Positions 1 to 64,000 of a stretch of DNA of 64,000 nt are shown piece by piece. Each line of letters starts with the position of its first letter. The first letter of the stretch is position 1. The notes beneath the pieces were generated by a model, which was given only the letters and a program-made list of their open reading frames with translations, searched no databases and had not been told where the DNA came from. The stretch is from NCBI RefSeq assembly GCF_947497285.1, contig NZ_CANMFT010000001.1, positions 248,001 through 312,000 of the forward strand, given 5' to 3'. The DNA comes from an uncultured Aliiroseovarius sp. (GTDB lineage: Bacteria; Pseudomonadota; Alphaproteobacteria; Rhodobacterales; Rhodobacteraceae). A program made the position numbers and the translations under genes.

Positions 1-1078
1 GATCGCGCGAAAGGCTGACGAGGCCTGACCAGAAATGAGGCGTTTCGATCCCCGCCCAGGCTGGGAACATAGACGCGAGTTCTCTGTTCAGGCGCGCGCG
101 CATTGCGGCTTGCCCCTGCGCGCTTGCCCCCACATTTCCGCGCGCACCGAACAGGAAACGCCGGTCGGGCAAAAGGCGGAAATAATGCAGCAGGTGGCGG
201 CTGTCATAGGCCATCAGATCGGTGGTCCAGCCTTGCGCGGCGATCTCGTCTTCGTTCAGCGAACGGGTCACGAGGATGTTGGATTGCAACGGCAGGTATC
301 GCCCGGTCATCCAATCCGGCAGGCCGTCGGTGCCATACCCGTTCGTGGCGAGGATCAGCTTTTGGGTGGTCAGTCGTCCGGTTGGCGTTTCAAGCAGATA
401 ACCGTTGCCCGTTCGGGTGATGTGCACCACCGGGCTATCTGCATGAACGGTTACTCCGGCGTTGCGGGCTGCGTCAGCTAGGCCAGACGCATATTTTCCG
501 GGGTTTAGGGCAAAGCCCAACGGCACATGAAGCCCGCCATGAAAGGTGCCAGCCATGCCGCGTGCGGCCAGTTCAGCGCGTTCGATCAGCGTGGCACTTA
601 CGCCATAGGCTGCCCATTCTTCCTGTTCAGCGCGCAGATCGGACATGATGCGGGGATGGTGGGCCAGTTGCAGTTCACCATTGGAATGGGTGTCGGCATC
701 TATGTCGTGGGTGTCCAGAAGGTGGGCCACAAGATCAATCGCATCGCGCTGGGCGTTGATATAGGCCTGTGCTGCGCCCGCGCCAAAGCGTTTTCGGATT
801 GCGCCAAGGCCCAGCTTGTCGCCGCCGATGCAGCAAAACCCGCCATTGCGACCGGACGCGCCCCAACCTGGGCTTTTGGCTTCCAACAGCGTGACCTGAA
901 CGCCCGCTTGCGCCAAGTGAAGCGCGGCAGAGAGACCGGTATAGCCACCGCCGATAACCGCCGCTTCAGCGCGGGCATCACCTTCCAGCGACGGCCAATT
1001 CCCTTGTGGCACGGGCCAGATACATTCGGCCCGTGCGGCGCCGGAATACGCGTAGTCTTCGTAAATACGGCGCGTCAT
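1..1078 (-). CDS. puuB: FAD-dependent amine oxidoreductase, PuuB-like (3' end cut by window)
   Basis: This is an open frame of about 359 codons with no stop before the window edge, so its C-terminus is missing. The N-terminus carries a dinucleotide-binding motif (VIGGGYTGLSAALHLA, about residues 37-52) followed by GASGRNGG, which is typical of the DadA/PuuB glycine-oxidase-like family. PuuB oxidises gamma-glutamylputrescine to an aldehyde in the cytoplasm. The ATG lies 5 nt after the puuA-like stop, making it the last visible gene of a leftward polyamine operon. Seeing PuuA and PuuB side by side supports the gamma-glutamyl route. The exact substrate is inferred from this context, and a general D-amino-acid or amine oxidase is the alternative. 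Confidence 0.85.
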   Translation of the reverse strand, partial: MTRRIYEDYAYSGAARAECIWPVPQGNWPSLEGDARAEAAVIGGGYTGLSAALHLAQAGVQVTLLEAKSPGWGASGRNGGFCCIGGDKLGLGAIRKRFGAGAAQAYINAQRDAIDLVAHLLDTHDIDADTHSNGELQLAHHPRIMSDLRAEQEEWAAYGVSATLIERAELAARGMAGTFHGGLHVPLGFALNPGKYASGLADAARNAGVTVHADSPVVHITRTGNGYLLETPTGRLTTQKLILATNGYGTDGLPDWMTGRYLPLQSNILVTRSLNEDEIAAQGWTTDLMAYDSRHLLHYFRLLPDRRFLFGARGNVGASAQGQAAMRARLNRELASMFPAWAGIETPHFWSGLVSLSRD

Positions 1079-1083
1079 GGGCC

Positions 1084-2430
1084 TTAGAGGCGGCCAAGAT
1101 AGGCGCGATATTCAACATGACTGATTTCATTGGTCAGTTGGTCGATTTCATCCAATCGCACAGCGGAATAGATGTCGCGGTAGCGTTCGCCAAAGATGTC
1201 GGCGGCGATGTCGGATTGCGAGAACCGGTCGACAGCGCGGATCCAGTCTGCGGTCAAACGTGGTGCGGTCTCGGCGTTTGGGTCATCCAAGGGCAACGGC
1301 AGGTCTGGTTTCGTTTCCAACCCATGCAGAATGCCGCCGAGAATGGCGGTGATGACCAGATAGGGGTTCACATCCGCCCCTGCGATGCGGTGCTCCAGCC
1401 TTGCGCCGGGGCCCGAGACCTCGGGCAGGCGGACACCGGCGGCGCGGTTGTCATAGCCCCAATCGGGGGCCGAGGGGGCAAAGCTCATCGGGCGATAGCG
1501 GCGATAGGAGTTCAGGTGCGGTGCAAAGATGGCCTGCAGATCGCGCATGGTGTCAAGCGACCCACCCACCGCTGCGCGCAGCGTATCAGACGCCTCTCCG
1601 CTGCCATCGTCAAAGATGTTCTTGCCCTCACGATCCACGACCGAGGCGTGCAGATGCATCCCATTGCCGGGGTGATCGGCATAGGGTTTGGCCATAAACG
1701 TGGCCTCCATCCCGTGATTGCGTGCGACACCGCGCACCAGCCGCTTGAACAACAACGCCGTGTCGGCGGCCTTCATCACGTCATCGGTATGGTGGAAGTT
1801 CACCTCGAACTGACCGGGGCCGTATTCGGCGATCAGTGTGTCGGTGGCGATACCTTGAATGGCCGAAACCTCAAGAATGTCGTCCAACACATCTTGGGTG
1901 CGTTCCAGCACCTCAAGGTCATAGTTCTGCGCGTCCGGGCTGCGGTCGGGCGGGGTTGGGGGTTCGTCTTCGCTCTGGCGCGGTTGGATCAGATAGAATT
2001 CCAGCTCGCTCGCCAAGACAGGATGCCAACCTTTGTCGTGGAACCGGTCAACCATGTTTGCCAGCAACTTGCGCGAGGATAATTCACTGATCTTGCCGGT
2101 ATCCGGGTCAAGCATTTCGACCTGAACCTGCGCCATGTTGCCTTTGGCCCACGGCACTGGTTTCAGCGATCCGGGGATCGGCACGATGCGTCCGTCCGGG
2201 TCGCCGACAACGATGCCCAACCCGGTTTCTGACACCTCTGCGCCCAAGATATTCGGCACATAGGTCGAATGGGGCAGGCGCACGGCACCTTCCGTCAGCT
2301 TCTTTTCGTCATCGCCCGGCAGCCATTTGCCCCGCAGAACGGCATTGATGTCACACAACATCAGCTCAAGCCGGTCCGGTCGGCCATGGGTTTTGCAATA
2401 CTGCGCGTATTCCTCAAGAAAATCGCTCAT
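1084..2430 (-). CDS. puuA: Gamma-glutamylputrescine synthetase-like glutamine synthetase family protein
   Basis: This 448-aa protein has the glutamine synthetase fold: an N-terminal beta-grasp region (about 15-110) and a catalytic domain (about 115-448) with ELEFYLI and the NFHHTDD and GNGMHLHAS segments that carry metal and ATP ligands. Length and sequence style match PuuA-type rather than GlnA-type enzymes. PuuA joins glutamate to putrescine using ATP, the first step of the Puu pathway. Its ATG overlaps the stop of the upstream permease gene by 4 nt (ATGA), so it is translationally coupled to the transporter. Other GS-like amine ligases such as ethanolamine ligase cannot be excluded, but the Pot transporter next door favours putrescine. 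Confidence 0.85.
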   Translation of the reverse strand: MSDFLEEYAQYCKTHGRPDRLELMLCDINAVLRGKWLPGDDEKKLTEGAVRLPHSTYVPNILGAEVSETGLGIVVGDPDGRIVPIPGSLKPVPWAKGNMAQVQVEMLDPDTGKISELSSRKLLANMVDRFHDKGWHPVLASELEFYLIQPRQSEDEPPTPPDRSPDAQNYDLEVLERTQDVLDDILEVSAIQGIATDTLIAEYGPGQFEVNFHHTDDVMKAADTALLFKRLVRGVARNHGMEATFMAKPYADHPGNGMHLHASVVDREGKNIFDDGSGEASDTLRAAVGGSLDTMRDLQAIFAPHLNSYRRYRPMSFAPSAPDWGYDNRAAGVRLPEVSGPGARLEHRIAGADVNPYLVITAILGGILHGLETKPDLPLPLDDPNAETAPRLTADWIRAVDRFSQSDIAADIFGERYRDIYSAVRLDEIDQLTNEISHVEYRAYLGRL

Positions 2431-3239
2431 AGGATGGCCTCTTGTTCGTCTTTCTGACGTTTGGCAATGGATCGTTTCGAGGTGAGCGAGGCACCAATCA
2501 CACCCACTGTCACAAGGCCGATCATGATCGTGGACAGGGCGTTGATTTCAGGACTGACCCCCAGACGCACCGCCGAGAAGATTTTAATCGGCAAAGTCGT
2601 CGAGCTTGGGCCCGAGGTGAACGAGGCGATCACCAGATCGTCCAGCGATAGGGTGAAGGCCAACAGCCAACCCGATACGACCGCGGGCATGATGATGGGC
2701 AAGGTGACAAGGCGAAACGCCTCAAACCCCGTGCAGCCCAGATCAAGCGCGGCCTCTTCCAGTGACTGGTCGAAGGTCACAAGGCGCGATGACACCACGA
2801 CCGACACAAAACACATCGAGAATGTGGTGTGTGCCAGCACGATCGTCAGCACCCCACGATCCAACCCGATTGCGATGAACAGCAAAAGCAGCGACAGACC
2901 GGTGATGACTTCAGGCATCACGAGGGGCGCATAGATCATGCCCGAAAACACTGTGCGACCGGGGAAGCGGCCCGCCCGCACCATGACATAAGCGGCCATG
3001 GTGCCCAAAACGGTGGCAATGGACGACGACATCACAGCCACTTTCAGCGTGACCCATGCCGCGTCCAGAAACGCCTCGTTGCGGAACAGCTCGCCATACC
3101 ACTTGGTCGAAAAGCCCGACCAGACGGTGACAAGTTTGCCTGCGTTGAACGAATAGGTGATCAGAATGATCATCGGGATATAGAGGAACGCAAAGCCCAG
3201 CGTCAGGGATGCGGTGTTGAACCAGGATAGACGCCTCAT
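2427..3239 (-). CDS. potI: Putrescine/spermidine ABC transporter permease (PotI/PotC type)
   Basis: This 270-aa inner-membrane permease has about six hydrophobic segments and the EAA loop (EEAALDLGCTGFEAF) that docks on the ATPase. I place the start at MRRLSWFN, not at the upstream in-frame codon, because this ATG overlaps the previous permease's TGA by 4 nt. The longer reading would add 43 non-hydrophobic residues that duplicate coding sequence of the neighbour. It works as a heterodimer with the adjacent PotH-type permease in polyamine import. Substrate preference (putrescine versus spermidine) cannot be read from sequence alone. Confidence 0.92.
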   Translation of the reverse strand: MRRLSWFNTASLTLGFAFLYIPMIILITYSFNAGKLVTVWSGFSTKWYGELFRNEAFLDAAWVTLKVAVMSSSIATVLGTMAAYVMVRAGRFPGRTVFSGMIYAPLVMPEVITGLSLLLLFIAIGLDRGVLTIVLAHTTFSMCFVSVVVSSRLVTFDQSLEEAALDLGCTGFEAFRLVTLPIIMPAVVSGWLLAFTLSLDDLVIASFTSGPSSTTLPIKIFSAVRLGVSPEINALSTIMIGLVTVGVIGASLTSKRSIAKRQKDEQEAIL

Positions 3240-4126
3240 TTCTCGGCCTCCCGCTGTTTTTCTTCGTTCCGTTGGAACAGAACGATGGGGATGATCAGAA
3301 GCAGCAAAAGGACGACGGCGACCGCAGAGGCAACCGGCCAGTCGCGGTTCGAGAAGAACTCCTCCCACAAGACCTTACCGATCATCAGGGTTTTCGATCC
3401 GCCCAGAAGGGCCGGGATGACAAACTCACCCATGGCCGGGATGAAGACGAGGAACGATCCCGCGATGATCCCCTGCTTGGACAGCGGCATCGTCACCAGC
3501 CAGAAGGCTTTCAGGCGGGAACATCCCAGATCCTCGGCCGCTTCCAGCAGGCTTTCGTCCAGCCGTTCCAGCGCCGAATAGATCGGTAGGACCATGAATG
3601 GCAAATAGGTGTAAACGATGCCGATATAGACGGCGAGGTTGGTGTTCAGGATGACCAGCGGTTCCTGAATAACGCCCAGATACATCAAAAGCTGGTTCAA
3701 CAGCCCCTCGTTCGACAGGATCGCTTTCCACGAATAAACGCGGATCAGGAAGCTGGTCCAGAATGGCAGGATGATCAACATCATCAGGGTCGGGCGCCAT
3801 TCGTCCGGCGCGCGGCTCATCCCATAGGCGATGGGATAGCCGACCATCAGCGTCAGAATGGTCGAGATGATGGCGATCTTCAGGCTGGACAGATACGCCT
3901 TCCAGTAAAGATCATCCGAGGCGAGCCAGAAGTAGTTTTCCAGATCAAGCGCAATCCACCAGGCCTTGATGCCTTCCCACCCTTGCGAGATATCAAGCGT
4001 CGGGGTGTAGGGCGGAATGGCCAGTGCGGTGTCTGACAGGCTGATTTTCAGCACGATCAGGAACGGCACCAGAAACAGGGCGAGAAGCCACAGATAGGGG
4101 ACAGAGATCAGGCCAAAGCGTTTCAT
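3236..4126 (-). CDS. potH: Putrescine/spermidine ABC transporter permease (PotH/PotB type)
   Basis: This 296-aa integral membrane protein begins with a hydrophobic segment (VPYLWLLALFLVPFLIVL). It contains the MetI-like permease core and the EAA loop EAAEDLGCSRLKAFWL. It overlaps both neighbours by 4 nt, downstream of the ATPase gene and upstream of the second permease gene, which is the classic potFGHI order. Together the two permeases form the membrane channel of the importer. The first periplasmic stretch (about residues 35-75) before the second membrane span is long, as usual for PotB/PotH. Confidence 0.92.
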   Translation of the reverse strand: MKRFGLISVPYLWLLALFLVPFLIVLKISLSDTALAIPPYTPTLDISQGWEGIKAWWIALDLENYFWLASDDLYWKAYLSSLKIAIISTILTLMVGYPIAYGMSRAPDEWRPTLMMLIILPFWTSFLIRVYSWKAILSNEGLLNQLLMYLGVIQEPLVILNTNLAVYIGIVYTYLPFMVLPIYSALERLDESLLEAAEDLGCSRLKAFWLVTMPLSKQGIIAGSFLVFIPAMGEFVIPALLGGSKTLMIGKVLWEEFFSNRDWPVASAVAVVLLLLLIIPIVLFQRNEEKQREAEK

Positions 4127-5268
4127 TGGTTCAACACCACGCCGGCCGTGTCGGTGAAGCTAAGCCAGACCTTTTCTTCCCACGTGATCTGGCGGCGTTG
4201 GATGCGTCTTGTGTTGGCGACCTGCGCTTTGATCGTTTCACCCGAGGCAGTCTCGATCACATAAGTGGACATGTTGCCAAGATAGGCGATGTCCAGAACC
4301 TTGCCCTTGATCACGTTCGTCTGATCCTTGGGGCGTGAGGTATAGATGCTGAGTTTTTCGGGCCGCACCGCCAAGGTCGCAACCGCGCCTGCTTCTATTT
4401 CGCTGCGTGCGATACCTGTGAGTTCTGATTGCCCTTCGGCCCAACTGATGGACGCATGCCCTTCGCTGGTCTTGGTCACATTGCCCCTGATCAGGTTCAC
4501 GTCGCCAATGAAGTCCGCCACATAGATGGATTTCGGTTCTTCATAAATCTTCGAAGGCGTATCCACCTGAATGATTTTGCCATGATCCATCACAGCGATC
4601 CGGCTGGCGACGGTCATCGCCTCTTCCTGGTCGTGGGTCACGATCACGAAGGTGGTGCCGGTCTTTTCCTGAATGTCCATCAGTTCAAACTGGGTGTCTT
4701 GGCGCAGCTTTTTGTCCAGCGCGCCAAGCGGTTCGTCCAAGAGCAGCAGTTTCGGAGCTTTCGCCAGTGACCGCGCAAGCGCGACGCGCTGGCGTTGACC
4801 GCCCGAGATTTGATGCGGTTTGCGGTTGGCGAATTTGTTCAATTGGACAAGAGACAGCATTTCCTCGACGCGCGCTTCGATCTTGTCTTTTGGCTGTTTG
4901 TCGCGTTTCAAGCCGAACGCGATGTTCTCAGCCACCGACAGGTGCGGAAACAGCGCATAGCTTTGAAACATCATGTTCACGGCGCGCTTGTTTGGCGGGA
5001 TGTGGGCGACATCCTGACCGTCGATCAGAATTTTGCCTTCGGTCGGGGTTTCAAATCCCGCCAGCATCCGCATCATCGTGGTCTTGCCACAGCCCGACGG
5101 CCCCAACAGCGCAAAAAACTCTTGCGCGTAGATGTCGATCGACAGGTCGTCGATCGCCGTAAAATCACCCCAGCGCTTGGTGACATTCTGAAACTGGATC
5201 AACGGTTTGGCCTGGGGATCTTGCCAGGGTGCGAAAACAGAGACCGGTGCGGTGGCGGTGTCAGACAT
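4123..5268 (-). CDS. potG: Polyamine ABC transporter ATP-binding protein (PotG/PotA type)
   Basis: This 381-aa protein has Walker A GPSGCGKTT (about 56-64), the signature ISGGQRQRV (154-162) and Walker B LLLLDEP (174-180), then a C-terminal TOBE-like domain (about 280-381). I start it at MSDTATAP: a GAGG lies 8 nt upstream, and the earlier in-frame ATG at 5295 falls inside an intergenic hairpin. It powers polyamine import and contacts both permeases. Its gene is separated from the binding-protein gene by the stem-loop at 5296-5327, while it overlaps the permease gene downstream. Confidence 0.93.
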   Translation of the reverse strand: MSDTATAPVSVFAPWQDPQAKPLIQFQNVTKRWGDFTAIDDLSIDIYAQEFFALLGPSGCGKTTMMRMLAGFETPTEGKILIDGQDVAHIPPNKRAVNMMFQSYALFPHLSVAENIAFGLKRDKQPKDKIEARVEEMLSLVQLNKFANRKPHQISGGQRQRVALARSLAKAPKLLLLDEPLGALDKKLRQDTQFELMDIQEKTGTTFVIVTHDQEEAMTVASRIAVMDHGKIIQVDTPSKIYEEPKSIYVADFIGDVNLIRGNVTKTSEGHASISWAEGQSELTGIARSEIEAGAVATLAVRPEKLSIYTSRPKDQTNVIKGKVLDIAYLGNMSTYVIETASGETIKAQVANTRRIQRRQITWEEKVWLSFTDTAGVVLNQ

Positions 5269-5295
5269 GATAACCTCGGAAGGGGAAAAAGGCAT

Positions 5296-5327
5296 CTCCC
5301 CCCGCCTGTTTTCACAAGCGGGGGGAG
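5296..5327 (-). terminator. Intercistronic stem-loop between potF and potG
   Basis: A perfect 10-bp inverted repeat, CTCCCCCCGC and GCGGGGGGAG, is separated by a 12-nt loop. There is no T-run, so it is more likely a partial terminator or an mRNA-stabilising hairpin than a full stop. Such hairpins between binding-protein and ATPase genes often raise the level of the binding protein relative to the rest of the operon. Confidence 0.6.
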
Positions 5328-5340
5328 CAGGTGTTCAGGT

Positions 5341-6426
5341 TTAGGTGCCTGATTTGATCTTGGTCCACATACGCGTCAGCACACGCTGAACCTTCGATTC
5401 ATAGGGTGATTTGGTATAGAGATTCTTGACCGTTTCTTCACCCGGATAAATTGCCGGATCGCCGATAACGTCTTCAAGCAGGAACTCCTGGCTCGCTTTG
5501 TTGCCATTGGCGTAATAGACGTAGTTCGACGCCGCAGCCATGTTTTCCGCATCCATGATGAAGTTCAGGAACTTGTGTGCTGCCTCCGGGTTTGGCGCAT
5601 CCGTTGGGATCGCCATTTGGTCAAACCACATAAGCGAACCTTCTTCGAATGCATTATATGCAATTTCCACGCCGTTATCGGCTTCTGCAGCGCGGTCGCG
5701 AGCTTGCAAGACATCGCCAGACCAACCGACAGCTACGCAGATGTCCCCATTGGCCAGCGCGTTAATGTATTCGGAGCTGTGGAATTTTTGAATGTAGGGG
5801 CGGACAGCCATCAGGACGGGTTCGACCTTTGCAATCACATCTGGATCGGCGCTGTCTGGATTTTCACCCAAATATTTCAAAGCCATTGGGATGATCTCGG
5901 TGGGGGCATCCAGAAAATGCACGCCACATTCTGCCAGTTTTTCCATGTTTGCTGGATTAAGCACCAGCTCCATGCTGTCGATTGGTGCGTCGTCACCCAG
6001 AATCTCTGTCACTTTGCCAACGTTAACGCCAAGACCTGTTGTGCCCCACATATAGTTGATCGCATATTCATTGCCGGGGTCGTATTGCGCGGTGCGCTCT
6101 TCAATCACGTCCCACATATTGGCGATATTCGGCAGCTGGGATTTGTCCAGCTTTTGGAAAGCACCAGCGGTGATCTGGCGTTGCAGAAAATCTGCGGTGG
6201 GCACAACGACATCATAGCCCGAGCCACCGGCCAGCATCTTGGTTTCCAGAACTTCGTTTGAATCGAATACGTCATAGACCAGATCAATCCCGGTCTCTTC
6301 TTCAAATTTCGCCAACAGATCTTCGTCGATATAGTCGGACCAGTTATAGACGCGCACTTCTTCGGCCATGGCGGCGCTTGCCCCCAGTGCGGCGGCGATG
6401 CCGAACGTTACCCAAGTCTTCTTCAT
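5341..6426 (-). CDS. potF: Periplasmic putrescine/polyamine-binding protein
   Basis: This 361-aa protein has a Sec signal peptide (MKKTWVTFGIAAALGASAAMA, probable cleavage after AMA) followed by EEVRVYNWSDYI, the conserved start of PotD/PotF mature proteins. Start choice: this ATG has AGGGAGA 7-8 nt upstream, whereas the longer open frame would bury the signal peptide. It captures polyamines in the periplasm and delivers them to PotHI. It is the first gene of the leftward operon and lies divergent from the GntR regulator gene. A TTTGATCA motif lies 46 nt upstream of its ATG. Confidence 0.93.
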   Translation of the reverse strand: MKKTWVTFGIAAALGASAAMAEEVRVYNWSDYIDEDLLAKFEEETGIDLVYDVFDSNEVLETKMLAGGSGYDVVVPTADFLQRQITAGAFQKLDKSQLPNIANMWDVIEERTAQYDPGNEYAINYMWGTTGLGVNVGKVTEILGDDAPIDSMELVLNPANMEKLAECGVHFLDAPTEIIPMALKYLGENPDSADPDVIAKVEPVLMAVRPYIQKFHSSEYINALANGDICVAVGWSGDVLQARDRAAEADNGVEIAYNAFEEGSLMWFDQMAIPTDAPNPEAAHKFLNFIMDAENMAAASNYVYYANGNKASQEFLLEDVIGDPAIYPGEETVKNLYTKSPYESKVQRVLTRMWTKIKSGT

Positions 6427-6471
6427 GTTTGGTTCTCCCTGATTTTGAGGTTTGACCCTCGATTGGCTACA

Positions 6472-6479
6472 TTTGATCA
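6472..6479. promoter_or_regulatory. TTTGATCA motif, candidate GntR operator (copy 1)
   Basis: TTTGATCA lies upstream of potF in the potF-gntR divergent region. The same 8-mer recurs at 7247-7254 and 7285-7292, before the aminotransferase gene. Three copies flanking one regulator gene suggest binding sites for the FCD-GntR protein encoded between them. This is inference from repetition alone. Confidence 0.4.
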
Positions 6480-6591
6480 AAAAAAAGCCCATCGCGCAAT
6501 ATGGTAATATTTTTCGAGACGTAGTAGTTTGCTTCCAAAGATTATCTTTCGTGCCACAATAGGCAAAACATTTGTGTCAGACGGAGGTCAC

Positions 6592-7251
6592 ATGGCCGAG
6601 AAACCTGTGAAGCTGCCCGATCACCAGCGTGTTTACCGCAAACTTCGCGAGATGATTCTTTTCGGAGAACTTGCACCGGGGCAGCCCGTCACCATTCAAG
6701 GACTTGTTGGCACGCTAGGTGTTGGCATGACACCGGTGCGCGAAGCTATTCGGCGGCTCACATCCGAAGGTGCGCTGGTCTTCAAGGGAAATCGCCGTGT
6801 GTCCGTGCCTGAACCCGGTATGGCTCAGTGGGATGAAATCGCGTTTGCACGGCTTTGTATCGAGCCTGAATTGGCAAGAAAGGCAACAATCAAGATCACA
6901 AGCGACGCATTGGCGCGGTTGGCGGACTATGATGACCACCTGAATGCGGCGATCGATCGTGGCGATGTGCGCGGCTATCTTGAAAACAATTACCGCTTTC
7001 ATGCGTTTCTGTATGATCAGGCCGAAACCGAAGTGCTTTCTTCGATTGCCAACATGCTTTGGCTGCGCGCCGGGCCGTCCTTGCGGGTGGTGCTGGGGCG
7101 CTATGGCACCGCGAACCTGCCCGACAAGCACGCAGAGGCAATGGAGGCGATCAAGGCTGGTGACGCCGATGCAGTCGCAGCCGCGATCCGTGGCGATATC
7201 GAACAGGGAATCGCCCAAGTTCGTGAAACGCTGATGGCCGAAAAGATTTGA
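6592..7251 (+). CDS. GntR-family transcriptional regulator with FCD domain
   Basis: This 219-aa protein has an N-terminal winged helix (about 10-75, with GMTPVREAIRRLTSEGAL as recognition helix) and a C-terminal all-helical FCD ligand domain (about 85-210). The start MAEKPVKL is chosen because ACGGAGGT lies just upstream; the open frame also has an earlier codon at 6529. It lies divergent from potFGHI-puuAB and directly before a putrescine-type aminotransferase, so it probably controls polyamine genes in response to a polyamine-derived metabolite. The ligand is not visible in the sequence. Confidence 0.88.
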   Translation: MAEKPVKLPDHQRVYRKLREMILFGELAPGQPVTIQGLVGTLGVGMTPVREAIRRLTSEGALVFKGNRRVSVPEPGMAQWDEIAFARLCIEPELARKATIKITSDALARLADYDDHLNAAIDRGDVRGYLENNYRFHAFLYDQAETEVLSSIANMLWLRAGPSLRVVLGRYGTANLPDKHAEAMEAIKAGDADAVAAAIRGDIEQGIAQVRETLMAEKI

Positions 7252-7292
7252 TCAGATTCTTCTCTGGACGTTGACACTCCGATTTTTGATCA
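7247..7292. promoter_or_regulatory. Two TTTGATCA motifs upstream of the aminotransferase gene
   Basis: TTTGATCA occurs at 7247-7254, overlapping the gntR stop codon, and again at 7285-7292, with starts 38 bp apart. Together with the copy at 6472-6479 they flank the regulator gene on both sides, consistent with control of both transcription units. The function is inferred. Confidence 0.4.
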
Positions 7293-7382
7293 TATTCTGG
7301 GGCCAGCTTTTCGTAGGGCTGCGGCATCGTATGATTCCATGCCTGTCATCCCCGCTTTCGACAGTTTCCAGGAGGTCCTGAC

Positions 7383-8777
7383 ATGAACAAGATCACAAAT
7401 CATCTGCCCACGGCTGAACTTCAGGCCATCGATGCCGCCCACCATATGCACCCCTTCACCTCGGATGGAGAGTTGAAGAAGAAGGGTGCGCGCGTGATCG
7501 CATCCGCTGATGGCATTTGGCTGAAGGACAGTGAAGGTGAGCAGGTTCTTGATGCCATGGCGGGTCTGTGGTGTGTGAATATCGGTTATGGCCGAGAGGA
7601 ACTGGCCGATGTCGCCGCGCGCCAGATGCGCGAGCTGCCCTATTACAATACATTTTTCCAGACAACGCATGTGCCCGCCATCGCGCTGGCCCAGAAACTG
7701 GCCGAACTTGCGCCGGGCGACTTGAACCACGTTTTCTATGCCAATGGCGGCTCGGACGCCAATGACACCAATATTCGCATGGTGCGCACCTATTGGGCCG
7801 AAAAGGGCCAGCCCGAGCGCGACGTGATCATCTCGCGCTGGAATGCCTATCACGGTTCAACCATCGGCGGCACATCGCTGGGGGGCATGAAAGGGATGCA
7901 CGGGCAGGGCGGTTTGCCGATCCACGGCATCGAATTCATCGACCAGCCGCATTGGTATGCAGAGGGCGGCGATACGAAGCCGGAGGCGTTCGGTCTGGAG
8001 CGTGCCCAGCAACTGGAAGCCAAGATCAAGGAAGTTGGCCCTGAAAAGGTCGCAGCCTTTATCGGCGAACCGGTCCAAGGCGCTGGCGGCGTGATCGTCG
8101 CGCCCGACGGATATTGGGCCGAAATTCAACGCATCTGCAAGAAATACGACATATTGCTGATCGCAGACGAGGTAATCACCGGCTTTGGGCGCACTGGCAA
8201 CTGGTTCGGCAGCCAAACGTTGGACATCAAGCCTGACATCATGACCGTCGCCAAGGGTCTTAGCTCTGGTTACATCCCGATCGGCGCGTCGATCGTGTCG
8301 GACAAGGTCGCAGAGGTTTTGGCCGCGACCGAGTTTAACCACGGCTACACCTACTCCGGCCATCCGGTCGCTTGTGCTGTCGCGTTGGAAAACCTGCGAA
8401 TTCTGGAAGAAGAAGGCGTTGTCGAGCATGTGCGTGATGTGGCGGCTCCGTATTTGGCCGAAAAATGGAACGCCTTGGCAGATCATCCCTTTGTGGGCGA
8501 GACCAAAATCGTCGGGCTGATGGCGTCGCTTGCGCTAACCCCCGACAAGGCGATCCGCGCGCCGTTCGCCGCAGATGCCGGCACGGTTGGATACATCACC
8601 CGTGAACGGTGTTTTGCCAACAACCTGATCATGCGCCACGTGGGCGATCGGATGATCATTTCGCCGCCGCTGGTCATCACACCGGACGAAATTGATACGT
8701 TGATCGAACGCGCGCGCAAATCGCTGGATGAGGCGTATGAGATCGTGAAGCAAAAGGGCTTGCTGGTCGCAGGCTGA
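7383..8777 (+). CDS. spuC: Class III PLP aminotransferase, probable putrescine-pyruvate aminotransferase
   Basis: This 464-aa fold-type I aminotransferase has NGGSDAND (about 121-128), the PLP-ring aspartate in IADEVITGFGRTG (D262) and the Schiff-base lysine in TVAKGLSSGY (K291). CAGGAGGTCCTGAC precedes the ATG. Close sequence style to the SpuC/omega-amino-acid:pyruvate group and the polyamine neighbourhood suggest deamination of putrescine to 4-aminobutanal with pyruvate as acceptor. Beta-alanine- or taurine-type transaminases are related alternatives. A rho-independent terminator-like hairpin follows before the next gene, so the downstream oxidase may be expressed at a lower level. Confidence 0.82.
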   Translation: MNKITNHLPTAELQAIDAAHHMHPFTSDGELKKKGARVIASADGIWLKDSEGEQVLDAMAGLWCVNIGYGREELADVAARQMRELPYYNTFFQTTHVPAIALAQKLAELAPGDLNHVFYANGGSDANDTNIRMVRTYWAEKGQPERDVIISRWNAYHGSTIGGTSLGGMKGMHGQGGLPIHGIEFIDQPHWYAEGGDTKPEAFGLERAQQLEAKIKEVGPEKVAAFIGEPVQGAGGVIVAPDGYWAEIQRICKKYDILLIADEVITGFGRTGNWFGSQTLDIKPDIMTVAKGLSSGYIPIGASIVSDKVAEVLAATEFNHGYTYSGHPVACAVALENLRILEEEGVVEHVRDVAAPYLAEKWNALADHPFVGETKIVGLMASLALTPDKAIRAPFAADAGTVGYITRERCFANNLIMRHVGDRMIISPPLVITPDEIDTLIERARKSLDEAYEIVKQKGLLVAG

Positions 8778-8791
8778 TTGATCCGGGCAAG

Positions 8792-8814
8792 GCCGGCCTC
8801 TGTGCCGGCTTTTT
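8792..8814 (+). terminator. Rho-independent terminator or attenuator
   Basis: GCCGGC, a 6-nt loop and GCCGGC are followed by five T residues. It sits in the 55-nt gap between the aminotransferase and the FAD oxidase genes. Both genes read the same way, so it may act as a partial terminator. Confidence 0.7.
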
Positions 8815-8832
8815 CCACTTCAGGGGACACTG

Positions 8833-10134
8833 ATGGACATTCTGACCGCCAACGACAAGGTCGGCGCCTACCCGGCGTCGTGGTATAGCGCGACCGCCGA
8901 TGCACCGGGTCCATACCCGGCGGCGCAGGGCGATCTGGCATGTGATGTCTGCGTTATCGGGGGCGGGTTTACCGGGCTGTCTGCCGCGCTGCATCTGGCC
9001 GAGCGTGGCTTTGATGTGCTGCTGTTGGAAGCGCACCGCGTTGGTTTCGGTGCCTCGGGTCGCAATGGCGGTCAGGTTGGCACGGGCCAGCGCCTTGAAC
9101 AGGATGAACTGGAGGAGATGGTCGGCAAGGACGATGCGCGCAAGCTTTGGGATCTGGCGCTGGAAAGCGTGCAGCTTGTCCGCGATCTAGTCGCCGCCCA
9201 CGCCCCTGATGCCAATTTTGTGGACGGCATCCTTCATGCTGACCACCGTGCGCGGTTCGTGCCACACAATCACGCCTATGCCCGCAAGCTAAATGAAGAC
9301 TATGATTATGACCTGATCCGCGCCGTCGACCGGGAAGAAATGCGCCACCTTTGCGGTTCAAAGGCGTATCACGGCGGCACGTTGGATATGGGGGCGGGGC
9401 ACATTCACCCGCTGCGCTATGCCTTCGGTCTTGCGCGGGCTGCCACGGCAAAAGGCGCCCGGATTCACGAGGTCAGCCGCGTGACCAAGGTGACCGACGG
9501 CCCTACTGTGCGGGTGGAAACGGACGGCGCAAAAGTATCGGCCAAACATGTGCTTTGGGCGTGCAATGGGTATTTGGGTCATGCCGAACCACATGTCGCG
9601 GCCCGCGTTATGCCAATCAACAACTACATCCTTGCCACAGAACCGCTAGACGAAGGCTTTGCCAAAGAGCTGATCCGCGAAGGTCATGCCGTTGCGGACA
9701 GCAAGTTCGTGATCAACTATTTCCGCCTTTCAGAAGACAACCGGATGCTGTTTGGCGGCGCAGAAAGCTATGGCTACCGCTTCCCGAAAGACATCGTCAA
9801 GTTGGTGTCGAAGCCGATGTTAGAGATCTATCCGCAGTTAAAAGACACCAGGATCGACTATGCATGGGGCGGAACGCTTGGGATCACGCTGAACCGGATG
9901 CCACATTTTGCACGGCTTCAAGGCAATGTTCTTACAGCCTCTGGTTATTCTGGGCATGGGGTTTCGATGGCGACGCTGGGCGGCAAATTGGCGGCTGAAG
10001 CGATTGCCGGTCAGGCGGAACGCTTCGATATGATGGCGTCGGTGCCCACGCCACGTTTTCCCGGCGGTGTCGCGATGCGCTGGCCCTTGCTGGTGGCCGC
10101 GATGTTCTGGTTTTCCTTGCGCGACAGGCTTTAA
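8833..10134 (+). CDS. FAD-dependent oxidoreductase, PuuB-like (second copy)
   Basis: This 433-aa DAO-family flavoprotein has VCVIGGGFTGLSAALHLAERG (about 36-56; the GxGxxG dinucleotide site) and GASGRNGGQVGTGQ, then a substrate domain and a C-terminal hydrophobic tail (PLLVAAMFWFSLRD) seen in PuuB-type proteins. It is a paralogue of the partial gene at 1-1078 and lies behind the SpuC-like aminotransferase. It probably oxidises gamma-glutamylated or free polyamine-derived amines. Having two such oxidases beside two entry enzymes (PuuA and SpuC) suggests parallel routes. Its stop codon overlaps the convergent modC stop. Confidence 0.85.
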   Translation: MDILTANDKVGAYPASWYSATADAPGPYPAAQGDLACDVCVIGGGFTGLSAALHLAERGFDVLLLEAHRVGFGASGRNGGQVGTGQRLEQDELEEMVGKDDARKLWDLALESVQLVRDLVAAHAPDANFVDGILHADHRARFVPHNHAYARKLNEDYDYDLIRAVDREEMRHLCGSKAYHGGTLDMGAGHIHPLRYAFGLARAATAKGARIHEVSRVTKVTDGPTVRVETDGAKVSAKHVLWACNGYLGHAEPHVAARVMPINNYILATEPLDEGFAKELIREGHAVADSKFVINYFRLSEDNRMLFGGAESYGYRFPKDIVKLVSKPMLEIYPQLKDTRIDYAWGGTLGITLNRMPHFARLQGNVLTASGYSGHGVSMATLGGKLAAEAIAGQAERFDMMASVPTPRFPGGVAMRWPLLVAAMFWFSLRDRL

Positions 10135-11231
10135 CGGGCTGGTCCGCCGACATCGCCCGGCGCGACGGCGACTGATTTCACCACAGCGAACACCTCTGAT
10201 CCCTGCCGCAATTCCAATGAATGAACCGAGCGTTTGGTCAACCGCGCCAACACCCGCCCGGCGGCTGTGTCCAGTGAAACGACAGCCCCCGGCCCGTCGC
10301 CCATGCGAATGTCAGCAATGGTGCCGGGCAGAATGTTCAGAGCCGACATTCCTTCGGGCCGGGTCTTTGACAAGATCACGTCTTGCGCTGCGATGCGCAG
10401 ACGCAACCTGTTACCGGGCGACTGGGCCACATGGGGCAAAAGCAGTGGCAGGCCGCCCGCGTCAAGCTCGGTCAACCCGTCATCATGATGCGTTTTCACC
10501 CGCGCTTCGATCACGGCTCCCATGGCGCGATCCCCGCCGGGGGCAAAGCTGGGATCACCAAGCACCTCGGCGGCGGAGCCTTGGCGGATCACTCGACCCG
10601 CATCCAGCGCGACGACGGTGGTGGCCAGCCGTGCGACCTCGGGCGCGGAATGCGTGACGTAAAGGATCGGCACATCGCTTTCGTCCCGCAACCGTTCGAA
10701 ATACGGTAAGATTTCGGCCTTGCGTGCGTCATCCAGCGCGGCCAGCGGTTCATCAGCCAAGATCAGCTTCGGGCGGGCCAGCAACGCGCGACCGATTGCC
10801 ACCCGTTGCTTTTCTCCGCCAGACAAACGGGCCGGCCGGCGGGCAAGCAGATGCGACAGGCCGAGCATATCGACCACCCGGTCAAACTCTGTCGGGTCCG
10901 CCGGGGCACGCGATACCGTGCGCGCAAAGTTCAGGTTTCGTCGAACGGTCATATGGGGGAACAGGCGGGCATCCTGAAAGATATACCCAAGCCGACGCAA
11001 ATGGGTCGGCACATGCAGCCCAGTGGCGCTGTCCATCAGCACCGTATCGCCCAGTGCGACGCGCCCTGACGCCGCCCGGTTTAGCCCGGCGACCGCGTCG
11101 ATCACGGATGTCTTGCCTGACCCCGAGGCCCCAAACAACACCGTCAGCCCTGAGGGCGCGTCAAAGCCGATATCAAGGGCAAACCCGGCCATTTCTTTTT
11201 GAAGGTGAACGGAAAGTGCAGCAGGTGTCAT
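10131..11231 (-). CDS. modC: Molybdate ABC transporter ATP-binding protein
   Basis: This 366-aa protein has Walker A GASGSGKTS (34-42), signature LSGGEKQRVAIGRALL, Walker B LILADEPLAALD, and a C-terminal molybdate-binding (MOP-like) region from about residue 290. It energises molybdate import. Its start overlaps modB by 4 nt. Molybdenum is needed for xanthine dehydrogenase, which would feed the urate pathway encoded at 31-37 kb, but that enzyme is not in this window. Confidence 0.93.
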   Translation of the reverse strand: MTPAALSVHLQKEMAGFALDIGFDAPSGLTVLFGASGSGKTSVIDAVAGLNRAASGRVALGDTVLMDSATGLHVPTHLRRLGYIFQDARLFPHMTVRRNLNFARTVSRAPADPTEFDRVVDMLGLSHLLARRPARLSGGEKQRVAIGRALLARPKLILADEPLAALDDARKAEILPYFERLRDESDVPILYVTHSAPEVARLATTVVALDAGRVIRQGSAAEVLGDPSFAPGGDRAMGAVIEARVKTHHDDGLTELDAGGLPLLLPHVAQSPGNRLRLRIAAQDVILSKTRPEGMSALNILPGTIADIRMGDGPGAVVSLDTAAGRVLARLTKRSVHSLELRQGSEVFAVVKSVAVAPGDVGGPAR

Positions 11232-11923
11232 GTGCCCTCCATCCGGTTGGCAACGCGGCGGGCAAGCACCTCGGACAAGACAAGCGCGGTCATGGCGATC
11301 ACGATCGAGATCACCACCAGCCGCGCCGCCGCGCTTTCCCCGCCGGGAACCTGCAAGAAGGCATAAATGGCCGAAGGCAGGGTTTGCGTTTGGCCGGGAA
11401 TGTTGGAGACGAAGGTGATGGTGGCGCCGAACTCTCCCATCGCCTTGGCAAAACCAAGGATGGCCCCCGTAAGGATACCGGGCAGCGCGAGCGGCAGGGT
11501 GACAGTTGCAAAAACCATCAACCGGTTTGCCCCCAGTGTCGCGGCTGCGTCTTCGAGACGGGTATCAACGGCCTCGATCGACAGGCGTATGGCACGCACC
11601 ATCAATGGAAAGCCCATGATGGCTGCGGCTAACGCGGCCCCCGTCCATCGAAAGGCGAAACTGATACCAATCAGGTCCAGACCGCGACCAACCGGACCGG
11701 TCACACCGAAGGTCAGCAGCAACAGATAGCCGGTGACCACCGGCGGCAGGATCAAAGGCAGATGCACCAGCCCATTCACGATCTGTTTGCCAGCGAACTG
11801 CCAGCGAGCAAGTGCGTAGGCCACGAAAATCGCCAAGGGCAGCGACAATGTCATGGCCCAAAAGGCGACCTTCAGCGACAATGCGACGGCTTGCCATTCC
11901 TCTGCCCCAAGCCAAGACATCAC
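11228..11923 (-). CDS. modB: Molybdate ABC transporter permease
   Basis: This 231-aa membrane protein has about five hydrophobic segments and the permease EAA-like loop (LEDAAATLGANRLMVFATVTLP). Its order between modA and modC, with 4-nt overlaps on both sides, is the standard mod operon. It forms the homodimeric channel through which ModC drives molybdate into the cytoplasm. Confidence 0.93.
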   Translation of the reverse strand: MMSWLGAEEWQAVALSLKVAFWAMTLSLPLAIFVAYALARWQFAGKQIVNGLVHLPLILPPVVTGYLLLLTFGVTGPVGRGLDLIGISFAFRWTGAALAAAIMGFPLMVRAIRLSIEAVDTRLEDAAATLGANRLMVFATVTLPLALPGILTGAILGFAKAMGEFGATITFVSNIPGQTQTLPSAIYAFLQVPGGESAAARLVVISIVIAMTALVLSEVLARRVANRMEGT

Positions 11924-12744
11924 GATGGCTCCAGTGTTGCAAAGCCGTGCGCATCGAAAACGGCGCGTGCCGTGGGCAAGGCCAAGCGGTCCAGAAACTG
12001 CTCTGCCAGCGGCGTGTTCCCACCGACAATGGCTGCGGCAGGGTAACGGATTGGTGGGTGGCTGCCTTCAGGAAACGCGTAAATGATCTGCACGCGGGCG
12101 TCGGCCCTCGCGTCGCTTGCATAGACGATGCCAAGCGGGGCTTGCCCCAGTGCCACAAGCGCCAGCGCTGCACGCACATTGTCCGATTGCGCTACACGCG
12201 GGGCAACGGTGTCCCACAGTCCGAAATGGTCAAGCGCGGCCTTGCCATAAATTCCTGCGGGCACAGCATTGACCAAGCCCATGGCCAGCCGACCGTCGCC
12301 AAGACGTGCGATAAACGCGCCCTCCGCTTTCAGGTCGAACGTGGCCGGGTCGGTTTCGGTTGCGGGCGCCACCATGACAAGCGTGTTGCCCACGACATCA
12401 TTGCGCGTGCCATCGACAAGCACACCTGCGGCTTGCAAGACATCCATCCAGTCTTGGTTGGCAGACACGAACAGATCGGCCGGCGCACCTAGCGTGATCT
12501 GTCGCGCCAAAACCGATGACCCCGCATAGGAGAGCGTGACCTTGTGCCCTGTTTCGCCCTCGAACTGGGTGGCGATTTCGTCAAGTGCTCCCTTCAGGCT
12601 TGAGGCTGCGAATACGGTCAGCTGGTCGGCGGTCGCGGGCAGCGCACCCGCCCACGACAAGGCCAGTGTGATTGCGCAAAGCACCTGCCGACATGCAGAT
12701 GGGGTGGCGCGGGCAAGGGGTTTGGCAATCAGCAAGTGTCTCAT
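11920..12744 (-). CDS. modA: Periplasmic molybdate-binding protein
   Basis: This 274-aa protein starts MRHLLIAK and has a signal peptide ending near WAGALPATA, then the ModA signature DQLTVFAASSLKGAL. YAGSSVLARQI and GAPADLFVSAN contribute oxyanion ligands. The open frame extends 43 residues further upstream, but that part is not signal-like; no strong ribosome site is visible for either start, so the start is moderately sure. It is first in the modABC operon, divergent from the ureidoglycine aminohydrolase gene. Confidence 0.9.
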   Translation of the reverse strand: MRHLLIAKPLARATPSACRQVLCAITLALSWAGALPATADQLTVFAASSLKGALDEIATQFEGETGHKVTLSYAGSSVLARQITLGAPADLFVSANQDWMDVLQAAGVLVDGTRNDVVGNTLVMVAPATETDPATFDLKAEGAFIARLGDGRLAMGLVNAVPAGIYGKAALDHFGLWDTVAPRVAQSDNVRAALALVALGQAPLGIVYASDARADARVQIIYAFPEGSHPPIRYPAAAIVGGNTPLAEQFLDRLALPTARAVFDAHGFATLEPS

Positions 12745-12977
12745 GGTCGAAGAGCAGATAACGGCAAGCCGGACGCAGCGGCAAGGGCTTTCCGGGTCTG
12801 AGGCCTTCGTGCCGCATGGCGGGTGCGACGTCTCGGGCGATGCCGCGATTGGCTGCGCGGCACCATTTATCAAAAAAAACCAATCAATCCTTCAATTAAT
12901 ATCGGAAACGAAAAAGGTTGGTTTGGTGGCTGCAAACAGATTGTATGAAAGATGAGTTTATATCAGAGGGCCCGATC

Positions 12978-13811
12978 ATGACCAACTCCACCTATTATGC
13001 ACCGCACGGAGGATTGCCCCCCCAGACCCAGCTTTTGACAGATCGGGCGATGTTCACCGAAGCTTATGCCGTTATCCCAAAGGGGACCTATAGCGACATC
13101 GTGACGAGCCTTCTGCCGTTCTGGGACGATGCGCGGTTCTGGGTGCTGTCGCGCCCGCTGTCGGGGTTTGCCGAGACGTTCTCGCAATACATCGCCGAGG
13201 TGCTGCCGGGTGGTGGTAGCGAACGGCCCGAAACCGAAGACGGTGTCGAGGCGGTGTTGTTTGTCGTCGAAGGGTCCATGACCCTGACGATTGATGGCAC
13301 GGCGCACGAGATGGGCGAGGGCGGATATGCTTTTTTGCCGCCGCAGACCAAGTGGTCGTTGCGCAATAATGGCAAGGCACCGGTGCGTTTCCACTGGATT
13401 CGTAAGCAGTATCAGGCGGTCGATGGGTTGGACGCGCCAGAGGCGTTCGTCACCAATGAAAACGACATCACCCCAACGGCCATGCCGGATACGGATGGCG
13501 CTTGGGCGACCAGCCGCTTTGTGGACCCCAACGATCTGCGCCATGACATGCATGTGACGATTGTCACGTTCCAGCCGGGCGGCGTCATTCCCTTCGCGGA
13601 AACCCACGTGATGGAACACGGGCTGTATGTGCTTGAGGGCAAAGCCGTCTATCGCCTGAACCAGGATTGGGTCGAGGTTGAGGCCGGGGATTACATGTGG
13701 CTGCGCGCCTTCTGCCCGCAGGCCTGTTACGCGGGTGGGCCGGGGCCGTTCCGGTATCTGCTTTATAAAGACGTGAACCGGCACATGACCCTGAACGCGC
13801 CCAAGATCTAA
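12978..13811 (+). CDS. allE: (S)-ureidoglycine aminohydrolase (bicupin)
   Basis: This 277-aa protein has two cupin domains. The first (about 60-140) contains EAVLFVVEGSMTLTIDG; the second (about 190-260) contains THVMEHGLYVLEGKAVYRL, with the His and Glu residues expected for Mn binding. AllE/UGHY releases ammonia from ureidoglycine to give ureidoglycolate in the allantoin pathway. The start MTNSTYY has AGAGGG upstream; the frame extends further but without a good site. Its partner AllA lies about 19 kb away at 32.7 kb. Allantoate amidohydrolase, the enzyme between allantoate and ureidoglycine, is not seen in the window. It ends convergent with the IclR gene, with the stop codons overlapping. 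Confidence 0.88.
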   Translation: MTNSTYYAPHGGLPPQTQLLTDRAMFTEAYAVIPKGTYSDIVTSLLPFWDDARFWVLSRPLSGFAETFSQYIAEVLPGGGSERPETEDGVEAVLFVVEGSMTLTIDGTAHEMGEGGYAFLPPQTKWSLRNNGKAPVRFHWIRKQYQAVDGLDAPEAFVTNENDITPTAMPDTDGAWATSRFVDPNDLRHDMHVTIVTFQPGGVIPFAETHVMEHGLYVLEGKAVYRLNQDWVEVEAGDYMWLRAFCPQACYAGGPGPFRYLLYKDVNRHMTLNAPKI

Positions 13812-14623
13812 GGCGACCCAAGGCCGCGCGACACCCGCGCGGCCGCGTCGGCCACCAATGCGCCGATCCTCTCGACCTCGCTTTCCGGTATCCGGTGGGT
13901 GGGGCCGGAAATCGAAATGCCCGCCACCGCCTCGCCATAGATGTCCCGGATAGGGGCGGCGATGCAGCGCATACCTTCGGCCTTTTCCTCGTCATCGAAC
14001 GCCCAGCCTTTTTCGCGGATGCCTTTCATCTCTTCTTTCAGGGCAGAGGGCAGGGTGATCGTCTTGCCAGTAAACTGAGTCAGGCTGGCCGTGCGGAAAT
14101 ACTGGTCCGCGCGGTGGTCCGAATAACAGCTCAGCAACGCCTTGCCGATGCCGGAGGCGTGCATGGGCGACAGGGTGCCGGGCGGAAAAAACGCGCGGAT
14201 GGATTCGTGCGTTTCAACCTGACTGATGAACATCACGTCGCCGTTTCGTTCGATCCCAAGGTTCGAGGTCTCGCCTGTTGCCTCCATCAATTCGCGCATG
14301 ATGGGGCGGCTGCGTTCCACGATGCTGCTGCGGCGCAAAAAGGCCGATCCTATACGGAACGCGGCCGATCCGATGTGCCAGGTCTGGGTGCGCTGATCCA
14401 TTTCAACGAAATTTCTGGCATGCAAAGTTGCAAGAACCCGGTGCATCGTTGCCGGGGATTGGTCCAGATGCGATGACAGTTGGGACAAGGTCATGCCGTT
14501 TGCATGGGCCAACGTATCCAGCACATCCAAAGCCCGATCCAAGGCCAGAATGGTGGTCTGCTTTTCATTGGGATTAAAGCTTTTCGGGCGACCCATCCGC
14601 CGTTTGGGGGCTTCCATTTTCAT
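13808..14623 (-). CDS. bhcR: IclR-family regulator of the beta-hydroxyaspartate cycle
   Basis: This 271-aa protein has an N-terminal winged helix (about 25-85: ALDVLDTLAHANGMTLSQL, then SPATMHRVLATL) and an IclR effector-binding domain (about 90-270, with SGIGKALLS and GISISGP). It is divergent from four genes matching bhcABCD, the arrangement known for BhcR in Paracoccus denitrificans, where glyoxylate is the effector. The regulatory role here is inferred from that gene order. An allantoin-type IclR repressor (AllR-like) would be the alternative, given the purine genes nearby. Confidence 0.85.
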   Translation of the reverse strand: MKMEAPKRRMGRPKSFNPNEKQTTILALDRALDVLDTLAHANGMTLSQLSSHLDQSPATMHRVLATLHARNFVEMDQRTQTWHIGSAAFRIGSAFLRRSSIVERSRPIMRELMEATGETSNLGIERNGDVMFISQVETHESIRAFFPPGTLSPMHASGIGKALLSCYSDHRADQYFRTASLTQFTGKTITLPSALKEEMKGIREKGWAFDDEEKAEGMRCIAAPIRDIYGEAVAGISISGPTHRIPESEVERIGALVADAAARVSRGLGSP

Positions 14624-14815
14624 TCCCTTCGAACAAAACGAACAAGACCTTCTGGAAAATATTGAAAGTCGTGCTCGATTAGTGAAAAAGTCAAACCATT
14701 GATAATAATTGCTAATAACATGATTAACCCAATAATGAAATACTTTTTCAAAAATATATCACCGGATCGACCCCTTGGTTACTGTTGTTGAAACCGCCAA
14801 TAGGAGGGCAGAATC
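14624..14815. promoter_or_regulatory. Divergent bhcR-bhcA control region
   Basis: This A+T-rich 192-nt gap contrasts with the GC-rich genes on both sides. A 9-bp inverted repeat is visible, TGAAAAAGT at 14683-14691 and ACTTTTTCA at 14742-14750, with 50 nt between the arms. This is a plausible place for BhcR binding and for both promoters. The bhcA ribosome site AGGAGGG lies just before 14816. Confidence 0.5.
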
Positions 14816-15985
14816 ATGAGCTTCCAGAACCCCGTATTCATTCCAGGTCCGACCAACATGCCCGAAAGCCTGCGCAAGGCTGTCGACATGCCGACACTGG
14901 ATCACCGCTCGCCCTTGTTCGGGCAAATCCTGCATCCGGCCCTAGCGGGTGTGAAGCAGATTTTGAAAAGCGAGACGGCCAAGATTTTCATCTTCCCGTC
15001 GACTGGCACAGGTGGCTGGGAAACCGCGCTGACCAACACGCTTTCCGCAGCCGACAAGGTTCTGGCCGCGCGCAACGGTATGTTCAGCCACCGCTGGATT
15101 GATATGTGTCAGCGTCACGGGTTGGACGTGCAGATCGTCGAAACCCCTTGGGGTGCCGGGCTGCCTGCCGACAAATACGCCGACATTCTGAAAGCGGACA
15201 AGAACCACGAGATCAAGGTAGTTCTGGCCACACATAACGAAACCGCAACCGGTGTTCGGTCGGATATTGCCGCCGTGCGTAAGGCTCTGGACGCCGCAAA
15301 CCACCCGGCGATGCTGTTCGTTGATGGTGTCAGCTCGATCGCGTCGATGGATTTCCGCATGGACGAATGGGGCGTGGATATCGCCGTCACTGGATCGCAG
15401 AAAGGCTTTATGCTACCCGCCGGTCTGGCGATTGTCGGCTTCTCGCCGAAAGCCATGGCCGCACTGGAAACCGCCACGCTGCCGCGCACCTTCTTTGACG
15501 TGCGTGACATGGGCAATGGCTATGCGAACAACGCCTATCCATATACGCCTGCGGTCGGTCTGTTGAATGGTCTGAACGAAGCGTGCAAGATGATCCTTGA
15601 TGAAGGTCTGGAAAACGTCTTTGCCCGTCACCACCGCATCGCGGAAGGTGTGCGTCAGGCGGTCAGCGCTTGGGGGCTGGACCTGTGCGCGGTGTCGAAA
15701 GATGTGCAGTCGGACACGGTCAGCGCGATCAAAACGCCCGAAGGCTTCAACGCCACGGATATCGTCACCCATGCGGCCAACAAATACGGCGTCGCTTTCG
15801 GTGTTGGACTGGGCGAGGTCGCGGGCAAGGTGTTCCGTATCGGCCACCTTGGCAGCCTGACCGATGTTATGACACTGTCAGGGATCGGCACCGCTGAAAT
15901 GGTGATGGTCGATCTGGGTCTGGATATCAAACTGGGCTCGGGTGTTGCCGCGGCGCAGGAATACTATCGCAACAACGCTGTTTAA
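14816..15985 (+). CDS. bhcA: Aspartate-glyoxylate aminotransferase (beta-hydroxyaspartate cycle)
   Basis: This 389-aa class V aminotransferase has the N-terminal FIPGPTNMP, FPSTGTGGWE (about 60-69) and the Schiff-base lysine in VTGSQKGFMLPAG (K196). In the cycle, BhcA moves the amino group of aspartate to glyoxylate, giving glycine and oxaloacetate. On its own the sequence would be called a serine-glyoxylate aminotransferase; the following dehydratase, aldolase and reductase genes make the Bhc assignment. It has a strong ribosome site (AGGAGG). Confidence 0.88.
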   Translation: MSFQNPVFIPGPTNMPESLRKAVDMPTLDHRSPLFGQILHPALAGVKQILKSETAKIFIFPSTGTGGWETALTNTLSAADKVLAARNGMFSHRWIDMCQRHGLDVQIVETPWGAGLPADKYADILKADKNHEIKVVLATHNETATGVRSDIAAVRKALDAANHPAMLFVDGVSSIASMDFRMDEWGVDIAVTGSQKGFMLPAGLAIVGFSPKAMAALETATLPRTFFDVRDMGNGYANNAYPYTPAVGLLNGLNEACKMILDEGLENVFARHHRIAEGVRQAVSAWGLDLCAVSKDVQSDTVSAIKTPEGFNATDIVTHAANKYGVAFGVGLGEVAGKVFRIGHLGSLTDVMTLSGIGTAEMVMVDLGLDIKLGSGVAAAQEYYRNNAV

Positions 15986-16005
15986 TCGGGAAGGATACCA
16001 CGACA

Positions 16006-16959
16006 ATGTATATCCCAACGCTTGCAGACATGCTTGTCGCGCATGAGCGCATCAAGCCACATATTCTTCGGACTCCAGTTCGCACGTCGGATTATCTGGA
16101 CGAGCTGACGGGCGCCAAACTGTTCTTCAAGTGCGAGAACTTCCAGACGCCGGGCGCATTCAAGGTGCGCGGTGCCTCGAACGCGGTGTTTGGGCTGGAT
16201 GACGAACAGGCCAAGAAGGGTGTGGCGACGCATTCCAGCGGCAACCATGCCTCGTGCCTCAGCTATGCAGCCATGTTGCGCGGTATTCCGTGCAACGTGG
16301 TCATGCCGCACACCGCGCCGCAGGCCAAGAAAGACACCGTGCGCCGTTATGGCGGCAATATCACCGAATGTGAGCCGTCGACGACCTCGCGCGAGGAAAC
16401 TTTCGCCAAGGTGCAGGCCGAAACCGGTGGCGATTTCGTGCATCCCTACAATGACCCGCGTGTGATTGCGGGGCAGGGGACATGCTCGAAAGAGCTGATC
16501 GAGCAGGTCGATGGGCTGGATTACGTCGTTGCCCCCATCGGTGGTGGTGGCATGATTTCAGGCACCTGCCTGACCGTGTCCAACCTTGCGCCGGAAACCA
16601 AGATCATCGCGGCGGAACCCGAGCAGGCGGATGATGCCTATCGCAGCTTCAAGGCGGGGCATATCATTGCCGACGACGCGCCCAAGACCATCGCCGATGG
16701 TTTGCTGGTGCCCTTGAAGGATTTGACGTGGCATTTCGTGTCAAACCACGTGTCCGACATCTATACTGCGTCCGACCCCGAGATCATCGAGGCGATGAAA
16801 ATCACCTGGAAGCACCTGCGCGTTGTGATGGAACCATCCTCCGCCGTGCCTCTGGCCACGATCCTGAAAAACCCCGACACGTTCAAAGGCAAACGTGTTG
16901 GCATCATCATCACTGGCGGCAATGTCGATCTGGACAAACTGCCGTGGCTGAACACCTGA
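16006..16959 (+). CDS. bhcB: Beta-hydroxyaspartate dehydratase
   Basis: This 317-aa fold-type II PLP enzyme has the lysine in FQTPGAFKVRGASNA (K53), SSGNHASCLSYAA, and the phosphate-binding glycine loop in APIGGGGMISG. It resembles serine/threonine dehydratases. As BhcB it removes water from (2R,3S)-beta-hydroxyaspartate to give iminosuccinate, the substrate of BhcD encoded two genes downstream. It is separated from bhcA by only 20 nt. Threonine or serine dehydratase activity is the alternative if it is viewed outside its operon. Confidence 0.88.
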   Translation: MYIPTLADMLVAHERIKPHILRTPVRTSDYLDELTGAKLFFKCENFQTPGAFKVRGASNAVFGLDDEQAKKGVATHSSGNHASCLSYAAMLRGIPCNVVMPHTAPQAKKDTVRRYGGNITECEPSTTSREETFAKVQAETGGDFVHPYNDPRVIAGQGTCSKELIEQVDGLDYVVAPIGGGGMISGTCLTVSNLAPETKIIAAEPEQADDAYRSFKAGHIIADDAPKTIADGLLVPLKDLTWHFVSNHVSDIYTASDPEIIEAMKITWKHLRVVMEPSSAVPLATILKNPDTFKGKRVGIIITGGNVDLDKLPWLNT

Positions 16960-16974
16960 TTGGGAGACTGAACA

Positions 16975-18138
16975 ATGAATGCACCGACTGATTTTTCGAA
17001 GTTCGACGTGGGTTTCGACATTCCCGCCAAACCCGGCATGGACGAGGCGGATATCCAAACCCCGTGTCTGATCCTGGACCTTGATGCGCTTGAGCGTAAC
17101 GTCAAGAAAATGGGCGACTATGCCAAGGCGCACGGGATGCGTCACCGCGCCCACGGCAAAATGCACAAGTCCGTGGACGTGCTGAAGCTGCAACAAGATC
17201 TTGGCGCGGCTGTTGGCGTATGCTGCCAGAAAGTCTCTGAGGCCGAAGTTTTCGCCCGTGGCGGTATCAAGGACGTTATGGTCTCGAACCAAGTGACGGA
17301 ACCGGCCAAGATCAAACGTCTGGCTGAAATGCCGAAACTGGGCGCGCGCGTTCTGGTCTGTGTAGATGACCCCGAGAACGTCAAAGCGCTGTCAGAAGCC
17401 GCTGTTGCGGCGGGCACAGAGCTTGAAGCGCTGGTCGAGATTGACTGCGGCGCAGGTCGTTGCGGCGTCAGCACCACACAGGACGTGGTGAACATCGCCA
17501 AGCTGATCGACGCGGCCCCGAACCTGAAATTCGCCGGCATCCAAGCCTATCAGGGCGCGATGCAGCACATGGACCTGTATGAAGATCGCAAGGAAAAGCT
17601 GGACGCGGCCATCGCGCAGGTTGCCGACGCGGTTCAAGGTCTGAAAAGCAACGGTCTGGAGTGTGACATCGTTGGCGGTGGCGGCACCGGGTCGTATTAC
17701 TTTGAGAGTGCCTCGAACGTGTATAACGAACTGCAATGTGGATCGTATGCGTTCATGGATGCCGATTACGGTCGTATCCTCGACAAGGACGGCAAGCGCA
17801 TCGACGATGGTGAATGGGAGAACGCGCTGTTCATCCTGACCACGGTGATGAGCCATTCGAAAGCTGACAAGGCAATCGTGGACGCCGGCTTGAAAGCGCA
17901 ATCAGTCGATAGCGGTCTGCCGTTTATTTATGGCCGTGATGATGTCGAATACCTGAAATGCTCGGACGAACACGGCGTGGTTGCCGACCCGAACGGCGTG
18001 TTGAAGGTGAACGACAAGCTGAAGCTGGTGCCGGGCCACTGTGACCCGACCTGCAACGTGCATGATTGGTATGTGGGCGTGCGGGGCGGCAAAGTCGAAA
18101 GCGTGTGGCCCGTATCGGCGCGCGGCAAAGCCTACTAA
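16975..18138 (+). CDS. bhcC: Beta-hydroxyaspartate aldolase
   Basis: This 387-aa protein is of the D-threonine aldolase type (fold-type III, alanine-racemase-like barrel). The PLP lysine is probably in RHRAHGKMHK (K62), and the C-terminal GHCDPTCNVHDWY resembles the metal site of D-threonine aldolases. BhcC condenses glycine and glyoxylate to beta-hydroxyaspartate, the key carbon-carbon bond step of the cycle. It is 15 nt after bhcB in the same operon. An amino-acid racemase or aldolase of another substrate is possible, but the four-gene order argues for BhcC. Confidence 0.9.
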   Translation: MNAPTDFSKFDVGFDIPAKPGMDEADIQTPCLILDLDALERNVKKMGDYAKAHGMRHRAHGKMHKSVDVLKLQQDLGAAVGVCCQKVSEAEVFARGGIKDVMVSNQVTEPAKIKRLAEMPKLGARVLVCVDDPENVKALSEAAVAAGTELEALVEIDCGAGRCGVSTTQDVVNIAKLIDAAPNLKFAGIQAYQGAMQHMDLYEDRKEKLDAAIAQVADAVQGLKSNGLECDIVGGGGTGSYYFESASNVYNELQCGSYAFMDADYGRILDKDGKRIDDGEWENALFILTTVMSHSKADKAIVDAGLKAQSVDSGLPFIYGRDDVEYLKCSDEHGVVADPNGVLKVNDKLKLVPGHCDPTCNVHDWYVGVRGGKVESVWPVSARGKAY

Positions 18139-18201
18139 GACAACCTCCCTGAACTGGTGGGGCCGGGTCTGGTCCCACCGATTTCTCTAGGATTAATGAA
18201 C

Positions 18202-19167
18202 ATGTTTATCGTTCCCGAAAAAGAAATCGCCGCCCTTGTGACCCGCAAAGACAACTTTGATGCGGTTGAACAGGTGTTTGCCTCAATGGCGGGCGGGTCG
18301 GCTTATAACTTCCCGGTGATCCGTGAAGCGATTGGTCACGCCGATGCCCTTTACGGGTTCAAATCCGGGTTCGACCGGGCGGCGCTGAATCTTGGTCTGA
18401 AATCAGGCGGTTACTGGCCCGGCAATGCCGAAAAGGGGCTGACAAACCACCAGTCAACGGTGTTTCTGTTCGACGCCGACACCGGCAAATGCCGCGCCGT
18501 CGTCGGTGGCAACCTGTTGACCGCCCTGCGCACTGCGGCTGCGGCTGCCGTGTCGGTCGCGCATCTGGCGCGCAAGGACAGCAAGGTTCTGGGCATGATC
18601 GGGGCAGGGCACCAAGCCACGTTCCAGCTGCAAGCCGTGGCCGAGCAGCGCAACTTTGAAAAAGTCGTCGCGTGGAATCGGACGCCCGAAAAACTGGCCT
18701 CGCTTGAGAAAGTCGCGGGCGAGTTGGGTCTGCCGTTTGAAAGCGTCAGCCTTGATGAACTGGGCGCGCAGGCGGATGTGATCGTGACGATCGTGTCCAG
18801 CCAAGCGGCGATCCTGAAGGACGCGCAGGTCAAACCGGGCACGCATGTTGCCTGCATGGGCACCGACACCAAAGGCAAGCAAGAGGTCGAGGCTGCACTG
18901 GTCGCGCGTGCCACCGTGTTCACCGACGAAATCGCGCAGTCGATCAGCATTGGCGAAGCGCAGCACGCGGTTGCCAACGGGTCGCTGAAACAGGCTGACA
19001 TCTCGGAAATTGGCGCGGTCATCAATGGCGACCATCCCGGCCGCAGCGCGGACGACGAAGTGACGCTGTTTGACGGCACCGGCGTTGGCCTGCAAGACCT
19101 CGCCGTCGCCTCAAAGGTGGTCGATCTGGCCATCGAGAAAGGCATCGCGATCGAGGTCGATTTCTAA
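18202..19167 (+). CDS. bhcD: Iminosuccinate reductase
   Basis: This 321-aa ornithine cyclodeaminase/mu-crystallin family protein has the NAD(P) motif GMIGAGHQATFQLQAVAE (about residue 130 on) and NLLTALRTAAAAA. BhcD reduces iminosuccinate to aspartate, closing the cycle and regenerating the amino donor for BhcA. Start: AGGA lies 9 nt before the ATG at 18202; another ATG two codons earlier (18196) is too close to it, and the longer open frame from 18157 reads into the intergenic region. It is the last gene of the bhc operon. Confidence 0.88.
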   Translation: MFIVPEKEIAALVTRKDNFDAVEQVFASMAGGSAYNFPVIREAIGHADALYGFKSGFDRAALNLGLKSGGYWPGNAEKGLTNHQSTVFLFDADTGKCRAVVGGNLLTALRTAAAAAVSVAHLARKDSKVLGMIGAGHQATFQLQAVAEQRNFEKVVAWNRTPEKLASLEKVAGELGLPFESVSLDELGAQADVIVTIVSSQAAILKDAQVKPGTHVACMGTDTKGKQEVEAALVARATVFTDEIAQSISIGEAQHAVANGSLKQADISEIGAVINGDHPGRSADDEVTLFDGTGVGLQDLAVASKVVDLAIEKGIAIEVDF

Positions 19168-19236
19168 GCCGATCTTGGCCGTGCGCCTGATCTTCGGAAA
19201 ACTGGACCAACTGAGCTGGAAGAGAAAGGATACGTT

Positions 19237-19767
19237 ATGACGACCGATGTGACATCTTTGCTTTCAGCAGGTGTGAAGTTGCCGAGGGTTGAATTGAGCG
19301 CCACGGACGGTGCTCATTACGACCTGTCAGCGCTTTCAGGGATCACGGTTGTCTATGGCTATCCAAGAACAAGCCCACCGAATGCAAAACCATTGCCTGG
19401 TTGGGACGACATACCCGGCGCGCGGGGCTGCACGCCACAATCCTGTGCCTTTCGTGATCACTATGACGATCTGAAAAACCTTGGCGTTGCCAACGTATTC
19501 GGCCTGTCCGTGCAAGACTCAGCGTATCAGTCAGAGGTGGTCGAGCGGTTGCACCTGCCCTTCGCTTTGCTGTCAGATGAGAATTTGACTTTGGCCCGAT
19601 CGTTGGGATTGCAGACGTTCACGGCAGGAGGGATGGAACTTTTGCAGCGGATCACGCTTATCGTGCGCGATGGCGTTCTGGCTCATGTGATGTTTCCGGT
19701 TCGGGAACCGGAACAGAATGCAGCGGATGTCGTGGCGTGGCTGAAACGCTATGGATCGGGTCTATGA
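19237..19767 (+). CDS. Thioredoxin-dependent peroxiredoxin, PrxQ/BCP-like
   Basis: This 176-aa AhpC/TSA-family protein has GCTPQSCAFRD around residues 64-74. It matches the PrxQ/BCP spacing of peroxidatic (C65) and resolving (C70) cysteines with the following FRD. It reduces hydroperoxides in the cytoplasm. The stretch GYPRTSPPNAKPLPGWDDIPGA before the cysteines is longer than in short BCPs. It follows bhcD by 69 nt on the same strand and may be co-transcribed; no functional link to the cycle is obvious beyond oxidative stress. Confidence 0.75.
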   Translation: MTTDVTSLLSAGVKLPRVELSATDGAHYDLSALSGITVVYGYPRTSPPNAKPLPGWDDIPGARGCTPQSCAFRDHYDDLKNLGVANVFGLSVQDSAYQSEVVERLHLPFALLSDENLTLARSLGLQTFTAGGMELLQRITLIVRDGVLAHVMFPVREPEQNAADVVAWLKRYGSGL

Positions 19768-19927
19768 TCTTCTGCCAGATCAACGCTGTGCTCGGCGAGA
19801 GTCGGGTGCGGAATGCGCCTAGCTGGACGAAACATATTTTTTAGTCGGCATGACAACACGTGGCGCAAACCCACAGCATGCTGAACGCGGTGCCCCAGCG
19901 GCCCGCACCTTGGAGGAGGAACAGAAC

Positions 19928-22204
19928 ATGGCACTGGACAACAAAAGCGACGACAAACGTCAGGAAGCTTTGGATTACCACGAGTTTCCACGCCCCGGAA
20001 AACTTGAGATCCGCGCCACCAAGCCAATGGCCACTGGACGCGACCTTTCGAATGCCTACAGCCCCGGCGTGGCGGATGCCTGCCTTGAGATCGAAAAGAA
20101 CCCGGCGGATGCCGCGCGCTATACGTCAAAAGGCAATCTGGTTGCTGTGATCTCGAACGGAACGGCCGTTCTGGGTCTGGGCAATATCGGCGCGCAAGCG
20201 TCCAAGCCCGTGATGGAAGGCAAGGCGGTTCTGTTCAAGAAATTCGCGGGCATTGATTGCTTTGATATCGAGGTCAACGAAACCGACCCCGAAAAGCTGG
20301 CCGAGATTGTTGCCAAGCTGGAACCCACCTTTGGCGCGGTTAACCTTGAAGACATCAAAGCGCCCGACTGCTTTCTGGTGGAGGAGCTGTGCAAGCAGAA
20401 GATGAACATTCCGGTGTTCCACGACGACCAGCACGGCACGGCGATTGTGGCCTCGGCGGCGGCGTTCAACGCGCTGATCGTGGCGAAAAAGGATGTGGCC
20501 AAGATTAAGGTTGTGGCCCTTGGCGCGGGTGCTGCTGGCATTGCCTGTCTGAAAATGCTGATGGTGATGGGTGTCAAGAAAGAGCATATCACCATGCTGG
20601 ACAGTAAGGGCGTGGTCCACACGGGCCGCACCGATCTGAACACGCAAAAGCAGGAATTCGCCCGCGACACCGACATGCGCACAACCGATGATGCGATGGT
20701 CGGGGCGGACCTGTTTCTTGGTGTCTCTGGCCCCGGTTTGCTGACCAAAGAGATGGTCGCGAAAATGGCGGATGATCCGATCATCTTTGCGCTGGCGAAT
20801 CCCACACCCGAGATCATGCCCGAGGTCGCCCGCGAGGTTGCCCCCGGCGCGCTGATCGCCACGGGTCGGTCGGATTACCCCAATCAGGTCAACAACGTGC
20901 TGTGTTTCCCGTTCATCTTCCGCGGTGCTCTGGACAGTGGCGCGACCGAGATCAATGACGAGATGAAACTGGCCTGCGTTGAAGCAATTGCGAGCCTTGC
21001 GCGCGAAACCACCTCGGCGGAAGTTGGTGTCGCTTATCGCGGCGAGCGTCTGACCTTTGGGCCGGAATACCTGATCCCGAAACCGTTTGACCCGCGCCTT
21101 CTGCCGACGATTGCCACAGCGGTCGCACGCGCCGCGATCGCGTCAGGCGTGGCCACGCGCGCGCTTGATCTGGACGAATACAAGACGACGCTTCAGGGCG
21201 AGGTCTTCCGGTCCTATTCCATCATGCGCCGTGTGTTCGATGCCGCCCGTGCCGCCAAGCGCCGGATCGTGTTTGCCGAGGGTGAAGATGAACGCGTGTT
21301 GCGCGCCGCCCAGTCGATGGTCGAAGAAGGGGTCGATACGCCGATCCTGATTGGGCGTCCCGAAGTGGTCGAGGCGCGATTGGACCGCGAAGGGTTGAAA
21401 ATTCGTCCGGGCAAGGACTTTGAGCTTGTGAACCCGGAAAGCGACCCGCGCTATCGCGACTATTGGGAAACCTATCATAGTGTTCTGGCGCGCAAAGGCG
21501 TCACGCCCGATCTGGCGAAAGCCATTCTGCGCACCAACACCACGGCGATCGCGGCTGTGATGGTGCGTCGCGGCGATGCCGACAGCATGGTTTGTGGCAC
21601 TTTTGGCGAGTTTCGTTGGCACCTGAACTATGCCACACAGCTGCTGGCCGAGGGTGAATTGCATCCGGTCGGCGCGCTGTCTTTGGTCATCCTTGATCAA
21701 GGCCCAATGTTCGTGGCCGACACGCATGTCAACATCGAGCCCACTGCGCAACAATTGTCAGAAACCGTGGTTGCCGCTGCACGTCACGTTCAGCGGTTTG
21801 GGATCACACCGCGGATTGCGCTGTGTTCGGGCTCGCAGTTTGGCAACCTTGACAGTGCCTCGGGTCGTGCGATGCGCGGGGCTCTGGACATTCTTGACGC
21901 TCAGGATCTGAACTTCGAATACGAAGGCGAGATGCACACCGACGCGGCCCTTGACCCGGACCTGCGCGAACGTCTGTTCCCCGGTGGGCGACTGACGGGC
22001 AAAGCAAACGTGCTGGTCTTTGCCAACACGGATGCCGCAGGGGCCACACGCAATATTTTGAAGTCGGTCGCGGGGGGGCTGGAAGTTGGCCCTATCCTGA
22101 TGGGAATGGGAAATCGGGTGCATATCGTGACGCCCTCGATCACCGTAAGGGGAATTTTGAACACCGCTGCATTGGCGGGATCTGCGGTGTCCAGCTACGG
22201 CTGA
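19928..22204 (+). CDS. maeB: NADP-dependent malic enzyme with C-terminal phosphotransacetylase-like domain
   Basis: This 758-aa protein has a malic enzyme N-terminal domain (about 20-155, with YSPGVADACLEI), an NAD(P)-binding malic domain (about 165-400) and a C-terminal PTA/PTB domain (about 430-758), which is the usual MaeB layout of alphaproteobacteria. It decarboxylates malate to pyruvate. I start it at MALDNKSD, preceded by GAGGAGGAAC, rather than 26 codons earlier. After the bhc operon it can move C4 acids made from glyoxylate to pyruvate. The PTA-like domain is normally regulatory rather than catalytic. Confidence 0.93.
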   Translation: MALDNKSDDKRQEALDYHEFPRPGKLEIRATKPMATGRDLSNAYSPGVADACLEIEKNPADAARYTSKGNLVAVISNGTAVLGLGNIGAQASKPVMEGKAVLFKKFAGIDCFDIEVNETDPEKLAEIVAKLEPTFGAVNLEDIKAPDCFLVEELCKQKMNIPVFHDDQHGTAIVASAAAFNALIVAKKDVAKIKVVALGAGAAGIACLKMLMVMGVKKEHITMLDSKGVVHTGRTDLNTQKQEFARDTDMRTTDDAMVGADLFLGVSGPGLLTKEMVAKMADDPIIFALANPTPEIMPEVAREVAPGALIATGRSDYPNQVNNVLCFPFIFRGALDSGATEINDEMKLACVEAIASLARETTSAEVGVAYRGERLTFGPEYLIPKPFDPRLLPTIATAVARAAIASGVATRALDLDEYKTTLQGEVFRSYSIMRRVFDAARAAKRRIVFAEGEDERVLRAAQSMVEEGVDTPILIGRPEVVEARLDREGLKIRPGKDFELVNPESDPRYRDYWETYHSVLARKGVTPDLAKAILRTNTTAIAAVMVRRGDADSMVCGTFGEFRWHLNYATQLLAEGELHPVGALSLVILDQGPMFVADTHVNIEPTAQQLSETVVAAARHVQRFGITPRIALCSGSQFGNLDSASGRAMRGALDILDAQDLNFEYEGEMHTDAALDPDLRERLFPGGRLTGKANVLVFANTDAAGATRNILKSVAGGLEVGPILMGMGNRVHIVTPSITVRGILNTAALAGSAVSSYG

Positions 22205-22286
22205 GCATCGGGTTGTAGGTCGAGGATCGCCGTAGGAGCGTTCCGACCTCACGGCCATAAACACACATTGGAGGAGGATAACCAAA

Positions 22287-23780
22287 GTGTCAGCACTTAC
22301 TACAGACGTGGACGCAGTTGACGAGAAACTGCCGCCCGCGAAACTTTTCACGCTCGGACTACAGCACGTTCTTGTGATGTATGCCGGGGCCATCGCCGTG
22401 CCGCTGATTGTTGGCCGCGTTCTGAAACTTAACCCTGAACAAGTGGCCTTTCTAATCTCGGCCGACCTTTTTGTGTGTGGCGTCGTGACCATCATCCAAT
22501 CGCTGGGCGCGTCCAAATGGTTTGGCATCAAGATGCCCGTCATGATGGGCGTGACCTTTGCGTCGGTCGGCCCCATGGTGTCGATCGCCGTGGCAAACCC
22601 CGGCGTTGATGGGGCGCGAATGATCTTCGGGGCCATTATTGGCGCCGGTATCATCGCGATGCTGATCGCGCCACTGGTCAGTCGCATGTTGCGATTCTTC
22701 CCACCCGTTGTCACAGGCACGATCATCCTTGTAATCGGTGTTACCTTGATGCGCGTTGGGATCAACTGGATCTTCGGTCTGCCTGTCGGCCCCACCGCCC
22801 CTTCGGTCATGGACCCGTCCCACATTGACTGGCTGAACCAAGTGAAAGAGCTGGGCGCGGGCGTTGTGCCGGAAATCCCCAACGGGCTGAAGCTGGCCCC
22901 GACTGTGGATAACGTGAAATACGCCACCCCGCAAAACATGATGATCTCGGGCCTTGTGCTGTTGACCATCGTGCTTGTGATGAAGTTCGCAACCGGCTTC
23001 CTTGCCAACATCTCGGTCCTGCTTGGCATTATCGTGGGCGCGGTCTTTGCGGCCTCGATCGGGATGATGAATTTTGACAGTGTCGGCCATGCGGGCTGGT
23101 TTGCCCTGATCACACCTTTCCGTTTCGGCTTGCCGATCTTCGATCCGATCATGATCCTGACCATGACGCTTGTCATGATCGTTGTGATGATTGAATCGAC
23201 CGGTATGTTCCTGGCCTTGGGCGAGATGTGCAACAAGAAGATCGAACGCCCGTCGCTGTCGGCTGGCCTTCGGACAGACGGTCTGGGCACGCTGATCGGT
23301 GGGGTGTTCAACACCTTCCCCTATACATCCTTCAGTCAGAATGTGGGCCTTGTCGGCGTGACCGGCATCCGTAGCCGCTATGTCTGTGTGGCCGGTGGTG
23401 CGATCATGATCGTGCTGGGTCTGGTGCCCAAAATGGGCGCGCTGGTCGAAGCCCTGCCGGTTGCCGTTCTTGGCGGTGCTGGTCTGGTGATGTTCGGCAT
23501 GGTTGCCGCAACTGGCGTGCGCATTCTGGGTGGCGTTGACTTCAAGACCAACCGTTACAACGGTCTGATCGTCGCCATTTCGCTGGGCATGGGGATGATC
23601 CCCCTGATCGCGCCGCAGTTCACCATGTGGTTGCCGCACTCGATCGAGCCGCTGATCCACTCGGGTATTCTTCTGGCGGCGATTGCCTCGGTTGTGTTGA
23701 ACATCGTGCTTAACGGCACCAAGGACGTGTCAGAGGAAGAGCTGGTGCAGGCCGCTAAGCAATCAGATGGTGGTCACTGA
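22287..23780 (+). CDS. NCS2-family nucleobase:cation symporter
   Basis: This 497-aa membrane protein has about 12-14 hydrophobic segments and NCS2 landmarks (LGLQHVLVMYAGAIAVPLIVG, and FPYTSFSQNVGLVGVTGIRSR with the conserved QN). It starts with GTG, preceded by GGAGGAGGAT. NCS2 proteins import uracil, xanthine, hypoxanthine or urate with protons. A second, more distant NCS2 gene lies at 31173-32609 in the urate cluster. Substrate is not readable here; xanthine or uracil uptake fits the purine context. Confidence 0.87.
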   Translation: MSALTTDVDAVDEKLPPAKLFTLGLQHVLVMYAGAIAVPLIVGRVLKLNPEQVAFLISADLFVCGVVTIIQSLGASKWFGIKMPVMMGVTFASVGPMVSIAVANPGVDGARMIFGAIIGAGIIAMLIAPLVSRMLRFFPPVVTGTIILVIGVTLMRVGINWIFGLPVGPTAPSVMDPSHIDWLNQVKELGAGVVPEIPNGLKLAPTVDNVKYATPQNMMISGLVLLTIVLVMKFATGFLANISVLLGIIVGAVFAASIGMMNFDSVGHAGWFALITPFRFGLPIFDPIMILTMTLVMIVVMIESTGMFLALGEMCNKKIERPSLSAGLRTDGLGTLIGGVFNTFPYTSFSQNVGLVGVTGIRSRYVCVAGGAIMIVLGLVPKMGALVEALPVAVLGGAGLVMFGMVAATGVRILGGVDFKTNRYNGLIVAISLGMGMIPLIAPQFTMWLPHSIEPLIHSGILLAAIASVVLNIVLNGTKDVSEEELVQAAKQSDGGH

Positions 23781-23857
23781 TTCACTGATCTGACAAGCTG
23801 GTAAAATTGGGGAAGGGGCTTTGTCCCTTCCCTTTCTTGTTGGCAAAGGAAAAACGC

Positions 23858-24364
23858 ATGTTGCTGGGGATCACCTTGCTTTATGTCGGCGCGGTGCTGG
23901 TGCTGAACAGCATCTGGCTGGCGGGTCGGATTGAAGATCGCGAGATCATCGTGATCAATGTGGCTGTCGCGGCGATTTCGACCTCTATCGCGTTGGGCTT
24001 GGCCATCGGGGCGACGGATCAGACCGGGATGCGCGACGCGGCGATGACGCTGCTGTTTGCGATCACCTATGGGTGGGTCGCCTATAACCGGGCGTCCGGC
24101 AGTGACGGGCGCGGGCTTGGATGGTTCAGCCTGTTCGTCGCAATCACCGTCCTGCCCATGGCTTTCGTGGCTGCGCCCCCATCCCTTTGGGGCATGTGGA
24201 TGGCGGCAAGCTGGGCAGCGTGGTCGGGGTTGTGGTTTATCTATTTCCTGGAACTGGGGTTGGGCTGGAACATCCGCAAGCTGACGGTCGCGACGACCTT
24301 TGCCACGGGCGTTTTGACCGGCTGGCTGCCGGGTCTATTATTCTTGCATAGCGTGATGCCCTAA
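23858..24364 (+). CDS. AmiS/UreI-family urea/short-chain amide channel
   Basis: This 168-aa protein has about six hydrophobic spans and begins MLLGITLLYVGAVLVLNSIW, then GRIEDREI, the hallmark N-terminus of AmiS/UreI. I choose this ATG because AAAGGAAA precedes it; the frame extends 17 codons upstream without support. Members let urea or small amides cross the inner membrane. In this window urea would be a product of ureidoglycolate lysis by AllA, and the NCS2 gene lies immediately upstream, so a nitrogen-scavenging role is reasonable. Confidence 0.82.
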   Translation: MLLGITLLYVGAVLVLNSIWLAGRIEDREIIVINVAVAAISTSIALGLAIGATDQTGMRDAAMTLLFAITYGWVAYNRASGSDGRGLGWFSLFVAITVLPMAFVAAPPSLWGMWMAASWAAWSGLWFIYFLELGLGWNIRKLTVATTFATGVLTGWLPGLLFLHSVMP

Positions 24365-24368
24365 CGGG

Positions 24369-25121
24369 TCAGGCCGCGAGGAAGCGATAAAAGAAAACGG
24401 CGCTCATCGAGAAGCCGATCACGGCGATGATCAGGCGCAGGACCGGCACCGGGATCGCACGGGCGACGGGGGCGCCGGTATAGCCGCCAATGGTGGACGC
24501 CACCATCATCACCAGCGCCTGCTGCCATGCCACCAGCCCCGCCAGCGCGAAGATCGCAACTGAAATGGCGGACAGCGCGAAAGACAGCCCGTTTTTCAAC
24601 CCGTTCATCTGGTGGATGTTGGACATGCCCCAAAGCGAAAACAGCGCCAGCAGGACGATCCCCAACCCGCCGTTGAAATAACCGCCATAGATGCTGATCC
24701 CAAACAGCCCAACCGCCCCGTAGGGGGTGACGGATCGACTGTGCTTGGCGCTCCAGTCGCGCAACTGATTGCCAAACAGAAAGACCAACGTCGCCGCGAG
24801 CAGCAGAAACGGCACCACGGCGGCAAATGCCTTGTCGGACGAGATCAACAGAAGCCCCGCGCCGACAACCCCGCCCGCGAGTGTGACCAATGTCAGTTTA
24901 ACCATCAGTTTGCGGTCAAAGCTTTTAAGCTCAGGCAAGAACCCCATCGCGCCGCCCAGATAGCCGGGAAAAACCGCAACGGCGCTGGTGGCATTCGCGG
25001 CCACAACCGGCACGCCGGTAAAGACCAATGCGGGCAGGGTCAGGAAGGTGCCGCCACCGGCGATGGTGTTCAAAACGCCCGCCGCATAGGCCGCGATGGC
25101 AAGGATGATGAAGTCTTGCAT
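24369..25121 (-). CDS. TauE/SafE-family sulfite/organic anion exporter
   Basis: This 250-aa membrane protein has two repeated halves, each beginning with a glycine-rich hydrophobic segment (AAGVLNTIAGGGTFLTLPAL and GYFNGGLGIVLLALFSL), typical of TauE/SafE. Start MQDFIILAI is taken because it opens the first membrane span; the longer frame adds 40 polar residues. It runs convergent to the UreI-like gene with a 4-nt gap. Substrate unknown: sulfite, sulfoacetate or other organic acids are carried by relatives. Confidence 0.82.
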   Translation of the reverse strand: MQDFIILAIAAYAAGVLNTIAGGGTFLTLPALVFTGVPVVAANATSAVAVFPGYLGGAMGFLPELKSFDRKLMVKLTLVTLAGGVVGAGLLLISSDKAFAAVVPFLLLAATLVFLFGNQLRDWSAKHSRSVTPYGAVGLFGISIYGGYFNGGLGIVLLALFSLWGMSNIHQMNGLKNGLSFALSAISVAIFALAGLVAWQQALVMMVASTIGGYTGAPVARAIPVPVLRLIIAVIGFSMSAVFFYRFLAA

Positions 25122-25244
25122 GAAGGATGCTCGTCTTTGGGTTGCCCCATTCTTAGGGGGCTGGGGTAAGGGCTGCAACAAAGGAAAAGGCGCGCCACGA
25201 TGGGCGCGCCTTGTCTGTTCTGCGGGCCCGGTTCGGGCCACCTA

Positions 25245-26990
25245 TCACTTCTTGCGTTTCTTCGGCGGGATCAGGTCGGTGATCGTGCCTTCGAACATCT
25301 CGGCGGCAAAGTTCACAGTTTCCGACAGGGTCGGGTGCGGGTGGATGGTGTGACCCAGATCGACCGCATCCGCGCCCATCTCGATCGCCAGCGCGACTTC
25401 GGCGATCAGGTCGCCCGCGTTGGGGCCGACGATGCCCGCGCCGATCACCCGATCATCAGCCTCGTCAAAGAGCAATTTGGTGATCCCTTCAGAGCGTCCC
25501 AGCGACAGCGACCGGCCCGAGGCTGCCCAAGGGAAGCTGCCCTTGCCGACCTTGATGCCTTGCGCCTTGGCCTCGGTTTCTGTCAGGCCGACCCAAGCCA
25601 CTTCGGGGTCGGTATAAGCGACGGAGGGGATGACGCGCGCATCAAAGAAGCGTTTTTCCCCGGCGGCGACTTCGGCGGCGACCTTGCCTTCATGCACGGC
25701 CTTGTGTGCCAGCATCGGTTGGCCGACCACATCGCCGATAGCGAAGATATGTGGCACACCGGTGCGCTGCTGGTTGTCCACGTTGATGAAGCCGCGTTCG
25801 TCCACGGCAACACCAGCTTTTTCGGCGTCGACCATTTTCCCGTTGGGCTTGCGTCCAACCGCGACCAACACCTTGTCGAACGTGTCGGTTTTCTCGCCGT
25901 CCGGGCCTTCCATCGTGACCTTCAGGCCCTTCTTCTGCGCCTCGACCGCAGTGACTTTCGTCTTGGTCAGGATCGCTTCATAGCGCCCCTCGATCCGCTT
26001 GTGCAAAGGTTTCACGATGTCTTTGTCGGCGCCCGGAATGATCTGATCCATGAACTCAACAATGGTCACTTTCGACCCCAGCGCATCATAGACCGTGGCC
26101 ATTTCCAAGCCGATGATCCCGCCGCCAAGCACCAACAGGCGCTTCGGCACGTCTTCAAGCTCCAACGCGCCAGTTGAATCGATCACACGTGGGTCGTCAT
26201 GCGGGATGAAGGGCAGGGTGACGGGTTCGGAACCCGCCGCGATCACGCATTGATCGAAGCTGACTTTGGTGATGCCGTCATCGGTCTGCACCTCGATCAT
26301 GTTCGGGCCAGAGAAGCGGCCATAGCCGTTCACGACCTGAACCTTGCGGCCCTTGGCCAGCCCGGACAGACCACCCGTCAGCCCGGTCACGACCGAAGAT
26401 TTCCAGTCGAGAAGCTTCTTAAGGTCCACCTTGGGTTTTGAGAAGGTGATGCCGTGCTCGCCCATCTCTTCCGCCTCGGTGATGACCTTGGCGGCGTGCA
26501 ACAGGGCTTTTGACGGAATACAGCCCACGTTCAGGCAGACCCCGCCAAGCGAGCTGTCTTTTTCGATCAGCACGACCTTTTTGCCAAGGTCAGCAGCGCG
26601 GAAGGCGGCGGTATAGCCACCGGGGCCAGAGCCCAGAACAACCACTTCGCCGTGAATATCACCGGGGCCGGTTGCCGTGCCTGTCGCCGCAATAGCGGCT
26701 GGGGCAGGGGCGGCGGCGTCCTGTGCGGCCGCCGTTGCTTCGGCAGGCGCGTCACCCGCGTCGGCTGCGTCCAGCACCATGATGACCGAGCCTTCGGACA
26801 CCGTGTCGCCTTCGGCCACTTTGATTTCCTTCACCACACCTGCGGCGGGCGAGGGCACTTCCATCGTGGCTTTGTCGCTTTCCAACTCTAACAGCGGGTC
26901 TTCGACCGCAACCGTGTCACCCACGGCCACAAGAATGCCGATGACCGGAATGTCCGAGAAATCGCCAATATCAGGAACTTTTACATCCAT
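25245..26990 (-). CDS. lpdA: Dihydrolipoamide dehydrogenase (PDH E3) with N-terminal lipoyl domain
   Basis: This 581-aa protein has a lipoyl domain at residues 1-80 (ELESDKATMEVPSPAAG, lysine about 42), an Ala/Pro-rich linker (about 82-110), then an FAD/NAD disulfide oxidoreductase with GSGPGGYTAAFRAADLG and the redox pair in GGVCLNVGCIPSK. The C-terminal dimer domain contains the catalytic His in GHTIHPHPTLSE. It reoxidises the lipoamide of E2 with NAD+. The extra lipoyl domain is known for E3s of PDH operons in several proteobacteria. It lies 13 nt after aceF in the same operon. Confidence 0.95.
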   Translation of the reverse strand: MDVKVPDIGDFSDIPVIGILVAVGDTVAVEDPLLELESDKATMEVPSPAAGVVKEIKVAEGDTVSEGSVIMVLDAADAGDAPAEATAAAQDAAAPAPAAIAATGTATGPGDIHGEVVVLGSGPGGYTAAFRAADLGKKVVLIEKDSSLGGVCLNVGCIPSKALLHAAKVITEAEEMGEHGITFSKPKVDLKKLLDWKSSVVTGLTGGLSGLAKGRKVQVVNGYGRFSGPNMIEVQTDDGITKVSFDQCVIAAGSEPVTLPFIPHDDPRVIDSTGALELEDVPKRLLVLGGGIIGLEMATVYDALGSKVTIVEFMDQIIPGADKDIVKPLHKRIEGRYEAILTKTKVTAVEAQKKGLKVTMEGPDGEKTDTFDKVLVAVGRKPNGKMVDAEKAGVAVDERGFINVDNQQRTGVPHIFAIGDVVGQPMLAHKAVHEGKVAAEVAAGEKRFFDARVIPSVAYTDPEVAWVGLTETEAKAQGIKVGKGSFPWAASGRSLSLGRSEGITKLLFDEADDRVIGAGIVGPNAGDLIAEVALAIEMGADAVDLGHTIHPHPTLSETVNFAAEMFEGTITDLIPPKKRKK

Positions 26991-27003
26991 GTCTTCGTTC
27001 CCC

Positions 27004-28281
27004 TTACAGCATCAGCCGGCGCACATCGCCGAGCAGGTGTTTCAGTGTTGCGTTGAAGCGCGCGCCAAGCGCACCATCAATCGCGCGGTGATCAAACGAC
27101 AGGCTAAGCGGCTGCATCAGACGCGGCACAAAGCTTTCGCTGGCTTTGTCCCAGACCGGCGAGATTTTGGCCCGCGTCAGGCCCAGAATGGCCACCTCTG
27201 GCGCGTTGACAATCGGCGTAAAGCCGGTGCCGCCAATGCCGCCCAGAGACGAGATTGTGAAGGTCGCACCGGACATATCGGCCGCTTTCAACTTGCCGTC
27301 ACGGGCTGCGGCGGACAGGCTGCCCAGTTCCTTCGAGATCTCGATGATGCCCTTGCGGTCTGCGTCCTTCACGACCGGAACCATCAGGCCCTGCGGCGTG
27401 TCTGCGGCAAAGCCGATATTGTAGAAGTTCTTCTTGATCAGCTTGTCACCATCGGGATGGATTGACGAGTTGACCTCCCAATGGTCCTTCAGGGCCGAGA
27501 CGCTGGCCTTAATCACGAAGGACAGAAGCGTCACGCGATAACCTTGTTCCTTGGCTGCCGTATCCAGTTCTTTGCGATAGGCGTCCAGCTCGGTGATGTC
27601 GGCTTCTTCGTCGACAGTAACATGGGGAATGTTTAGCCATGCACGGTGCAACGCGGGGCCGCTGAGCTTTTTGATCCGTGGCATTTCGACATCTTCGACG
27701 GGGCCGAATTTGCTGAAATCAACGGCTGGCATCGGCGGAATACCCATGCCACCGCTGGCAGCGGCACCTCCGCCCGCAGGCGCGGATCGGGTTTTGAGCG
27801 AGGCGGTCACGTCCTCGCGCAGGATACGACCTTTGCGACCCGTGCCGTTCAGCGTGGACAGATCAATATCCAACTGGCGGGCAAAGGCGCGCACCGACGG
27901 GCTGGCATGGGCCTTGCCAAAACCGGCATCGGTAACAGCCGCCGGGGCGGCTGCCGGTGCAGGGGCTGGTGCGGCTTGGGGCGCAGCGGCGGCCGGAGCA
28001 GCCGGAGCGGGGGCCGCTGGTGCTGCCTCGTCAGCCGGAGCAGCGCCTTCGCCTTCCAGCAGAAGGATAAGCGAGCCTTCGGACACGTTGTCGCCTTCGG
28101 ACACCTTGATCTCGGTCACTTTACCCGCGGCGGGGGAAGGAACTTCCAACGTCGCCTTGTCGCTTTCCAATTCAACAATTGGGTCTTCTTCAGCAATCAC
28201 GTCACCAACGCTGACCAGAACGGTCACAACGGGCACGTCGGAAAAATCACCGATGTCGGGAACTTTTACTTCGATCGTCAT
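27004..28281 (-). CDS. aceF: Pyruvate dehydrogenase E2, dihydrolipoamide acetyltransferase
   Basis: This 425-aa protein has one lipoyl domain (about 1-80, ELESDKATLEVPSP), an Ala/Pro linker (about 85-125), an E3/E1-binding domain (about 130-165, with ASPSVRAFARQL) and a catalytic domain (about 200-425) ending in the active-site DHRAIDGALGARF. The start MTIEVKVPD has AGGAG upstream; the open frame extends nine codons into aceE. It transfers acetyl groups to CoA at the core of the PDH complex. Only one lipoyl domain is present here, the other being on E3. Confidence 0.95.
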   Translation of the reverse strand: MTIEVKVPDIGDFSDVPVVTVLVSVGDVIAEEDPIVELESDKATLEVPSPAAGKVTEIKVSEGDNVSEGSLILLLEGEGAAPADEAAPAAPAPAAPAAAAPQAAPAPAPAAAPAAVTDAGFGKAHASPSVRAFARQLDIDLSTLNGTGRKGRILREDVTASLKTRSAPAGGGAAASGGMGIPPMPAVDFSKFGPVEDVEMPRIKKLSGPALHRAWLNIPHVTVDEEADITELDAYRKELDTAAKEQGYRVTLLSFVIKASVSALKDHWEVNSSIHPDGDKLIKKNFYNIGFAADTPQGLMVPVVKDADRKGIIEISKELGSLSAAARDGKLKAADMSGATFTISSLGGIGGTGFTPIVNAPEVAILGLTRAKISPVWDKASESFVPRLMQPLSLSFDHRAIDGALGARFNATLKHLLGDVRRLML

Positions 28282-28304
28282 TGTATAATCTCCTGTCTGT
28301 CCGT

Positions 28305-30962
28305 TCACACCAAACGCGGGTTGGGTTTGTTGCCGTCGATGTCATATTTGGAAAGCGCATCTTGCAGCTGTTTCTTCGTGACGTTGCCGTCGCGATAAAG
28401 GTCCACCATGGCGGCGGCGGCGATGTGGTTTGCGTCCACTTCAAAGAAGCGGCGCAGGTTCACACGGCTGTCCGAGCGGCCAAAGCCGTCTGTGCCCAGC
28501 ACCGTATAGCGACCCGGTACACAAGACCGGATCTGTTCCGCGAAGTTTTTCATGTAGTCGGTCGCCGCGATGATCGGACCTTTGGCCTTCGACAGCTGTT
28601 GGGTCACGAAAGGCTCGCGCGGGTCGGAAAGCGGGTTCAGTCGGTTCCAGCGGGCCGCATCCTGACAGTCGCGCGCCAATTCGTTGAACGAGGTTGCCGA
28701 CCAGATTTCTGCCGTGACGCCGAAATCTTCTTTCAGCATTTCGGCGGCCTTGATTGCCTGCACCAAAATGGTGCCCGACCCCATCAGGGTCACGTGCTTC
28801 TTGCCGGGCTTCTTGACCTCTTGCAGGCGGTAAAGCCCCTTGATGATCTCGTCCTCGACGCCCATCGGCATGTCGGGGTGCGAATAGTTTTCGTTCATCA
28901 GGGTCAGATAGAAATACACGTCCTCCTGATCGACATACATCCGTTGCAACCCGTTATGAACGATCACCGCCACCTCGTATTGGAAGGTCGGGTCATAGGT
29001 GATGCAGTTCGGGATGGTGCCGGCCAGAATGTGGCTGTGACCGTCTTCGTGCTGCAAGCCTTCGCCGTTCAGCGTGGTGCGTCCGGCGGTGCCGCCCAGC
29101 ATGAAGCCACGCGCGCGGCTGTCGCCTGCGGCCCAGGCCAGATCGCCGATCCGCTGGAACCCAAACATCGAATAGTAGATAAAGAACGGGATCATCGGCA
29201 CGCCGTGATTGGAATAAGACGTCGCCGCCGCGATCCAATCGGCCATAGCGCCAGCTTCGTTGATGCCTTCCTGAAGCACCTGACCGTTGATGCTTTCCTT
29301 GTAATACATCATCTGATCGGCGTCTTCGGGCGTATAGTTCTGCCCTTCGGGGTTATAAATCCCGACGGACCGGAACAAACCCTCCATCCCAAATGTGCGA
29401 CTTTCATCCGGCACAATCGGAACGATGTTCTTGCCGATATTCTTGTCCCGCAGAAGCGTGGTCAGAATGCGCACAAACGCCATGGTGGTCGAGATTTCGC
29501 GCTCGCCCGTGCCCTTGAACTGGGCGGCGAACTTGTCCAGGCCGGGGATTTCCAGCTTCGGGGTGTCGCGCCAGTGACGCTTGGGGAACTCTCCGCCCAG
29601 CTTCTTGCGCTGATCCGCCAGATAGGCTTTTTGCGCATTGTTCAGTTTGACGAACGGGGCGTTTGGCAAGTCCTCGTCGCTGACGGGGATGTCGAAACGG
29701 TCGCGGAAGGCACGCAGCTGGTCCACAGCCAGTTTCTTTTGCTGGTGCGAGGTGTTCATGCCTTCGCCACCGGTGCCCATGCCGTAGCCTTTGACGGTTT
29801 TCACCAACAGGCAGGTGGGCTGGCCCTTGTTGTCCGAGGCGCGTTTGAAGGCCGTATAAACCTTTTGCGGATCATGCCCGCCCCGGCGCAGCGCCCATAT
29901 CTGGTCATCGGTCCAGTCTTCAACCAGCGCCGCCGTTTCAGGGTATTTGCCGAAGAAATGCTTGCGGATGTAAGCACCATTCTTGGATTTGAAGGTCTGA
30001 TAGTCACCGTCGACGGTTTCATCCATCAACTGACGCAGACGGCCCGAGGTGTCTTTTTCAAGCAACTCGTCCCAGCCTTTGCCCCAAAGCAGTTTGATGA
30101 CATTCCAGCCTGCGCCGCGGAAGTCGCCTTCCAGTTCCTGCACGATTTTGGAGTTGCCGCGCACAGGGCCATCCAACCGTTGCAGGTTGCAGTTCACGAC
30201 GAAGATCAGGTTGTCCAGCCCTTCGCGGGCGGCCAAATCAATCGCGCCGCGGCTTTCCGGTTCGTCCATCTCGCCATCGCCAAGGAACACCCAGACCTTG
30301 CGGTCGGCCATGTCGATATGGCCGCGGTTGTGCATGTATTTCATGAACCGCGCCTGATAGATCGCCATCAGCGGGCCAAGACCCATCGAGACGGTCGGAA
30401 ATTGCCAGTAATCGGGCATCAGCCACGGGTGCGGATAGGACGAAAGACCGCCGCCATCGACCTCGGAACGGAAGTTTTCCAACTGCTCTTCGGAAATGCG
30501 GCCTTCCATGAAGGAGCGCGCATAGATACCGGGGATCACGTGGCCTTGGAAAAACACAAGGTCGCCGCCGTGAATGGCAGATTTCGAGCGCCAGAAGTGG
30601 TTCAGCCCGATGTCATACATGACCGCCGAGGATGCGAACGAGGCGATATGCCCGCCGTATTCCGACGATTCCTTGTTGCGGCGGACGACCGTCGCCATGG
30701 CGTTCCAGCGGTTGATGGTGCGGATGCGCCATTCCATGTCCAGATCGCCGGGGATCTCGATCTCATCATCAGACGGGATGGTGTTCTGATATGGCGTGGT
30801 GGCCGAAAACGGAAGGTTCGCGCCGGCCGCACGGGCTTGTTGAACCGATTTATCCAGCAGGAAATGGGCGCGGTCGGGGCCGTCCCTGGCGATGACGTCT
30901 TCAATCGCTTCCTGCCATTCGCGAGATTCAATTGGATCGATATCATTGGGCAAATCAACCAT
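28305..30962 (-). CDS. aceE: Pyruvate dehydrogenase E1 component, homodimeric type
   Basis: This 885-aa thiamine-diphosphate enzyme has the TPP motif GDGEMDEPESRGAIDLA, GDLVFFQGHVIPGIYARSF and the transketolase-like pyrimidine domain. Length matches AceE of E. coli type (about 890). It decarboxylates pyruvate and loads the E2 lipoyl arm. First gene of aceE-aceF-lpdA; the aceF start lies 23 nt after its stop. A perfect palindrome in its leader (30994-31011) is a candidate operator. Confidence 0.96.
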   Translation of the reverse strand: MVDLPNDIDPIESREWQEAIEDVIARDGPDRAHFLLDKSVQQARAAGANLPFSATTPYQNTIPSDDEIEIPGDLDMEWRIRTINRWNAMATVVRRNKESSEYGGHIASFASSAVMYDIGLNHFWRSKSAIHGGDLVFFQGHVIPGIYARSFMEGRISEEQLENFRSEVDGGGLSSYPHPWLMPDYWQFPTVSMGLGPLMAIYQARFMKYMHNRGHIDMADRKVWVFLGDGEMDEPESRGAIDLAAREGLDNLIFVVNCNLQRLDGPVRGNSKIVQELEGDFRGAGWNVIKLLWGKGWDELLEKDTSGRLRQLMDETVDGDYQTFKSKNGAYIRKHFFGKYPETAALVEDWTDDQIWALRRGGHDPQKVYTAFKRASDNKGQPTCLLVKTVKGYGMGTGGEGMNTSHQQKKLAVDQLRAFRDRFDIPVSDEDLPNAPFVKLNNAQKAYLADQRKKLGGEFPKRHWRDTPKLEIPGLDKFAAQFKGTGEREISTTMAFVRILTTLLRDKNIGKNIVPIVPDESRTFGMEGLFRSVGIYNPEGQNYTPEDADQMMYYKESINGQVLQEGINEAGAMADWIAAATSYSNHGVPMIPFFIYYSMFGFQRIGDLAWAAGDSRARGFMLGGTAGRTTLNGEGLQHEDGHSHILAGTIPNCITYDPTFQYEVAVIVHNGLQRMYVDQEDVYFYLTLMNENYSHPDMPMGVEDEIIKGLYRLQEVKKPGKKHVTLMGSGTILVQAIKAAEMLKEDFGVTAEIWSATSFNELARDCQDAARWNRLNPLSDPREPFVTQQLSKAKGPIIAATDYMKNFAEQIRSCVPGRYTVLGTDGFGRSDSRVNLRRFFEVDANHIAAAAMVDLYRDGNVTKKQLQDALSKYDIDGNKPNPRLV

Positions 30963-30993
30963 GGAGGGGTCTCCGTTTTGTGCTTTTCATTAA

Positions 30994-31026
30994 GCGATAG
31001 TGATCTATCGCGTGGGCTTTGCCCAC
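30994..31026. promoter_or_regulatory. Two adjacent perfect inverted repeats in the aceE leader
   Basis: GCGATAG-4 nt-CTATCGC (30994-31011) abuts GTGGGC-3 nt-GCCCAC (31012-31026). The first is an 18-bp operator-like palindrome about 30 nt upstream of the aceE ATG. Either a repressor site or a pair of leader hairpins is possible. No regulator gene lies next to it. Confidence 0.5.
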
Positions 31027-31138
31027 ACAGTTTCTTGATTTTGTCCGGTCGGATACGGGGAACGCGGGTCAGAAACATCGCGGCGATGGATGGCGGCGGC
31101 CGCGGATTTCTCTAAATCTAGACACTACTTTGGGTTGG

Positions 31139-31165
31139 TCCGACGCCCCAGAGCGGGGCGTCGGA
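31139..31165 (-). terminator. Hairpin downstream of the urate/xanthine permease gene
   Basis: A perfect 11-bp stem, TCCGACGCCCC and GGGGCGTCGGA, with a 5-nt loop lies 7 nt beyond the permease stop. It lacks a T-run, so it may act as a weak terminator or as 3'-end protection. Confidence 0.5.
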
Positions 31166-31172
31166 ATGTTGG

Positions 31173-32609
31173 TTATACGTGGTCGTCGCGCGCGATCGAA
31201 CCATGTCCATGTCCGGCCATACCGCCGGAGACTTCTTCGGTTGCCTCATCCGCCAGTTCGTGCGGCAGGATCAGGTTCAGGACAATCGCGATCAGGGCTG
31301 CGGGCAACAGGCCCGAGGTCAGCAGGATACGCGCTGTATCAGGCATATGCTGAAGCGCACCCGGTTCCAGTTGCAGACCAAGGCCAATCGACAGGGCAAT
31401 CGCGAAGATCACCATGTTGCGACGGTTCCAGTCCACATCCGACAGCATCGAGATACCAGCGGCCACAACCATGCCGAACATCACGATCACGCCGCCGCCC
31501 AGAACTTCAATCGGAACGGTGCGGATGACGCCGCCGACTTTCGGCACCAGACCGCAGATGATCAGGAAGATCGCGCCACAGGTCACAACGTGGCGGCTCA
31601 TCACACCGGTCATGGCGATCAGGCCCACGTTCTGGCTGAACGAGGTGTTGGGGAACGCGCCGAAACAACCGGCAACCGCTGTGCCGACACCATCGGCGTA
31701 GGTCGCACCCTGGATTTCCTTGTCGGTCGCTTCGCGGCCCGCACCACCTTTGGTGATCCCCGACACGTCGCCAACCGTTTCGATCGCCGAGATGAAGGCC
31801 ATCAGGCAGAAGCCGATAACCGCCGCGGCAGACAGCTCGAAGCCGTATTTGAAGGGCATCGGCAGGGCAAAGGCGCTGGCGCGGCTCCACGATCCGGTGA
31901 TGGCTTCAATCGACAACATGCCAACCATGATCGAATAGATGTACCCAACGACCAGACCAATCAGCACAGCCGAAATCGACAACATACCTTTGGTGAAGAA
32001 CTTCAGGCCAAGGGTCACGAAGATCACGATCAACGCCGCAGACCAGTTCAGAAGCGAGCCATATTCAGGGGTGCCAATCGCGGGAACACCGCCAGCGGCA
32101 TACTGAATGCCAACCTTCACAAGCGCCAGACCGATCATGGTTACGACAAGGCCGGTAACAAGCGGGGGCAAGGCAAAGCGGAGTTTGCCAACAAATGTCC
32201 CGATGATGGCATGGAAGATACCGCCAATGATGACGCCGGTGAACAGGGCCGCCAGCGCGTCAACGCCTTTGCCTGCAACCAGCGGGATCATGATCGGCAG
32301 AAACGCAAACGACGTCCCTTGAACGATGGGCAGTGCTGCACCAATCGGGCCCAGCGTGATCGTCTGAAGCAACGTCGCGATGCCAGCAAACAGCATCGAC
32401 ATCTGGATCAGATACAGCAGTTCCGGGAAATCGGGTGAATTGGACCCAAATCCGAAACCGGCAGCACCGGCCACGATGATCGCGGGCGTGACGTTTGATA
32501 CAAACATCGCCAAGACGTGCTGGATGCCCAGCGGGATCGCCTTGTGTAGGGGTGGGGTAAAGTTAGGATCGCGCAGTTGTTCTGCCGTCCCAATAGAATT
32601 GTCAGCCAT
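31173..32609 (-). CDS. NCS2-family urate/xanthine permease
   Basis: This 478-aa membrane protein has about 12-14 hydrophobic spans and NCS2 signatures (PLGIQHVLAMFVSNVTPAIIV, and FPNTSFSQNVGLIAMTGVMSR with QN). The C-terminus is His-rich (MAGHGHGS). It is the last gene of a leftward cluster with allA and puuE-uraD, so urate or xanthine uptake is likely. It differs clearly from the NCS2 at 22287, suggesting different substrates. Confidence 0.88.
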   Translation of the reverse strand: MADNSIGTAEQLRDPNFTPPLHKAIPLGIQHVLAMFVSNVTPAIIVAGAAGFGFGSNSPDFPELLYLIQMSMLFAGIATLLQTITLGPIGAALPIVQGTSFAFLPIMIPLVAGKGVDALAALFTGVIIGGIFHAIIGTFVGKLRFALPPLVTGLVVTMIGLALVKVGIQYAAGGVPAIGTPEYGSLLNWSAALIVIFVTLGLKFFTKGMLSISAVLIGLVVGYIYSIMVGMLSIEAITGSWSRASAFALPMPFKYGFELSAAAVIGFCLMAFISAIETVGDVSGITKGGAGREATDKEIQGATYADGVGTAVAGCFGAFPNTSFSQNVGLIAMTGVMSRHVVTCGAIFLIICGLVPKVGGVIRTVPIEVLGGGVIVMFGMVVAAGISMLSDVDWNRRNMVIFAIALSIGLGLQLEPGALQHMPDTARILLTSGLLPAALIAIVLNLILPHELADEATEEVSGGMAGHGHGSIARDDHV

Positions 32610-32659
32610 GGTTTCCTCCCGTTTGACTGTTTTGATGTCCAGCTTCTAGGGCAAGAGCA

Positions 32660-33151
32660 TCAGGCTATGGATTCGACGACGTAGGGGTCGTCGAACCAAT
32701 ACTCTTCCAGGTTCGCGCCATCGCCGATCCGGTCGACAACGATGAACTGGCCTGGCTGTTCGATTGGGGCGAGCACACCGTGCCACACGCCCCTGAGCAA
32801 GTTGATGGATTGGCCCGGTTGCGACACGAAGGCCTTAAGATTAACGGGAGTGCCGTCCTGATCATCTGCAACAACCACAAGCATCGGCACCTTTGATACA
32901 GGCACGAAGGCCTGACTTCCGTCCGGGTGGCGTTCGACCATATCGACCACATGTGGAAACTGGCGCGCCTTGGCGTCAAACAGGCTGATGCCGGCTTGGC
33001 CATCGCCAAAATCCATCCGGGCAAGGTCATGGTGACGACCGCACATGCCCTGGTTGATGATCTTGTCTGGCGTGCCTTCGACCTCGATCACGTCGCCGTA
33101 TGGGGCGAACGCGGCTGATGTCAGCGGCTGCGTGGAAAGCAATTCAGTCAC
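32660..33151 (-). CDS. allA: Ureidoglycolate lyase
   Basis: This 163-aa AllA-family protein contains NLLRGVWHGVLAPI with the conserved histidine and the C-terminal DRIGDGANLEEYWF. It splits ureidoglycolate into glyoxylate and urea, the last step of allantoin breakdown. It overlaps the upstream puuE-uraD stop by 4 nt, so it is translated with it. Its product glyoxylate is the substrate of BhcA and BhcC encoded at 14.8-18.1 kb. Confidence 0.93.
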   Translation of the reverse strand: MTELLSTQPLTSAAFAPYGDVIEVEGTPDKIINQGMCGRHHDLARMDFGDGQAGISLFDAKARQFPHVVDMVERHPDGSQAFVPVSKVPMLVVVADDQDGTPVNLKAFVSQPGQSINLLRGVWHGVLAPIEQPGQFIVVDRIGDGANLEEYWFDDPYVVESIA

Positions 33152-34563
33152 GGAAGCAGATCCTTCAGGCGGAATTGCGCGATGCGTTCAACCTGACGGC
33201 AGGCTTCCGCGAATTCCGTATCGCGGTCGTTGTCGATCCGTTCATTGAAGTTAGCCAAGATCGAAGCCTTGTCGTGATCACGCACAGCGATGATGAACGG
33301 GAACCCATGTTTTGCAACATATTCGTCGTTCAGCTTGGTAAATGTTTCGCGTTCTTCGTTGGTCAGGAAGTCCAGACCAGCCCCGGCTTGTTCCGAGGTG
33401 CTTTCGGCTGTCAGCTCGCCTGCCGCGGCAAGTTTCCCGGCCAGGTCGGGGTGCGCGGTCAGAACGCCAAGGCGCTCTTCTTCGGACGCGACACGGAATG
33501 CGCGCGACAGGGCGTTGTGCACGCCCGCAGCGCTGTCATGGGCCGGTCCCAGTTCCAGATCGAAGGCGCGTTCGGCGATCCAGGGCGAATGCTCAAAGAT
33601 CGAGCCATACAGCGACACGAACCGCGCCTTGTCCATCTGACTGGGGCGTTCGAACCGTTTGGGCGGATGGGTCTTGGCCCAATGGTCGGCAATGTCGATG
33701 CGGCGCGGGGTCCAGACGCCGTCATGGGCCTGAATGTGGTCAATGAAGCGCTTCAATCCGGCGATCTTGCCGGGGCGACCCACAAGGCGGCAGTGCAATC
33801 CAACGGTCATCATGGCAGGACGCCCAGCTTCACCTTCGGCGTAAAGCATGTCAAACGCGTCGGTCAGATAGCGGCCGAAATCGTCACCTGTCACCCAGCC
33901 GGGGGCGGTGGCGAACCGCATATCGTTGGCCTCTAACGTATAAGGAATGATCAGCTGATCACGGTCGCCGACTTCCATCCAATAGGGCAAATCGTCGTCA
34001 TACGTATCCGACACATAGGCAAACCCGCCTTCTTCAGCGGCCAGTCGCACGGTGTTTTCCGAACACCGGCCCGTATACCAGCCGCGCGGCCGTTCACCGA
34101 CAACTTCGGTATGCAGGCTGATTGCTTCTTCGATCGAGGCGCGCTCGGCATCCTCGGGCATGTCTTTGTGTTCGATCCACTTCAGACCGTGGCTGGCAAT
34201 CTCCCAGCCCGCATCCTTCATCGCCTGAAGCTGTTCAGGGCTGCGCGACAACGCGCGGGCGACGCCATAGATGGTCAGCGGAATATCGGCGCCAGTGAAC
34301 AGACGGTGCAGACGCCAGAACCCGGCGCGCGCGCCGTATTCATACATCGATTCCATGTTCCAGTGACGTTTGCCGGGCCACGGGGCGGCACCGGGAATGT
34401 CGGACAAGAAGGCCTCGGACGCGTCATCGCCGTGAAGCACGCAGTTTTCCGCGCCTTCTTCGTAATTCAACACGAATTGAACCGCGACCTTGGCATTGCC
34501 CGGCCATTGCGGATTAGGTGGTGTTGGGCCGTAGCCACGCATGTCACGAGTGTAGCGGGTCAA
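33148..34563 (-). CDS. puuE: Fusion of cofactor-independent allantoinase (PuuE) and OHCU decarboxylase (UraD)
   Basis: This 471-aa protein has two enzymes in one chain. Residues about 1-300 are the PuuE branch of the polysaccharide deacetylase family (DMRGYGPTPPNPQWPG at the start; SHGLKWIEHKDM and GLHCRLVGRPGK further on). Residues about 310-471 are an OHCU decarboxylase domain (FVSLYGSIFEHSPWIAE; AHPDLAGKLA; FPFIIAVRDHDKASIL). UraD makes (S)-allantoin from OHCU and PuuE opens it to allantoate, so the fusion joins consecutive steps. Such fusions are known in bacteria. It begins a leftward operon with allA and the permease, divergent from uraH. Confidence 0.93.
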   Translation of the reverse strand: MTRYTRDMRGYGPTPPNPQWPGNAKVAVQFVLNYEEGAENCVLHGDDASEAFLSDIPGAAPWPGKRHWNMESMYEYGARAGFWRLHRLFTGADIPLTIYGVARALSRSPEQLQAMKDAGWEIASHGLKWIEHKDMPEDAERASIEEAISLHTEVVGERPRGWYTGRCSENTVRLAAEEGGFAYVSDTYDDDLPYWMEVGDRDQLIIPYTLEANDMRFATAPGWVTGDDFGRYLTDAFDMLYAEGEAGRPAMMTVGLHCRLVGRPGKIAGLKRFIDHIQAHDGVWTPRRIDIADHWAKTHPPKRFERPSQMDKARFVSLYGSIFEHSPWIAERAFDLELGPAHDSAAGVHNALSRAFRVASEEERLGVLTAHPDLAGKLAAAGELTAESTSEQAGAGLDFLTNEERETFTKLNDEYVAKHGFPFIIAVRDHDKASILANFNERIDNDRDTEFAEACRQVERIAQFRLKDLLP

Positions 34564-34711
34564 CGCGAGTCTCCTTGAATTTCAGTTTTCTTATAGCGCA
34601 AAACAATCACTGCAACTTTCATATTTTTTTTGAAAGAGCTTTTTGACAGTTCTCTATGTATTGATAACCAAGCGCGCGACATTAATGAGCCAAATCAGAA
34701 GGAGACGCGAA
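34564..34711. promoter_or_regulatory. Divergent control region between puuE-uraD and uraH
   Basis: This 148-nt A+T-rich gap must contain both divergent promoters. AAGGAGACG just before 34712 is the uraH ribosome site. The LysR gene beyond uraH is the likely regulator. I see no clear LysR T-N11-A palindrome that I would defend. Confidence 0.4.
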
Positions 34712-35065
34712 ATGACCGGATATCTGACAACGCACGTTCTGGACACGGCCCGAGGTTGCCCGGCTGAGGGGCTTGAGATCGACCTGTATCGGATCGAGGG
34801 TGAGACACGCACCCACCTGCGTAGCCTGAAGACCAATGATGATGGCCGCACGGACGAACAAATTTTGCCCGCTGGTGAGTTTGCCATCGGAACATATGAG
34901 CTTGTATTCCATACGGGTGCGTATCTGGATGCTATCGGCACCCCGCCTGAAGAACCCCGGTTCCTTGATGTGGTTCCGCTGCGTTTTGGGATGTCCGAGC
35001 CTGCGCATTACCACGTGCCGCTTTTGCTGTCGCCGTTTGGCTATTCGACCTATCGCGGCAGCTAA
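34712..35065 (+). CDS. uraH: 5-hydroxyisourate hydrolase
   Basis: This 117-aa transthyretin-like protein starts [20 protein letters not shown] and ends in the family signature YRGS. It hydrolyses 5-hydroxyisourate, the product of urate oxidation, to OHCU, the substrate of the UraD domain encoded divergently. The open frame extends 23 codons upstream, but the ribosome site AAGGAG fixes this start. Confidence 0.93.
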
Positions 35066-35076
35066 GGCGTTTCGCC

Positions 35077-35982
35077 TTAGTCCGGCATAGACGCCAGAAT
35101 ATGATCGACCATGAAATCGATGAACAGGCGGGCCTTCGGGTCTTGCCTGCGTCTGTGCATGTAAAGACAGGCCATCTGGATTGGAAGCGGCGGCTCTTTG
35201 TCCAGAACCGTGACCAAACGGCCAGCGGCAAGGTGATCTGACACTTCGAACTGCGGCTTGAGGACAATCCCGTGCCCCGCCAAAGCCCAGCTGGTCAGGA
35301 TCTCGCCATGATCCGATTCGAATGGACCCGAGACCGTGACCCGTTTGACCCCATCAGGCGCTTGCAAGGGCCATTGGAATTCCGGCGCGCCCGGATAGCG
35401 CAGGTTCAGGCAGACATGCATGTCTGTTTTCAGCTCGTCGCTGCTGGTTGGCTGTCCATGGCGCTTGATATAATCAGGCGAAGCGCAAAGGACACGCGGG
35501 CAATCCGTCACCTTGCGAATGCGCAGGTTGCTATCCTCCGGCACGCCCAGAAAAAAGGCAGCGTCCAACCCTTCGGCAGCCAAATCAAGCTTACGGTCAG
35601 ACAGGCGCAAGCGGATATTGATCAAGGGGTAGGCCTCGTGGAACTTCGGCACGGCAGGCGCGATGAATTTCTGACCGACCCCAAGCGGCGCGGCCACATA
35701 TAGCGTTCCGCGGGGCGACCGGGTGATGTCGCTGATGTCTGCCTCGGCTTCGTCCACCGCTTCGAGGATCTTGATGGCGCCCTTATAGAAGGTGTTGCCT
35801 TGCTCGGTCGGGTTCAGCTGGCGCGTTGTGCGCTGAAAAAGCCTGACATCCAGATGGTCTTCCAGTTGCGAAATGCGCGACGATGCGACGGCTGCGGAAA
35901 TCCGCAAGTCGCGCGCAGCCGCCGACATGTTTTCCAGTTCATAAACGCGGACAAAGGTCCGAATATTGTCCAGATAGGCCAT
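35077..35982 (-). CDS. LysR-family regulator of the urate genes
   Basis: This 301-aa protein has an N-terminal helix-turn-helix (about 1-60; MSAAARDLRISAAVASSRIS) and a periplasmic-binding-like effector domain (about 90-295). It is placed between uraH and puuD and divergent from puuD, so it is the natural candidate to control urate catabolism. Effector and polarity are not visible. Its closest style is the CrgA/PecT-like subgroup common in proteobacteria. Confidence 0.85.
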   Translation of the reverse strand: MAYLDNIRTFVRVYELENMSAAARDLRISAAVASSRISQLEDHLDVRLFQRTTRQLNPTEQGNTFYKGAIKILEAVDEAEADISDITRSPRGTLYVAAPLGVGQKFIAPAVPKFHEAYPLINIRLRLSDRKLDLAAEGLDAAFFLGVPEDSNLRIRKVTDCPRVLCASPDYIKRHGQPTSSDELKTDMHVCLNLRYPGAPEFQWPLQAPDGVKRVTVSGPFESDHGEILTSWALAGHGIVLKPQFEVSDHLAAGRLVTVLDKEPPLPIQMACLYMHRRRQDPKARLFIDFMVDHILASMPD

Positions 35983-36082
35983 TCTATTCTTCGTTTTTTT
36001 TTGAAGCAGCTTGGGTTTTTTCCCTAATACACGATAATCTTGTCATGCACTAGCTTTGGAAAAAATGTAGGAGGAACACCCC

Positions 36083-37342
36083 ATGCAAGATCTTGCTATC
36101 ATGTGGGACTGGCTGGCCTTTGCGGTCCGTTGGTTGCACGTCATCACTGCCATGGCCTGGATTGGCTCGTCCTTTTACTTCGTCGCCCTTGACCTTGGGC
36201 TGCGCAAAGCTCCGGATTTGCCTGTCGGCGCCCATGGCGAAGAATGGCAAGTTCATGGGGGCGGGTTCTACCACATCCGCAAATTCCTTGTGGCCCCGGA
36301 AAACATGCCGGAACATCTGATCTGGTTCAAATGGGAAAGCTATACGACTTGGTTGTCGGGTGCGGCCCTTTTGATGATCGTTTACTGGGTTGGCGGCGAG
36401 CTTTACCTGATCGACGCCCAGAAAGCAGATCTGGCGCTGTGGCAAGGTATCGCGATCTCGGCTGTGTCCTTGTCGATCGGTTGGATTGTCTATGACCGGT
36501 TGTGCAAATCGACGCTGGCCGAAAACCCCACGGTTCTGATGGTTCTGCTGTTCGTGCTGCTTGTGGCAATGGGATACGGCTATAACCAGATCTTCACGGG
36601 CCGGGCGACGATGCTGCACCTTGGCGCCTTCACCGCGACGATCATGACCGCGAACGTGTTCTTCATCATCATGCCCAACCAGCGTATCGTGGTGAAAGAC
36701 CTGCAAGAAGGCCGCACGCCGGACGCCAAATATGGCAAGATCGCCAAGCTGCGCTCGACCCATAACAACTATCTGACGCTGCCGGTCATCTTCTTGATGC
36801 TGTCGAACCACTATCCGCTGGCGTTCGCCTCGGAATACAACTGGATCATTGCAGCCCTTGTGTTCCTGATGGGTGTGTCGATCCGCCACTACTTCAACTC
36901 GAACCACGCGGGCACAAGTGACCCCAAGTGGACATGGTTGGTGACGGCGGTTTTGTTCATCATGATCATGTGGCTGTCGACCGCACCGTTGGAGAATGAC
37001 ACGCTGGAAGAGGCCGAAGCCCGCCCGCTGAGCAAAACCGAGCAGATCTTCGCGAACGCCGAAGGGTTTGAAGAGGTCCAGGACATTGTCCTGGGCCGCT
37101 GCTCTATGTGTCATGCGCGCGAAGTCTTCTATGACGGCATCCGCCGGGCGCCCAAGGGCATTCATCTGGAAACCGCCGGTGACATCACCCGCGCCGCGCG
37201 TCAGATCTATATTCAGGCCGGGGTAACGGTGGCAATGCCGCCCGCGAACGTGTCCTTCATGGAGGAAGAAGAGCGCAAGAAAGTCGTGGCTTGGTATCAA
37301 AACGCGTCCAAGGATCTGCCGTTCTATATCGCATCGAACTGA
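36083..37342 (+). CDS. puuD: Membrane-bound urate oxidase with C-terminal cytochrome c domain
   Basis: This 419-aa protein has about eight membrane spans (residues 10-300, starting LAFAVRWLHVITAMAWIGSSFYF) and a C-terminal cytochrome c domain with heme site CSMCH (340-344) and a possible axial Met in AMPPANVSFM. PuuD oxidises urate to 5-hydroxyisourate and passes electrons to the respiratory chain instead of O2/H2O2. TAGGAGGAAC precedes the ATG. The products of uraH, uraD and puuE, encoded around it, take the product to allantoate. Confidence 0.92.
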   Translation: MQDLAIMWDWLAFAVRWLHVITAMAWIGSSFYFVALDLGLRKAPDLPVGAHGEEWQVHGGGFYHIRKFLVAPENMPEHLIWFKWESYTTWLSGAALLMIVYWVGGELYLIDAQKADLALWQGIAISAVSLSIGWIVYDRLCKSTLAENPTVLMVLLFVLLVAMGYGYNQIFTGRATMLHLGAFTATIMTANVFFIIMPNQRIVVKDLQEGRTPDAKYGKIAKLRSTHNNYLTLPVIFLMLSNHYPLAFASEYNWIIAALVFLMGVSIRHYFNSNHAGTSDPKWTWLVTAVLFIMIMWLSTAPLENDTLEEAEARPLSKTEQIFANAEGFEEVQDIVLGRCSMCHAREVFYDGIRRAPKGIHLETAGDITRAARQIYIQAGVTVAMPPANVSFMEEEERKKVVAWYQNASKDLPFYIASN

Positions 37343-37368
37343 GCCGCCCTGCGAGACGACAAAACCAA

Positions 37369-37400
37369 GGCCCCCGCGACAAGGTCGCAGGGGCCTTTTT
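37369..37400 (+). terminator. Rho-independent terminator after puuD
   Basis: GGCCCC-C-GCGAC, loop AAG, GTCGC-A-GGGGCC followed by TTTTT. The stem is 11 paired bases with one mismatch. It lies 27 nt after the puuD stop. Confidence 0.85.
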
Positions 37401-37477
37401 CTTGTCTGCGATCATGTCCGCGCGCGGGTCACCCTGTCGCAAACACCGAAAGCTGGCGAAGGATTGTCGCCATTGGC

Positions 37478-38521
37478 TCAGATAATCTCATCCTCATCGA
37501 ACAAAGGATCGGCGCTAAGCTGCGCGGCCATATCATCGACCGCATCGGCCGTGGCGTTGCGTTTCTGAACCTTGGCAATGTGAAACACGCCGTCGCCTTC
37601 ATTCACGACAGGAAGGTTGGTGCGCCCGATGATCAGCCCGGCGATCGGGGCGATGACCTCGTGTTCGACATCCCCGAACGGGTTGGAGACGATCCCCAGT
37701 ACGTCGCCTTCATCAACCGCCTCCCCGGTGGATCTGAACATCCGGATCAAGCCGCCTGCCGGTGCGCGCACCCAGCTGCTGGACGTGGAATAGGCGCTGT
37801 CAGTCTTAGACTTGCTGACCCCCTTGACGGGGATCATGTCCAGCGCATGCATTACCCTAAGAATACCGCGCACGCCCGCGCGCACGGCAAATTCATCGAA
37901 TCGCAGCCCTTCGCCCGCTTCGTAAAGCAACATACTCACGCCATGGTCCAGCGCGGCCTGCCGCATCGACCCTTCGCGTAACGGGGCGGTTAGGATCACT
38001 GGCGCGCCAAAAGCCTCGGCAAGGGCCAATGTGTCAGGGTCAGCGGGCGAGACGCGAATTTGGGGCAAGTTGGTGCGGTGTATCGCGGCCGAGTGCAGGT
38101 CGATGCCGAAATCCGACCGGGTGACAATTTCTTTCATGAACAAATGGGCCAAGCGGCTGGCAAGTGACCCGCGCGCGCTGCCTGGAAAGGACCGGTTCAA
38201 ATCGCGACGATCGGGCAAATATCGCGAATGGTTGAGAAACCCGAACGTGTTGACGATCGGCGCGATCAGGATCGTGCCTCGGATATTGCCCAGCATACGC
38301 GCCTGCATCAAACGGCGCGCGATCTCGACGCCGATCACCTCGTCGCCATGCACCGCTGCGCTGACAAACAGCGTGGGGCCGGGTCTGCGCCCATGAACCA
38401 CATGAACCGACATGGTGACCGGTGTGTGGTCCGACAGAACGCTGACCGGCAGGTCTACGGTTTCGCGCGTGCCCGCAGCGATCTGGTGGGTGCCAATTTC
38501 AAAAGGCGCGACCTTCAGCAT
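37478..38521 (-). CDS. Succinylglutamate desuccinylase/aspartoacylase family zinc hydrolase
   Basis: This 347-aa M14-type protein has SAAVHGDEVIGVEIARRL (His and Glu zinc ligands, about 57-61), a DLNRSFPG substrate loop, DLHSAA with the third ligand His, and a C-terminal beta domain (about 250-345). Relatives remove N-acyl groups or amino acids from the ends of substrates. It overlaps the RimK-like ligase gene by one base (TGATG), so the two are coupled. A ligase and a hydrolase together suggest adding and removing an amino-acid tag. Substrate unknown. Confidence 0.8.
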   Translation of the reverse strand: MLKVAPFEIGTHQIAAGTRETVDLPVSVLSDHTPVTMSVHVVHGRRPGPTLFVSAAVHGDEVIGVEIARRLMQARMLGNIRGTILIAPIVNTFGFLNHSRYLPDRRDLNRSFPGSARGSLASRLAHLFMKEIVTRSDFGIDLHSAAIHRTNLPQIRVSPADPDTLALAEAFGAPVILTAPLREGSMRQAALDHGVSMLLYEAGEGLRFDEFAVRAGVRGILRVMHALDMIPVKGVSKSKTDSAYSTSSSWVRAPAGGLIRMFRSTGEAVDEGDVLGIVSNPFGDVEHEVIAPIAGLIIGRTNLPVVNEGDGVFHIAKVQKRNATADAVDDMAAQLSADPLFDEDEII

Positions 38522-39426
38522 CAGCCTTTGCCCCGCGTCCTTGTTTTGTTTGGCTTGGCGTTCTTTTCAAGATACTCGATGATCTTGTCCGCCACGTCGA
38601 TACCGGTCGCCTTTTCGACGCCCTCAAGCCCCGGCGAGGAATTGACCTCCATTACCACCGGGCCGTGATTTGACCGCAGCATGTCCACGCCACAGACATT
38701 CAGGCCCATTGACTTGGCGGATCGAACCGCAGTTAACCGTTCTTCCGGTGAAATCTTGATCGCCTTAGCCGAGCCGCCACGATGCAAGTTCGACCGGAAA
38801 TCCCCCTCGGCGCCTGTGCGTTGCATTGCTGCGATGACCTTTCCGCCAACCACAAGCGCCCGAATGTCGGTGCCGCCGGCTTCTTTGATGAATTCCTGCA
38901 CCAGGACGTGAACATTGGCACCCCGAAACGCTTCGATCACCGATTTGGCGGATCGATTGGTGTCAGCCAAGACAACGCCGATCCCTTGTGTGCCTTCCAG
39001 AAGCTTGATCACCAATGGGGCGTCACCAGCAAGCTTAAGCACCTGTTCGGTCTGCTTGGGGTCGTTGGCGAAGGTGGTCACCGGCAAGCCGACACCTTCG
39101 CGTGCCAAAAGCTGCATGGACCTGAGCTTGTCTCGCGATCGGCCGATGGCTACGGATTCGTTCAGCGGAAAGACGCCCTGCATCTCAAACTGTCGCAACA
39201 CCGCCATGCCGTAAAACGTCACTGACGCACCGATGCGCGGAATGATTGCATCGTAGGCTGGCAGCTTTTCACCCTCGTAATACACGTCTGGTCGCCGTGA
39301 CGCGATGTTCATATAGCAACGCAGCGTGTTGATGATGTCCAGAGAATGCCCCCGTGCTTCCGCGGCCTCTTTCAGGCGCTGATGGGTGTAAAGCTTTGAA
39401 TTAACGGCCAGCATTGCGAGTTTCAT
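38521..39426 (-). CDS. rimK: RimK-like ATP-grasp alpha-L-glutamate ligase
   Basis: This 301-aa ATP-grasp protein has [20 protein letters not shown] (ATP lid), [21 protein letters not shown] and the metal site [12 protein letters not shown]. RimK proteins add glutamates to the C-terminus of ribosomal protein S6; other family members make glutamate-containing small molecules. It lies between a retropepsin-like protease gene and an aspartoacylase-like gene on the same strand. The S6 role is inferred from family only. Confidence 0.82.
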
Positions 39427-39480
39427 CGGTTTCTCCCTGAACCTCTGGCGTGATGCCTTTTGGCTTTGTTGTTGTGGCGC

Positions 39481-39993
39481 CTAAGGCGTTTCGGCGGATT
39501 TGCCGATTGCATCGCGCATCCGGGGCGGCCCGGCAAGAAAGGAACTGCCCGGATCCACAAGGACATGGCGACCGCGAATGGCCGTCCGCCCGAGGATCAA
39601 GTCGAACTCCATTTTCTTTCGGTCTGCAAGCGATACTTCAATGTGCCAGCAATGACGCCCAAGTAACAGGGTCGTTCGCACGATCAATCGACGCTCTGGA
39701 ATTCCGCCGGTGTTTTTGATTTCCCGTTCGCCCAGCAATTGGGCTTCAACCTGCGACAGTTTTCGCTTGCCGTTTACGGGTGTCAGAAAGCGGACCCATT
39801 CCTGATCGTCCCGAAAAAAGCGCTGCTGTTCTTCGGCATGCAGCGCGGATGTGCGTGCGCCCGTATCAATCTTGGCTTTGACGCGGCTGATCCCGAAATC
39901 CGGCAAGCCAACGTTTTCTCGCCAACCGATCGTCTCGAACGTGCGTTTGCTTAATTTTTTGGGCGGTTTCACGTCAGGCGACCTTTCGAACAA
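39481..39993 (-). CDS. Retropepsin-like protease (RimB / 'ATP-dependent zinc protease' family)
   Basis: This 170-aa protein has VKAKIDTGARTSALHA (about 38-53), the DTGA aspartic-protease-like motif of the family, and FDLILGRTAIRGRHVLVDPG near the C-terminus. Family members are encoded beside RimK and were described as proteases acting with it. The open frame starts at a TTG; there is no in-frame ATG near, so the start is uncertain. First gene of the three-gene set with rimK-like and aspartoacylase-like genes. Confidence 0.8.
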   Translation of the reverse strand: MFERSPDVKPPKKLSKRTFETIGWRENVGLPDFGISRVKAKIDTGARTSALHAEEQQRFFRDDQEWVRFLTPVNGKRKLSQVEAQLLGEREIKNTGGIPERRLIVRTTLLLGRHCWHIEVSLADRKKMEFDLILGRTAIRGRHVLVDPGSSFLAGPPRMRDAIGKSAETP

Positions 39994-40408
39994 GGCAGGG
40001 CAAGCGCTAAGCTGTGCGACGAGGTGTCGTGCAGCGCACCACCTGTTTCCAGCGGCACAAATGGTTCTTTCGGAATAACTTGGGTCAAATTGAATGTCTC
40101 ATTCGCTATTATCAAAGCCGGTCCGGTCTGCAGTTTCGCGTGCTGGATTCGGCCCGAGTGCGCTCTTTTCCTGTGTTGCCTGACCCACCGATCGCGACAC
40201 CAATAGAGCAAGGTAAACGCGGGCAAGGCCCAGATGTCATTGTTTCCCATTTTGACAGCTCAGGTAAACCAAAAACATGCGAGGAAAGCGATGTGCCTCT
40301 CGGCGATCCACTGATGTCCCGCCAATTTGGCGCTTCGTGACGTCAGAGGCGATCGCGCATGCGCTGCCTTTGCGGTGCCAAACAATAAAGATTTCTTCTG
40401 GATGGGGA
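39994..40408. other. Non-coding stretch before the tRNA remnant
   Basis: Open frames of 60-108 codons exist on both strands but overlap one another and resemble no family I know; none has a convincing ribosome site. I see no RNA gene or terminator here. It may hold the promoter for the rimK-like operon. Confidence 0.4.
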
Positions 40409-40456
40409 TGGAGGCGAGTACCGGAATCGAACCGGTGTACACGGATTTGCAATCCG
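40409..40456 (-). other. Attachment site: 3' remnant of a tRNA-Cys(GCA) gene
   Basis: On the minus strand this reads CGGATTGCAAATCCG (anticodon arm, anticodon GCA), then a perfect T arm (ACCGG-TTCGATT-CCGGT), an acceptor strand ACTCGCC, discriminator T and encoded CCA. Nothing upstream (40457 onward) resembles a D arm or the 5' acceptor strand, and identity breaks at the base opposite position 43, leaving a C-T mismatch. The fragment therefore cannot encode a tRNA. It is the expected left junction of an element integrated into a tRNA-Cys 3' half. Confidence 0.8.
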
Positions 40457-40589
40457 GAAAATTTCGTTGATTTCAAAGGGAAAAATTGTAAACGGACTTG
40501 TTTCGTTCAGGGTCACTTTTCAATAGGTTACGAGGCCCAAGTAAACGGTTTTTCAAAGGCTCTTGCTCTGACGAAAAGGCAAAGAAAAA

Positions 40590-40620
40590 CCGCTGAGGGG
40601 GCGGCCACCCACCTCAACGG
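40590..40620. repeat. Imperfect inverted repeat just inside the island end
   Basis: CCGCTGAGGGGG and CCCACCTCAACGG pair over 11-12 bases with one mismatch and one bulge around a 6-nt loop. It lies between the attachment site and the first island gene and may be an excision-related or promoter element. Confidence 0.4.
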
Positions 40621-40692
40621 CATAGAAGAATACTTCCGTCCCAATACCTACGGCATTTCCGGTCTGACCTCAACCCAATTGGCGGTGAGATC

Positions 40693-41556
40693 ATGAGCTG
40701 GCGCATCGCAAACGAATGCGCCGAGCGTCGCTTTGGCAGCGCCGCGCGCAAGCAGATCATCATGTTCCTGGCCGACAAGGCGAGCGATGACGGCTCGGGC
40801 ATCTGGTGTTCCAAAGGGACCATCCAGCGCCACACAGAGCTCAGCGAGAGCACGGTCAAGCGCACCATCATCGACTTCCTGCGCGAAGGCATTCTGATCG
40901 AGACGGGGCGGCGGCACTGCAAAAACGGCTACACCGTCATTTACCGCATTGTACTGGAGCGCGTGGCCGCGCTCGAACCTACGGCTGAGCCCGACATCGA
41001 CACGGGGGTCACTGTGAACCCCGTCCAGCCTGAACCCGGCACGGGGTCCACGGTGAACGGGGTACGGGGTTCACGGTGGACCCCAAACCATCCTAAAACC
41101 ATCCATAAACCACCTACGCGCAGGCGCGAGGCGGCGGAGGAGGTTGAAGATCTTGAAACTGCGAAGATCTTGGCGGCCTATCCCGAAGACAGGATCCGTG
41201 ACCGACGGACCAGTCTGCGTTTGATCTCAGGGGCCGTGAAGGCCGGGGTGGAGTCCGATGACCTGCTGCAGGCGGTCAAAGCCTATGGCAAGGAAAGCGA
41301 AGGCTACACGCGCAGCAAGGTCTGTTTCTCAGACAACTGGTTCAAAATGCGCCGATGGGAAAAGGGGCTGGCTCAGATACAGGCGGACCGTGAGAAGGCG
41401 CGAGAGGCCAAAGCCAAAGGGCGCGCCAGCCTCGTCGAGTGGATCCACGAGCGCCATCCTCTATGCCGCCACATCACAAACCGGCAGATCGAGGATTTGA
41501 TCGCGTCGAAGCTGGTGACGCCCGAACAGGTGCGCGCTGCGGGGCTGCAGGCATGA
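40693..41556 (+). CDS. Helix-turn-helix replication-initiation-like protein
   Basis: This 287-aa protein has a winged-helix N-terminus (about 10-90; WCSKGTIQRHTELSESTVKRT), a Pro/Thr/Val-rich linker (about 100-140) and a charged C-terminal helical domain (about 150-287). This plan resembles phage and plasmid replication proteins of the lambda-O sort. The linker DNA carries three palindromic repeats (41004-41084), as in origins located inside initiator genes. GGTGAG precedes the ATG. It is the first gene of the island. Replication function is inferred; a transcription regulator is the alternative. Confidence 0.6.
   Translation: MSWRIANECAERRFGSAARKQIIMFLADKASDDGSGIWCSKGTIQRHTELSESTVKRTIIDFLREGILIETGRRHCKNGYTVIYRIVLERVAALEPTAEPDIDTGVTVNPVQPEPGTGSTVNGVRGSRWTPNHPKTIHKPPTRRREAAEEVEDLETAKILAAYPEDRIRDRRTSLRLISGAVKAGVESDDLLQAVKAYGKESEGYTRSKVCFSDNWFKMRRWEKGLAQIQADREKAREAKAKGRASLVEWIHERHPLCRHITNRQIEDLIASKLVTPEQVRAAGLQA
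41004..41084. repeat. Three palindromic iteron-like units inside the replication gene
   Basis: Units at 41004-41022 (GGGGGTCACTGTGAACCCC), 41043-41061 (GGGGTCCACGGTGAACGGG) and 41066-41084 (GGGGTTCACGGTGGACCCC) share the core YCACNGTGRAC. Each is close to a 19-bp palindrome. Their place in the linker-coding region recalls initiator binding sites at an in-gene origin. Confidence 0.6.
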
Positions 41557-41730
41557 CTTTCGAAGCAGGGCCACGCAATCGTTTCGTTCGAGCAGACGCG
41601 TTGTATGAGTGTGGTGAGGTGACCGGCTTGTGTTGCTTGATGGTAACCTTAATGGGCTCAATGTCATTTTGAGGTAACAAAATGTGTGACTGGAGTGGCA
41701 GCAGTGGATTATAGAGCTGAGCGGTGGAAA

Positions 41731-41759
41731 TTGACATTAATGTTCTCTCAGTTTAACAT
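41731..41759 (+). promoter_or_regulatory. Promoter of hipBA with overlapping palindrome
   Basis: TTGACA (41731-41736), 17-nt spacer, TAACAT (41754-41759). The perfect palindrome ACATTAATGT (41734-41743) overlaps the -35 and spacer, as expected for an autorepressing HipB. The hipB ATG follows at 41792. Confidence 0.6.
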
Positions 41760-41791
41760 ATAAAAGCTTAATGTCGCCTGGAGATATCATT

Positions 41792-42094
41792 ATGGCTGTT
41801 CCGATCAAGATGCCAAGGGCGGCGCGTAAGGAGCTCGTGACACTTGGGGAAAACATTCGCGTTGCACGACTGCGCCGCAAGTTAACCGCTGAGATTGTTG
41901 CGCAGCGCGCTGGTACAACGCGGCAGACCATCGCGAAGATCGAAAGCGGGAACCCCGCAGTCAAGATCGGCACCTACGTGGCAGTACTGCAGGCGCTCGG
42001 CCTGCTGAAAGGTTGGGGGGATATCGATGATCCGGTTGGCGAGCAGTTGGCCCTGGATGACCTCCCGCAGCGTGCGAGATTGAAAAATGGTTGA
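41792..42094 (+). CDS. hipB: HipB-like XRE antitoxin
   Basis: This 100-aa protein has an XRE helix-turn-helix (about 20-75; LGENIRVARLRRKLTAEIV, RQTIAKIESGNP). Start chosen at MAVPIKMP with CTGGAGA upstream; an earlier ATG seven codons before lacks a site. It overlaps the kinase gene by 8 nt. HipB-type proteins bind DNA and neutralise HipA, and repress their own operon; a consensus promoter with a palindrome lies just upstream. Confidence 0.82.
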   Translation: MAVPIKMPRAARKELVTLGENIRVARLRRKLTAEIVAQRAGTTRQTIAKIESGNPAVKIGTYVAVLQALGLLKGWGDIDDPVGEQLALDDLPQRARLKNG

Positions 42095-43307
42095 GGTCTG
42101 GATCGACTGGAAGGGGCTGAAACAGGTTGGCACGCTCCACCGCACAGCGGGACGCGGCAGAGAGCGGGTGTCCTTTACCTATCACGATGACTGGCTTGCC
42201 GACGAAAATGCCTTTGGGCTTTCGCTGGACATGCCTCTCGTTGCAGGGCAATTCGTGCCTGAGGCAGGGCAGGACATGCTTGCACCGCTTGGGGATTCTG
42301 CCCCTGATACTTGGGGCAGAACGGTGATGCGGCGCTTTGAGGGGCGCATGGCAGAGGCCGAGGGGCGACGTCCGAGAGTGCTGCAAGAAACCGACTACCT
42401 GCTTGGGGTGAATGATGAGGCCCGGCTGGGTGCGCTGCGCTTCAAGGTTGATGGTGAGTTTCAAGCGCGCGAAGGCATCGGCGTGCCTGCGCTCGTGAGC
42501 CTCGGAGATTTGCTTCATGCGTCTCAGCGCGTTCTTCGCGGGGAAGAGACCGCTGAAGACCTCCAAATGCTGTTTGCTCCGGGAAGTTCTCTGGGCGGCG
42601 CTCGGCCGAAAGCCAGCATCCTCGACCAACACGGCCGTCTTTCTGTCGCCAAGTTCCCGAAGGAGACGGACACCTATTGCGTCGAACGCTGGGAAGCCAT
42701 TGCACTGGAATTGGCAAGACGCGCCGGAATCACGGTTTCGGATCACACGCTTGAGATGGCAGGCGACAAACCGGTTTTCTTGTCCCATCGTTTTGACCGG
42801 AACGGTGATGGCAGGATCCCGTTCATCTCAGCCACGGCGATGCTGGGCGGCAAAGATGGCGAGAGCTACAGCTATTTAGACCTGGCCGATATCATCACAT
42901 CAGAAAGCGTCACGCCCGACCAAGATCGCGAGGAGCTATACCGGCGGGTTGCCTTTTCCATTCTCGTGACGAACCTCGATGACCATATGCGCAATCACGG
43001 ATTTCTGCGTGGGCGGGGCGGCTGGCACCTCTCACCGGCCTACGACATCAATCCTGTGCCGAACCAACCACGGGTGCTCAAGAGCTACGTTGATGACGAC
43101 AATCCGGACGCCAGCATTGCCCTGCACCGCGCGCAACATGAATCCTATCTTCTCGAAAGCGGCGAGGCAGACCGCATCATTGCAGAGGTAGCCGAAGCAA
43201 CTATGGCTTGGCGTGACGTTGCTCGGGCTTTGGGGGCTCCGGAGAGGGAAATCAAGGAGATGGCGACAGCCTTCGAGCACGAGGAAGCGGATTTGGCGCG
43301 AGCGTGA
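42087..43307 (+). CDS. hipA: HipA-like serine/threonine kinase toxin
   Basis: This 406-aa protein has a HipA N-terminal domain (about 5-105), a glycine loop GSSLGGARPK (166-175), lysine in SVAKFPK (K189), the catalytic NLDDHMRN (296-303) and the metal-binding SPAYDINP (316-323). All key residues are present, so it looks active. HipA of E. coli phosphorylates glutamyl-tRNA synthetase and causes growth arrest; other HipAs hit other targets. Here it probably stabilises the island as an addiction module. Confidence 0.88.
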   Translation: MVEVWIDWKGLKQVGTLHRTAGRGRERVSFTYHDDWLADENAFGLSLDMPLVAGQFVPEAGQDMLAPLGDSAPDTWGRTVMRRFEGRMAEAEGRRPRVLQETDYLLGVNDEARLGALRFKVDGEFQAREGIGVPALVSLGDLLHASQRVLRGEETAEDLQMLFAPGSSLGGARPKASILDQHGRLSVAKFPKETDTYCVERWEAIALELARRAGITVSDHTLEMAGDKPVFLSHRFDRNGDGRIPFISATAMLGGKDGESYSYLDLADIITSESVTPDQDREELYRRVAFSILVTNLDDHMRNHGFLRGRGGWHLSPAYDINPVPNQPRVLKSYVDDDNPDASIALHRAQHESYLLESGEADRIIAEVAEATMAWRDVARALGAPEREIKEMATAFEHEEADLARA

Positions 43308-43394
43308 ATTATGGTGATCGGCCAGCCTGGGGTTCTTGAGATGAGGACGCAAATCCATTGGCCTCGAATTAAAATACTTTGAAAGCGGATGCTA

Positions 43395-44468
43395 ATGAGC
43401 AGATCCAAATTTGAACTTAACCTCGATACTGTTCGAAAATTGTCGCTTTTCGTTTTGAACAGCTTGACTGATCAGCCAAGAGAGTGGGTTGCTGTCGGTA
43501 AGGCTTATCAGGAACTGCACGGCTTTGGCGACGATCCGATCTTCAACCAGGTTTTCGTGCGCCTCTTCACTGTGATGAGAGATGAAATGTGGGTCGGGTC
43601 TCCGCAAGAAGGACCGAAATTCACGGTCGGCCTGACCTTCAAAGGGCAAACCGTCATCCGCCACGAGGCGGAAATAGACTTGATCTACGAGCGACACTTT
43701 CATTCATGGGCAAAGACTATCGAAACAGCTGCTAGAAAGCAGCGGCATCTCGATCAACAACGGGCAGCCAAAGAGCAAAAAGTCCAAAAGAGGCTGGAAA
43801 AGGGGAAATCAAAAGAAGCTCGCAGAAAAGAAGAGGTGAAGCGGCAAGCAAAAGCTCGTCAGAAGCGAGAGATGTCATCACTCGTCGAAAGCGGAAAAAG
43901 AATTCGCTCTTCCCTGTCCAGGTCAAACAATGAGCAACTCTTAAACCTGTGGAAGGCAAACACATCACGTGCAGCCAATTCGACAGGCCAAAAGAAAAGC
44001 GAACACCTTTTGATTGTTTCCGCTGTCGAAAAGGAGTGGAGGCGAAGGGTTCGAGATCTGCCCGAGGTGGAAGCCTTCAAATGGCCCACCACAGATGTTG
44101 GAAGTGGTCATGGTGGCGGTGATTTTGAGAGGGCTGAAGAAAGTTTTCTGAAAGTGCTCGGATATACCGTCGGGAAAACAAATGGCTTGCCAGCATCAAC
44201 ACGGCAGTTGATCCTGGACCGCTGCTTCTCGGGACATCTTCCACCAGTCGAAGGGATTTCGGCGCTTCGTATGTGGGGCGAACCAAAGTCTGCTTTGAGG
44301 CTTCGAAAAATCGCTTATCACATTGCCGGTCTAGCGAAAAACTTCAAAAAAATGCAGTCACGCGGCTACGAGGATGCGATTTCGGATTGGGAAGACGATC
44401 TGAAGTACATGCATGACAAATACTACGTCCGTCATTTTGGTTTCAGTTGGCCTGGCCGTGGTCTCTAG
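43395..44468 (+). CDS. Unknown protein with central charged coiled coil
   Basis: I do not recognise this 357-aa protein. Residues about 1-105 are mixed alpha/beta (LTDQPREWVAVGKAYQEL). About 110-165 is a Lys/Arg/Glu/Gln-rich stretch likely to form a coiled coil (RKQRHLDQQRAAKEQKVQKR). About 240-357 is a compact domain with GLPASTRQLILDRCF and WGEPKSALRLRKIAYHIAG that may be a conserved nucleic-acid or protein-binding module. It lies alone between HipBA and a small gene in the island. An ATG two codons earlier is the other possible start. Confidence 0.6.
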   Translation: MSRSKFELNLDTVRKLSLFVLNSLTDQPREWVAVGKAYQELHGFGDDPIFNQVFVRLFTVMRDEMWVGSPQEGPKFTVGLTFKGQTVIRHEAEIDLIYERHFHSWAKTIETAARKQRHLDQQRAAKEQKVQKRLEKGKSKEARRKEEVKRQAKARQKREMSSLVESGKRIRSSLSRSNNEQLLNLWKANTSRAANSTGQKKSEHLLIVSAVEKEWRRRVRDLPEVEAFKWPTTDVGSGHGGGDFERAEESFLKVLGYTVGKTNGLPASTRQLILDRCFSGHLPPVEGISALRMWGEPKSALRLRKIAYHIAGLAKNFKKMQSRGYEDAISDWEDDLKYMHDKYYVRHFGFSWPGRGL

Positions 44469-44716
44469 TTCTGGTTCTTTTAAGGTTTGTGAAAGTTTCG
44501 CAGCAGTATTTTGGGGTTGCCAGATTTTCGTTCTCACTGCCGTGTTTCCGATTGCTGAACATAAGCGGGCAGCCGTATCAGACGCGGGGCAGTCCCCTCT
44601 TCAACAAGAAAATTCCCCTGCGCTAGCGCATTCCTCGCGAGGCAAGTTTCTCGCTGACAGCCACTTGGTGCCAGCTTTGGTCATGTTCATCGAAACACTC
44701 AAAATGAGGATCAAAA
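44469..44716. promoter_or_regulatory. Leader with nested palindromes before a small ORF
   Basis: It contains TGCGCTAGCGCA (44620-44631) and CCTCGCGAGG inside AATTCCCCTG...CATTCCTCGCGAGGCAA (44611-44645). A variant of the same layout occurs at 59271-59311 upstream of ardC, so it is probably an island-specific control element. No gene is supported here. Confidence 0.45.
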
Positions 44717-44914
44717 ATGGCTACTCAAACTCTGAAACTGAACGTCAAATCCGGCGAAAAAGACGGCAAGAACTTCTGGGACCGCTGCGGCGTCCTCTTC
44801 GTCAACACTGACGACAGTGGCAACATCACGTCGATCAACGTCAAACACAGCATGTTTCCCGACGTCGAAATGGTCGCCTTCCCGCGTCGCGATGAAGTTC
44901 CGGTCACCGAGTGA
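44717..44914 (+). CDS. Small protein of unknown function
   Basis: This 65-aa protein is preceded by ATGAGGATCAAAA and followed by a perfect 11-bp hairpin (44922-44946). It is polar with short beta-like segments (TLKLNVKSGEKDGKNFWDR; ITSINVKHSMFPDVEMVAF). Such short genes sit near ArdC and mobilisation genes in alphaproteobacterial elements. Function not known; the clean ribosome site and hairpin are the reason to call it. Confidence 0.65.
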   Translation: MATQTLKLNVKSGEKDGKNFWDRCGVLFVNTDDSGNITSINVKHSMFPDVEMVAFPRRDEVPVTE

Positions 44915-44921
44915 CCTGAGC

Positions 44922-44946
44922 GCCAGGGCGGGTTACCCGCCCTGGC
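44922..44946 (+). terminator. Hairpin after the 65-aa gene
   Basis: GCCAGGGCGGG-TTA-CCCGCCCTGGC, a perfect 11-bp stem 8 nt after the stop codon. The following bases (CATTATCG) have no T-run, so termination may be partial. Confidence 0.6.
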
Positions 44947-45153
44947 CATTATCGCTGAAAGCCATCTGGCCGGTCGTTTCGAGATGAAACTTACCAATTA
45001 CGCAGCATGGTAAACATGGCTGTAAAGTGCTTGAATGGATGTACTCCCTGGTCAAATTTTAGGGGAAACTGAACACCTAAAGTGTTGTGATTGTGGTGCA
45101 TTTACACTCCAAGCTATTTGCTTTGAATTTCACGCGGCGAAAAGGTCACCAGA

Positions 45154-46014
45154 ATGCCAAAATGGGAGCGTCAATACACAGCGATTGATCCAATGGATGA
45201 ATTGCTAAGATGTACATGTGGAAAGCCTGATTGTCCGACCGGGAACCTCCGCCCACTGCGGGAGCACATGGGCGCTCTCATCCAAGCGATTTTGTCTTGT
45301 GGCCATGTTGGACTTATCGATGGAGGCCAGGATCCATGGCCTGGAACTCTGTATTCGTTGCACATGGCTGTCAGTATCGAGGACGTTTTTGTCGATCCGG
45401 CATACATTGATGAAAGCAGTTCCGGACTATACTGTGATAGCGCTTGGGAGTTCGATGAGGAGCAGCGTGAGACTTCGTCAAAGTATGTCGCAGCGCTTGC
45501 CATCTTCAATTTTATTTGGATGGCATACGAAGAAGCGATCGGATACTGCCTTGGCGAAAACTTTTCAAAAGATAAGCCAGCCGTCCAATCACGAAAGTTC
45601 CTGAATGGCACGGAAGAGAAACATGAAACAAAAATCGCTTCTTTCAATGCGGTCTATAGAGCCACCGCAAGAATATGCGGCAAACGTAGTGGACTAAAAG
45701 ACGGTATTGACCTTATTCAGACTAAGTACAGGCTTGAAGGTGCGTCGGCAGCGGCAGAGTTGATGCGGCTGTTCCGAAATCATGTAGTGCATGGCGATGA
45801 TAGTACCCCCCTTTCTGGAGGCTCGACAACTGTTGCGCATTTCTATGCTTCAGCAACGCTGTTGTTGATGCTGATCCAGATCCTGATTTTGCATCGAGTC
45901 ACTAATCAATCGGCCAAGATCCCACTTTCACTAGTTTTAGATGACAAAGGGGAGCATTCTGCTGGGTTTGTACTTTTGAATCTCCATCGACCTGAGGATC
46001 GCTGGCTTACCTAG
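45154..46014 (+). CDS. Unknown protein with HEPN-like C-terminal motif
   Basis: This 286-aa protein has an N-terminal CTCGKPDCPTGN cysteine motif (about 20-31), a largely helical middle and LMRLFRNHVVHGDD (about 205-218), which fits the R-N-x-x-x-H signature of HEPN/Apea-like RNase domains. After it come hydrophobic helices (YASATLLLMLIQILILHRV). HEPN proteins in defence islands are often abortive-infection RNases. It ends convergent with the methyltransferase gene, with overlapping stop codons. Assignment to HEPN rests on one motif. Confidence 0.55.
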   Translation: MPKWERQYTAIDPMDELLRCTCGKPDCPTGNLRPLREHMGALIQAILSCGHVGLIDGGQDPWPGTLYSLHMAVSIEDVFVDPAYIDESSSGLYCDSAWEFDEEQRETSSKYVAALAIFNFIWMAYEEAIGYCLGENFSKDKPAVQSRKFLNGTEEKHETKIASFNAVYRATARICGKRSGLKDGIDLIQTKYRLEGASAAAELMRLFRNHVVHGDDSTPLSGGSTTVAHFYASATLLLMLIQILILHRVTNQSAKIPLSLVLDDKGEHSAGFVLLNLHRPEDRWLT

Positions 46015-48038
46015 CTGGGAATTCTCACGCCAGCTTTGAGGAGGGTCTGAGCAAACTCCCTAAAACTTGGTCCCTCATTGCTGAAATTGAGAGTATTCAA
46101 GTCTAGGACTTCCTGATCAAATGCTTTCTGCGCCGCTTGCCGAGGATCAGTCTCTTTCATGTAGCGGGATTTTAGATACAGAAGTCGGACGTCATTGTCT
46201 GCAGAATGGTCGATGATGGAAACGTCGAAGGTGTCGAACTCGACTTTCACCCGGGTCATCAAGCGAGGCAAGAAGGACGTCTCAAAATCGGCATAGGTTA
46301 GCGCAGTCAGCTTACGGCTGGTAATGTGAATTCTCAGCAAAGTTGTTTCGGACAGATCACCCGCTAGCCTTTCAGCGAGAGCGACGAACCCTCGAAGCCT
46401 GACGGACAGTTCTTGGAGCCTATTAGTGGGAAATTGATATCTGCCCTGTTCTAAATGACCGATTCCAGCAGCGGCTGCCGTTTCAGCATCTTCTAGGCGA
46501 AGGTCCTGGTTGCCGATCGAATAGAGGAGCGCTTGTCCAGATTCCTGCGCTCTTTTGTGGCTGCCAAAGAAAGCACGAATGTCGCGCCGTAGTTCAGGAG
46601 GAAATGAGCCATACGATCTTCTTTGTGAGAATGCATGCATTGCGAAGTGAAGGCTTAGATCTTCAGTTCTTGTGGCGACGATTCCTTCAAGTTCCTCGTG
46701 ACCTATTTCTGCAATTGCCTGACTTGCCGCATACTGAAGGCCTTGCTTTGATCGCGAAAGCTTCGTCACAAGGCTCTTGGGAAGTTCTGAGATATCGGGC
46801 TGACGGCCAAAGGCCCTGATCTCAGCAGCAAGGTCTAGGATGGTTGTTTTGTTGAGCTTGTCGTTGGGGTTTTTGGGGGTGCCTTTTTTCGGTGCACTTG
46901 GTTTTGGAACGGAGCGATACTCACGGCCTTTGAAGCCTATTTGACGCCTTAGTAAATATCTTTGCTCTTCCAACTCGTCCCGAAAGACCAAAAATATACC
47001 TTGGCCTACGGCCAAGGGTTCGACATTCAAAATGCTTACGATGAAGTCTCTGAGTTCTGCTTGGGTATAGTACTTTTGGAATGTCTGTCGGGACGTCAAG
47101 TATCCGTCGCGGTAAGGCCGCACGCCACTCAGGTCAGCCTTGCCGTACAACATGACGGATACGGCCAAGCAGAGCTCCGTTAGACTGAAGGCGCGCTTAA
47201 GTGCTTCTGCCCGCTCTTCAGGATCTTCGATTACGTTGAGCACAAATCCAAGATTAGTGATTTGGCTCTTTTTTAGAGTACTGGGATCTCGTCGATAGTG
47301 GGGATCCCAACCTTCGACGGTATAGCCATCAGACTGTAGGGCTCGGATGTCATCACCTTGACCGCATCCATAGTCCAAAACGGTTCTATCGCGACGGATC
47401 AGACCACTTGTAAACAGCAGGTACATTGGCGCTGAGAGCGCAGCTCGCGTGATCGCCGTTTTGTGGCGCTCAACAGTGTTTTTCTCTGGGCCATTCATTT
47501 CATCGGCTGATTTCTTGGAGGACTCTTCTGAGATCAAATCGCTCTGCACGATGTGAGGACCTTCGACGGTCAATCCGGCTTCAGCCAATGTCTTCATCCA
47601 AATCCGCCGCGTTCCCTTGTTTGCCATGTTCTTAAAGAGCCCCTTGCTCTCTAAGGACTGCGTCAGCTTTGCAAAGTCATCTCTTAGCGGATGATCCGGG
47701 GCTAGGAGTAGCTCCTTTCTGTGTAGAATGGGTGGGTTTGCGTCAGAATATTTTCTCAGTTTTGCTCCTTCTTCCGAGAGGTTGACGAGTAGGCTTGCCC
47801 GCAGCTCTGGAAAAGCCACGGCGCTAAAGTCTTGATAGTCCAAAAACGAGAAGGTCTGGTCGTTTTGCCCCGAGATCTTCAACACTGACCATTGGAAATC
47901 TTCCGGAACCCTTTGCAGTGCAAGGCTCAGCTTATCCTTTGCGCTCGTCTGAAGGTGATCGACCGCGCTACGGTGCACGTAGATCGCCTGGCCTACCTTT
48001 TTTCCAACCGCATTTTTGAGAGATTTATTGTTTTGCAA
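46011..48038 (-). CDS. DNA phosphorothioation-associated putative methyltransferase
   Basis: This 675-aa protein has a SAM-binding motif I VLDYGCGQGDD (220-230) inside a methyltransferase-like domain (about 190-350), flanked by an N-terminal domain (about 20-185) and a long C-terminal helical part. It matches the family known only as putative methyltransferases beside dnd/ssp genes. It starts with TTG, with GAGGGG 6 nt upstream, and follows the desulfurase gene on the same strand by 72 nt, so the two are probably co-transcribed. Its role in phosphorothioation is unknown. Confidence 0.78.
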   Translation of the reverse strand: MQNNKSLKNAVGKKVGQAIYVHRSAVDHLQTSAKDKLSLALQRVPEDFQWSVLKISGQNDQTFSFLDYQDFSAVAFPELRASLLVNLSEEGAKLRKYSDANPPILHRKELLLAPDHPLRDDFAKLTQSLESKGLFKNMANKGTRRIWMKTLAEAGLTVEGPHIVQSDLISEESSKKSADEMNGPEKNTVERHKTAITRAALSAPMYLLFTSGLIRRDRTVLDYGCGQGDDIRALQSDGYTVEGWDPHYRRDPSTLKKSQITNLGFVLNVIEDPEERAEALKRAFSLTELCLAVSVMLYGKADLSGVRPYRDGYLTSRQTFQKYYTQAELRDFIVSILNVEPLAVGQGIFLVFRDELEEQRYLLRRQIGFKGREYRSVPKPSAPKKGTPKNPNDKLNKTTILDLAAEIRAFGRQPDISELPKSLVTKLSRSKQGLQYAASQAIAEIGHEELEGIVATRTEDLSLHFAMHAFSQRRSYGSFPPELRRDIRAFFGSHKRAQESGQALLYSIGNQDLRLEDAETAAAAGIGHLEQGRYQFPTNRLQELSVRLRGFVALAERLAGDLSETTLLRIHITSRKLTALTYADFETSFLPRLMTRVKVEFDTFDVSIIDHSADNDVRLLYLKSRYMKETDPRQAAQKAFDQEVLDLNTLNFSNEGPSFREFAQTLLKAGVRIPS

Positions 48039-48110
48039 GTTTCACCCCTCGGGTTTGGATCTTTCTAAAGGCTCTTTTGAAACATCCTACCTGACCGAGG
48101 AGCGATCGAT

Positions 48111-49253
48111 CTAGAGTACTGCTATAATGGCCTCGGCGGCTTCTAGAACTTCATCCGATGTATTGGTGTGCCCAAAACTAAAGCGTATGGAGGCTTGCGC
48201 TTCATCCGATGTGAGCCCGATTGCACGGAGGACGTAGCTTGGTTCCGAAATTCCCGAAGAGCAGGCCGAACCTGTAGAAGCTGACACGATCGGTTGTAAT
48301 CGTTGGAGCATTTCTCCCGCATCGCGTCCTTCGAACCTTAGATTCGCATTGCCAGGATGGCGGGAGCAGAGCTTATCTCCATTCAATCCAATATGGTCGC
48401 GGTTCGATTGCAGTTTGTCTACGAAAAGATCTCGTAGACCTGCGACCCGCGCTCTCAAAGCAGATCCGGCTTCAGAGGAATGGAACTCCGCCGCTGAGCC
48501 AAGACCAACACACAAGGGAAGGGGCAGTGTGCCGGACCGAAGCCCACCCTCTTGCCCACCGCCGTGAAACAGAGGTTCAATCCGGTCCTTCAGCTCTCGG
48601 CTCACATAGAGCGCCCCAACACCCATTGGCCCACCAAATTTATGCCCCGACAGACTAACCATGTCAGCCATATCTGCATATTCTTGGAGGTTGACTGCGC
48701 TTGGTGCCTGCGCGAAGTCGGAGTGGAGGATTGCTCCCATATCACGGCAAAGTGCTGATATTGAAGCAAGATCTTGGATGGTCCCGATCTCATTGTTGAC
48801 CAATGCCACGCTTACCAAAAGAACATCTTCACTTAGCATGTCTCGCAGTTTGTCGAGGTCGATGTGGCCTTTCCCGTTGACCGGAATCTCTCGAACCGCA
48901 CATCCTTTTGTCTGAGCTGCATAGGCGGCACTTTCCAATATGCACTTATGCTCTGTCGCTGAAACAAGGATTGTCGTGCGCTGACTTTGCCGTTGCTCCG
49001 GAGTGCTCAGACCCTTGATGGCAAGATTGTTCGCCTCTGTAGCGCCGGACGTAAAAATTATCTCATCCGCATCGACTCCAAGGAGGTTGGCCACTTTGGC
49101 CCTCGAAGTCTCGGTAGCCTTATTCGCGGACCACCCTGTTGAATGTTCGGAGGAGTGCGGGTTGCCATGGAACTCAGTCCAAAACGGCTGCATTGCGGCC
49201 CGAACTGTTGGCAGCATCGGAGTGCTTGCTTGATGATCAAGGTATATGGTCAA
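48111..49253 (-). CDS. sspA: Cysteine desulfurase of the phosphorothioation system (SspA/DndA)
   Basis: This 380-aa class V PLP enzyme has EHKCILES (His102), SLSGHKFGGPMG (Schiff-base K205) and the sulfur-carrying cysteine in STGSACSSGIS (C331). It mobilises sulfur from cysteine for DNA backbone modification. It begins with TTG (AGGGAA upstream), which agrees with the family N-terminus IYLDHQASTP. Divergent from sspB, and followed by the putative methyltransferase gene. A housekeeping IscS is less likely because of the neighbours and the absence of isc genes. Confidence 0.85.
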   Translation of the reverse strand: MTIYLDHQASTPMLPTVRAAMQPFWTEFHGNPHSSEHSTGWSANKATETSRAKVANLLGVDADEIIFTSGATEANNLAIKGLSTPEQRQSQRTTILVSATEHKCILESAAYAAQTKGCAVREIPVNGKGHIDLDKLRDMLSEDVLLVSVALVNNEIGTIQDLASISALCRDMGAILHSDFAQAPSAVNLQEYADMADMVSLSGHKFGGPMGVGALYVSRELKDRIEPLFHGGGQEGGLRSGTLPLPLCVGLGSAAEFHSSEAGSALRARVAGLRDLFVDKLQSNRDHIGLNGDKLCSRHPGNANLRFEGRDAGEMLQRLQPIVSASTGSACSSGISEPSYVLRAIGLTSDEAQASIRFSFGHTNTSDEVLEAAEAIIAVL

Positions 49254-49324
49254 AGGGTTTCCCTGCCAAATCGAAGGTTATCTGTAGACCAAGTTTGATC
49301 CTGGGGTCAAGCACCAGGTCGTCG

Positions 49325-49354
49325 TTGACCATCCCCTCGGAAGATCGCTATAAC
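49325..49354 (+). promoter_or_regulatory. Promoter of the ssp plus-strand operon
   Basis: TTGACC (49325-49330), 18-nt spacer, TATAAC (49349-49354), ending about 25 nt before the sspB ATG. It lies in the 126-nt divergent gap with sspA. Confidence 0.5.
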
Positions 49355-49379
49355 AACCACTAAGCGGGGTAGCAGATTT

Positions 49380-50321
49380 ATGAAAAAGCAAACAACATTT
49401 ACACAGGATTACAAGCCGCAGTTCTCCGGCCACGAGACCTTTCCGTTGCGCTACGGATGGTTGGAAAAGGCTTTCGAAGCTGTTGATGCTAGTGGCCTGA
49501 ATAACAACAAGATATTTTCAGAGAGCGAGGCGATTGCGCATTTCGGCGTGGGCAAGAACATGGTGGCGGCAATTCGATTTTGGGCACAGGTCGCAGGTAT
49601 TCTCACAACGGATGGGAAGGATGTAAGAACGACCGAATTTGGTCAGCAGTTACTTGGCCCCAATGGGTGCGATCCATACCTTGAAAGCGCTTCGTCTCTT
49701 TGGAAAATCCACTGGGATATTGCCTCCAATCCTAAGCATACAGCCACCTACTGGTTGTTCAATATTTTCAATGAACCCAACTTTGATCGCGATACTGTTC
49801 TGCGAAGACTGATGGAATTTATTGGTCAGCGTGGTTGGAAATTGCCAACAGAGAAAACGTTAACAAGCGATATAAGCGTCTTATTGGCTAACTACGTGCC
49901 TAGTGTCCCAAAGCGGGGCCCTAGCGAAGAGGCGTTCAATTCTCCGCTGACCGAGCTGGGATTAATACGGCGGCGCTCAAATGGAAAATTCAGTATGAAC
50001 TTAGGGCGAAAGCCAGGCCTGTCTAACGGCGTGTTTCTCTATGCGGTGTGCGATTTTTGGGAGCGAACTTCTTCTGCTAACACGCTTGGCGTCCAATCAA
50101 TGCTACTAGAGCCCGGGTCTCCTGGAAGGGTTTTCGTACTTGAAGAGTGGGAACTGATTGATCGGTTGGCCGATGTCGCCGACATGTCCGACGGTTTGAT
50201 TTCTTGGTCTGAGACGGCTGGATTGAAACAACTTCTTAGACAAGAGGAGTTTCCCCAAGGTTTTGCAGAAAACCTGTGGTCCTCCGACATTTCTGCGTTG
50301 AGAGGTTCATATGCCGCTTAA
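49380..50321 (+). CDS. sspB: DUF4007-family protein, SspB-like
   Basis: This 313-aa protein begins with the DUF4007 hallmark FSGHETFPLRYGWLEKAF (about 15-32), followed by HFGVGKNMVAAIRFW, a helix-turn-helix-like segment. DUF4007 proteins in phosphorothioation loci correspond to SspB, described as the DNA-nicking partner in single-strand phosphorothioation. First gene of the plus-strand operon; its 3' end overlaps the next gene. Assignment is by family and by the sspBCD gene order. Confidence 0.8.
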   Translation: MKKQTTFTQDYKPQFSGHETFPLRYGWLEKAFEAVDASGLNNNKIFSESEAIAHFGVGKNMVAAIRFWAQVAGILTTDGKDVRTTEFGQQLLGPNGCDPYLESASSLWKIHWDIASNPKHTATYWLFNIFNEPNFDRDTVLRRLMEFIGQRGWKLPTEKTLTSDISVLLANYVPSVPKRGPSEEAFNSPLTELGLIRRRSNGKFSMNLGRKPGLSNGVFLYAVCDFWERTSSANTLGVQSMLLEPGSPGRVFVLEEWELIDRLADVADMSDGLISWSETAGLKQLLRQEEFPQGFAENLWSSDISALRGSYAA

Positions 50322-53300
50322 CGAAATTGTCTCGGTGAATGGTCGCTTTCTGCGATCTGTTCGAATTGATCAAGATGACCGTAATGAAGCCCTAGAGGGG
50401 TTTGTTTTTTCATCATCAGTAAGGGAGACCCTTAGTAATTTCTCACGCCAACAATTTGAGAGCGGGCAAGGCGCCTTCACTTGGACTGGCCCGTACGGAA
50501 GCGGGAAGTCGAGCCTCGCACTCGCCCTCTCCGCGTTGTTGAGTGGTAGTAAGCAAGAACGCGCAACGGCTGCGAGCAGGACTGATCCGGAGTTTGCAAA
50601 GGAACTATGGAAGTTACTCCCTCCGAAGCGAGATGGCTGGAAATGTGTGTCGGTCGTTGGGCGCAGCATGGAACCCTTCCAGCTGATCGGTGATTGTATC
50701 AAGGATGCAGGATTGGCGGCACGCCAAAGGAAGTTTGATACGCCTGAAAAAGTAATTGAGTACTTGCAGTTTTTGGCCGCCGACGACCGTGAGCATTCTG
50801 GAGGTTTAGTCCTCTTTTTGGATGAAATGGGGAAGCTACTTGAGCACGCGGCATCCTCAACAGGAGATGCATATTTCTTCCAGCTGCTTGGTGAAGCGGC
50901 GTCGAGAAGCGGTGGCCGCCTTATCGTTGTGGGTATCCTTCATCAATCCTTCCAAGAATATGCGAGCCGCTTGGCACGCGACATCAAAGATGAGTGGGGA
51001 AAGATCCAGGGTCGCTTCATCGACATTCCCGTCAATGTATCTGGCGATGAGCAGATTGAATTGGTGAGCAAGGCGATTATCGCTTCAGAGCAGCCGGATA
51101 GCGCTAGACGGAACGCAGAGGCAGCCACGGAACTACTTGCCGATGTTCGACGTGGCGCGTCCGTAGTTTCGAAAGAGTTGCTTACTAGCGCTTGGCCACT
51201 CAACCCGCTTGTTACACTGGTGCTAGGGCCTGCATCGCGTCGGAGCTATGGGCAAAACCAGCGTAGCATCTTCAGTTTCCTGGGCTCTTCCGAGCTGTTC
51301 GGCTTTCAGGACTACCTTGAGAAGGCGAGCAAAGAAGATCCGAAGGACTACGGATTGGCTGATTTTTGGGATTATCTAGATTTCAATCTGCAAGCTGCAA
51401 TCGCCGTGTCTTTGGACAGCCATCACTTTGCAAATGCAAGGGATGCAATTGCGCGGTGGGAAGCGAAAGATGGCGGTGAGATCGGTGTGCAGCTGCTAAA
51501 GTCGCTGGCCATTTTGGAACTGACACAAAAGCAGACCGGAGTAGGTGCGACGCTGGGCGCACTTAGCCTGGCAATAAATCAAACAAGTGCTGCGGTAGAG
51601 GGGCTCTTGTCAGAACTTGAGGCGGCGTCGATTGTTGTTTTTCGAAAGTTCAGGGGCACTTACTCTCTCTTTGACGGGAGCGACTTTGACATTGAAGTGG
51701 CGTTGGATGAGGCATTGAGAGAAAGATCAGACTTCGATCTCAGCTCAATCTCAAACGCTTTATCTTCACCCAATATCGTCGCAAAGCGGCACTACCGTGA
51801 AACTGGTGCTCTGCGCTGGTGCGAACTCAAGGTACTGCTCGAAAGCCAAGTCGAGAACTATGTTACTAGCTTTACACCTACAAATGGATGCTTTGGCGCA
51901 TTCATCATTTCACTGGACGATGCGACGCCAAGCATTGTTGAGGATTTTGGTGAGTATGGGTGGGGGGCCGACTTTGCGGTTGTGAGGTCTGAAAAATCGA
52001 AGAACCTTGTGGCGCTCGCACGAGAGCACTCCGCTTTGAAGGATATCTTGGCATCGAACCCCGAGATTCATCGAGACAAAATCGCGCGCAGAGAGCTTAC
52101 CGATCGTATCGAGGCGATTGGGGGTAGGATTGAGCATGAAGTCTGGCAATTGATCGCAAGCGCAGAATGGGAAACTGGAATTGATGATCTCCCGATTTCC
52201 GCGCGCCGGAACCTCACAGTTTTAGCCTCAGAAATGGCAGACCGTCGGTTTTCGCAGTCGCCCAAACTAAACAACGAACTGCTGAACCGAACCAAGCCCT
52301 CGGCATCGGCCAATTCAGCGCTCAAGCTGTTACTGCATGCTGCCGTCCTTAAAGAAGGTATTCCGGGGCTTGGGTTTAAGAAGTTCCCAGCGGAAAAAGC
52401 TCTGTTCGTATCGCTCGTCGAGGCCAACGAGCTATACGTGCAGGAGGGCGACAGTTGGCAGTTTGTGCCGCCTTCAGGAGAGGACCCCGCAAATCTGTTG
52501 CCTATTTGGAAAGCAACGAAAGACTTCTTGAAGAAGCGGGGTAACCGCAACGTACAACTTACCGATGTTTATGACCTATGGCGGGCACCTCCCTTTGGGT
52601 TGAAGGACGGTTTGATGCCATTCCTTGCTGTGCTGTTCATGCTAGCTGAACGCCGGAACCTGTCACACTATCGGGAAGGTATTTTTTTATCGACTATTTC
52701 GGATGTCGACGTGGACTATGTTCTGAGAGCGCCGCAAATGGTCCAGTTGCGCTGGATCGAAATGAACCGAACGACCAAGAGGCTGCTTACTGAGCTGGCA
52801 AACGCGGTCGGTGAAGTTGTGGACAAACCAATCTCAACTCTAAGTCCGCTAGAAGTTGGACGCGCGCTCATCGCAGCTTACGAAACTTCAGCACCTTGGG
52901 TTCAACGAACCGCACGCCTTCCTGAGCACGCAAAAAAAGTCAGAGCGCTCTTCAAGCGTTCTAATGACCCACAAAAGTTCGCATTTGATGACATTCCTGG
53001 GCTTTACGGACAGGACATCGACATTCTCACAGATCAAGGAATCTCTGAGATCGCTCAAAACATCAAAGAAGGGCTCATCGAAATCCGCGCAGCTTACCCT
53101 GCGATGCTCACAAGAATGCGCGAACACATTCTGAACGAGTTACAAGTTCACGGGCGCACTGAGAAAGCGTACCGAGAACTGAATGAGCGCGCGAAGAATA
53201 TCCGAGATGTTGCAGGTGACTTGCGGCTTCGATCTTTCATCACCCAGCTCACAAGCTTCGGAGATGACCTACAGTCGATGGAGGCACTCGCGGGGTTGGG

Positions 53301-53661
53301 CATCAACAAGCCTGCTAAAGCTTGGATCGATAGCGACATTGACCGGGCAATTGTTCAACTCACCTTGCTTGCGCAACAGTTCAACCAGCACGAGTCTGTC
53401 GCGCGCGTGGCCGGGCGGAAGGACAAGCGCTCCGCAATGGCCTTGATTGTCAGCGTTGATGATCGGCCCACGCCTGTGATGGAGGAATTTGATGTCTTGG
53501 ACTCCGACGATGAGCAGGTGAACAACCTGAGTAGAAAGATTGAAGAAGTGTTGCAGGAAGCTGCGGAAGGCACCGGTAGAAACGTAATCCTAGCTGCATT
53601 GGCAAAAGTCGGGGCTGCGAGGATCAAACAATCGAACGCAAGTGAGGAAGTAGATGGTTGA
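50311..53661 (+). CDS. sspC: Large P-loop ATPase, SspC-like
   Basis: This 1116-aa protein has Walker A TGPYGSGKSS (59-68) and Walker B LVLFLDE (166-172) near the N-terminus, then a long helical region with winged-helix-like stretches and a charged C-terminus. This size and layout fit SspC, the ATPase of SspABCD. It overlaps sspB by 11 nt and sspD by 8 nt, which implies coupled translation. Beyond the ATPase domain I cannot name domains with confidence. Confidence 0.78.
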   Translation: MPLNEIVSVNGRFLRSVRIDQDDRNEALEGFVFSSSVRETLSNFSRQQFESGQGAFTWTGPYGSGKSSLALALSALLSGSKQERATAASRTDPEFAKELWKLLPPKRDGWKCVSVVGRSMEPFQLIGDCIKDAGLAARQRKFDTPEKVIEYLQFLAADDREHSGGLVLFLDEMGKLLEHAASSTGDAYFFQLLGEAASRSGGRLIVVGILHQSFQEYASRLARDIKDEWGKIQGRFIDIPVNVSGDEQIELVSKAIIASEQPDSARRNAEAATELLADVRRGASVVSKELLTSAWPLNPLVTLVLGPASRRSYGQNQRSIFSFLGSSELFGFQDYLEKASKEDPKDYGLADFWDYLDFNLQAAIAVSLDSHHFANARDAIARWEAKDGGEIGVQLLKSLAILELTQKQTGVGATLGALSLAINQTSAAVEGLLSELEAASIVVFRKFRGTYSLFDGSDFDIEVALDEALRERSDFDLSSISNALSSPNIVAKRHYRETGALRWCELKVLLESQVENYVTSFTPTNGCFGAFIISLDDATPSIVEDFGEYGWGADFAVVRSEKSKNLVALAREHSALKDILASNPEIHRDKIARRELTDRIEAIGGRIEHEVWQLIASAEWETGIDDLPISARRNLTVLASEMADRRFSQSPKLNNELLNRTKPSASANSALKLLLHAAVLKEGIPGLGFKKFPAEKALFVSLVEANELYVQEGDSWQFVPPSGEDPANLLPIWKATKDFLKKRGNRNVQLTDVYDLWRAPPFGLKDGLMPFLAVLFMLAERRNLSHYREGIFLSTISDVDVDYVLRAPQMVQLRWIEMNRTTKRLLTELANAVGEVVDKPISTLSPLEVGRALIAAYETSAPWVQRTARLPEHAKKVRALFKRSNDPQKFAFDDIPGLYGQDIDILTDQGISEIAQNIKEGLIEIRAAYPAMLTRMREHILNELQVHGRTEKAYRELNERAKNIRDVAGDLRLRSFITQLTSFGDDLQSMEALAGLGINKPAKAWIDSDIDRAIVQLTLLAQQFNQHESVARVAGRKDKRSAMALIVSVDDRPTPVMEEFDVLDSDDEQVNNLSRKIEEVLQEAAEGTGRNVILAALAKVGAARIKQSNASEEVDG

Positions 53662-54493
53662 CAAAGTTAAACATGTTCTAGGTTTGTCAGGGGGCAAAGA
53701 TAGTTCAGCCCTCGCGATTTACATGAGCCAGGCTCACCCCGAACTTGATATTGAGTATTTCTTCACTGATACGGGCGAAGAGCTGGATGAGGTTTATGAG
53801 TATTTAGCGATGCTCGAGGGCTTTCTTGGCAAGAAGATCCGGTACCTGGATCCGGGGCGAGATTTTAAGTTTTACCTAGCCCAATATAATCAATTCCTCC
53901 CGTCTGCCCAGACGCGTTGGTGTACGAAAGACCTAAAGATCAAGCCCTTTGAGAAGTGGGTGAAATCTGAATTCACCGAACACGGATATACAGTCTATAG
54001 TTATGTGGCGATCCGGGCTGACGAAGATTTTCGTCAAGGTTTGAACTCGAAAAATGGAAATTTGATTACCAAGCTGCCTTTCAAAGATGATGGGATCGAC
54101 AAGGCCGGCGTTTTCGAAATTCTTGAGAACTCGGGTCTTGGCCTTCCCTCATACTACGATTGGCGTTCCAGGAGTGGCTGCACGTTTTGTTTCTTTCAGC
54201 AAAAAATCGAGTGGGTTGGCCTAAAGGAGCGTCACCCTGAAGCCTTCGAGAGGGCTAAGCAGATGGAAAAAACTTCTCTCGACCACGGATCGCCGTTTTC
54301 ATGGAGTGAAGGGGAAACACTGCTTGAACTGGAAAAGCCTGAACGCATTGCTCAAATCCGCGCAGATCATGAAAAACGTGTCGAAAGAGCTAAGGCGAAG
54401 AGGAAGGTTGATCCTCTACGACCGGAACAAGGCGCAGTTGATCTAGATGAGATTTATGGCCAGCAAAAGGTGTGTTTGGCCTGCCATAAATGA
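53654..54493 (+). CDS. sspD: PAPS-reductase-like ATP pyrophosphatase, SspD/DndC-like
   Basis: This 279-aa protein has the PP-loop SGGKDSSA (12-19), FFTDTGEEL and five cysteines: C90 (RWCTKD), C176 and C179 (SGCTFC), C274 and C277 (VCLACHK). Four could hold an Fe-S cluster, as in DndC. It probably activates the DNA backbone with ATP for sulfur insertion. It is much shorter than DndC (about 500 aa), which favours SspD. It overlaps sspC by 8 nt. Confidence 0.82.
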   Translation: MVDKVKHVLGLSGGKDSSALAIYMSQAHPELDIEYFFTDTGEELDEVYEYLAMLEGFLGKKIRYLDPGRDFKFYLAQYNQFLPSAQTRWCTKDLKIKPFEKWVKSEFTEHGYTVYSYVAIRADEDFRQGLNSKNGNLITKLPFKDDGIDKAGVFEILENSGLGLPSYYDWRSRSGCTFCFFQQKIEWVGLKERHPEAFERAKQMEKTSLDHGSPFSWSEGETLLELEKPERIAQIRADHEKRVERAKAKRKVDPLRPEQGAVDLDEIYGQQKVCLACHK

Positions 54494-54524
54494 TCTGATG
54501 TAGGAATTTGTTTAGGATGCAGCA

Positions 54525-54764
54525 ATGAAGGTCTTCGGAAGCGGGCTCGCAGATATACACCGTCAGATTGTTTCGTATGAACCCAAAATTGGGTTTTGTT
54601 TCCTCAACAGATCACTGAGCTCGCATTTAGGGGTCGTCGATGAAAAAGCATTTCCCTTCAGGGGCTTTACCAAACAGCGGAATCTGTCAAAGTATGTTGA
54701 AAGCGTACACCCTTGGGGCGAGCTGCTGGCGAGCAAAAAATCGAGAGAGTGGAAAACAAGATGA
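54525..54764 (+). CDS. Small unrecognised gene between sspD and sspF
   Basis: This 79-aa protein is one I do not recognise. Evidence that it is real: AGGA lies 8 nt before its ATG, it fills the only gap in an otherwise packed operon, and its TGA overlaps the sspF ATG as ATGA. It is basic at the C-terminus (ASKKSREWKTR) with no membrane span. It may be an extra subunit, a translational lead-in for sspF, or a remnant. Confidence 0.55.
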   Translation: MKVFGSGLADIHRQIVSYEPKIGFCFLNRSLSSHLGVVDEKAFPFRGFTKQRNLSKYVESVHPWGELLASKKSREWKTR

Positions 54765-56425
54765 GTTCGAGCGCCGTAGTTGACGCCCTCGCAAGCATAG
54801 GTATCGCACGACTGGCGGCTTTTTGGGGTGAGAACCGGTTAGAAGGGCTTTCAGAGCTCGGGGTTAGTACTCGACCTCGCGCGGTAGCTGAAGCCATGCT
54901 GTCTGAGAGTGGGCTGGCTATCTTTAAGAAGCGAGACCTCAGAAACGCTGTACTAGAAGTGTTTTCGCCACAAATTATCCGAGACAAACTCGGCTCAGGG
55001 CCAGATGGTTGCCCTGTAACTATTCCACCGAATTTTACTTGGGGAAGAAATGAGGCAACGACCAATTTTCTAAAGCTGATGGACCTGAACATCGACGAAG
55101 CTTTCCCAAACGATTTGATGTCTGGCCCAGAGCCGCATCTGCAAACACACATTGAAAAACCCCTATTTGATTATCAAAACAGCATTAGAAAACAGCTTGT
55201 TAGTTTTTCGTTTTTGGAGGCAGGTGCCCACGCCAATGCAGCAAGCAGAAGAATCGTCGCACATATGCCGACAGGCTCGGGGAAAACACGAACAGCCATG
55301 GAATTCATTTCAGATTTCCTTAGGTTTAGCTGTTCACGTGAAAATCCCGTTGTGGTTTGGCTTGCTCATAGCGAAGAGCTCTGCGATCAGGCGGTTCAAA
55401 CGTTCCTTAGCATTTGGACAAAACTGGGAACTGAGAATGCAAATGTTTACTCAATGTGGGGGGGCAGGAAGCCAGACAACATTGATCTGAGCAAGCCCTG
55501 TTTTATAGTTACTAGCTTTCAGAGTTGCTACTCTAGCATTCACTCAAACAAAAACGCTGATTTTGACCGATTTGCAGAAATTAGGCGCGAATGCAGTCTC
55601 CTGATTGTCGATGAGGCGCACATGTCGATGGCGCCGACTTACAAAAAAGCAATAGAGTTTCTCTGTAACTCGAGCACTACTCTGATCGGCTTGACGGCTA
55701 CGCCTGGTAGGCATCACGTTGGGGGTGATGTAGCTCAAACCAAGGCTCTATCGGATTTTTATGGCAACAAAAAACTCACGATAGACCAGCGATTGACCGG
55801 CGAGCGAAACTCAATTGAGTATCTTCAGGATCGTGGGATTTTGTCTTCTGTTGAGCGTATGCGTCTCAACACCAGCGCTACTGTTAATCTTGACGCCGAC
55901 GCAGTCAGGTTAATTTCCGATCTTTTAGACATCTCACCCAAAGTGCTGGCGGAGTTAGGCAACAACGCCCAGAGGACATTGGAAGTAGTCGCTGCAGTCG
56001 AAAAGCTTGCACTTGTTGATAAGAAACAGACCATCGTGTTTTGCCCATCGAAGCAGAATGCATCTGATATGGCATTGGTCTTAAGGGAAAGAGGGTGCGC
56101 GGCAAGAGCGGTAACCGGCGAAACTCCACCAAGCGATCGACGCGAGGCGATTGAAGATTTCAAAAACGGAAGTGTCAGGGTTCTCACAAATTTTGGTGTT
56201 TTGACAACCGGATTTGACGCGCCAAAGACAGAGGCCGTTGTGATTGCGCGTCCGACAACGTCGGTTGTGCTTTATTCACAAATGGTGGGACGGGGCCTTA
56301 GAGGCAATTCAGTTGGTGGGACGCCTAGCTGCACTGTGGTGGATGTGGTTGATAATATTGTAAATTTACCCAACGTGCCGCAAGCTTTTACGTATTTTGA
56401 CGAACATTTCGGGGAAGCAAAATGA
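54761..56425 (+). CDS. sspF: SF2 DEAD/DEAH-box helicase, SspF-like
   Basis: This 554-aa protein has an N-terminal extension (1-130), motif I MPTGSGKT (169-176), motif II DEAH (284-287), motif III TATPGR (312-317), and C-terminal helicase motifs VLTTGFDAP and QMVGRGLRG. I start at the ATG with GTGGAA upstream rather than the TTG at 54713. It overlaps sspG by 4 nt. Helicase, GHKL ATPase and PLD nuclease after sspBCD match the SspFGH effector module, which acts against unmodified DNA; the letters are assigned here by order. Confidence 0.78.
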   Translation: MSSSAVVDALASIGIARLAAFWGENRLEGLSELGVSTRPRAVAEAMLSESGLAIFKKRDLRNAVLEVFSPQIIRDKLGSGPDGCPVTIPPNFTWGRNEATTNFLKLMDLNIDEAFPNDLMSGPEPHLQTHIEKPLFDYQNSIRKQLVSFSFLEAGAHANAASRRIVAHMPTGSGKTRTAMEFISDFLRFSCSRENPVVVWLAHSEELCDQAVQTFLSIWTKLGTENANVYSMWGGRKPDNIDLSKPCFIVTSFQSCYSSIHSNKNADFDRFAEIRRECSLLIVDEAHMSMAPTYKKAIEFLCNSSTTLIGLTATPGRHHVGGDVAQTKALSDFYGNKKLTIDQRLTGERNSIEYLQDRGILSSVERMRLNTSATVNLDADAVRLISDLLDISPKVLAELGNNAQRTLEVVAAVEKLALVDKKQTIVFCPSKQNASDMALVLRERGCAARAVTGETPPSDRREAIEDFKNGSVRVLTNFGVLTTGFDAPKTEAVVIARPTTSVVLYSQMVGRGLRGNSVGGTPSCTVVDVVDNIVNLPNVPQAFTYFDEHFGEAK

Positions 56426-58188
56426 ACAAACAAGACAAGCCAGTGCAGATTGTTGATGCGTACTTGGCGCTGAATGCATTGCGCCAAGTCGGCTATCGAA
56501 ACACAGCTACTGCGGTAGCTGAATTGGTTGATAACTCGATCGAGGCCGAGGCAAAAAAGATAACCATAGTTACGCTGTCAGCCAGAGAACCTGTAGCAAA
56601 GCGTACGGTCTACCGAGTTCAAAAAATAGCGGTTTTGGATGATGGGCACGGGATGACACCGGATGAGTTGGGACGCTGTCTATCACTAGGTTGGGGCACT
56701 CGACTAGATACCCGAGATGGTCTCGGACGTTTTGGCTTTGGACTTAAAGGTTCGTCTCTTTCACAGGCGGAGCTTGTTGAGGTTTATGCTTGGCAAAATG
56801 GGTCGGTCCACAAGACGTATCTTGATCTACCGGAAGTCAAGGAAGGCAGACAGCAGTATCTTAAAAGCGTTGAAGAGACGGACCTTCCCAAAGAGATAGT
56901 TGAAGCGGTTGGAGGAAAGATCGGTAGCAGTGGCACGCTGGTCTTATGGTCCAAGCTAGATGGAGTGGATTTCAAGCGCCCGTCGACGCTCTTTTCTCGG
57001 ATGCAGGAAGAGCTCTGCCGCATTTATCGGCACTTCCTGGATGACAATGATGATTATGGCAAGAAACGTGATGTGAGCTTGGTTGACTTCGATCTAGACA
57101 ATAACAAAGTCGAAGCGTCGCACGAGTTGAAGCCCAATGATCCTTTGTACCTTTTGGAGCCGTCAAGCTGCCCTGACAGCGATGGAAAGGCTACGAACGT
57201 CGAGTTTGAGAAACCATATGCCATACCAATAGAGTATGAGCAGGGAAAATTTTCGGACATTGAAATTCGCCTTAGTATAGCAAAGCCAGAGACCCAAAAA
57301 ATGGGTGGTAATTCAAATCTCGGCAAGCACTACGCACGCAATACTGGTATCTCGTTTGTTCGAGCTGGCCGTGAGATAGACTTTGGTTCCTTTGGTTTTC
57401 TAGACAGTGATACCAGGCAGAGGTGGTGGGGCGTAGAAGTACGTTTTAAGCCGGTTTTGGATGAGTTGTTTGGTGTTACTAACAACAAGCAGCATATTCG
57501 AGGCTTCAAGAAACTAGACCCGAAACACGACGTCGAGCAGATTGAAGCCTTGAACGAAGCTGCGGAGGACCCGGAGAATTCTGGCCACTACAAATCCTCA
57601 TTGCACCTTGAGCTCAATCGAAATCTCACAGTTAAGATCAATGCAATGTTGGACGTTATTAAAACACGAAAGGAAGGGAGTTCTGCGGACCCATCTAAAG
57701 CCAAGCCTGACCCCGTTTCTGAAAAGGTCAATAAGGATGTGGCGGAGGATCACACTGAAACATCCTCAGACAAAGAGGCTGAGACCAAGTCGGAACAGGA
57801 GAAGCTGGCAGAACGTACAAAATATGTTCTGGAAACTCGCCCAGAGCTTTCTGAAGAAGATGCACAAGCGTTCGCCAAAGCAACGATTGACTACAAGGTT
57901 GACCTGAACAAGGGCAGTTGGCCTGGGACAATGTTCTTGGACCTGCAGTTCGTAGCAAATGCAGCGGTTGGAGTTATCAACACCCGTTCCCCATATTACG
58001 AAAAATTGTGGCAGCATGTCGAAGACTCTGGCGATGATCGAGCGCTGAGTGCTCTTGAAGTGTACACGATGGCTTATGTGCGTACTGAAGACGAGTTCAG
58101 GAAGACCCTAGATGGCGAAACCTTTGAGAAATTCCGTGACCGGTGGGGCTACTGGGTATCCAAACTCTTAGAGAATGTTGACGAGTAG
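56422..58188 (+). CDS. sspG: GHKL (HATPase) ATP-binding protein, SspG-like
   Basis: This 588-aa protein has the Bergerat ATP fold near the N-terminus: N-box AELVDNSIEA (33-42), G1 LDDGHGM (72-78), G2 GRFGFGLKGSS (102-112). A charged, probably coiled linker (about 410-470) precedes a C-terminal domain. It resembles MORC/Hsp90-type ATPases found in anti-phage loci. Coupled to sspF by a 4-nt overlap. Probably a nucleotide-driven clamp or switch in the effector complex; that is inference. Confidence 0.75.
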   Translation: MNKQDKPVQIVDAYLALNALRQVGYRNTATAVAELVDNSIEAEAKKITIVTLSAREPVAKRTVYRVQKIAVLDDGHGMTPDELGRCLSLGWGTRLDTRDGLGRFGFGLKGSSLSQAELVEVYAWQNGSVHKTYLDLPEVKEGRQQYLKSVEETDLPKEIVEAVGGKIGSSGTLVLWSKLDGVDFKRPSTLFSRMQEELCRIYRHFLDDNDDYGKKRDVSLVDFDLDNNKVEASHELKPNDPLYLLEPSSCPDSDGKATNVEFEKPYAIPIEYEQGKFSDIEIRLSIAKPETQKMGGNSNLGKHYARNTGISFVRAGREIDFGSFGFLDSDTRQRWWGVEVRFKPVLDELFGVTNNKQHIRGFKKLDPKHDVEQIEALNEAAEDPENSGHYKSSLHLELNRNLTVKINAMLDVIKTRKEGSSADPSKAKPDPVSEKVNKDVAEDHTETSSDKEAETKSEQEKLAERTKYVLETRPELSEEDAQAFAKATIDYKVDLNKGSWPGTMFLDLQFVANAAVGVINTRSPYYEKLWQHVEDSGDDRALSALEVYTMAYVRTEDEFRKTLDGETFEKFRDRWGYWVSKLLENVDE

Positions 58189-58189
58189 A

Positions 58190-59101
58190 ATGCTTCTCTT
58201 AGAGACGGGTGCTTTTCGAGAGGAACTTGCGTTTGCCTTGTCATCGGCAGAGCAAGAAGTCATCGTTATGAGTGCATTTATTAAGCTCGATGCGCTTAAG
58301 TGGCTTATTGAAAACAGTAAAACGAGCAACCTTACGGTCGTAGCCCGTTGGCAGCCGTCAGATCTAGCAGCTGGAGCCTCCGACCTGGAGTGCTTTTACC
58401 TCTGTGATGAGGCTAATATTCCATTTGGGATTTCTCAGAACCTGCATGGAAAAGTCTATATCGTAGATTCTAAGATCTTCATTGGTAGCGCCAATCTAAC
58501 ATCAAAGGGGATGTCCCTTTCGCATTATGTAAACGACGAGTTCGGAACTGGATTCGAATACGGTCAGACCGAGAAGATCAAAGTCCGGGACTATCTCGCT
58601 TCCGTAAACTGGCTTGATGTCAAAACTGTCGAATTGATGGCTGACTTCTTGAGAGGCTTTGGCGGAAACACGGATGTGCATTCGAATGAGTGGCCCCAAG
58701 AAATTTCTGAAAAACTTGGTTCTCAACCCCTCGGTGTTTGGTTTCACGATCTTCCAATGTGCAGCCCAAATCAGTTGCTAGCGCAGACGGCTGCAGCAAC
58801 GGCAATTGAGCACGATCTAGATTGCTTTCTAGGCAAGAAAGGCGCTGCCGAAGGCGAGCTGTTGAAAGGCTTCATGTCGTCGCAAATTTGCTTTTGGCTT
58901 GAAGTGCAATTGCAGGAATACGGTGAGCTATCCTTTGGGAAGGTCACCTCGCTGTTTCACGACCAGATACTTGATGACCCTATGCCATATCGAAAGAACA
59001 TCAAGGAAGGTGTGGCAAACCTGTTCGATTGGGCTAGCAGGTGCAACACAAAGTTTGAAGTGGCCAGGCCGCAGCACAGACAGGTAATCCGTGCGGTGTA
59101 G
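58190..59101 (+). CDS. sspH: Phospholipase-D-like nuclease, SspH-like
   Basis: This 303-aa protein has a single HKD motif, LHGKVYIVDSKIFIGSANLT (H86, K88, D93; Ser and Asn in GSAN). One motif implies a dimer for catalysis, as in NgoFVII/BfiI-type enzymes. The rest is helical. ATG chosen; a TTG at 58175 inside sspG is the other option. It is the last gene of the operon, followed by a GC-rich hairpin. Probably the DNA-cutting part of the effector module. Confidence 0.75.
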   Translation: MLLLETGAFREELAFALSSAEQEVIVMSAFIKLDALKWLIENSKTSNLTVVARWQPSDLAAGASDLECFYLCDEANIPFGISQNLHGKVYIVDSKIFIGSANLTSKGMSLSHYVNDEFGTGFEYGQTEKIKVRDYLASVNWLDVKTVELMADFLRGFGGNTDVHSNEWPQEISEKLGSQPLGVWFHDLPMCSPNQLLAQTAAATAIEHDLDCFLGKKGAAEGELLKGFMSSQICFWLEVQLQEYGELSFGKVTSLFHDQILDDPMPYRKNIKEGVANLFDWASRCNTKFEVARPQHRQVIRAV

Positions 59102-59107
59102 TAATGA

Positions 59108-59129
59108 GCCCGCGCTTTAGCGCGCGGGC
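59108..59129 (+). terminator. GC-rich hairpin after sspH
   Basis: GCCCGCGC, 6-nt loop, GCGCGGGC: a perfect 8-bp stem 6 nt after the sspH stop, without a T-run. Confidence 0.5.
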
Positions 59130-59210
59130 GACATCTCCCAATAGACTGCACCGGGGCTCGACGGGCCGTTGGCCCGCTCACCGCGATCCAGACATCATCG
59201 ATTCTGTTTT

Positions 59211-59521
59211 GTCCGCCCAACATCCCTGACCGTAGCGGTCAACCTTAGTCCATCCCCAAAATCAGCCACCAATTTCCCCTGTCTCGCGAGCGAGCCATTC
59301 CTCGCGGGGCAAATTGGCGTCTGATTTTGGCGCAGACATTTTCTTCGCAAATGTGGCCGATTGACAGCCCCGTTCAGGGCCGTGGGTCGGGCTTTGCCCT
59401 CTCCCACTCTGTTCCGCCGAATACATGCGTATTCGGTCAGATCAGGTGGCCGAGGCGCAGCCCATCGGCGGAAAGGGGGCGCGAAGCCTCACCCGCGTCA
59501 CTTTGATCGAGGAGGCCACAA
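59211..59521 (+). promoter_or_regulatory. Long leader of ardC, copy A of a duplicated control region
   Basis: This untranslated stretch before ardC shares three blocks with 60740-61023 in the same order: GTCCGCCCAACATCCCTG (59211-59228), a 71-nt core (59375-59445) with four mismatches, and GGAGGCCACAAATGGC across the start codon. The core holds the palindrome CCGAATAC-4 nt-GTATTCGG (59417-59436), and TTGACA (59361) lies 14 nt before it. It suggests one regulator for two operons. No gene is supported in 59102-59521. Confidence 0.6.
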
Positions 59522-60400
59522 ATGGCACCGAAGTTTGATGTTTATGCCCATGTCACCGGCACCATTATTGCAGAGATCGAGGCGGGCACGCCGCCTTGGC
59601 GCAAGCCGTGGACCGGAAGCGCGTCCGGCGTTGCCTTGCCGACCCGACACAATGGCGAGGAGTATCGCGGGATTAATATCCTGATGCTCTGGGTCATGGC
59701 CGCCAAGAATGGCTATGTTTCGAGCCGCTGGATGACCTACAAGCAGGCGCAAGAGCTGGGTGGCCAAGTCCGCAAAGGCGAAACGTCGTCGACCGTGGTC
59801 AAATACGGGACGTTCACCCGAGAGAACGAGCAGGGCATTGAGGAAGAACTGCCTTATGCGCGCGCCTATCGCGTGTTCAACGCGGATCAGATCGAAGGCT
59901 TGCCGGAGGATTACTACATCCGCCCCGAGGCCCCGCGCGATCTTGGCACAGCGGAAGATCCGGAGTTTGAGGCGTTTTTCAGCCGGACAGGGGCGGAGAT
60001 CCTCACCAGCGACGACCCGCGTGCCTATTACAGCCCCTCCAAAGATCACATCCACATGCCGCCGATTGCCACGTTTCACGATGCGGCAGGCTACTATGGG
60101 ACGTTGGCCCATGAGCTTATCCATTGGACCGGTAGCGAAAAGCGGCTTGAGCGGATCAAGAAATTTGCGAACCGCGAAGCCTATGCCTTTGAAGAGCTGG
60201 TGGCGGAAATCGGTGCTTGTTTCCTTGGTGCTCAGATTGGCGTCGCGCCGGAATTCGACCAAAGCGCCGCCTATGTTGAAGGGTGGTTGAAAGCGCTCAA
60301 GGAGGACAAACGGGCGATCTTTCGCGCGGCGTCCGAGGCGCAAAAGGCAGCCGATTTTGTCCTAGCAGCCGCAGGTCAATCGAAAGCGGCCGCAGCATGA
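59522..60400 (+). CDS. ardC: ArdC-family antirestriction protein
   Basis: This 292-aa protein has an ArdC N-terminal ssDNA-binding domain (about 5-125; PPWRKPWTG, GINILMLW) and a zincin-like C-terminal domain with HELIH (197-201) and a downstream Glu in EELVAEIGA. ArdC proteins protect incoming mobile DNA from host restriction during conjugation. The ribosome site GAGGAGG is strong. The gene sits between a defence cargo and the mobilisation genes, consistent with an early-entry role. Confidence 0.88.
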   Translation: MAPKFDVYAHVTGTIIAEIEAGTPPWRKPWTGSASGVALPTRHNGEEYRGINILMLWVMAAKNGYVSSRWMTYKQAQELGGQVRKGETSSTVVKYGTFTRENEQGIEEELPYARAYRVFNADQIEGLPEDYYIRPEAPRDLGTAEDPEFEAFFSRTGAEILTSDDPRAYYSPSKDHIHMPPIATFHDAAGYYGTLAHELIHWTGSEKRLERIKKFANREAYAFEELVAEIGACFLGAQIGVAPEFDQSAAYVEGWLKALKEDKRAIFRAASEAQKAADFVLAAAGQSKAAAA

Positions 60401-60576
60401 GCGGCCCCGCAATTCTACCCCCGATGACGTGCCGCAAATGCGGCGCGTCAAACCCAGTGATCTTTCTCGCGCCGGTCATCGTGAAAGGCAGTTGCTCCTG
60501 TATTTGCTTGGATTGCGCCGAGGCCCGTTTCTGGCTGGATCCGGACGGCAACTTGAAAGCCGGTGTTGAGCTTTAA
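60397..60576 (+). CDS. Small zinc-ribbon-like protein
   Basis: This 59-aa protein's ATG overlaps the ardC TGA (ATGA). Two cysteine pairs, CRKC and CLDC, with an additional CSC, suggest a zinc ribbon. It probably accompanies ArdC. The longer open frame upstream is only ArdC in another frame. Confidence 0.65.
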   Translation: MSGPAILPPMTCRKCGASNPVIFLAPVIVKGSCSCICLDCAEARFWLDPDGNLKAGVEL

Positions 60577-60739
60577 ACGTCTGCGCCCCGCCTCATGTGG
60601 CAGGGCGCAGACGTTTTGAACGGGAGGAGAAAATGTGGCCCGTGCTGCTGTGCACGGGCCGCTTTGAGACATGGACTGTGCGGAGGATCGGCTGGCTTTC
60701 AGCCCGCTCACCTCCTTCAGGCTTCTTTCAATTTGATTG

Positions 60740-61023
60740 GTCCGCCCAACATCCCTGTCGTGTCCCGTCAATGGGCAAGCGCCGCGCTGGCGCGCCGTCA
60801 AAGACTGCAACCCGTGTCCTCGCGCGGGGCGCGCTGCGGGCCGCACCAGTTGCTGGCTTCGACCCATTGACTGGCCGCTCCAGGGCCGTGGGTCGGGCTG
60901 TGCCCCCACCCACTCTGTTCCGCCGAATACATGCGTATCCGGTCAGATCAGATTGGCCGGTGTGCAGCCCATTAGCGGAAGGGGAGCCAAGCCCCGACCG
61001 CAGCACCCAAAAGGAGGCCACAA
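60740..61023 (+). promoter_or_regulatory. Copy B of the duplicated leader
   Basis: The 71-nt core (60881-60951) matches copy A with four mismatches; the palindrome is CCGAATAC-4 nt-GTATCCGG (60923-60942). GTCCGCCCAACATCCCTG is at 60740-60757 and AAGGAGGCCACAA precedes the next ATG. Between blocks the two copies have diverged. 60577-60739 shows nothing I can call. Confidence 0.6.
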
Positions 61024-61332
61024 ATGGCTCAAATACATCAGCCCCCAAGATTCTGGACCTGCGACTGTGATCGCACGACCGGCGGCCACATCATCGACGG
61101 GCTCTATAGTGCTTGCGTCTATTGCGGGAAGCATCGGCACGAGCTGAAGGAGATCGTTGTTCCGTCAGGTTTGGGTGGCGTGTTCTGTGTCGAGATCCTC
61201 AGCGTTGAGGATGATTGCGCCAAGGTGAAGGTTGTCAAGAGCTCGAACGGCTTTGACGCGCTGCCGCCCTTTACGGTGCCGTTCAAGGACATCGCCCCGC
61301 GTTGGAAGCACAAGGCGGGAGAAATCCGATGA
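61024..61332 (+). CDS. Small cysteine-rich protein of unknown function
   Basis: This 102-aa protein has TCDCD, ACVYCGKH and HEL near the N-terminus, which could bind zinc, and a beta-rich C-terminus (KVKVVKSSNGFDALPPF). It is preceded by the same leader and start context as ardC. It overlaps the next gene by 4 nt. I do not recognise the family. Confidence 0.65.
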   Translation: MAQIHQPPRFWTCDCDRTTGGHIIDGLYSACVYCGKHRHELKEIVVPSGLGGVFCVEILSVEDDCAKVKVVKSSNGFDALPPFTVPFKDIAPRWKHKAGEIR

Positions 61333-61532
61333 TCCCCGACTATCACAGCGATGATTTTGCGACGGCGCGTCTGGAGGATACCGTCAGCTTGCGAAGCGCG
61401 GCCCGTGAAGCGCGCGCCACGCTCTACGCGGTCTTGAACCGGCTGGAGATGAACGACCTGGACGGCGAGGAGCAACCCTATATCGACGATTGTCTTGGGG
61501 CTCTCGCAATCCTTGAAGAGGCGTTGCGATAA
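61329..61532 (+). CDS. Small acidic helical protein of unknown function
   Basis: This 67-aa protein's ATG overlaps the TGA of the previous gene. It is acidic and probably mostly helical (SLRSAAREARATLYAVLNRL). Coupled expression with the cysteine-rich gene is the main support. Confidence 0.6.
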   Translation: MIPDYHSDDFATARLEDTVSLRSAAREARATLYAVLNRLEMNDLDGEEQPYIDDCLGALAILEEALR

Positions 61533-61656
61533 CCTTGGAAGACATCAAAGCAGCAGTGGACGCGGGCAACCGCGTTCATTAACTCTTGAGATGAAAGCGC
61601 ATCTTTGGGTTCAAACTAGTTGGTTGGTCGAGCAATATTGCTCAAACAATTGAGGT

Positions 61657-62094
61657 TTGAAGAATTTATCTTGGGCGGAATGTGGGAAATTGGAAAATTC
61701 ACAGTTTGAAATTCATGAAACACGGCAACTCAGCAGAGAACTTGACCGAGATTGGGAGCAAGAGCTTGTTGTATCTCGAGCAGGGGAAGCTTTTTTACGT
61801 TTGGCCGGAGATGGCACGGACTACCGTGTAATGACTGCAACGGCAGGCGAAAATGACCTCGGACTTGAGGCTTGCAAACATCCCGATATCCTTCTTCAAG
61901 CTGCGCATGATCTGGCCGTCAGAAAGATCGATGGTTTTGACGGAATCGAGCGTGATCGAAAGGGAAGGAACTATGTCCAGCTGTTCCAGTTTTCGCAAGA
62001 TGAGGGCGTTTCAGATGAAGACTTCACGAACGAACTCCGAGAGCTTCTTGAAGAGTTTTTTGACATCTACGATGGCTTGAGAGAGCTGAAGTAA
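61657..62094 (+). CDS. Unknown acidic protein
   Basis: This 145-aa protein contains HETRQLSRELDRDWEQEL and a C-terminal acidic helix (ELRELLEEFFDIYDGLREL). The open frame begins at a TTG; no ATG is close, and the GAGG before it is too near, so the start is doubtful. Its stop codon directly abuts the next gene's ATG, indicating a two-gene unit. Function unknown. Confidence 0.55.
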   Translation: MKNLSWAECGKLENSQFEIHETRQLSRELDRDWEQELVVSRAGEAFLRLAGDGTDYRVMTATAGENDLGLEACKHPDILLQAAHDLAVRKIDGFDGIERDRKGRNYVQLFQFSQDEGVSDEDFTNELRELLEEFFDIYDGLRELK

Positions 62095-62316
62095 ATGAAA
62101 ACAATCAAGTGGCTTTGGATCGCAGCCCTATTGGCAATAGGCTTCAAGTTCTACGGTTTGATTAGTTCCGGGCCCGACGGCTACGGGGCGAATGAAATGG
62201 AATCCTTTGTTGGCATGGTCTTAACTTTTGCCCTGTTATCTGCGATCTGGTTGGTTCTGTGGGCAATTGGTCGAGCCAAACAGGCAGTTGCCAGCAGATT
62301 AGCTGATCGCGGCTAA
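62095..62316 (+). CDS. Small membrane protein
   Basis: This 73-aa protein has two hydrophobic spans (about 5-23, WLWIAALLAIGFKFYGLI; about 38-58, FVGMVLTFALLSAIWLVLW). It starts immediately after the preceding stop codon. With its acidic partner it could form a toxin-antitoxin or immunity-like pair, but nothing in the sequence proves that. Confidence 0.55.
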   Translation: MKTIKWLWIAALLAIGFKFYGLISSGPDGYGANEMESFVGMVLTFALLSAIWLVLWAIGRAKQAVASRLADRG

Positions 62317-62357
62317 AGGCAACGCACCACATAACTCTGCAGAATGAAAAGGAATGA

Positions 62358-62381
62358 GCCGCCAGTCTTGGCGGCTTTTTT
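62358..62381 (+). terminator. Strong rho-independent terminator
   Basis: GCCGCCA-GTCT-TGGCGGC followed by six T residues. It ends the small two-gene unit before the mobilisation genes. Confidence 0.88.
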
Positions 62382-62417
62382 GATTTGGCTCGGTAAGCAA
62401 ACGTGATTGCGCATGTG

Positions 62418-62535
62418 GCCGGGCTTTGCCCGGCGGTCGCAGCGTAGGGCTGCTCCAAACGGAATACAGGCAGTTGATGCAATATTATAATATTGAATCA
62501 ATTATGGTGAAATGCCATAACAGAGCTGCCTGTAT
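62418..62535. promoter_or_regulatory. Candidate oriT / mobC control region with nested inverted repeats
   Basis: GCCGGGC-3 nt-GCCCGGC (62418-62434), then outer arms ATACAGGCAG (62464-62473) and CTGCCTGTAT (62526-62535) enclosing the 16-bp palindrome CAATATTATAATATTG (62480-62495) and TTATGG-7 nt-CCATAA (62502-62520). It lies directly upstream of mobC and the relaxase gene, the usual place of a transfer origin. Confidence 0.5.
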
Positions 62536-62568
62536 GATGCTGGCAAGAAATAGGGGTGATTACTTCAC

Positions 62569-63159
62569 ATGGGCCGACCGCGCGCACCACGGCACAAGCG
62601 ACTGACGCAAAACCAGCGTTTTGCCATCGTGCGCAAGCGTGCCGAAGGGGTGGCGATCGAGGATCTGGCCCGTGAATTCGGTGTCACGACCCGCAGCATA
62701 TTTTACACGTTGAAGGCCGATCAAAGCCGCAAGTTGGATGCGCGCGTGCGCTCCGAACTGGTGAATGTCCGGCTCACGCCAAAGGAGCTTGCCAGCTTCG
62801 ATGCGGTGCTGACGCGGCATGATATCAACAGCCGCGCCGACGGGTTGCGGCGGCTGATCTATGCGTCGAACGATCTCTTCGTCCCCGACGATGAGCTGGC
62901 CAATCAGATGCAAGGTCTGTCGGCCTCGCTCAATCGTACCGGCAACAATATCAATCAAATTGCGCAGCGCCTGAACGAGGCAAAGCGCCAGGGCAAGACG
63001 CCACCTTATGGCAATTCCGCCCATGCTCAGGTCCGCGCTTTGGCCGGGCTGATCTTCGACATCGCCGACCAGGTTCAGGACATGGCGCAGCGCCGCCGAA
63101 GCGCGCTTTCTGGCGAGGTTGCCCGCGTACTGGGAGGCTTTGCCGATGGCCCGGAATAG
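62569..63159 (+). CDS. mobC: MobC-like relaxosome accessory protein
   Basis: This 196-aa protein has an N-terminal helix-turn-helix-like region (about 15-55; IEDLAREFGVTTRSIFYTL) and a MobC domain (about 60-190; VRLTPKELASFDAVL, NRTGNNINQIAQRLNEAKR). MobC opens DNA at oriT and helps the relaxase load. AGGGGTGA precedes the ATG. It overlaps the relaxase gene by 14 nt. Confidence 0.85.
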   Translation: MGRPRAPRHKRLTQNQRFAIVRKRAEGVAIEDLAREFGVTTRSIFYTLKADQSRKLDARVRSELVNVRLTPKELASFDAVLTRHDINSRADGLRRLIYASNDLFVPDDELANQMQGLSASLNRTGNNINQIAQRLNEAKRQGKTPPYGNSAHAQVRALAGLIFDIADQVQDMAQRRRSALSGEVARVLGGFADGPE

Positions 63160-64000
63160 CGCCGTTGCCGCCGCGCAGGAGGCCTTTTTCGATCGCGACT
63201 GGAGCCGCATTCGCGGCAGCGTTCCGCGCGCCCGTGCCAAGCAAATGGCGCGCGCTGCCATGGGGCATTCCCCCGCGATCTTCAAAGCCATTCGCGACGG
63301 CGGCACACACAACAAAACGCAACTCCGCAACCAGCTGGAGTACCTGACCACCAAGTCGAGCTTCATCATCGACAGCCGTGGCACCTATGACGGCCAAAGC
63401 GTTCTGTCAGCCAAAGAAATCGAACAGGTCACGCGTCGGTTTTCAGCGCAGTGGAATGAGGGGTTTCATCCCAAGCTGGGACACACCTCGCATCTCTTGA
63501 TGGCTTTCCCAATTGGCACGCGCGGTGAGGATGTCGCCGAGATCACGCGCGAGATCTGCGAGCGGTTCTTTCAGGGTGAAGGCAGCCACTTTGACTACAT
63601 CGCCGCCGTGCATGAGGACCGGGATCACCCACACGCCCATATCGTCCTGAACCGGCGCAGCAAAGACGGTGAATTCTTCTTTCTGAAAGAAGGGCACCAT
63701 TTCAACTACGACAGTTTTCGCGAAGCGATGGTGGAGGTGTCGGACCGCTATGGGCTGCGGCTTGAGGCGACGCGAAAGCTGGAGCGAGGGATCACGACGA
63801 AGAGGCCAAGCGATGCAGACCAGCGTCGTGCAGAAGCCACGGGGCAGAAGCTGACCGAGTGTGAGCGCGTGGGGCCGGAGCTTGACCGTGCCTTGGCTGA
63901 GGTGGCGCAGAACGCGCGGCACTATCGCGGCTTGGCGGCCGAGGCCTCGCGCGAGAACCAGCATGACATTGCAGCAGCCTTGGACAAGGCCGCGACGCTT
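63146..64000 (+). CDS. mobA: Relaxase / mobilisation nuclease (VirD2/MobA type), C-terminus beyond window
   Basis: The first 285 codons are visible. They include a candidate catalytic tyrosine in NQLEYLTTKSS (Y66) and the three-histidine metal motif HEDRDHPHAHI (156-166). The relaxase nicks oriT and stays attached to the transferred strand. GGGAGG lies 8 nt before the ATG, inside mobC. With only MobC and a relaxase seen, the island looks mobilisable rather than self-transmissible; a secretion system could lie beyond 64000. Confidence 0.88.
   Translation, partial: MARNSAVAAAQEAFFDRDWSRIRGSVPRARAKQMARAAMGHSPAIFKAIRDGGTHNKTQLRNQLEYLTTKSSFIIDSRGTYDGQSVLSAKEIEQVTRRFSAQWNEGFHPKLGHTSHLLMAFPIGTRGEDVAEITREICERFFQGEGSHFDYIAAVHEDRDHPHAHIVLNRRSKDGEFFFLKEGHHFNYDSFREAMVEVSDRYGLRLEATRKLERGITTKRPSDADQRRAEATGQKLTECERVGPELDRALAEVAQNARHYRGLAAEASRENQHDIAAALDKAATL

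What the first reader, a model, noticed from the sequence alone, without database searches (positions are those of the whole stretch)
46011..59101. Complete SspABCD-SspFGH-type phosphorothioate defence locus on a mobile island
Seen: desulfurase with catalytic Cys and Lys, DUF4007 protein, large ATPase, short PAPS-reductase-like protein with Fe-S-type cysteines, SF2 helicase, GHKL ATPase and single-HKD PLD protein, all overlapping except for one gap. Known: sspBCD plus sspFGH cassettes modify single-stranded sites and attack unmodified DNA. No SspE-like (DUF262/DUF1524) or DndBDE gene is seen. The locus appears intact and carries extra parts.
Basis: partly seen in the sequence, partly recalled or inferred. 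Interest (0 to 1): 0.8.

Follow-up and report, generated by a model that had tools for sequence, protein, structure and literature searches.

The report
Sulfur-marked DNA defence, new effector trio
A mobile element carries genes that put sulfur marks on one strand of the cell's own DNA, next to three genes (a DNA motor, a clamp-like ATPase and a DNA cutter) that are not the published partner of these marking genes but a different, widespread and apparently undescribed one.

Summary
The genes are there and intact. A TIGR04096 putative methyltransferase and SspA, SspB, SspC, SspD match their families. The 'SspFGH' reading fails: published SspF/G/H are a Walker-A protein, an unknown and an FtsK-like protein (PMC8092258). 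PADLOC's SspF/G/H models hit an Agrobacterium locus at E 2.8e-237, 5.9e-219 and 0, but none of the three window proteins. That locus carries both SspFGH and relatives of the window's helicase and GHKL genes. The trio (SF2 helicase, MORC-like GHKL ATPase, single-HKD nuclease) is a separate effector module. Of 80 genome loci found with the GHKL family alone, 70 have SspB/C/D in the fetched flank, 78 the helicase. In samples of 385 and 398 genomes, all 5 and all 6 with a full-length GHKL carry SspC on the same contig. The nuclease slot is exchangeable; one type goes with a motif-dead helicase and often with true SspFGH. The 13.1-kb cassette is cargo of an integrative element at tRNA-Cys with 49-bp repeats. 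Likely mechanism: ATP-dependent restriction of DNA lacking the phosphorothioate mark; inferred, untested. No paper found in ten library searches describes it.

The parts
46005..59102 (.). Whole cassette: one block shared at 93.7% DNA identity with a congeneric genome (G594), with different DNA around it
46011..48038 (-). Phosphorothioation-associated putative methyltransferase (TIGR04096), 675 aa; role unknown
   Evidence: 477.7 bits, cut-off 150; a relative lies in 13 of the 80 genome loci
48111..49253 (-). SspA/DndA-type cysteine desulfurase, 380 aa
   Evidence: PADLOC SspA 8.7e-120; NCBIfam DndA 343.5 bits, below its cut-off of 480; K205, C331
49380..50321 (+). SspB (DUF4007), 313 aa
   Evidence: PADLOC SspB 5.8e-98; family profile to solved SspB 6juf/6lb9 1.3e-68
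50311..53661 (+). SspC ATPase, 1116 aa
   Evidence: PADLOC SspC E 0, 1127 bits
53654..54493 (+). SspD, PAPS-reductase-like, 279 aa
   Evidence: PADLOC SspD 5.5e-128; conserved cysteines
54761..56425 (+). Effector gene 1: SF2 helicase with intact Walker A, DEAH and motif VI
   Evidence: Pfam ResIII/Helicase_C; nearest solved chain RadD 1.3e-41; motifs; start by alignment
56422..58188 (+). Effector gene 2: MORC-like GHKL ATPase, 588 aa
   Evidence: Pfam HATPase_c_3; MORC2 9.9e-9 over residues 29-111; model pLDDT 88.3; Foldseek MORC2/3/4, SMCHD1, MutL, Hsp90
58175..59101 (+). Effector gene 3: single-HKD (PLD-type) putative nuclease, 308 aa
   Evidence: Pfam PLDc; H91, K93, S105, N107 invariant in 63 of 63; model pLDDT 93.2; Foldseek NucT, Nuc, SauUSI
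40408..40456 (.). Left 49-bp direct repeat of the integrative element; the right copy lies outside the window (96300-96348 in window numbering), in tRNA-Cys
   Evidence: integrase beside the right copy

Best explanation
The cassette is a phosphorothioate (PT) modification-restriction system. SspA takes sulfur from cysteine, and SspD with the SspB nickase and SspC ATPase places PT on one strand of host DNA (established for the families; here shown only by homology). The three downstream genes are the restriction part, a module distinct from SspFGH, SspE, DndFGH and PbeABCD. I propose that the SF2 helicase moves along duplex DNA, that the MORC-like GHKL ATPase closes on DNA as an ATP-driven dimer and relays translocation and PT status, and that the HKD protein, as a dimer, cuts. 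PT on self DNA holds the complex off, so unmarked phage or plasmid DNA is damaged. Shown: gene content, conservation, linkage, motifs, predicted folds, mobility. Inferred: complex formation, cutting, and that PT inhibits rather than activates.
For: SspA-D at profile level. Linkage: 70 of 80 GHKL loci have SspB/C/D, 78 the helicase; all 5 full-length GHKL genomes of 385 and all 6 of 398 are among the 9 and 11 SspC genomes, same contig (hypergeometric 8e-8 and 1.2e-7 without the window genome and its congener). Exchangeable nuclease slot. Intact motifs and purifying selection. On plasmid pSC52_2 a 91%-identical MT-SspABCD sits near a divergent version of the same trio. One 896-aa frame holds GHKL and HKD in L066. 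For PT as protection: among the ten of 80 loci without SspB/C/D, the four without any PT gene and not on short contigs have no recognised nuclease, as if the cutter were not kept without the mark; weak.
Against: No PT, cutting or phage protection is shown. Distances across modules correlate only at 0.29-0.58, against 0.84-0.94 within SspB/C/D. Half of the 18 other SspC loci sampled lack the trio. 12 of 63 HKD proteins lack the full pattern. Chloroflexi loci have helicase and GHKL without SspBCD or a recognised nuclease.
Confidence: 0.6

Rival explanations
1. PT-sensing version: the same trio, but, like SspE, idle until PT on DNA activates its ATPases; it then damages invading DNA. Loss of PT would be harmless to the cell.
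For: SspE works this way with the same SspABCD marks (PMC8092258), and GmrSD (SspE-like) proteins sit beside the helicase in place of a nuclease in L060 and L062, which shows that PT-activated and other effectors mix.
Against: Helicase-plus-nuclease make-up resembles restriction of unmarked DNA; published SspFGH is toxic without PT (PMC8092258). Neither is a test of this trio.
Confidence: 0.25
2. The trio is an independent defence system that merely shares defence islands with SspBCD.
For: Effector and modification distances agree only partly; in part of the loci the trio is on the opposite strand from SspBCD; four Chloroflexi loci lack SspBCD.
Against: In two genome samples all full-length GHKL hits (5 and 6) lie within about 8 kb of SspC; 49 of 54 loci with both flanks of at least 7.5 kb have SspB/C/D.
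Confidence: 0.08
3. One reading: the three genes are diverged SspF, SspG and SspH.
For: Same place in the cassette and same number of genes; both occur with SspBCD.
Against: No match to 14 SspF/G/H models (6, 4 and 4 models seen to hit true SspFGH); both sets occur side by side in L013 and in the flanks of 7 of 80 loci.
Confidence: 0.02
4. A split PbeABCD: the helicase and HKD genes are a divided PbeA.
For: PbeA is an HKD-SF2 helicase fusion (PMC10853773) and the helicase matches PbeA models over its helicase part (1.1e-26).
Against: No PbeC (ABC ATPase) match among the window proteins; true PbeA with SspBCD occurs separately in L099, L101, L110 at E 1e-185 or better.
Confidence: 0.02

Closest known systems
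SspABCD-SspFGH (Vibrio anguillarum FF-93; PMC8092258)
   Same: SspABCD modification module followed by a three-gene effector; proposed action on DNA without PT
   Different: All three effector proteins: SspF/G/H models do not match
SspABCD-SspE
   Same: SspABCD
   Different: No GmrSD/SspE protein in the host genome
DndCDEA-PbeABCD (PMC6459918)
   Same: SF2 helicase and HKD activities linked to PT genes
   Different: HKD and helicase are separate genes, a GHKL ATPase is present, no PbeC ABC ATPase
MORC/paraMORC restriction-modification neighbourhoods (PMC2292703)
   Same: GHKL-S5 ATPase with an SF2 helicase and a nuclease, HKD in a few
   Different: Those described in the parts read go with DNA methylases; the paper's text holds no 'phosphorothio' or 'PAPS'
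SauUSI (type IV, HKD + SF2 helicase in one chain; 7clg)
   Same: HKD part and helicase are among the nearest solved structures
   Different: One chain that reads modified DNA (recalled); here separate genes plus a GHKL ATPase
MZA and DISARM
   Same: MzaB matches the GHKL N-terminus, DrmC the HKD protein weakly
   Different: MzaB 72 bits against a cut-off of 850; no DrmA or DrmB match

Membership tests
SspABCD modification module | SspA, SspB, SspC and SspD homologues together | tested here: met
   PADLOC 8.7e-120, 5.8e-98, 0, 5.5e-128; SspB profile to 6juf
SspABCD modification module | Single-strand phosphorothioate in host DNA | not testable with these tools
   Needs LC-MS/MS
SspFGH | SspF, SspG, SspH homologues | tested here: not met
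   No match at E 0.001; positive control L013 matches all three
SspE | DUF262/GmrSD protein with the ssp genes | tested here: not met
   No PF03235 match in the own genome; the model rings in 8 of 14 control genomes
PbeABCD | HKD-helicase fusion PbeA and ABC ATPase PbeC | tested here: not met
   PbeA models match only the helicase part, no PbeC match; positive controls L099 and L110
DISARM | DrmA helicase and DrmB (DUF1998) | tested here: not met
   Only weak DrmC matches
MZA | MzaB at the curated cut-off | tested here: not met
   72 bits, cut-off 850
MORC-like GHKL ATPases | GHKL ATP-site residues with an S5-type domain and lysine | tested here: met
   E34, D37, N38, D73, G77, K356 invariant in 71 relatives; MORC2 by sequence and fold
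MORC-like GHKL ATPases | MORC-specific S5 motif that separates MORC from paraMORC (PMC2292703) | not tested
   Motif read in the paper, not scored here
HKD/PLD nucleases | HxK(x)nD...GSxN motif and HKD fold | tested here: met
   Window protein has it, once; 51 of 63 relatives fit the full pattern; Foldseek NucT 3.3e-6
Integrative conjugative element | Integrase, att repeats at a tRNA gene, relaxase and conjugation genes | tested here: met
   completeness of the transfer genes not examined

The most novel reading that the evidence does not exclude
A whole class of PT restriction systems built on a MORC-like DNA clamp with an exchangeable nuclease (HKD, HNH or a third type), in two sub-types: one powered by its own SF2 helicase, the other with a motif-dead helicase that works together with, and borrows the DNA motor of, SspFGH's FtsK-like SspH. 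It would be the commonest partner of SspBCD in the samples seen here, and a bacterial counterpart of the eukaryotic MORC clamps that act on DNA by epigenetic signals.
Probability: 0.35. Interest if true: 0.78.

Novelty: new variant of a known kind. Interest (0 to 1): 0.63.

Why it matters
The SspFGH paper counted 2,678 sspBCD loci, 2,211 of them without sspFGH or sspE, and asked whether unknown restriction partners exist (PMC8092258). Here 9 of the 18 sampled SspC loci other than the window's carry this trio (8 of 17 without the congener), so it may account for a good part of those orphans. It puts a MORC-like ATPase into a DNA-backbone-modification defence, and the question of whether PT protects or activates can be settled by a simple genetic test in laboratory E. 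coli.

Tried and rejected
SspFGH membership: rejected at profile level. SspE: no GmrSD in the own genome. PbeABCD, DISARM, MZA: see the membership rows. A 79-aa ORF (54525-54764) in the SspD-helicase gap was considered as a ninth gene and rejected: 22% identity, 3 stops and dN/dS about 1 in the congener. Pfam on the third, non-HKD type of nuclease-slot protein (ALT3; 2 proteins given) gave nothing at E 0.1; PADLOC gave only a weak N-terminal 'Effector, Endonuclease' match (1.7e-10 and 7.3e-10), so calling it a nuclease is an inference. A search with one integrase sequence found none near; the Pfam integrase model did. VIA-align was not available. Viral contigs: 20 GHKL relatives; of the best 8 examined, L120, L121 and L122 have SspB/C/D with helicase, GHKL and HKD, L119 helicase and GHKL at a contig end, and four no Ssp gene; whether these contigs are truly viral was not checked.
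Full report
WHAT IS THERE. Eight ORFs at 46011-59101 are intact. The 675-aa minus-strand protein is the TIGR04096 phosphorothioation-associated putative methyltransferase (477.7 bits, cut-off 150). The other minus-strand gene is an SspA/DndA-type desulfurase (PADLOC SspA 8.7e-120; below NCBIfam's DndA cut-off). SspB, SspC and SspD match PADLOC models at 5.8e-98, E 0 (1127 bits) and 5.5e-128, and the SspB family profile matches the solved SspB 6juf/6lb9 at 1.3e-68. Downstream, on the same strand, lie an SF2 helicase (ATG 54761 is the better start), a GHKL ATPase and a single-HKD protein. G+C is 0.47-0.54 across the cassette, against mostly 0.55-0.62 in the window before about 43 kb.

IT IS NOT SspFGH. 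The paper that named SspFGH (PMC8092258; I read parts 1-3 of 5) describes SspF as having a Walker A motif, SspG as without homology, and SspH as FtsK/SpoIIIE-like at its C-terminus. PADLOC holds SspF, SspG and SspH models: on an Agrobacterium plasmid (L013) the best score 2.8e-237, 5.9e-219 and 0. The three window proteins match none of them at E 0.001. L013 carries both true SspFGH and relatives of the window's helicase and GHKL genes, next to SspABCD, so these are separate gene sets.

THE TRIO IS TIED TO SspBCD. The GHKL protein has relatives in 54 plasmid records; I read 11 of them. SspB, SspC, SspD, helicase, GHKL and HKD genes lie together in Pannonibacter, Trichormus, Hymenobacter, Mesorhizobium and Roseobacter; Treponema has the set with no strong SspD, and Cyanobacterium HL-69 has SspD and the trio in a stretch that does not reach SspB and SspC. 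Agrobacterium and Aminobacter have SspBCD, helicase and GHKL but a different third gene. The two most distant read, L011 and L012, have no Ssp gene in the stretch. A scan of bacterial genomes with the GHKL alignment alone gave 316 relatives, the best 80 kept. With profiles made from the loci, 70 of the 80 have at least one of SspB/C/D in the fetched flank, 68 have SspC, 55 all three, and 78 the helicase; of 54 with at least 7.5 kb on both sides, 49 have SspB/C/D. The ten without: two on 4.5-kb contigs (L020, L026), one at a contig end (L082), two beside true SspFGH (L063, L071), one beside SspA (L066), and four Chloroflexi-type MAG loci (L058, L061, L091, L092) with helicase and GHKL but no recognised nuclease, two of them with under 3 kb on one side. 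In the two annotated further the neighbours are copper (L061, L092) and rhamnose-type metabolic genes (L061). The seeds came from plasmid relatives, nearly all Ssp-linked, and the scan keeps near relatives, so these fractions describe this GHKL subfamily only.

GENOME SAMPLES. Among 385 genomes of the host's class, SspC is in 9. The GHKL model hits 13 at E 1e-20: five full-length (at least 596 bits), the other eight at most 131.5 bits. All five full-length hits are in SspC genomes, on the same contig. Among 398 of the phylum, SspC is in 11 and GHKL in 23: six full-length (at least 477 bits), the other 17 at most 128.6; all six are in SspC genomes, same contig. The window genome is in both samples and its congener G594 in the second; without them the hypergeometric probabilities are 8e-8 and 1.2e-7. 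The other partial GHKL hits are not SspC-linked. Of the 18 SspC loci other than the window's, nine carry the trio (one of them the congener), three (L111, L113, L114) SspFGH, three a PbeA protein (L099, L101, L110), with PbeC in L099 and L110, one (L100) a type IV restriction-enzyme-like gene, one (L112) nothing recognised, and one contig (L102) is too short to tell. The SspC profile was built from trio-linked loci, which may favour such loci.

ONE SLOT, SEVERAL NUCLEASES. In the 80 loci the best-hit count for the third component is HKD 47, ALT3 12, HNH 9, HKD plus HNH 1, none 11. HNH was confirmed with Pfam HNH_4 in L067. Of the eleven, L060 and L062 have a GmrSD (SspE-like) protein nearby and L087 a DndB. 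In L066, counted as 'none' because each frame was given one label, GHKL and HKD are one 896-aa frame, a hint of direct contact from a single MAG. True SspFGH appears in the flank of 7 loci, all of ALT3 type (7 of 12, against 0 of 68). Among 86 helicases of sufficient length, the Walker A, DEAH and motif VI patterns are all missing in 12 of 12 from ALT3 loci, while 70 of the 74 others have all three and 4 lack one; 14 ALT3 proteins were found, so two of their helicases were not scored. These loci are related to one another, so the counts are not independent events.

MOTIFS, FOLDS, SELECTION. GHKL ATP-site residues and K356 are invariant in 71 relatives; a stricter pattern check missed one motif in 5 of 71. 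HKD H91, K93, S105 and N107 are invariant in 63 of 63, and 51 of 63 fit the full pattern. AlphaFold models have pLDDT 93.2 and 88.3. The HKD protein is nearest to NucT and Nuc and to the HKD part of SauUSI. The GHKL protein is nearest to Hsp90, MORC2/3/4, SMCHD1 and MutL, with moderate TM-scores; MORC2 is its best match by sequence among solved chains, over about 80 residues (9.9e-9). The helicase family is nearest to RadD and SauUSI. Against the congener dN/dS is 0.04-0.20, highest for SspA (0.20) and HKD (0.19).

MODULES AND MOBILITY. In the congener the cassette is one 13.1-kb block of 93.7% identity, 46005-59102, while the DNA on both sides differs or is displaced. On plasmid pSC52_2 the block MT-SspABCD is 91.3% identical and stops at 54501; beyond insertion sequences lies a divergent, inverted GHKL, helicase and HKD set (240, 412 and 109 bits). 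Over 64 loci, SspB/C/D distances correlate at 0.84-0.94, helicase with GHKL at 0.69, and across modules at 0.29-0.58: a modification and an effector module that usually travel together but exchange partners. The carrier is an integrative element: exact 49-bp repeats at 40408-40456 and 96300-96348 (window numbering), the right one in tRNA-Cys, an integrase beside it, and relaxase, VirD4-type, TrbL and TrbI genes between.

HOW IT MOST LIKELY WORKS. By established knowledge of the families, SspABCD marks one strand with PT. I infer that the trio is an ATP-dependent restriction complex: helicase as motor, MORC-like ATPase as DNA clamp and relay, HKD dimer as cutter, held off marked DNA (0.6). The alternative, PT as the activating signal as for SspE, is not excluded (0.25). 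Nothing here shows PT, cutting or protection.

NOVELTY. Ten searches of the held library, pairing Ssp or phosphorothioate terms with helicase, GHKL, MORC, HKD, phospholipase, DUF4007 or PAPS reductase, showed no paper that by title, abstract start or the passages seen describes this module; 'SspBCD' with 'GHKL ATPase' gave 0 papers. I saw passages only of PMC6459918, PMC10853773 and PMC12839542, parts 1-2 of 4 and passages of PMC2292703, parts 1-3 of 5 of PMC8092258, and listings or abstract starts of the rest. Preprints and most subscription journals are not held and PADLOC is of 2023, so a description elsewhere is possible. The GHKL-helicase-nuclease theme itself was described in 2008 for restriction-modification systems (PMC2292703). 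I therefore rate it a new variant of a known kind.

Noticed in passing
window 40408-40456 and 96300-96348 (window numbering; right copy outside the window): 49-bp exact repeats bounding an integrative element of about 56 kb at tRNA-Cys, with HipA (42087-43307) and an ArdC-type anti-restriction protein (59522-60400) beside the cassette.
   Followed up: partly
L099, L101, L110: SspBCD loci with PbeA (and PbeC in L099 and L110), a partner reported with Dnd genes in the passages read.
   Followed up: partly
L003/L013, L030, L035, L037, L047, L063, L071, L085: True SspFGH stands beside a helicase-GHKL-ALT3 set; in ALT3-type loci the scored helicases have lost their Walker A, DEAH and motif VI patterns.
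   Followed up: partly
L058, L061, L091, L092: Chloroflexi-type MAG loci with helicase and GHKL but no Ssp gene and no recognised nuclease in the fetched stretch.
   Followed up: partly
L067, L050, L051, L052, L048, L034, L080, L029, L046, L074: A related HNH protein precedes the helicase or GHKL gene in ten loci, nearly all cyanobacterial.
   Followed up: partly
L004, L010, L075, L087, L099, L104: DndB-like genes in or near SspBCD loci, which have no place in the published Ssp scheme as far as read.
   Followed up: no
window 54525-54764: A 79-aa ORF ending on the helicase start; not conserved in the congener, so probably not a gene.
   Followed up: yes
L112:2706-7226: A 1507-aa protein with weak N-terminal SspC matches beside a true SspBCD locus with no recognised effector.
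   Followed up: no
window 45154-46014 and 43389-44468: Two ORFs between HipA and the cassette with no family above cut-off.
   Followed up: no
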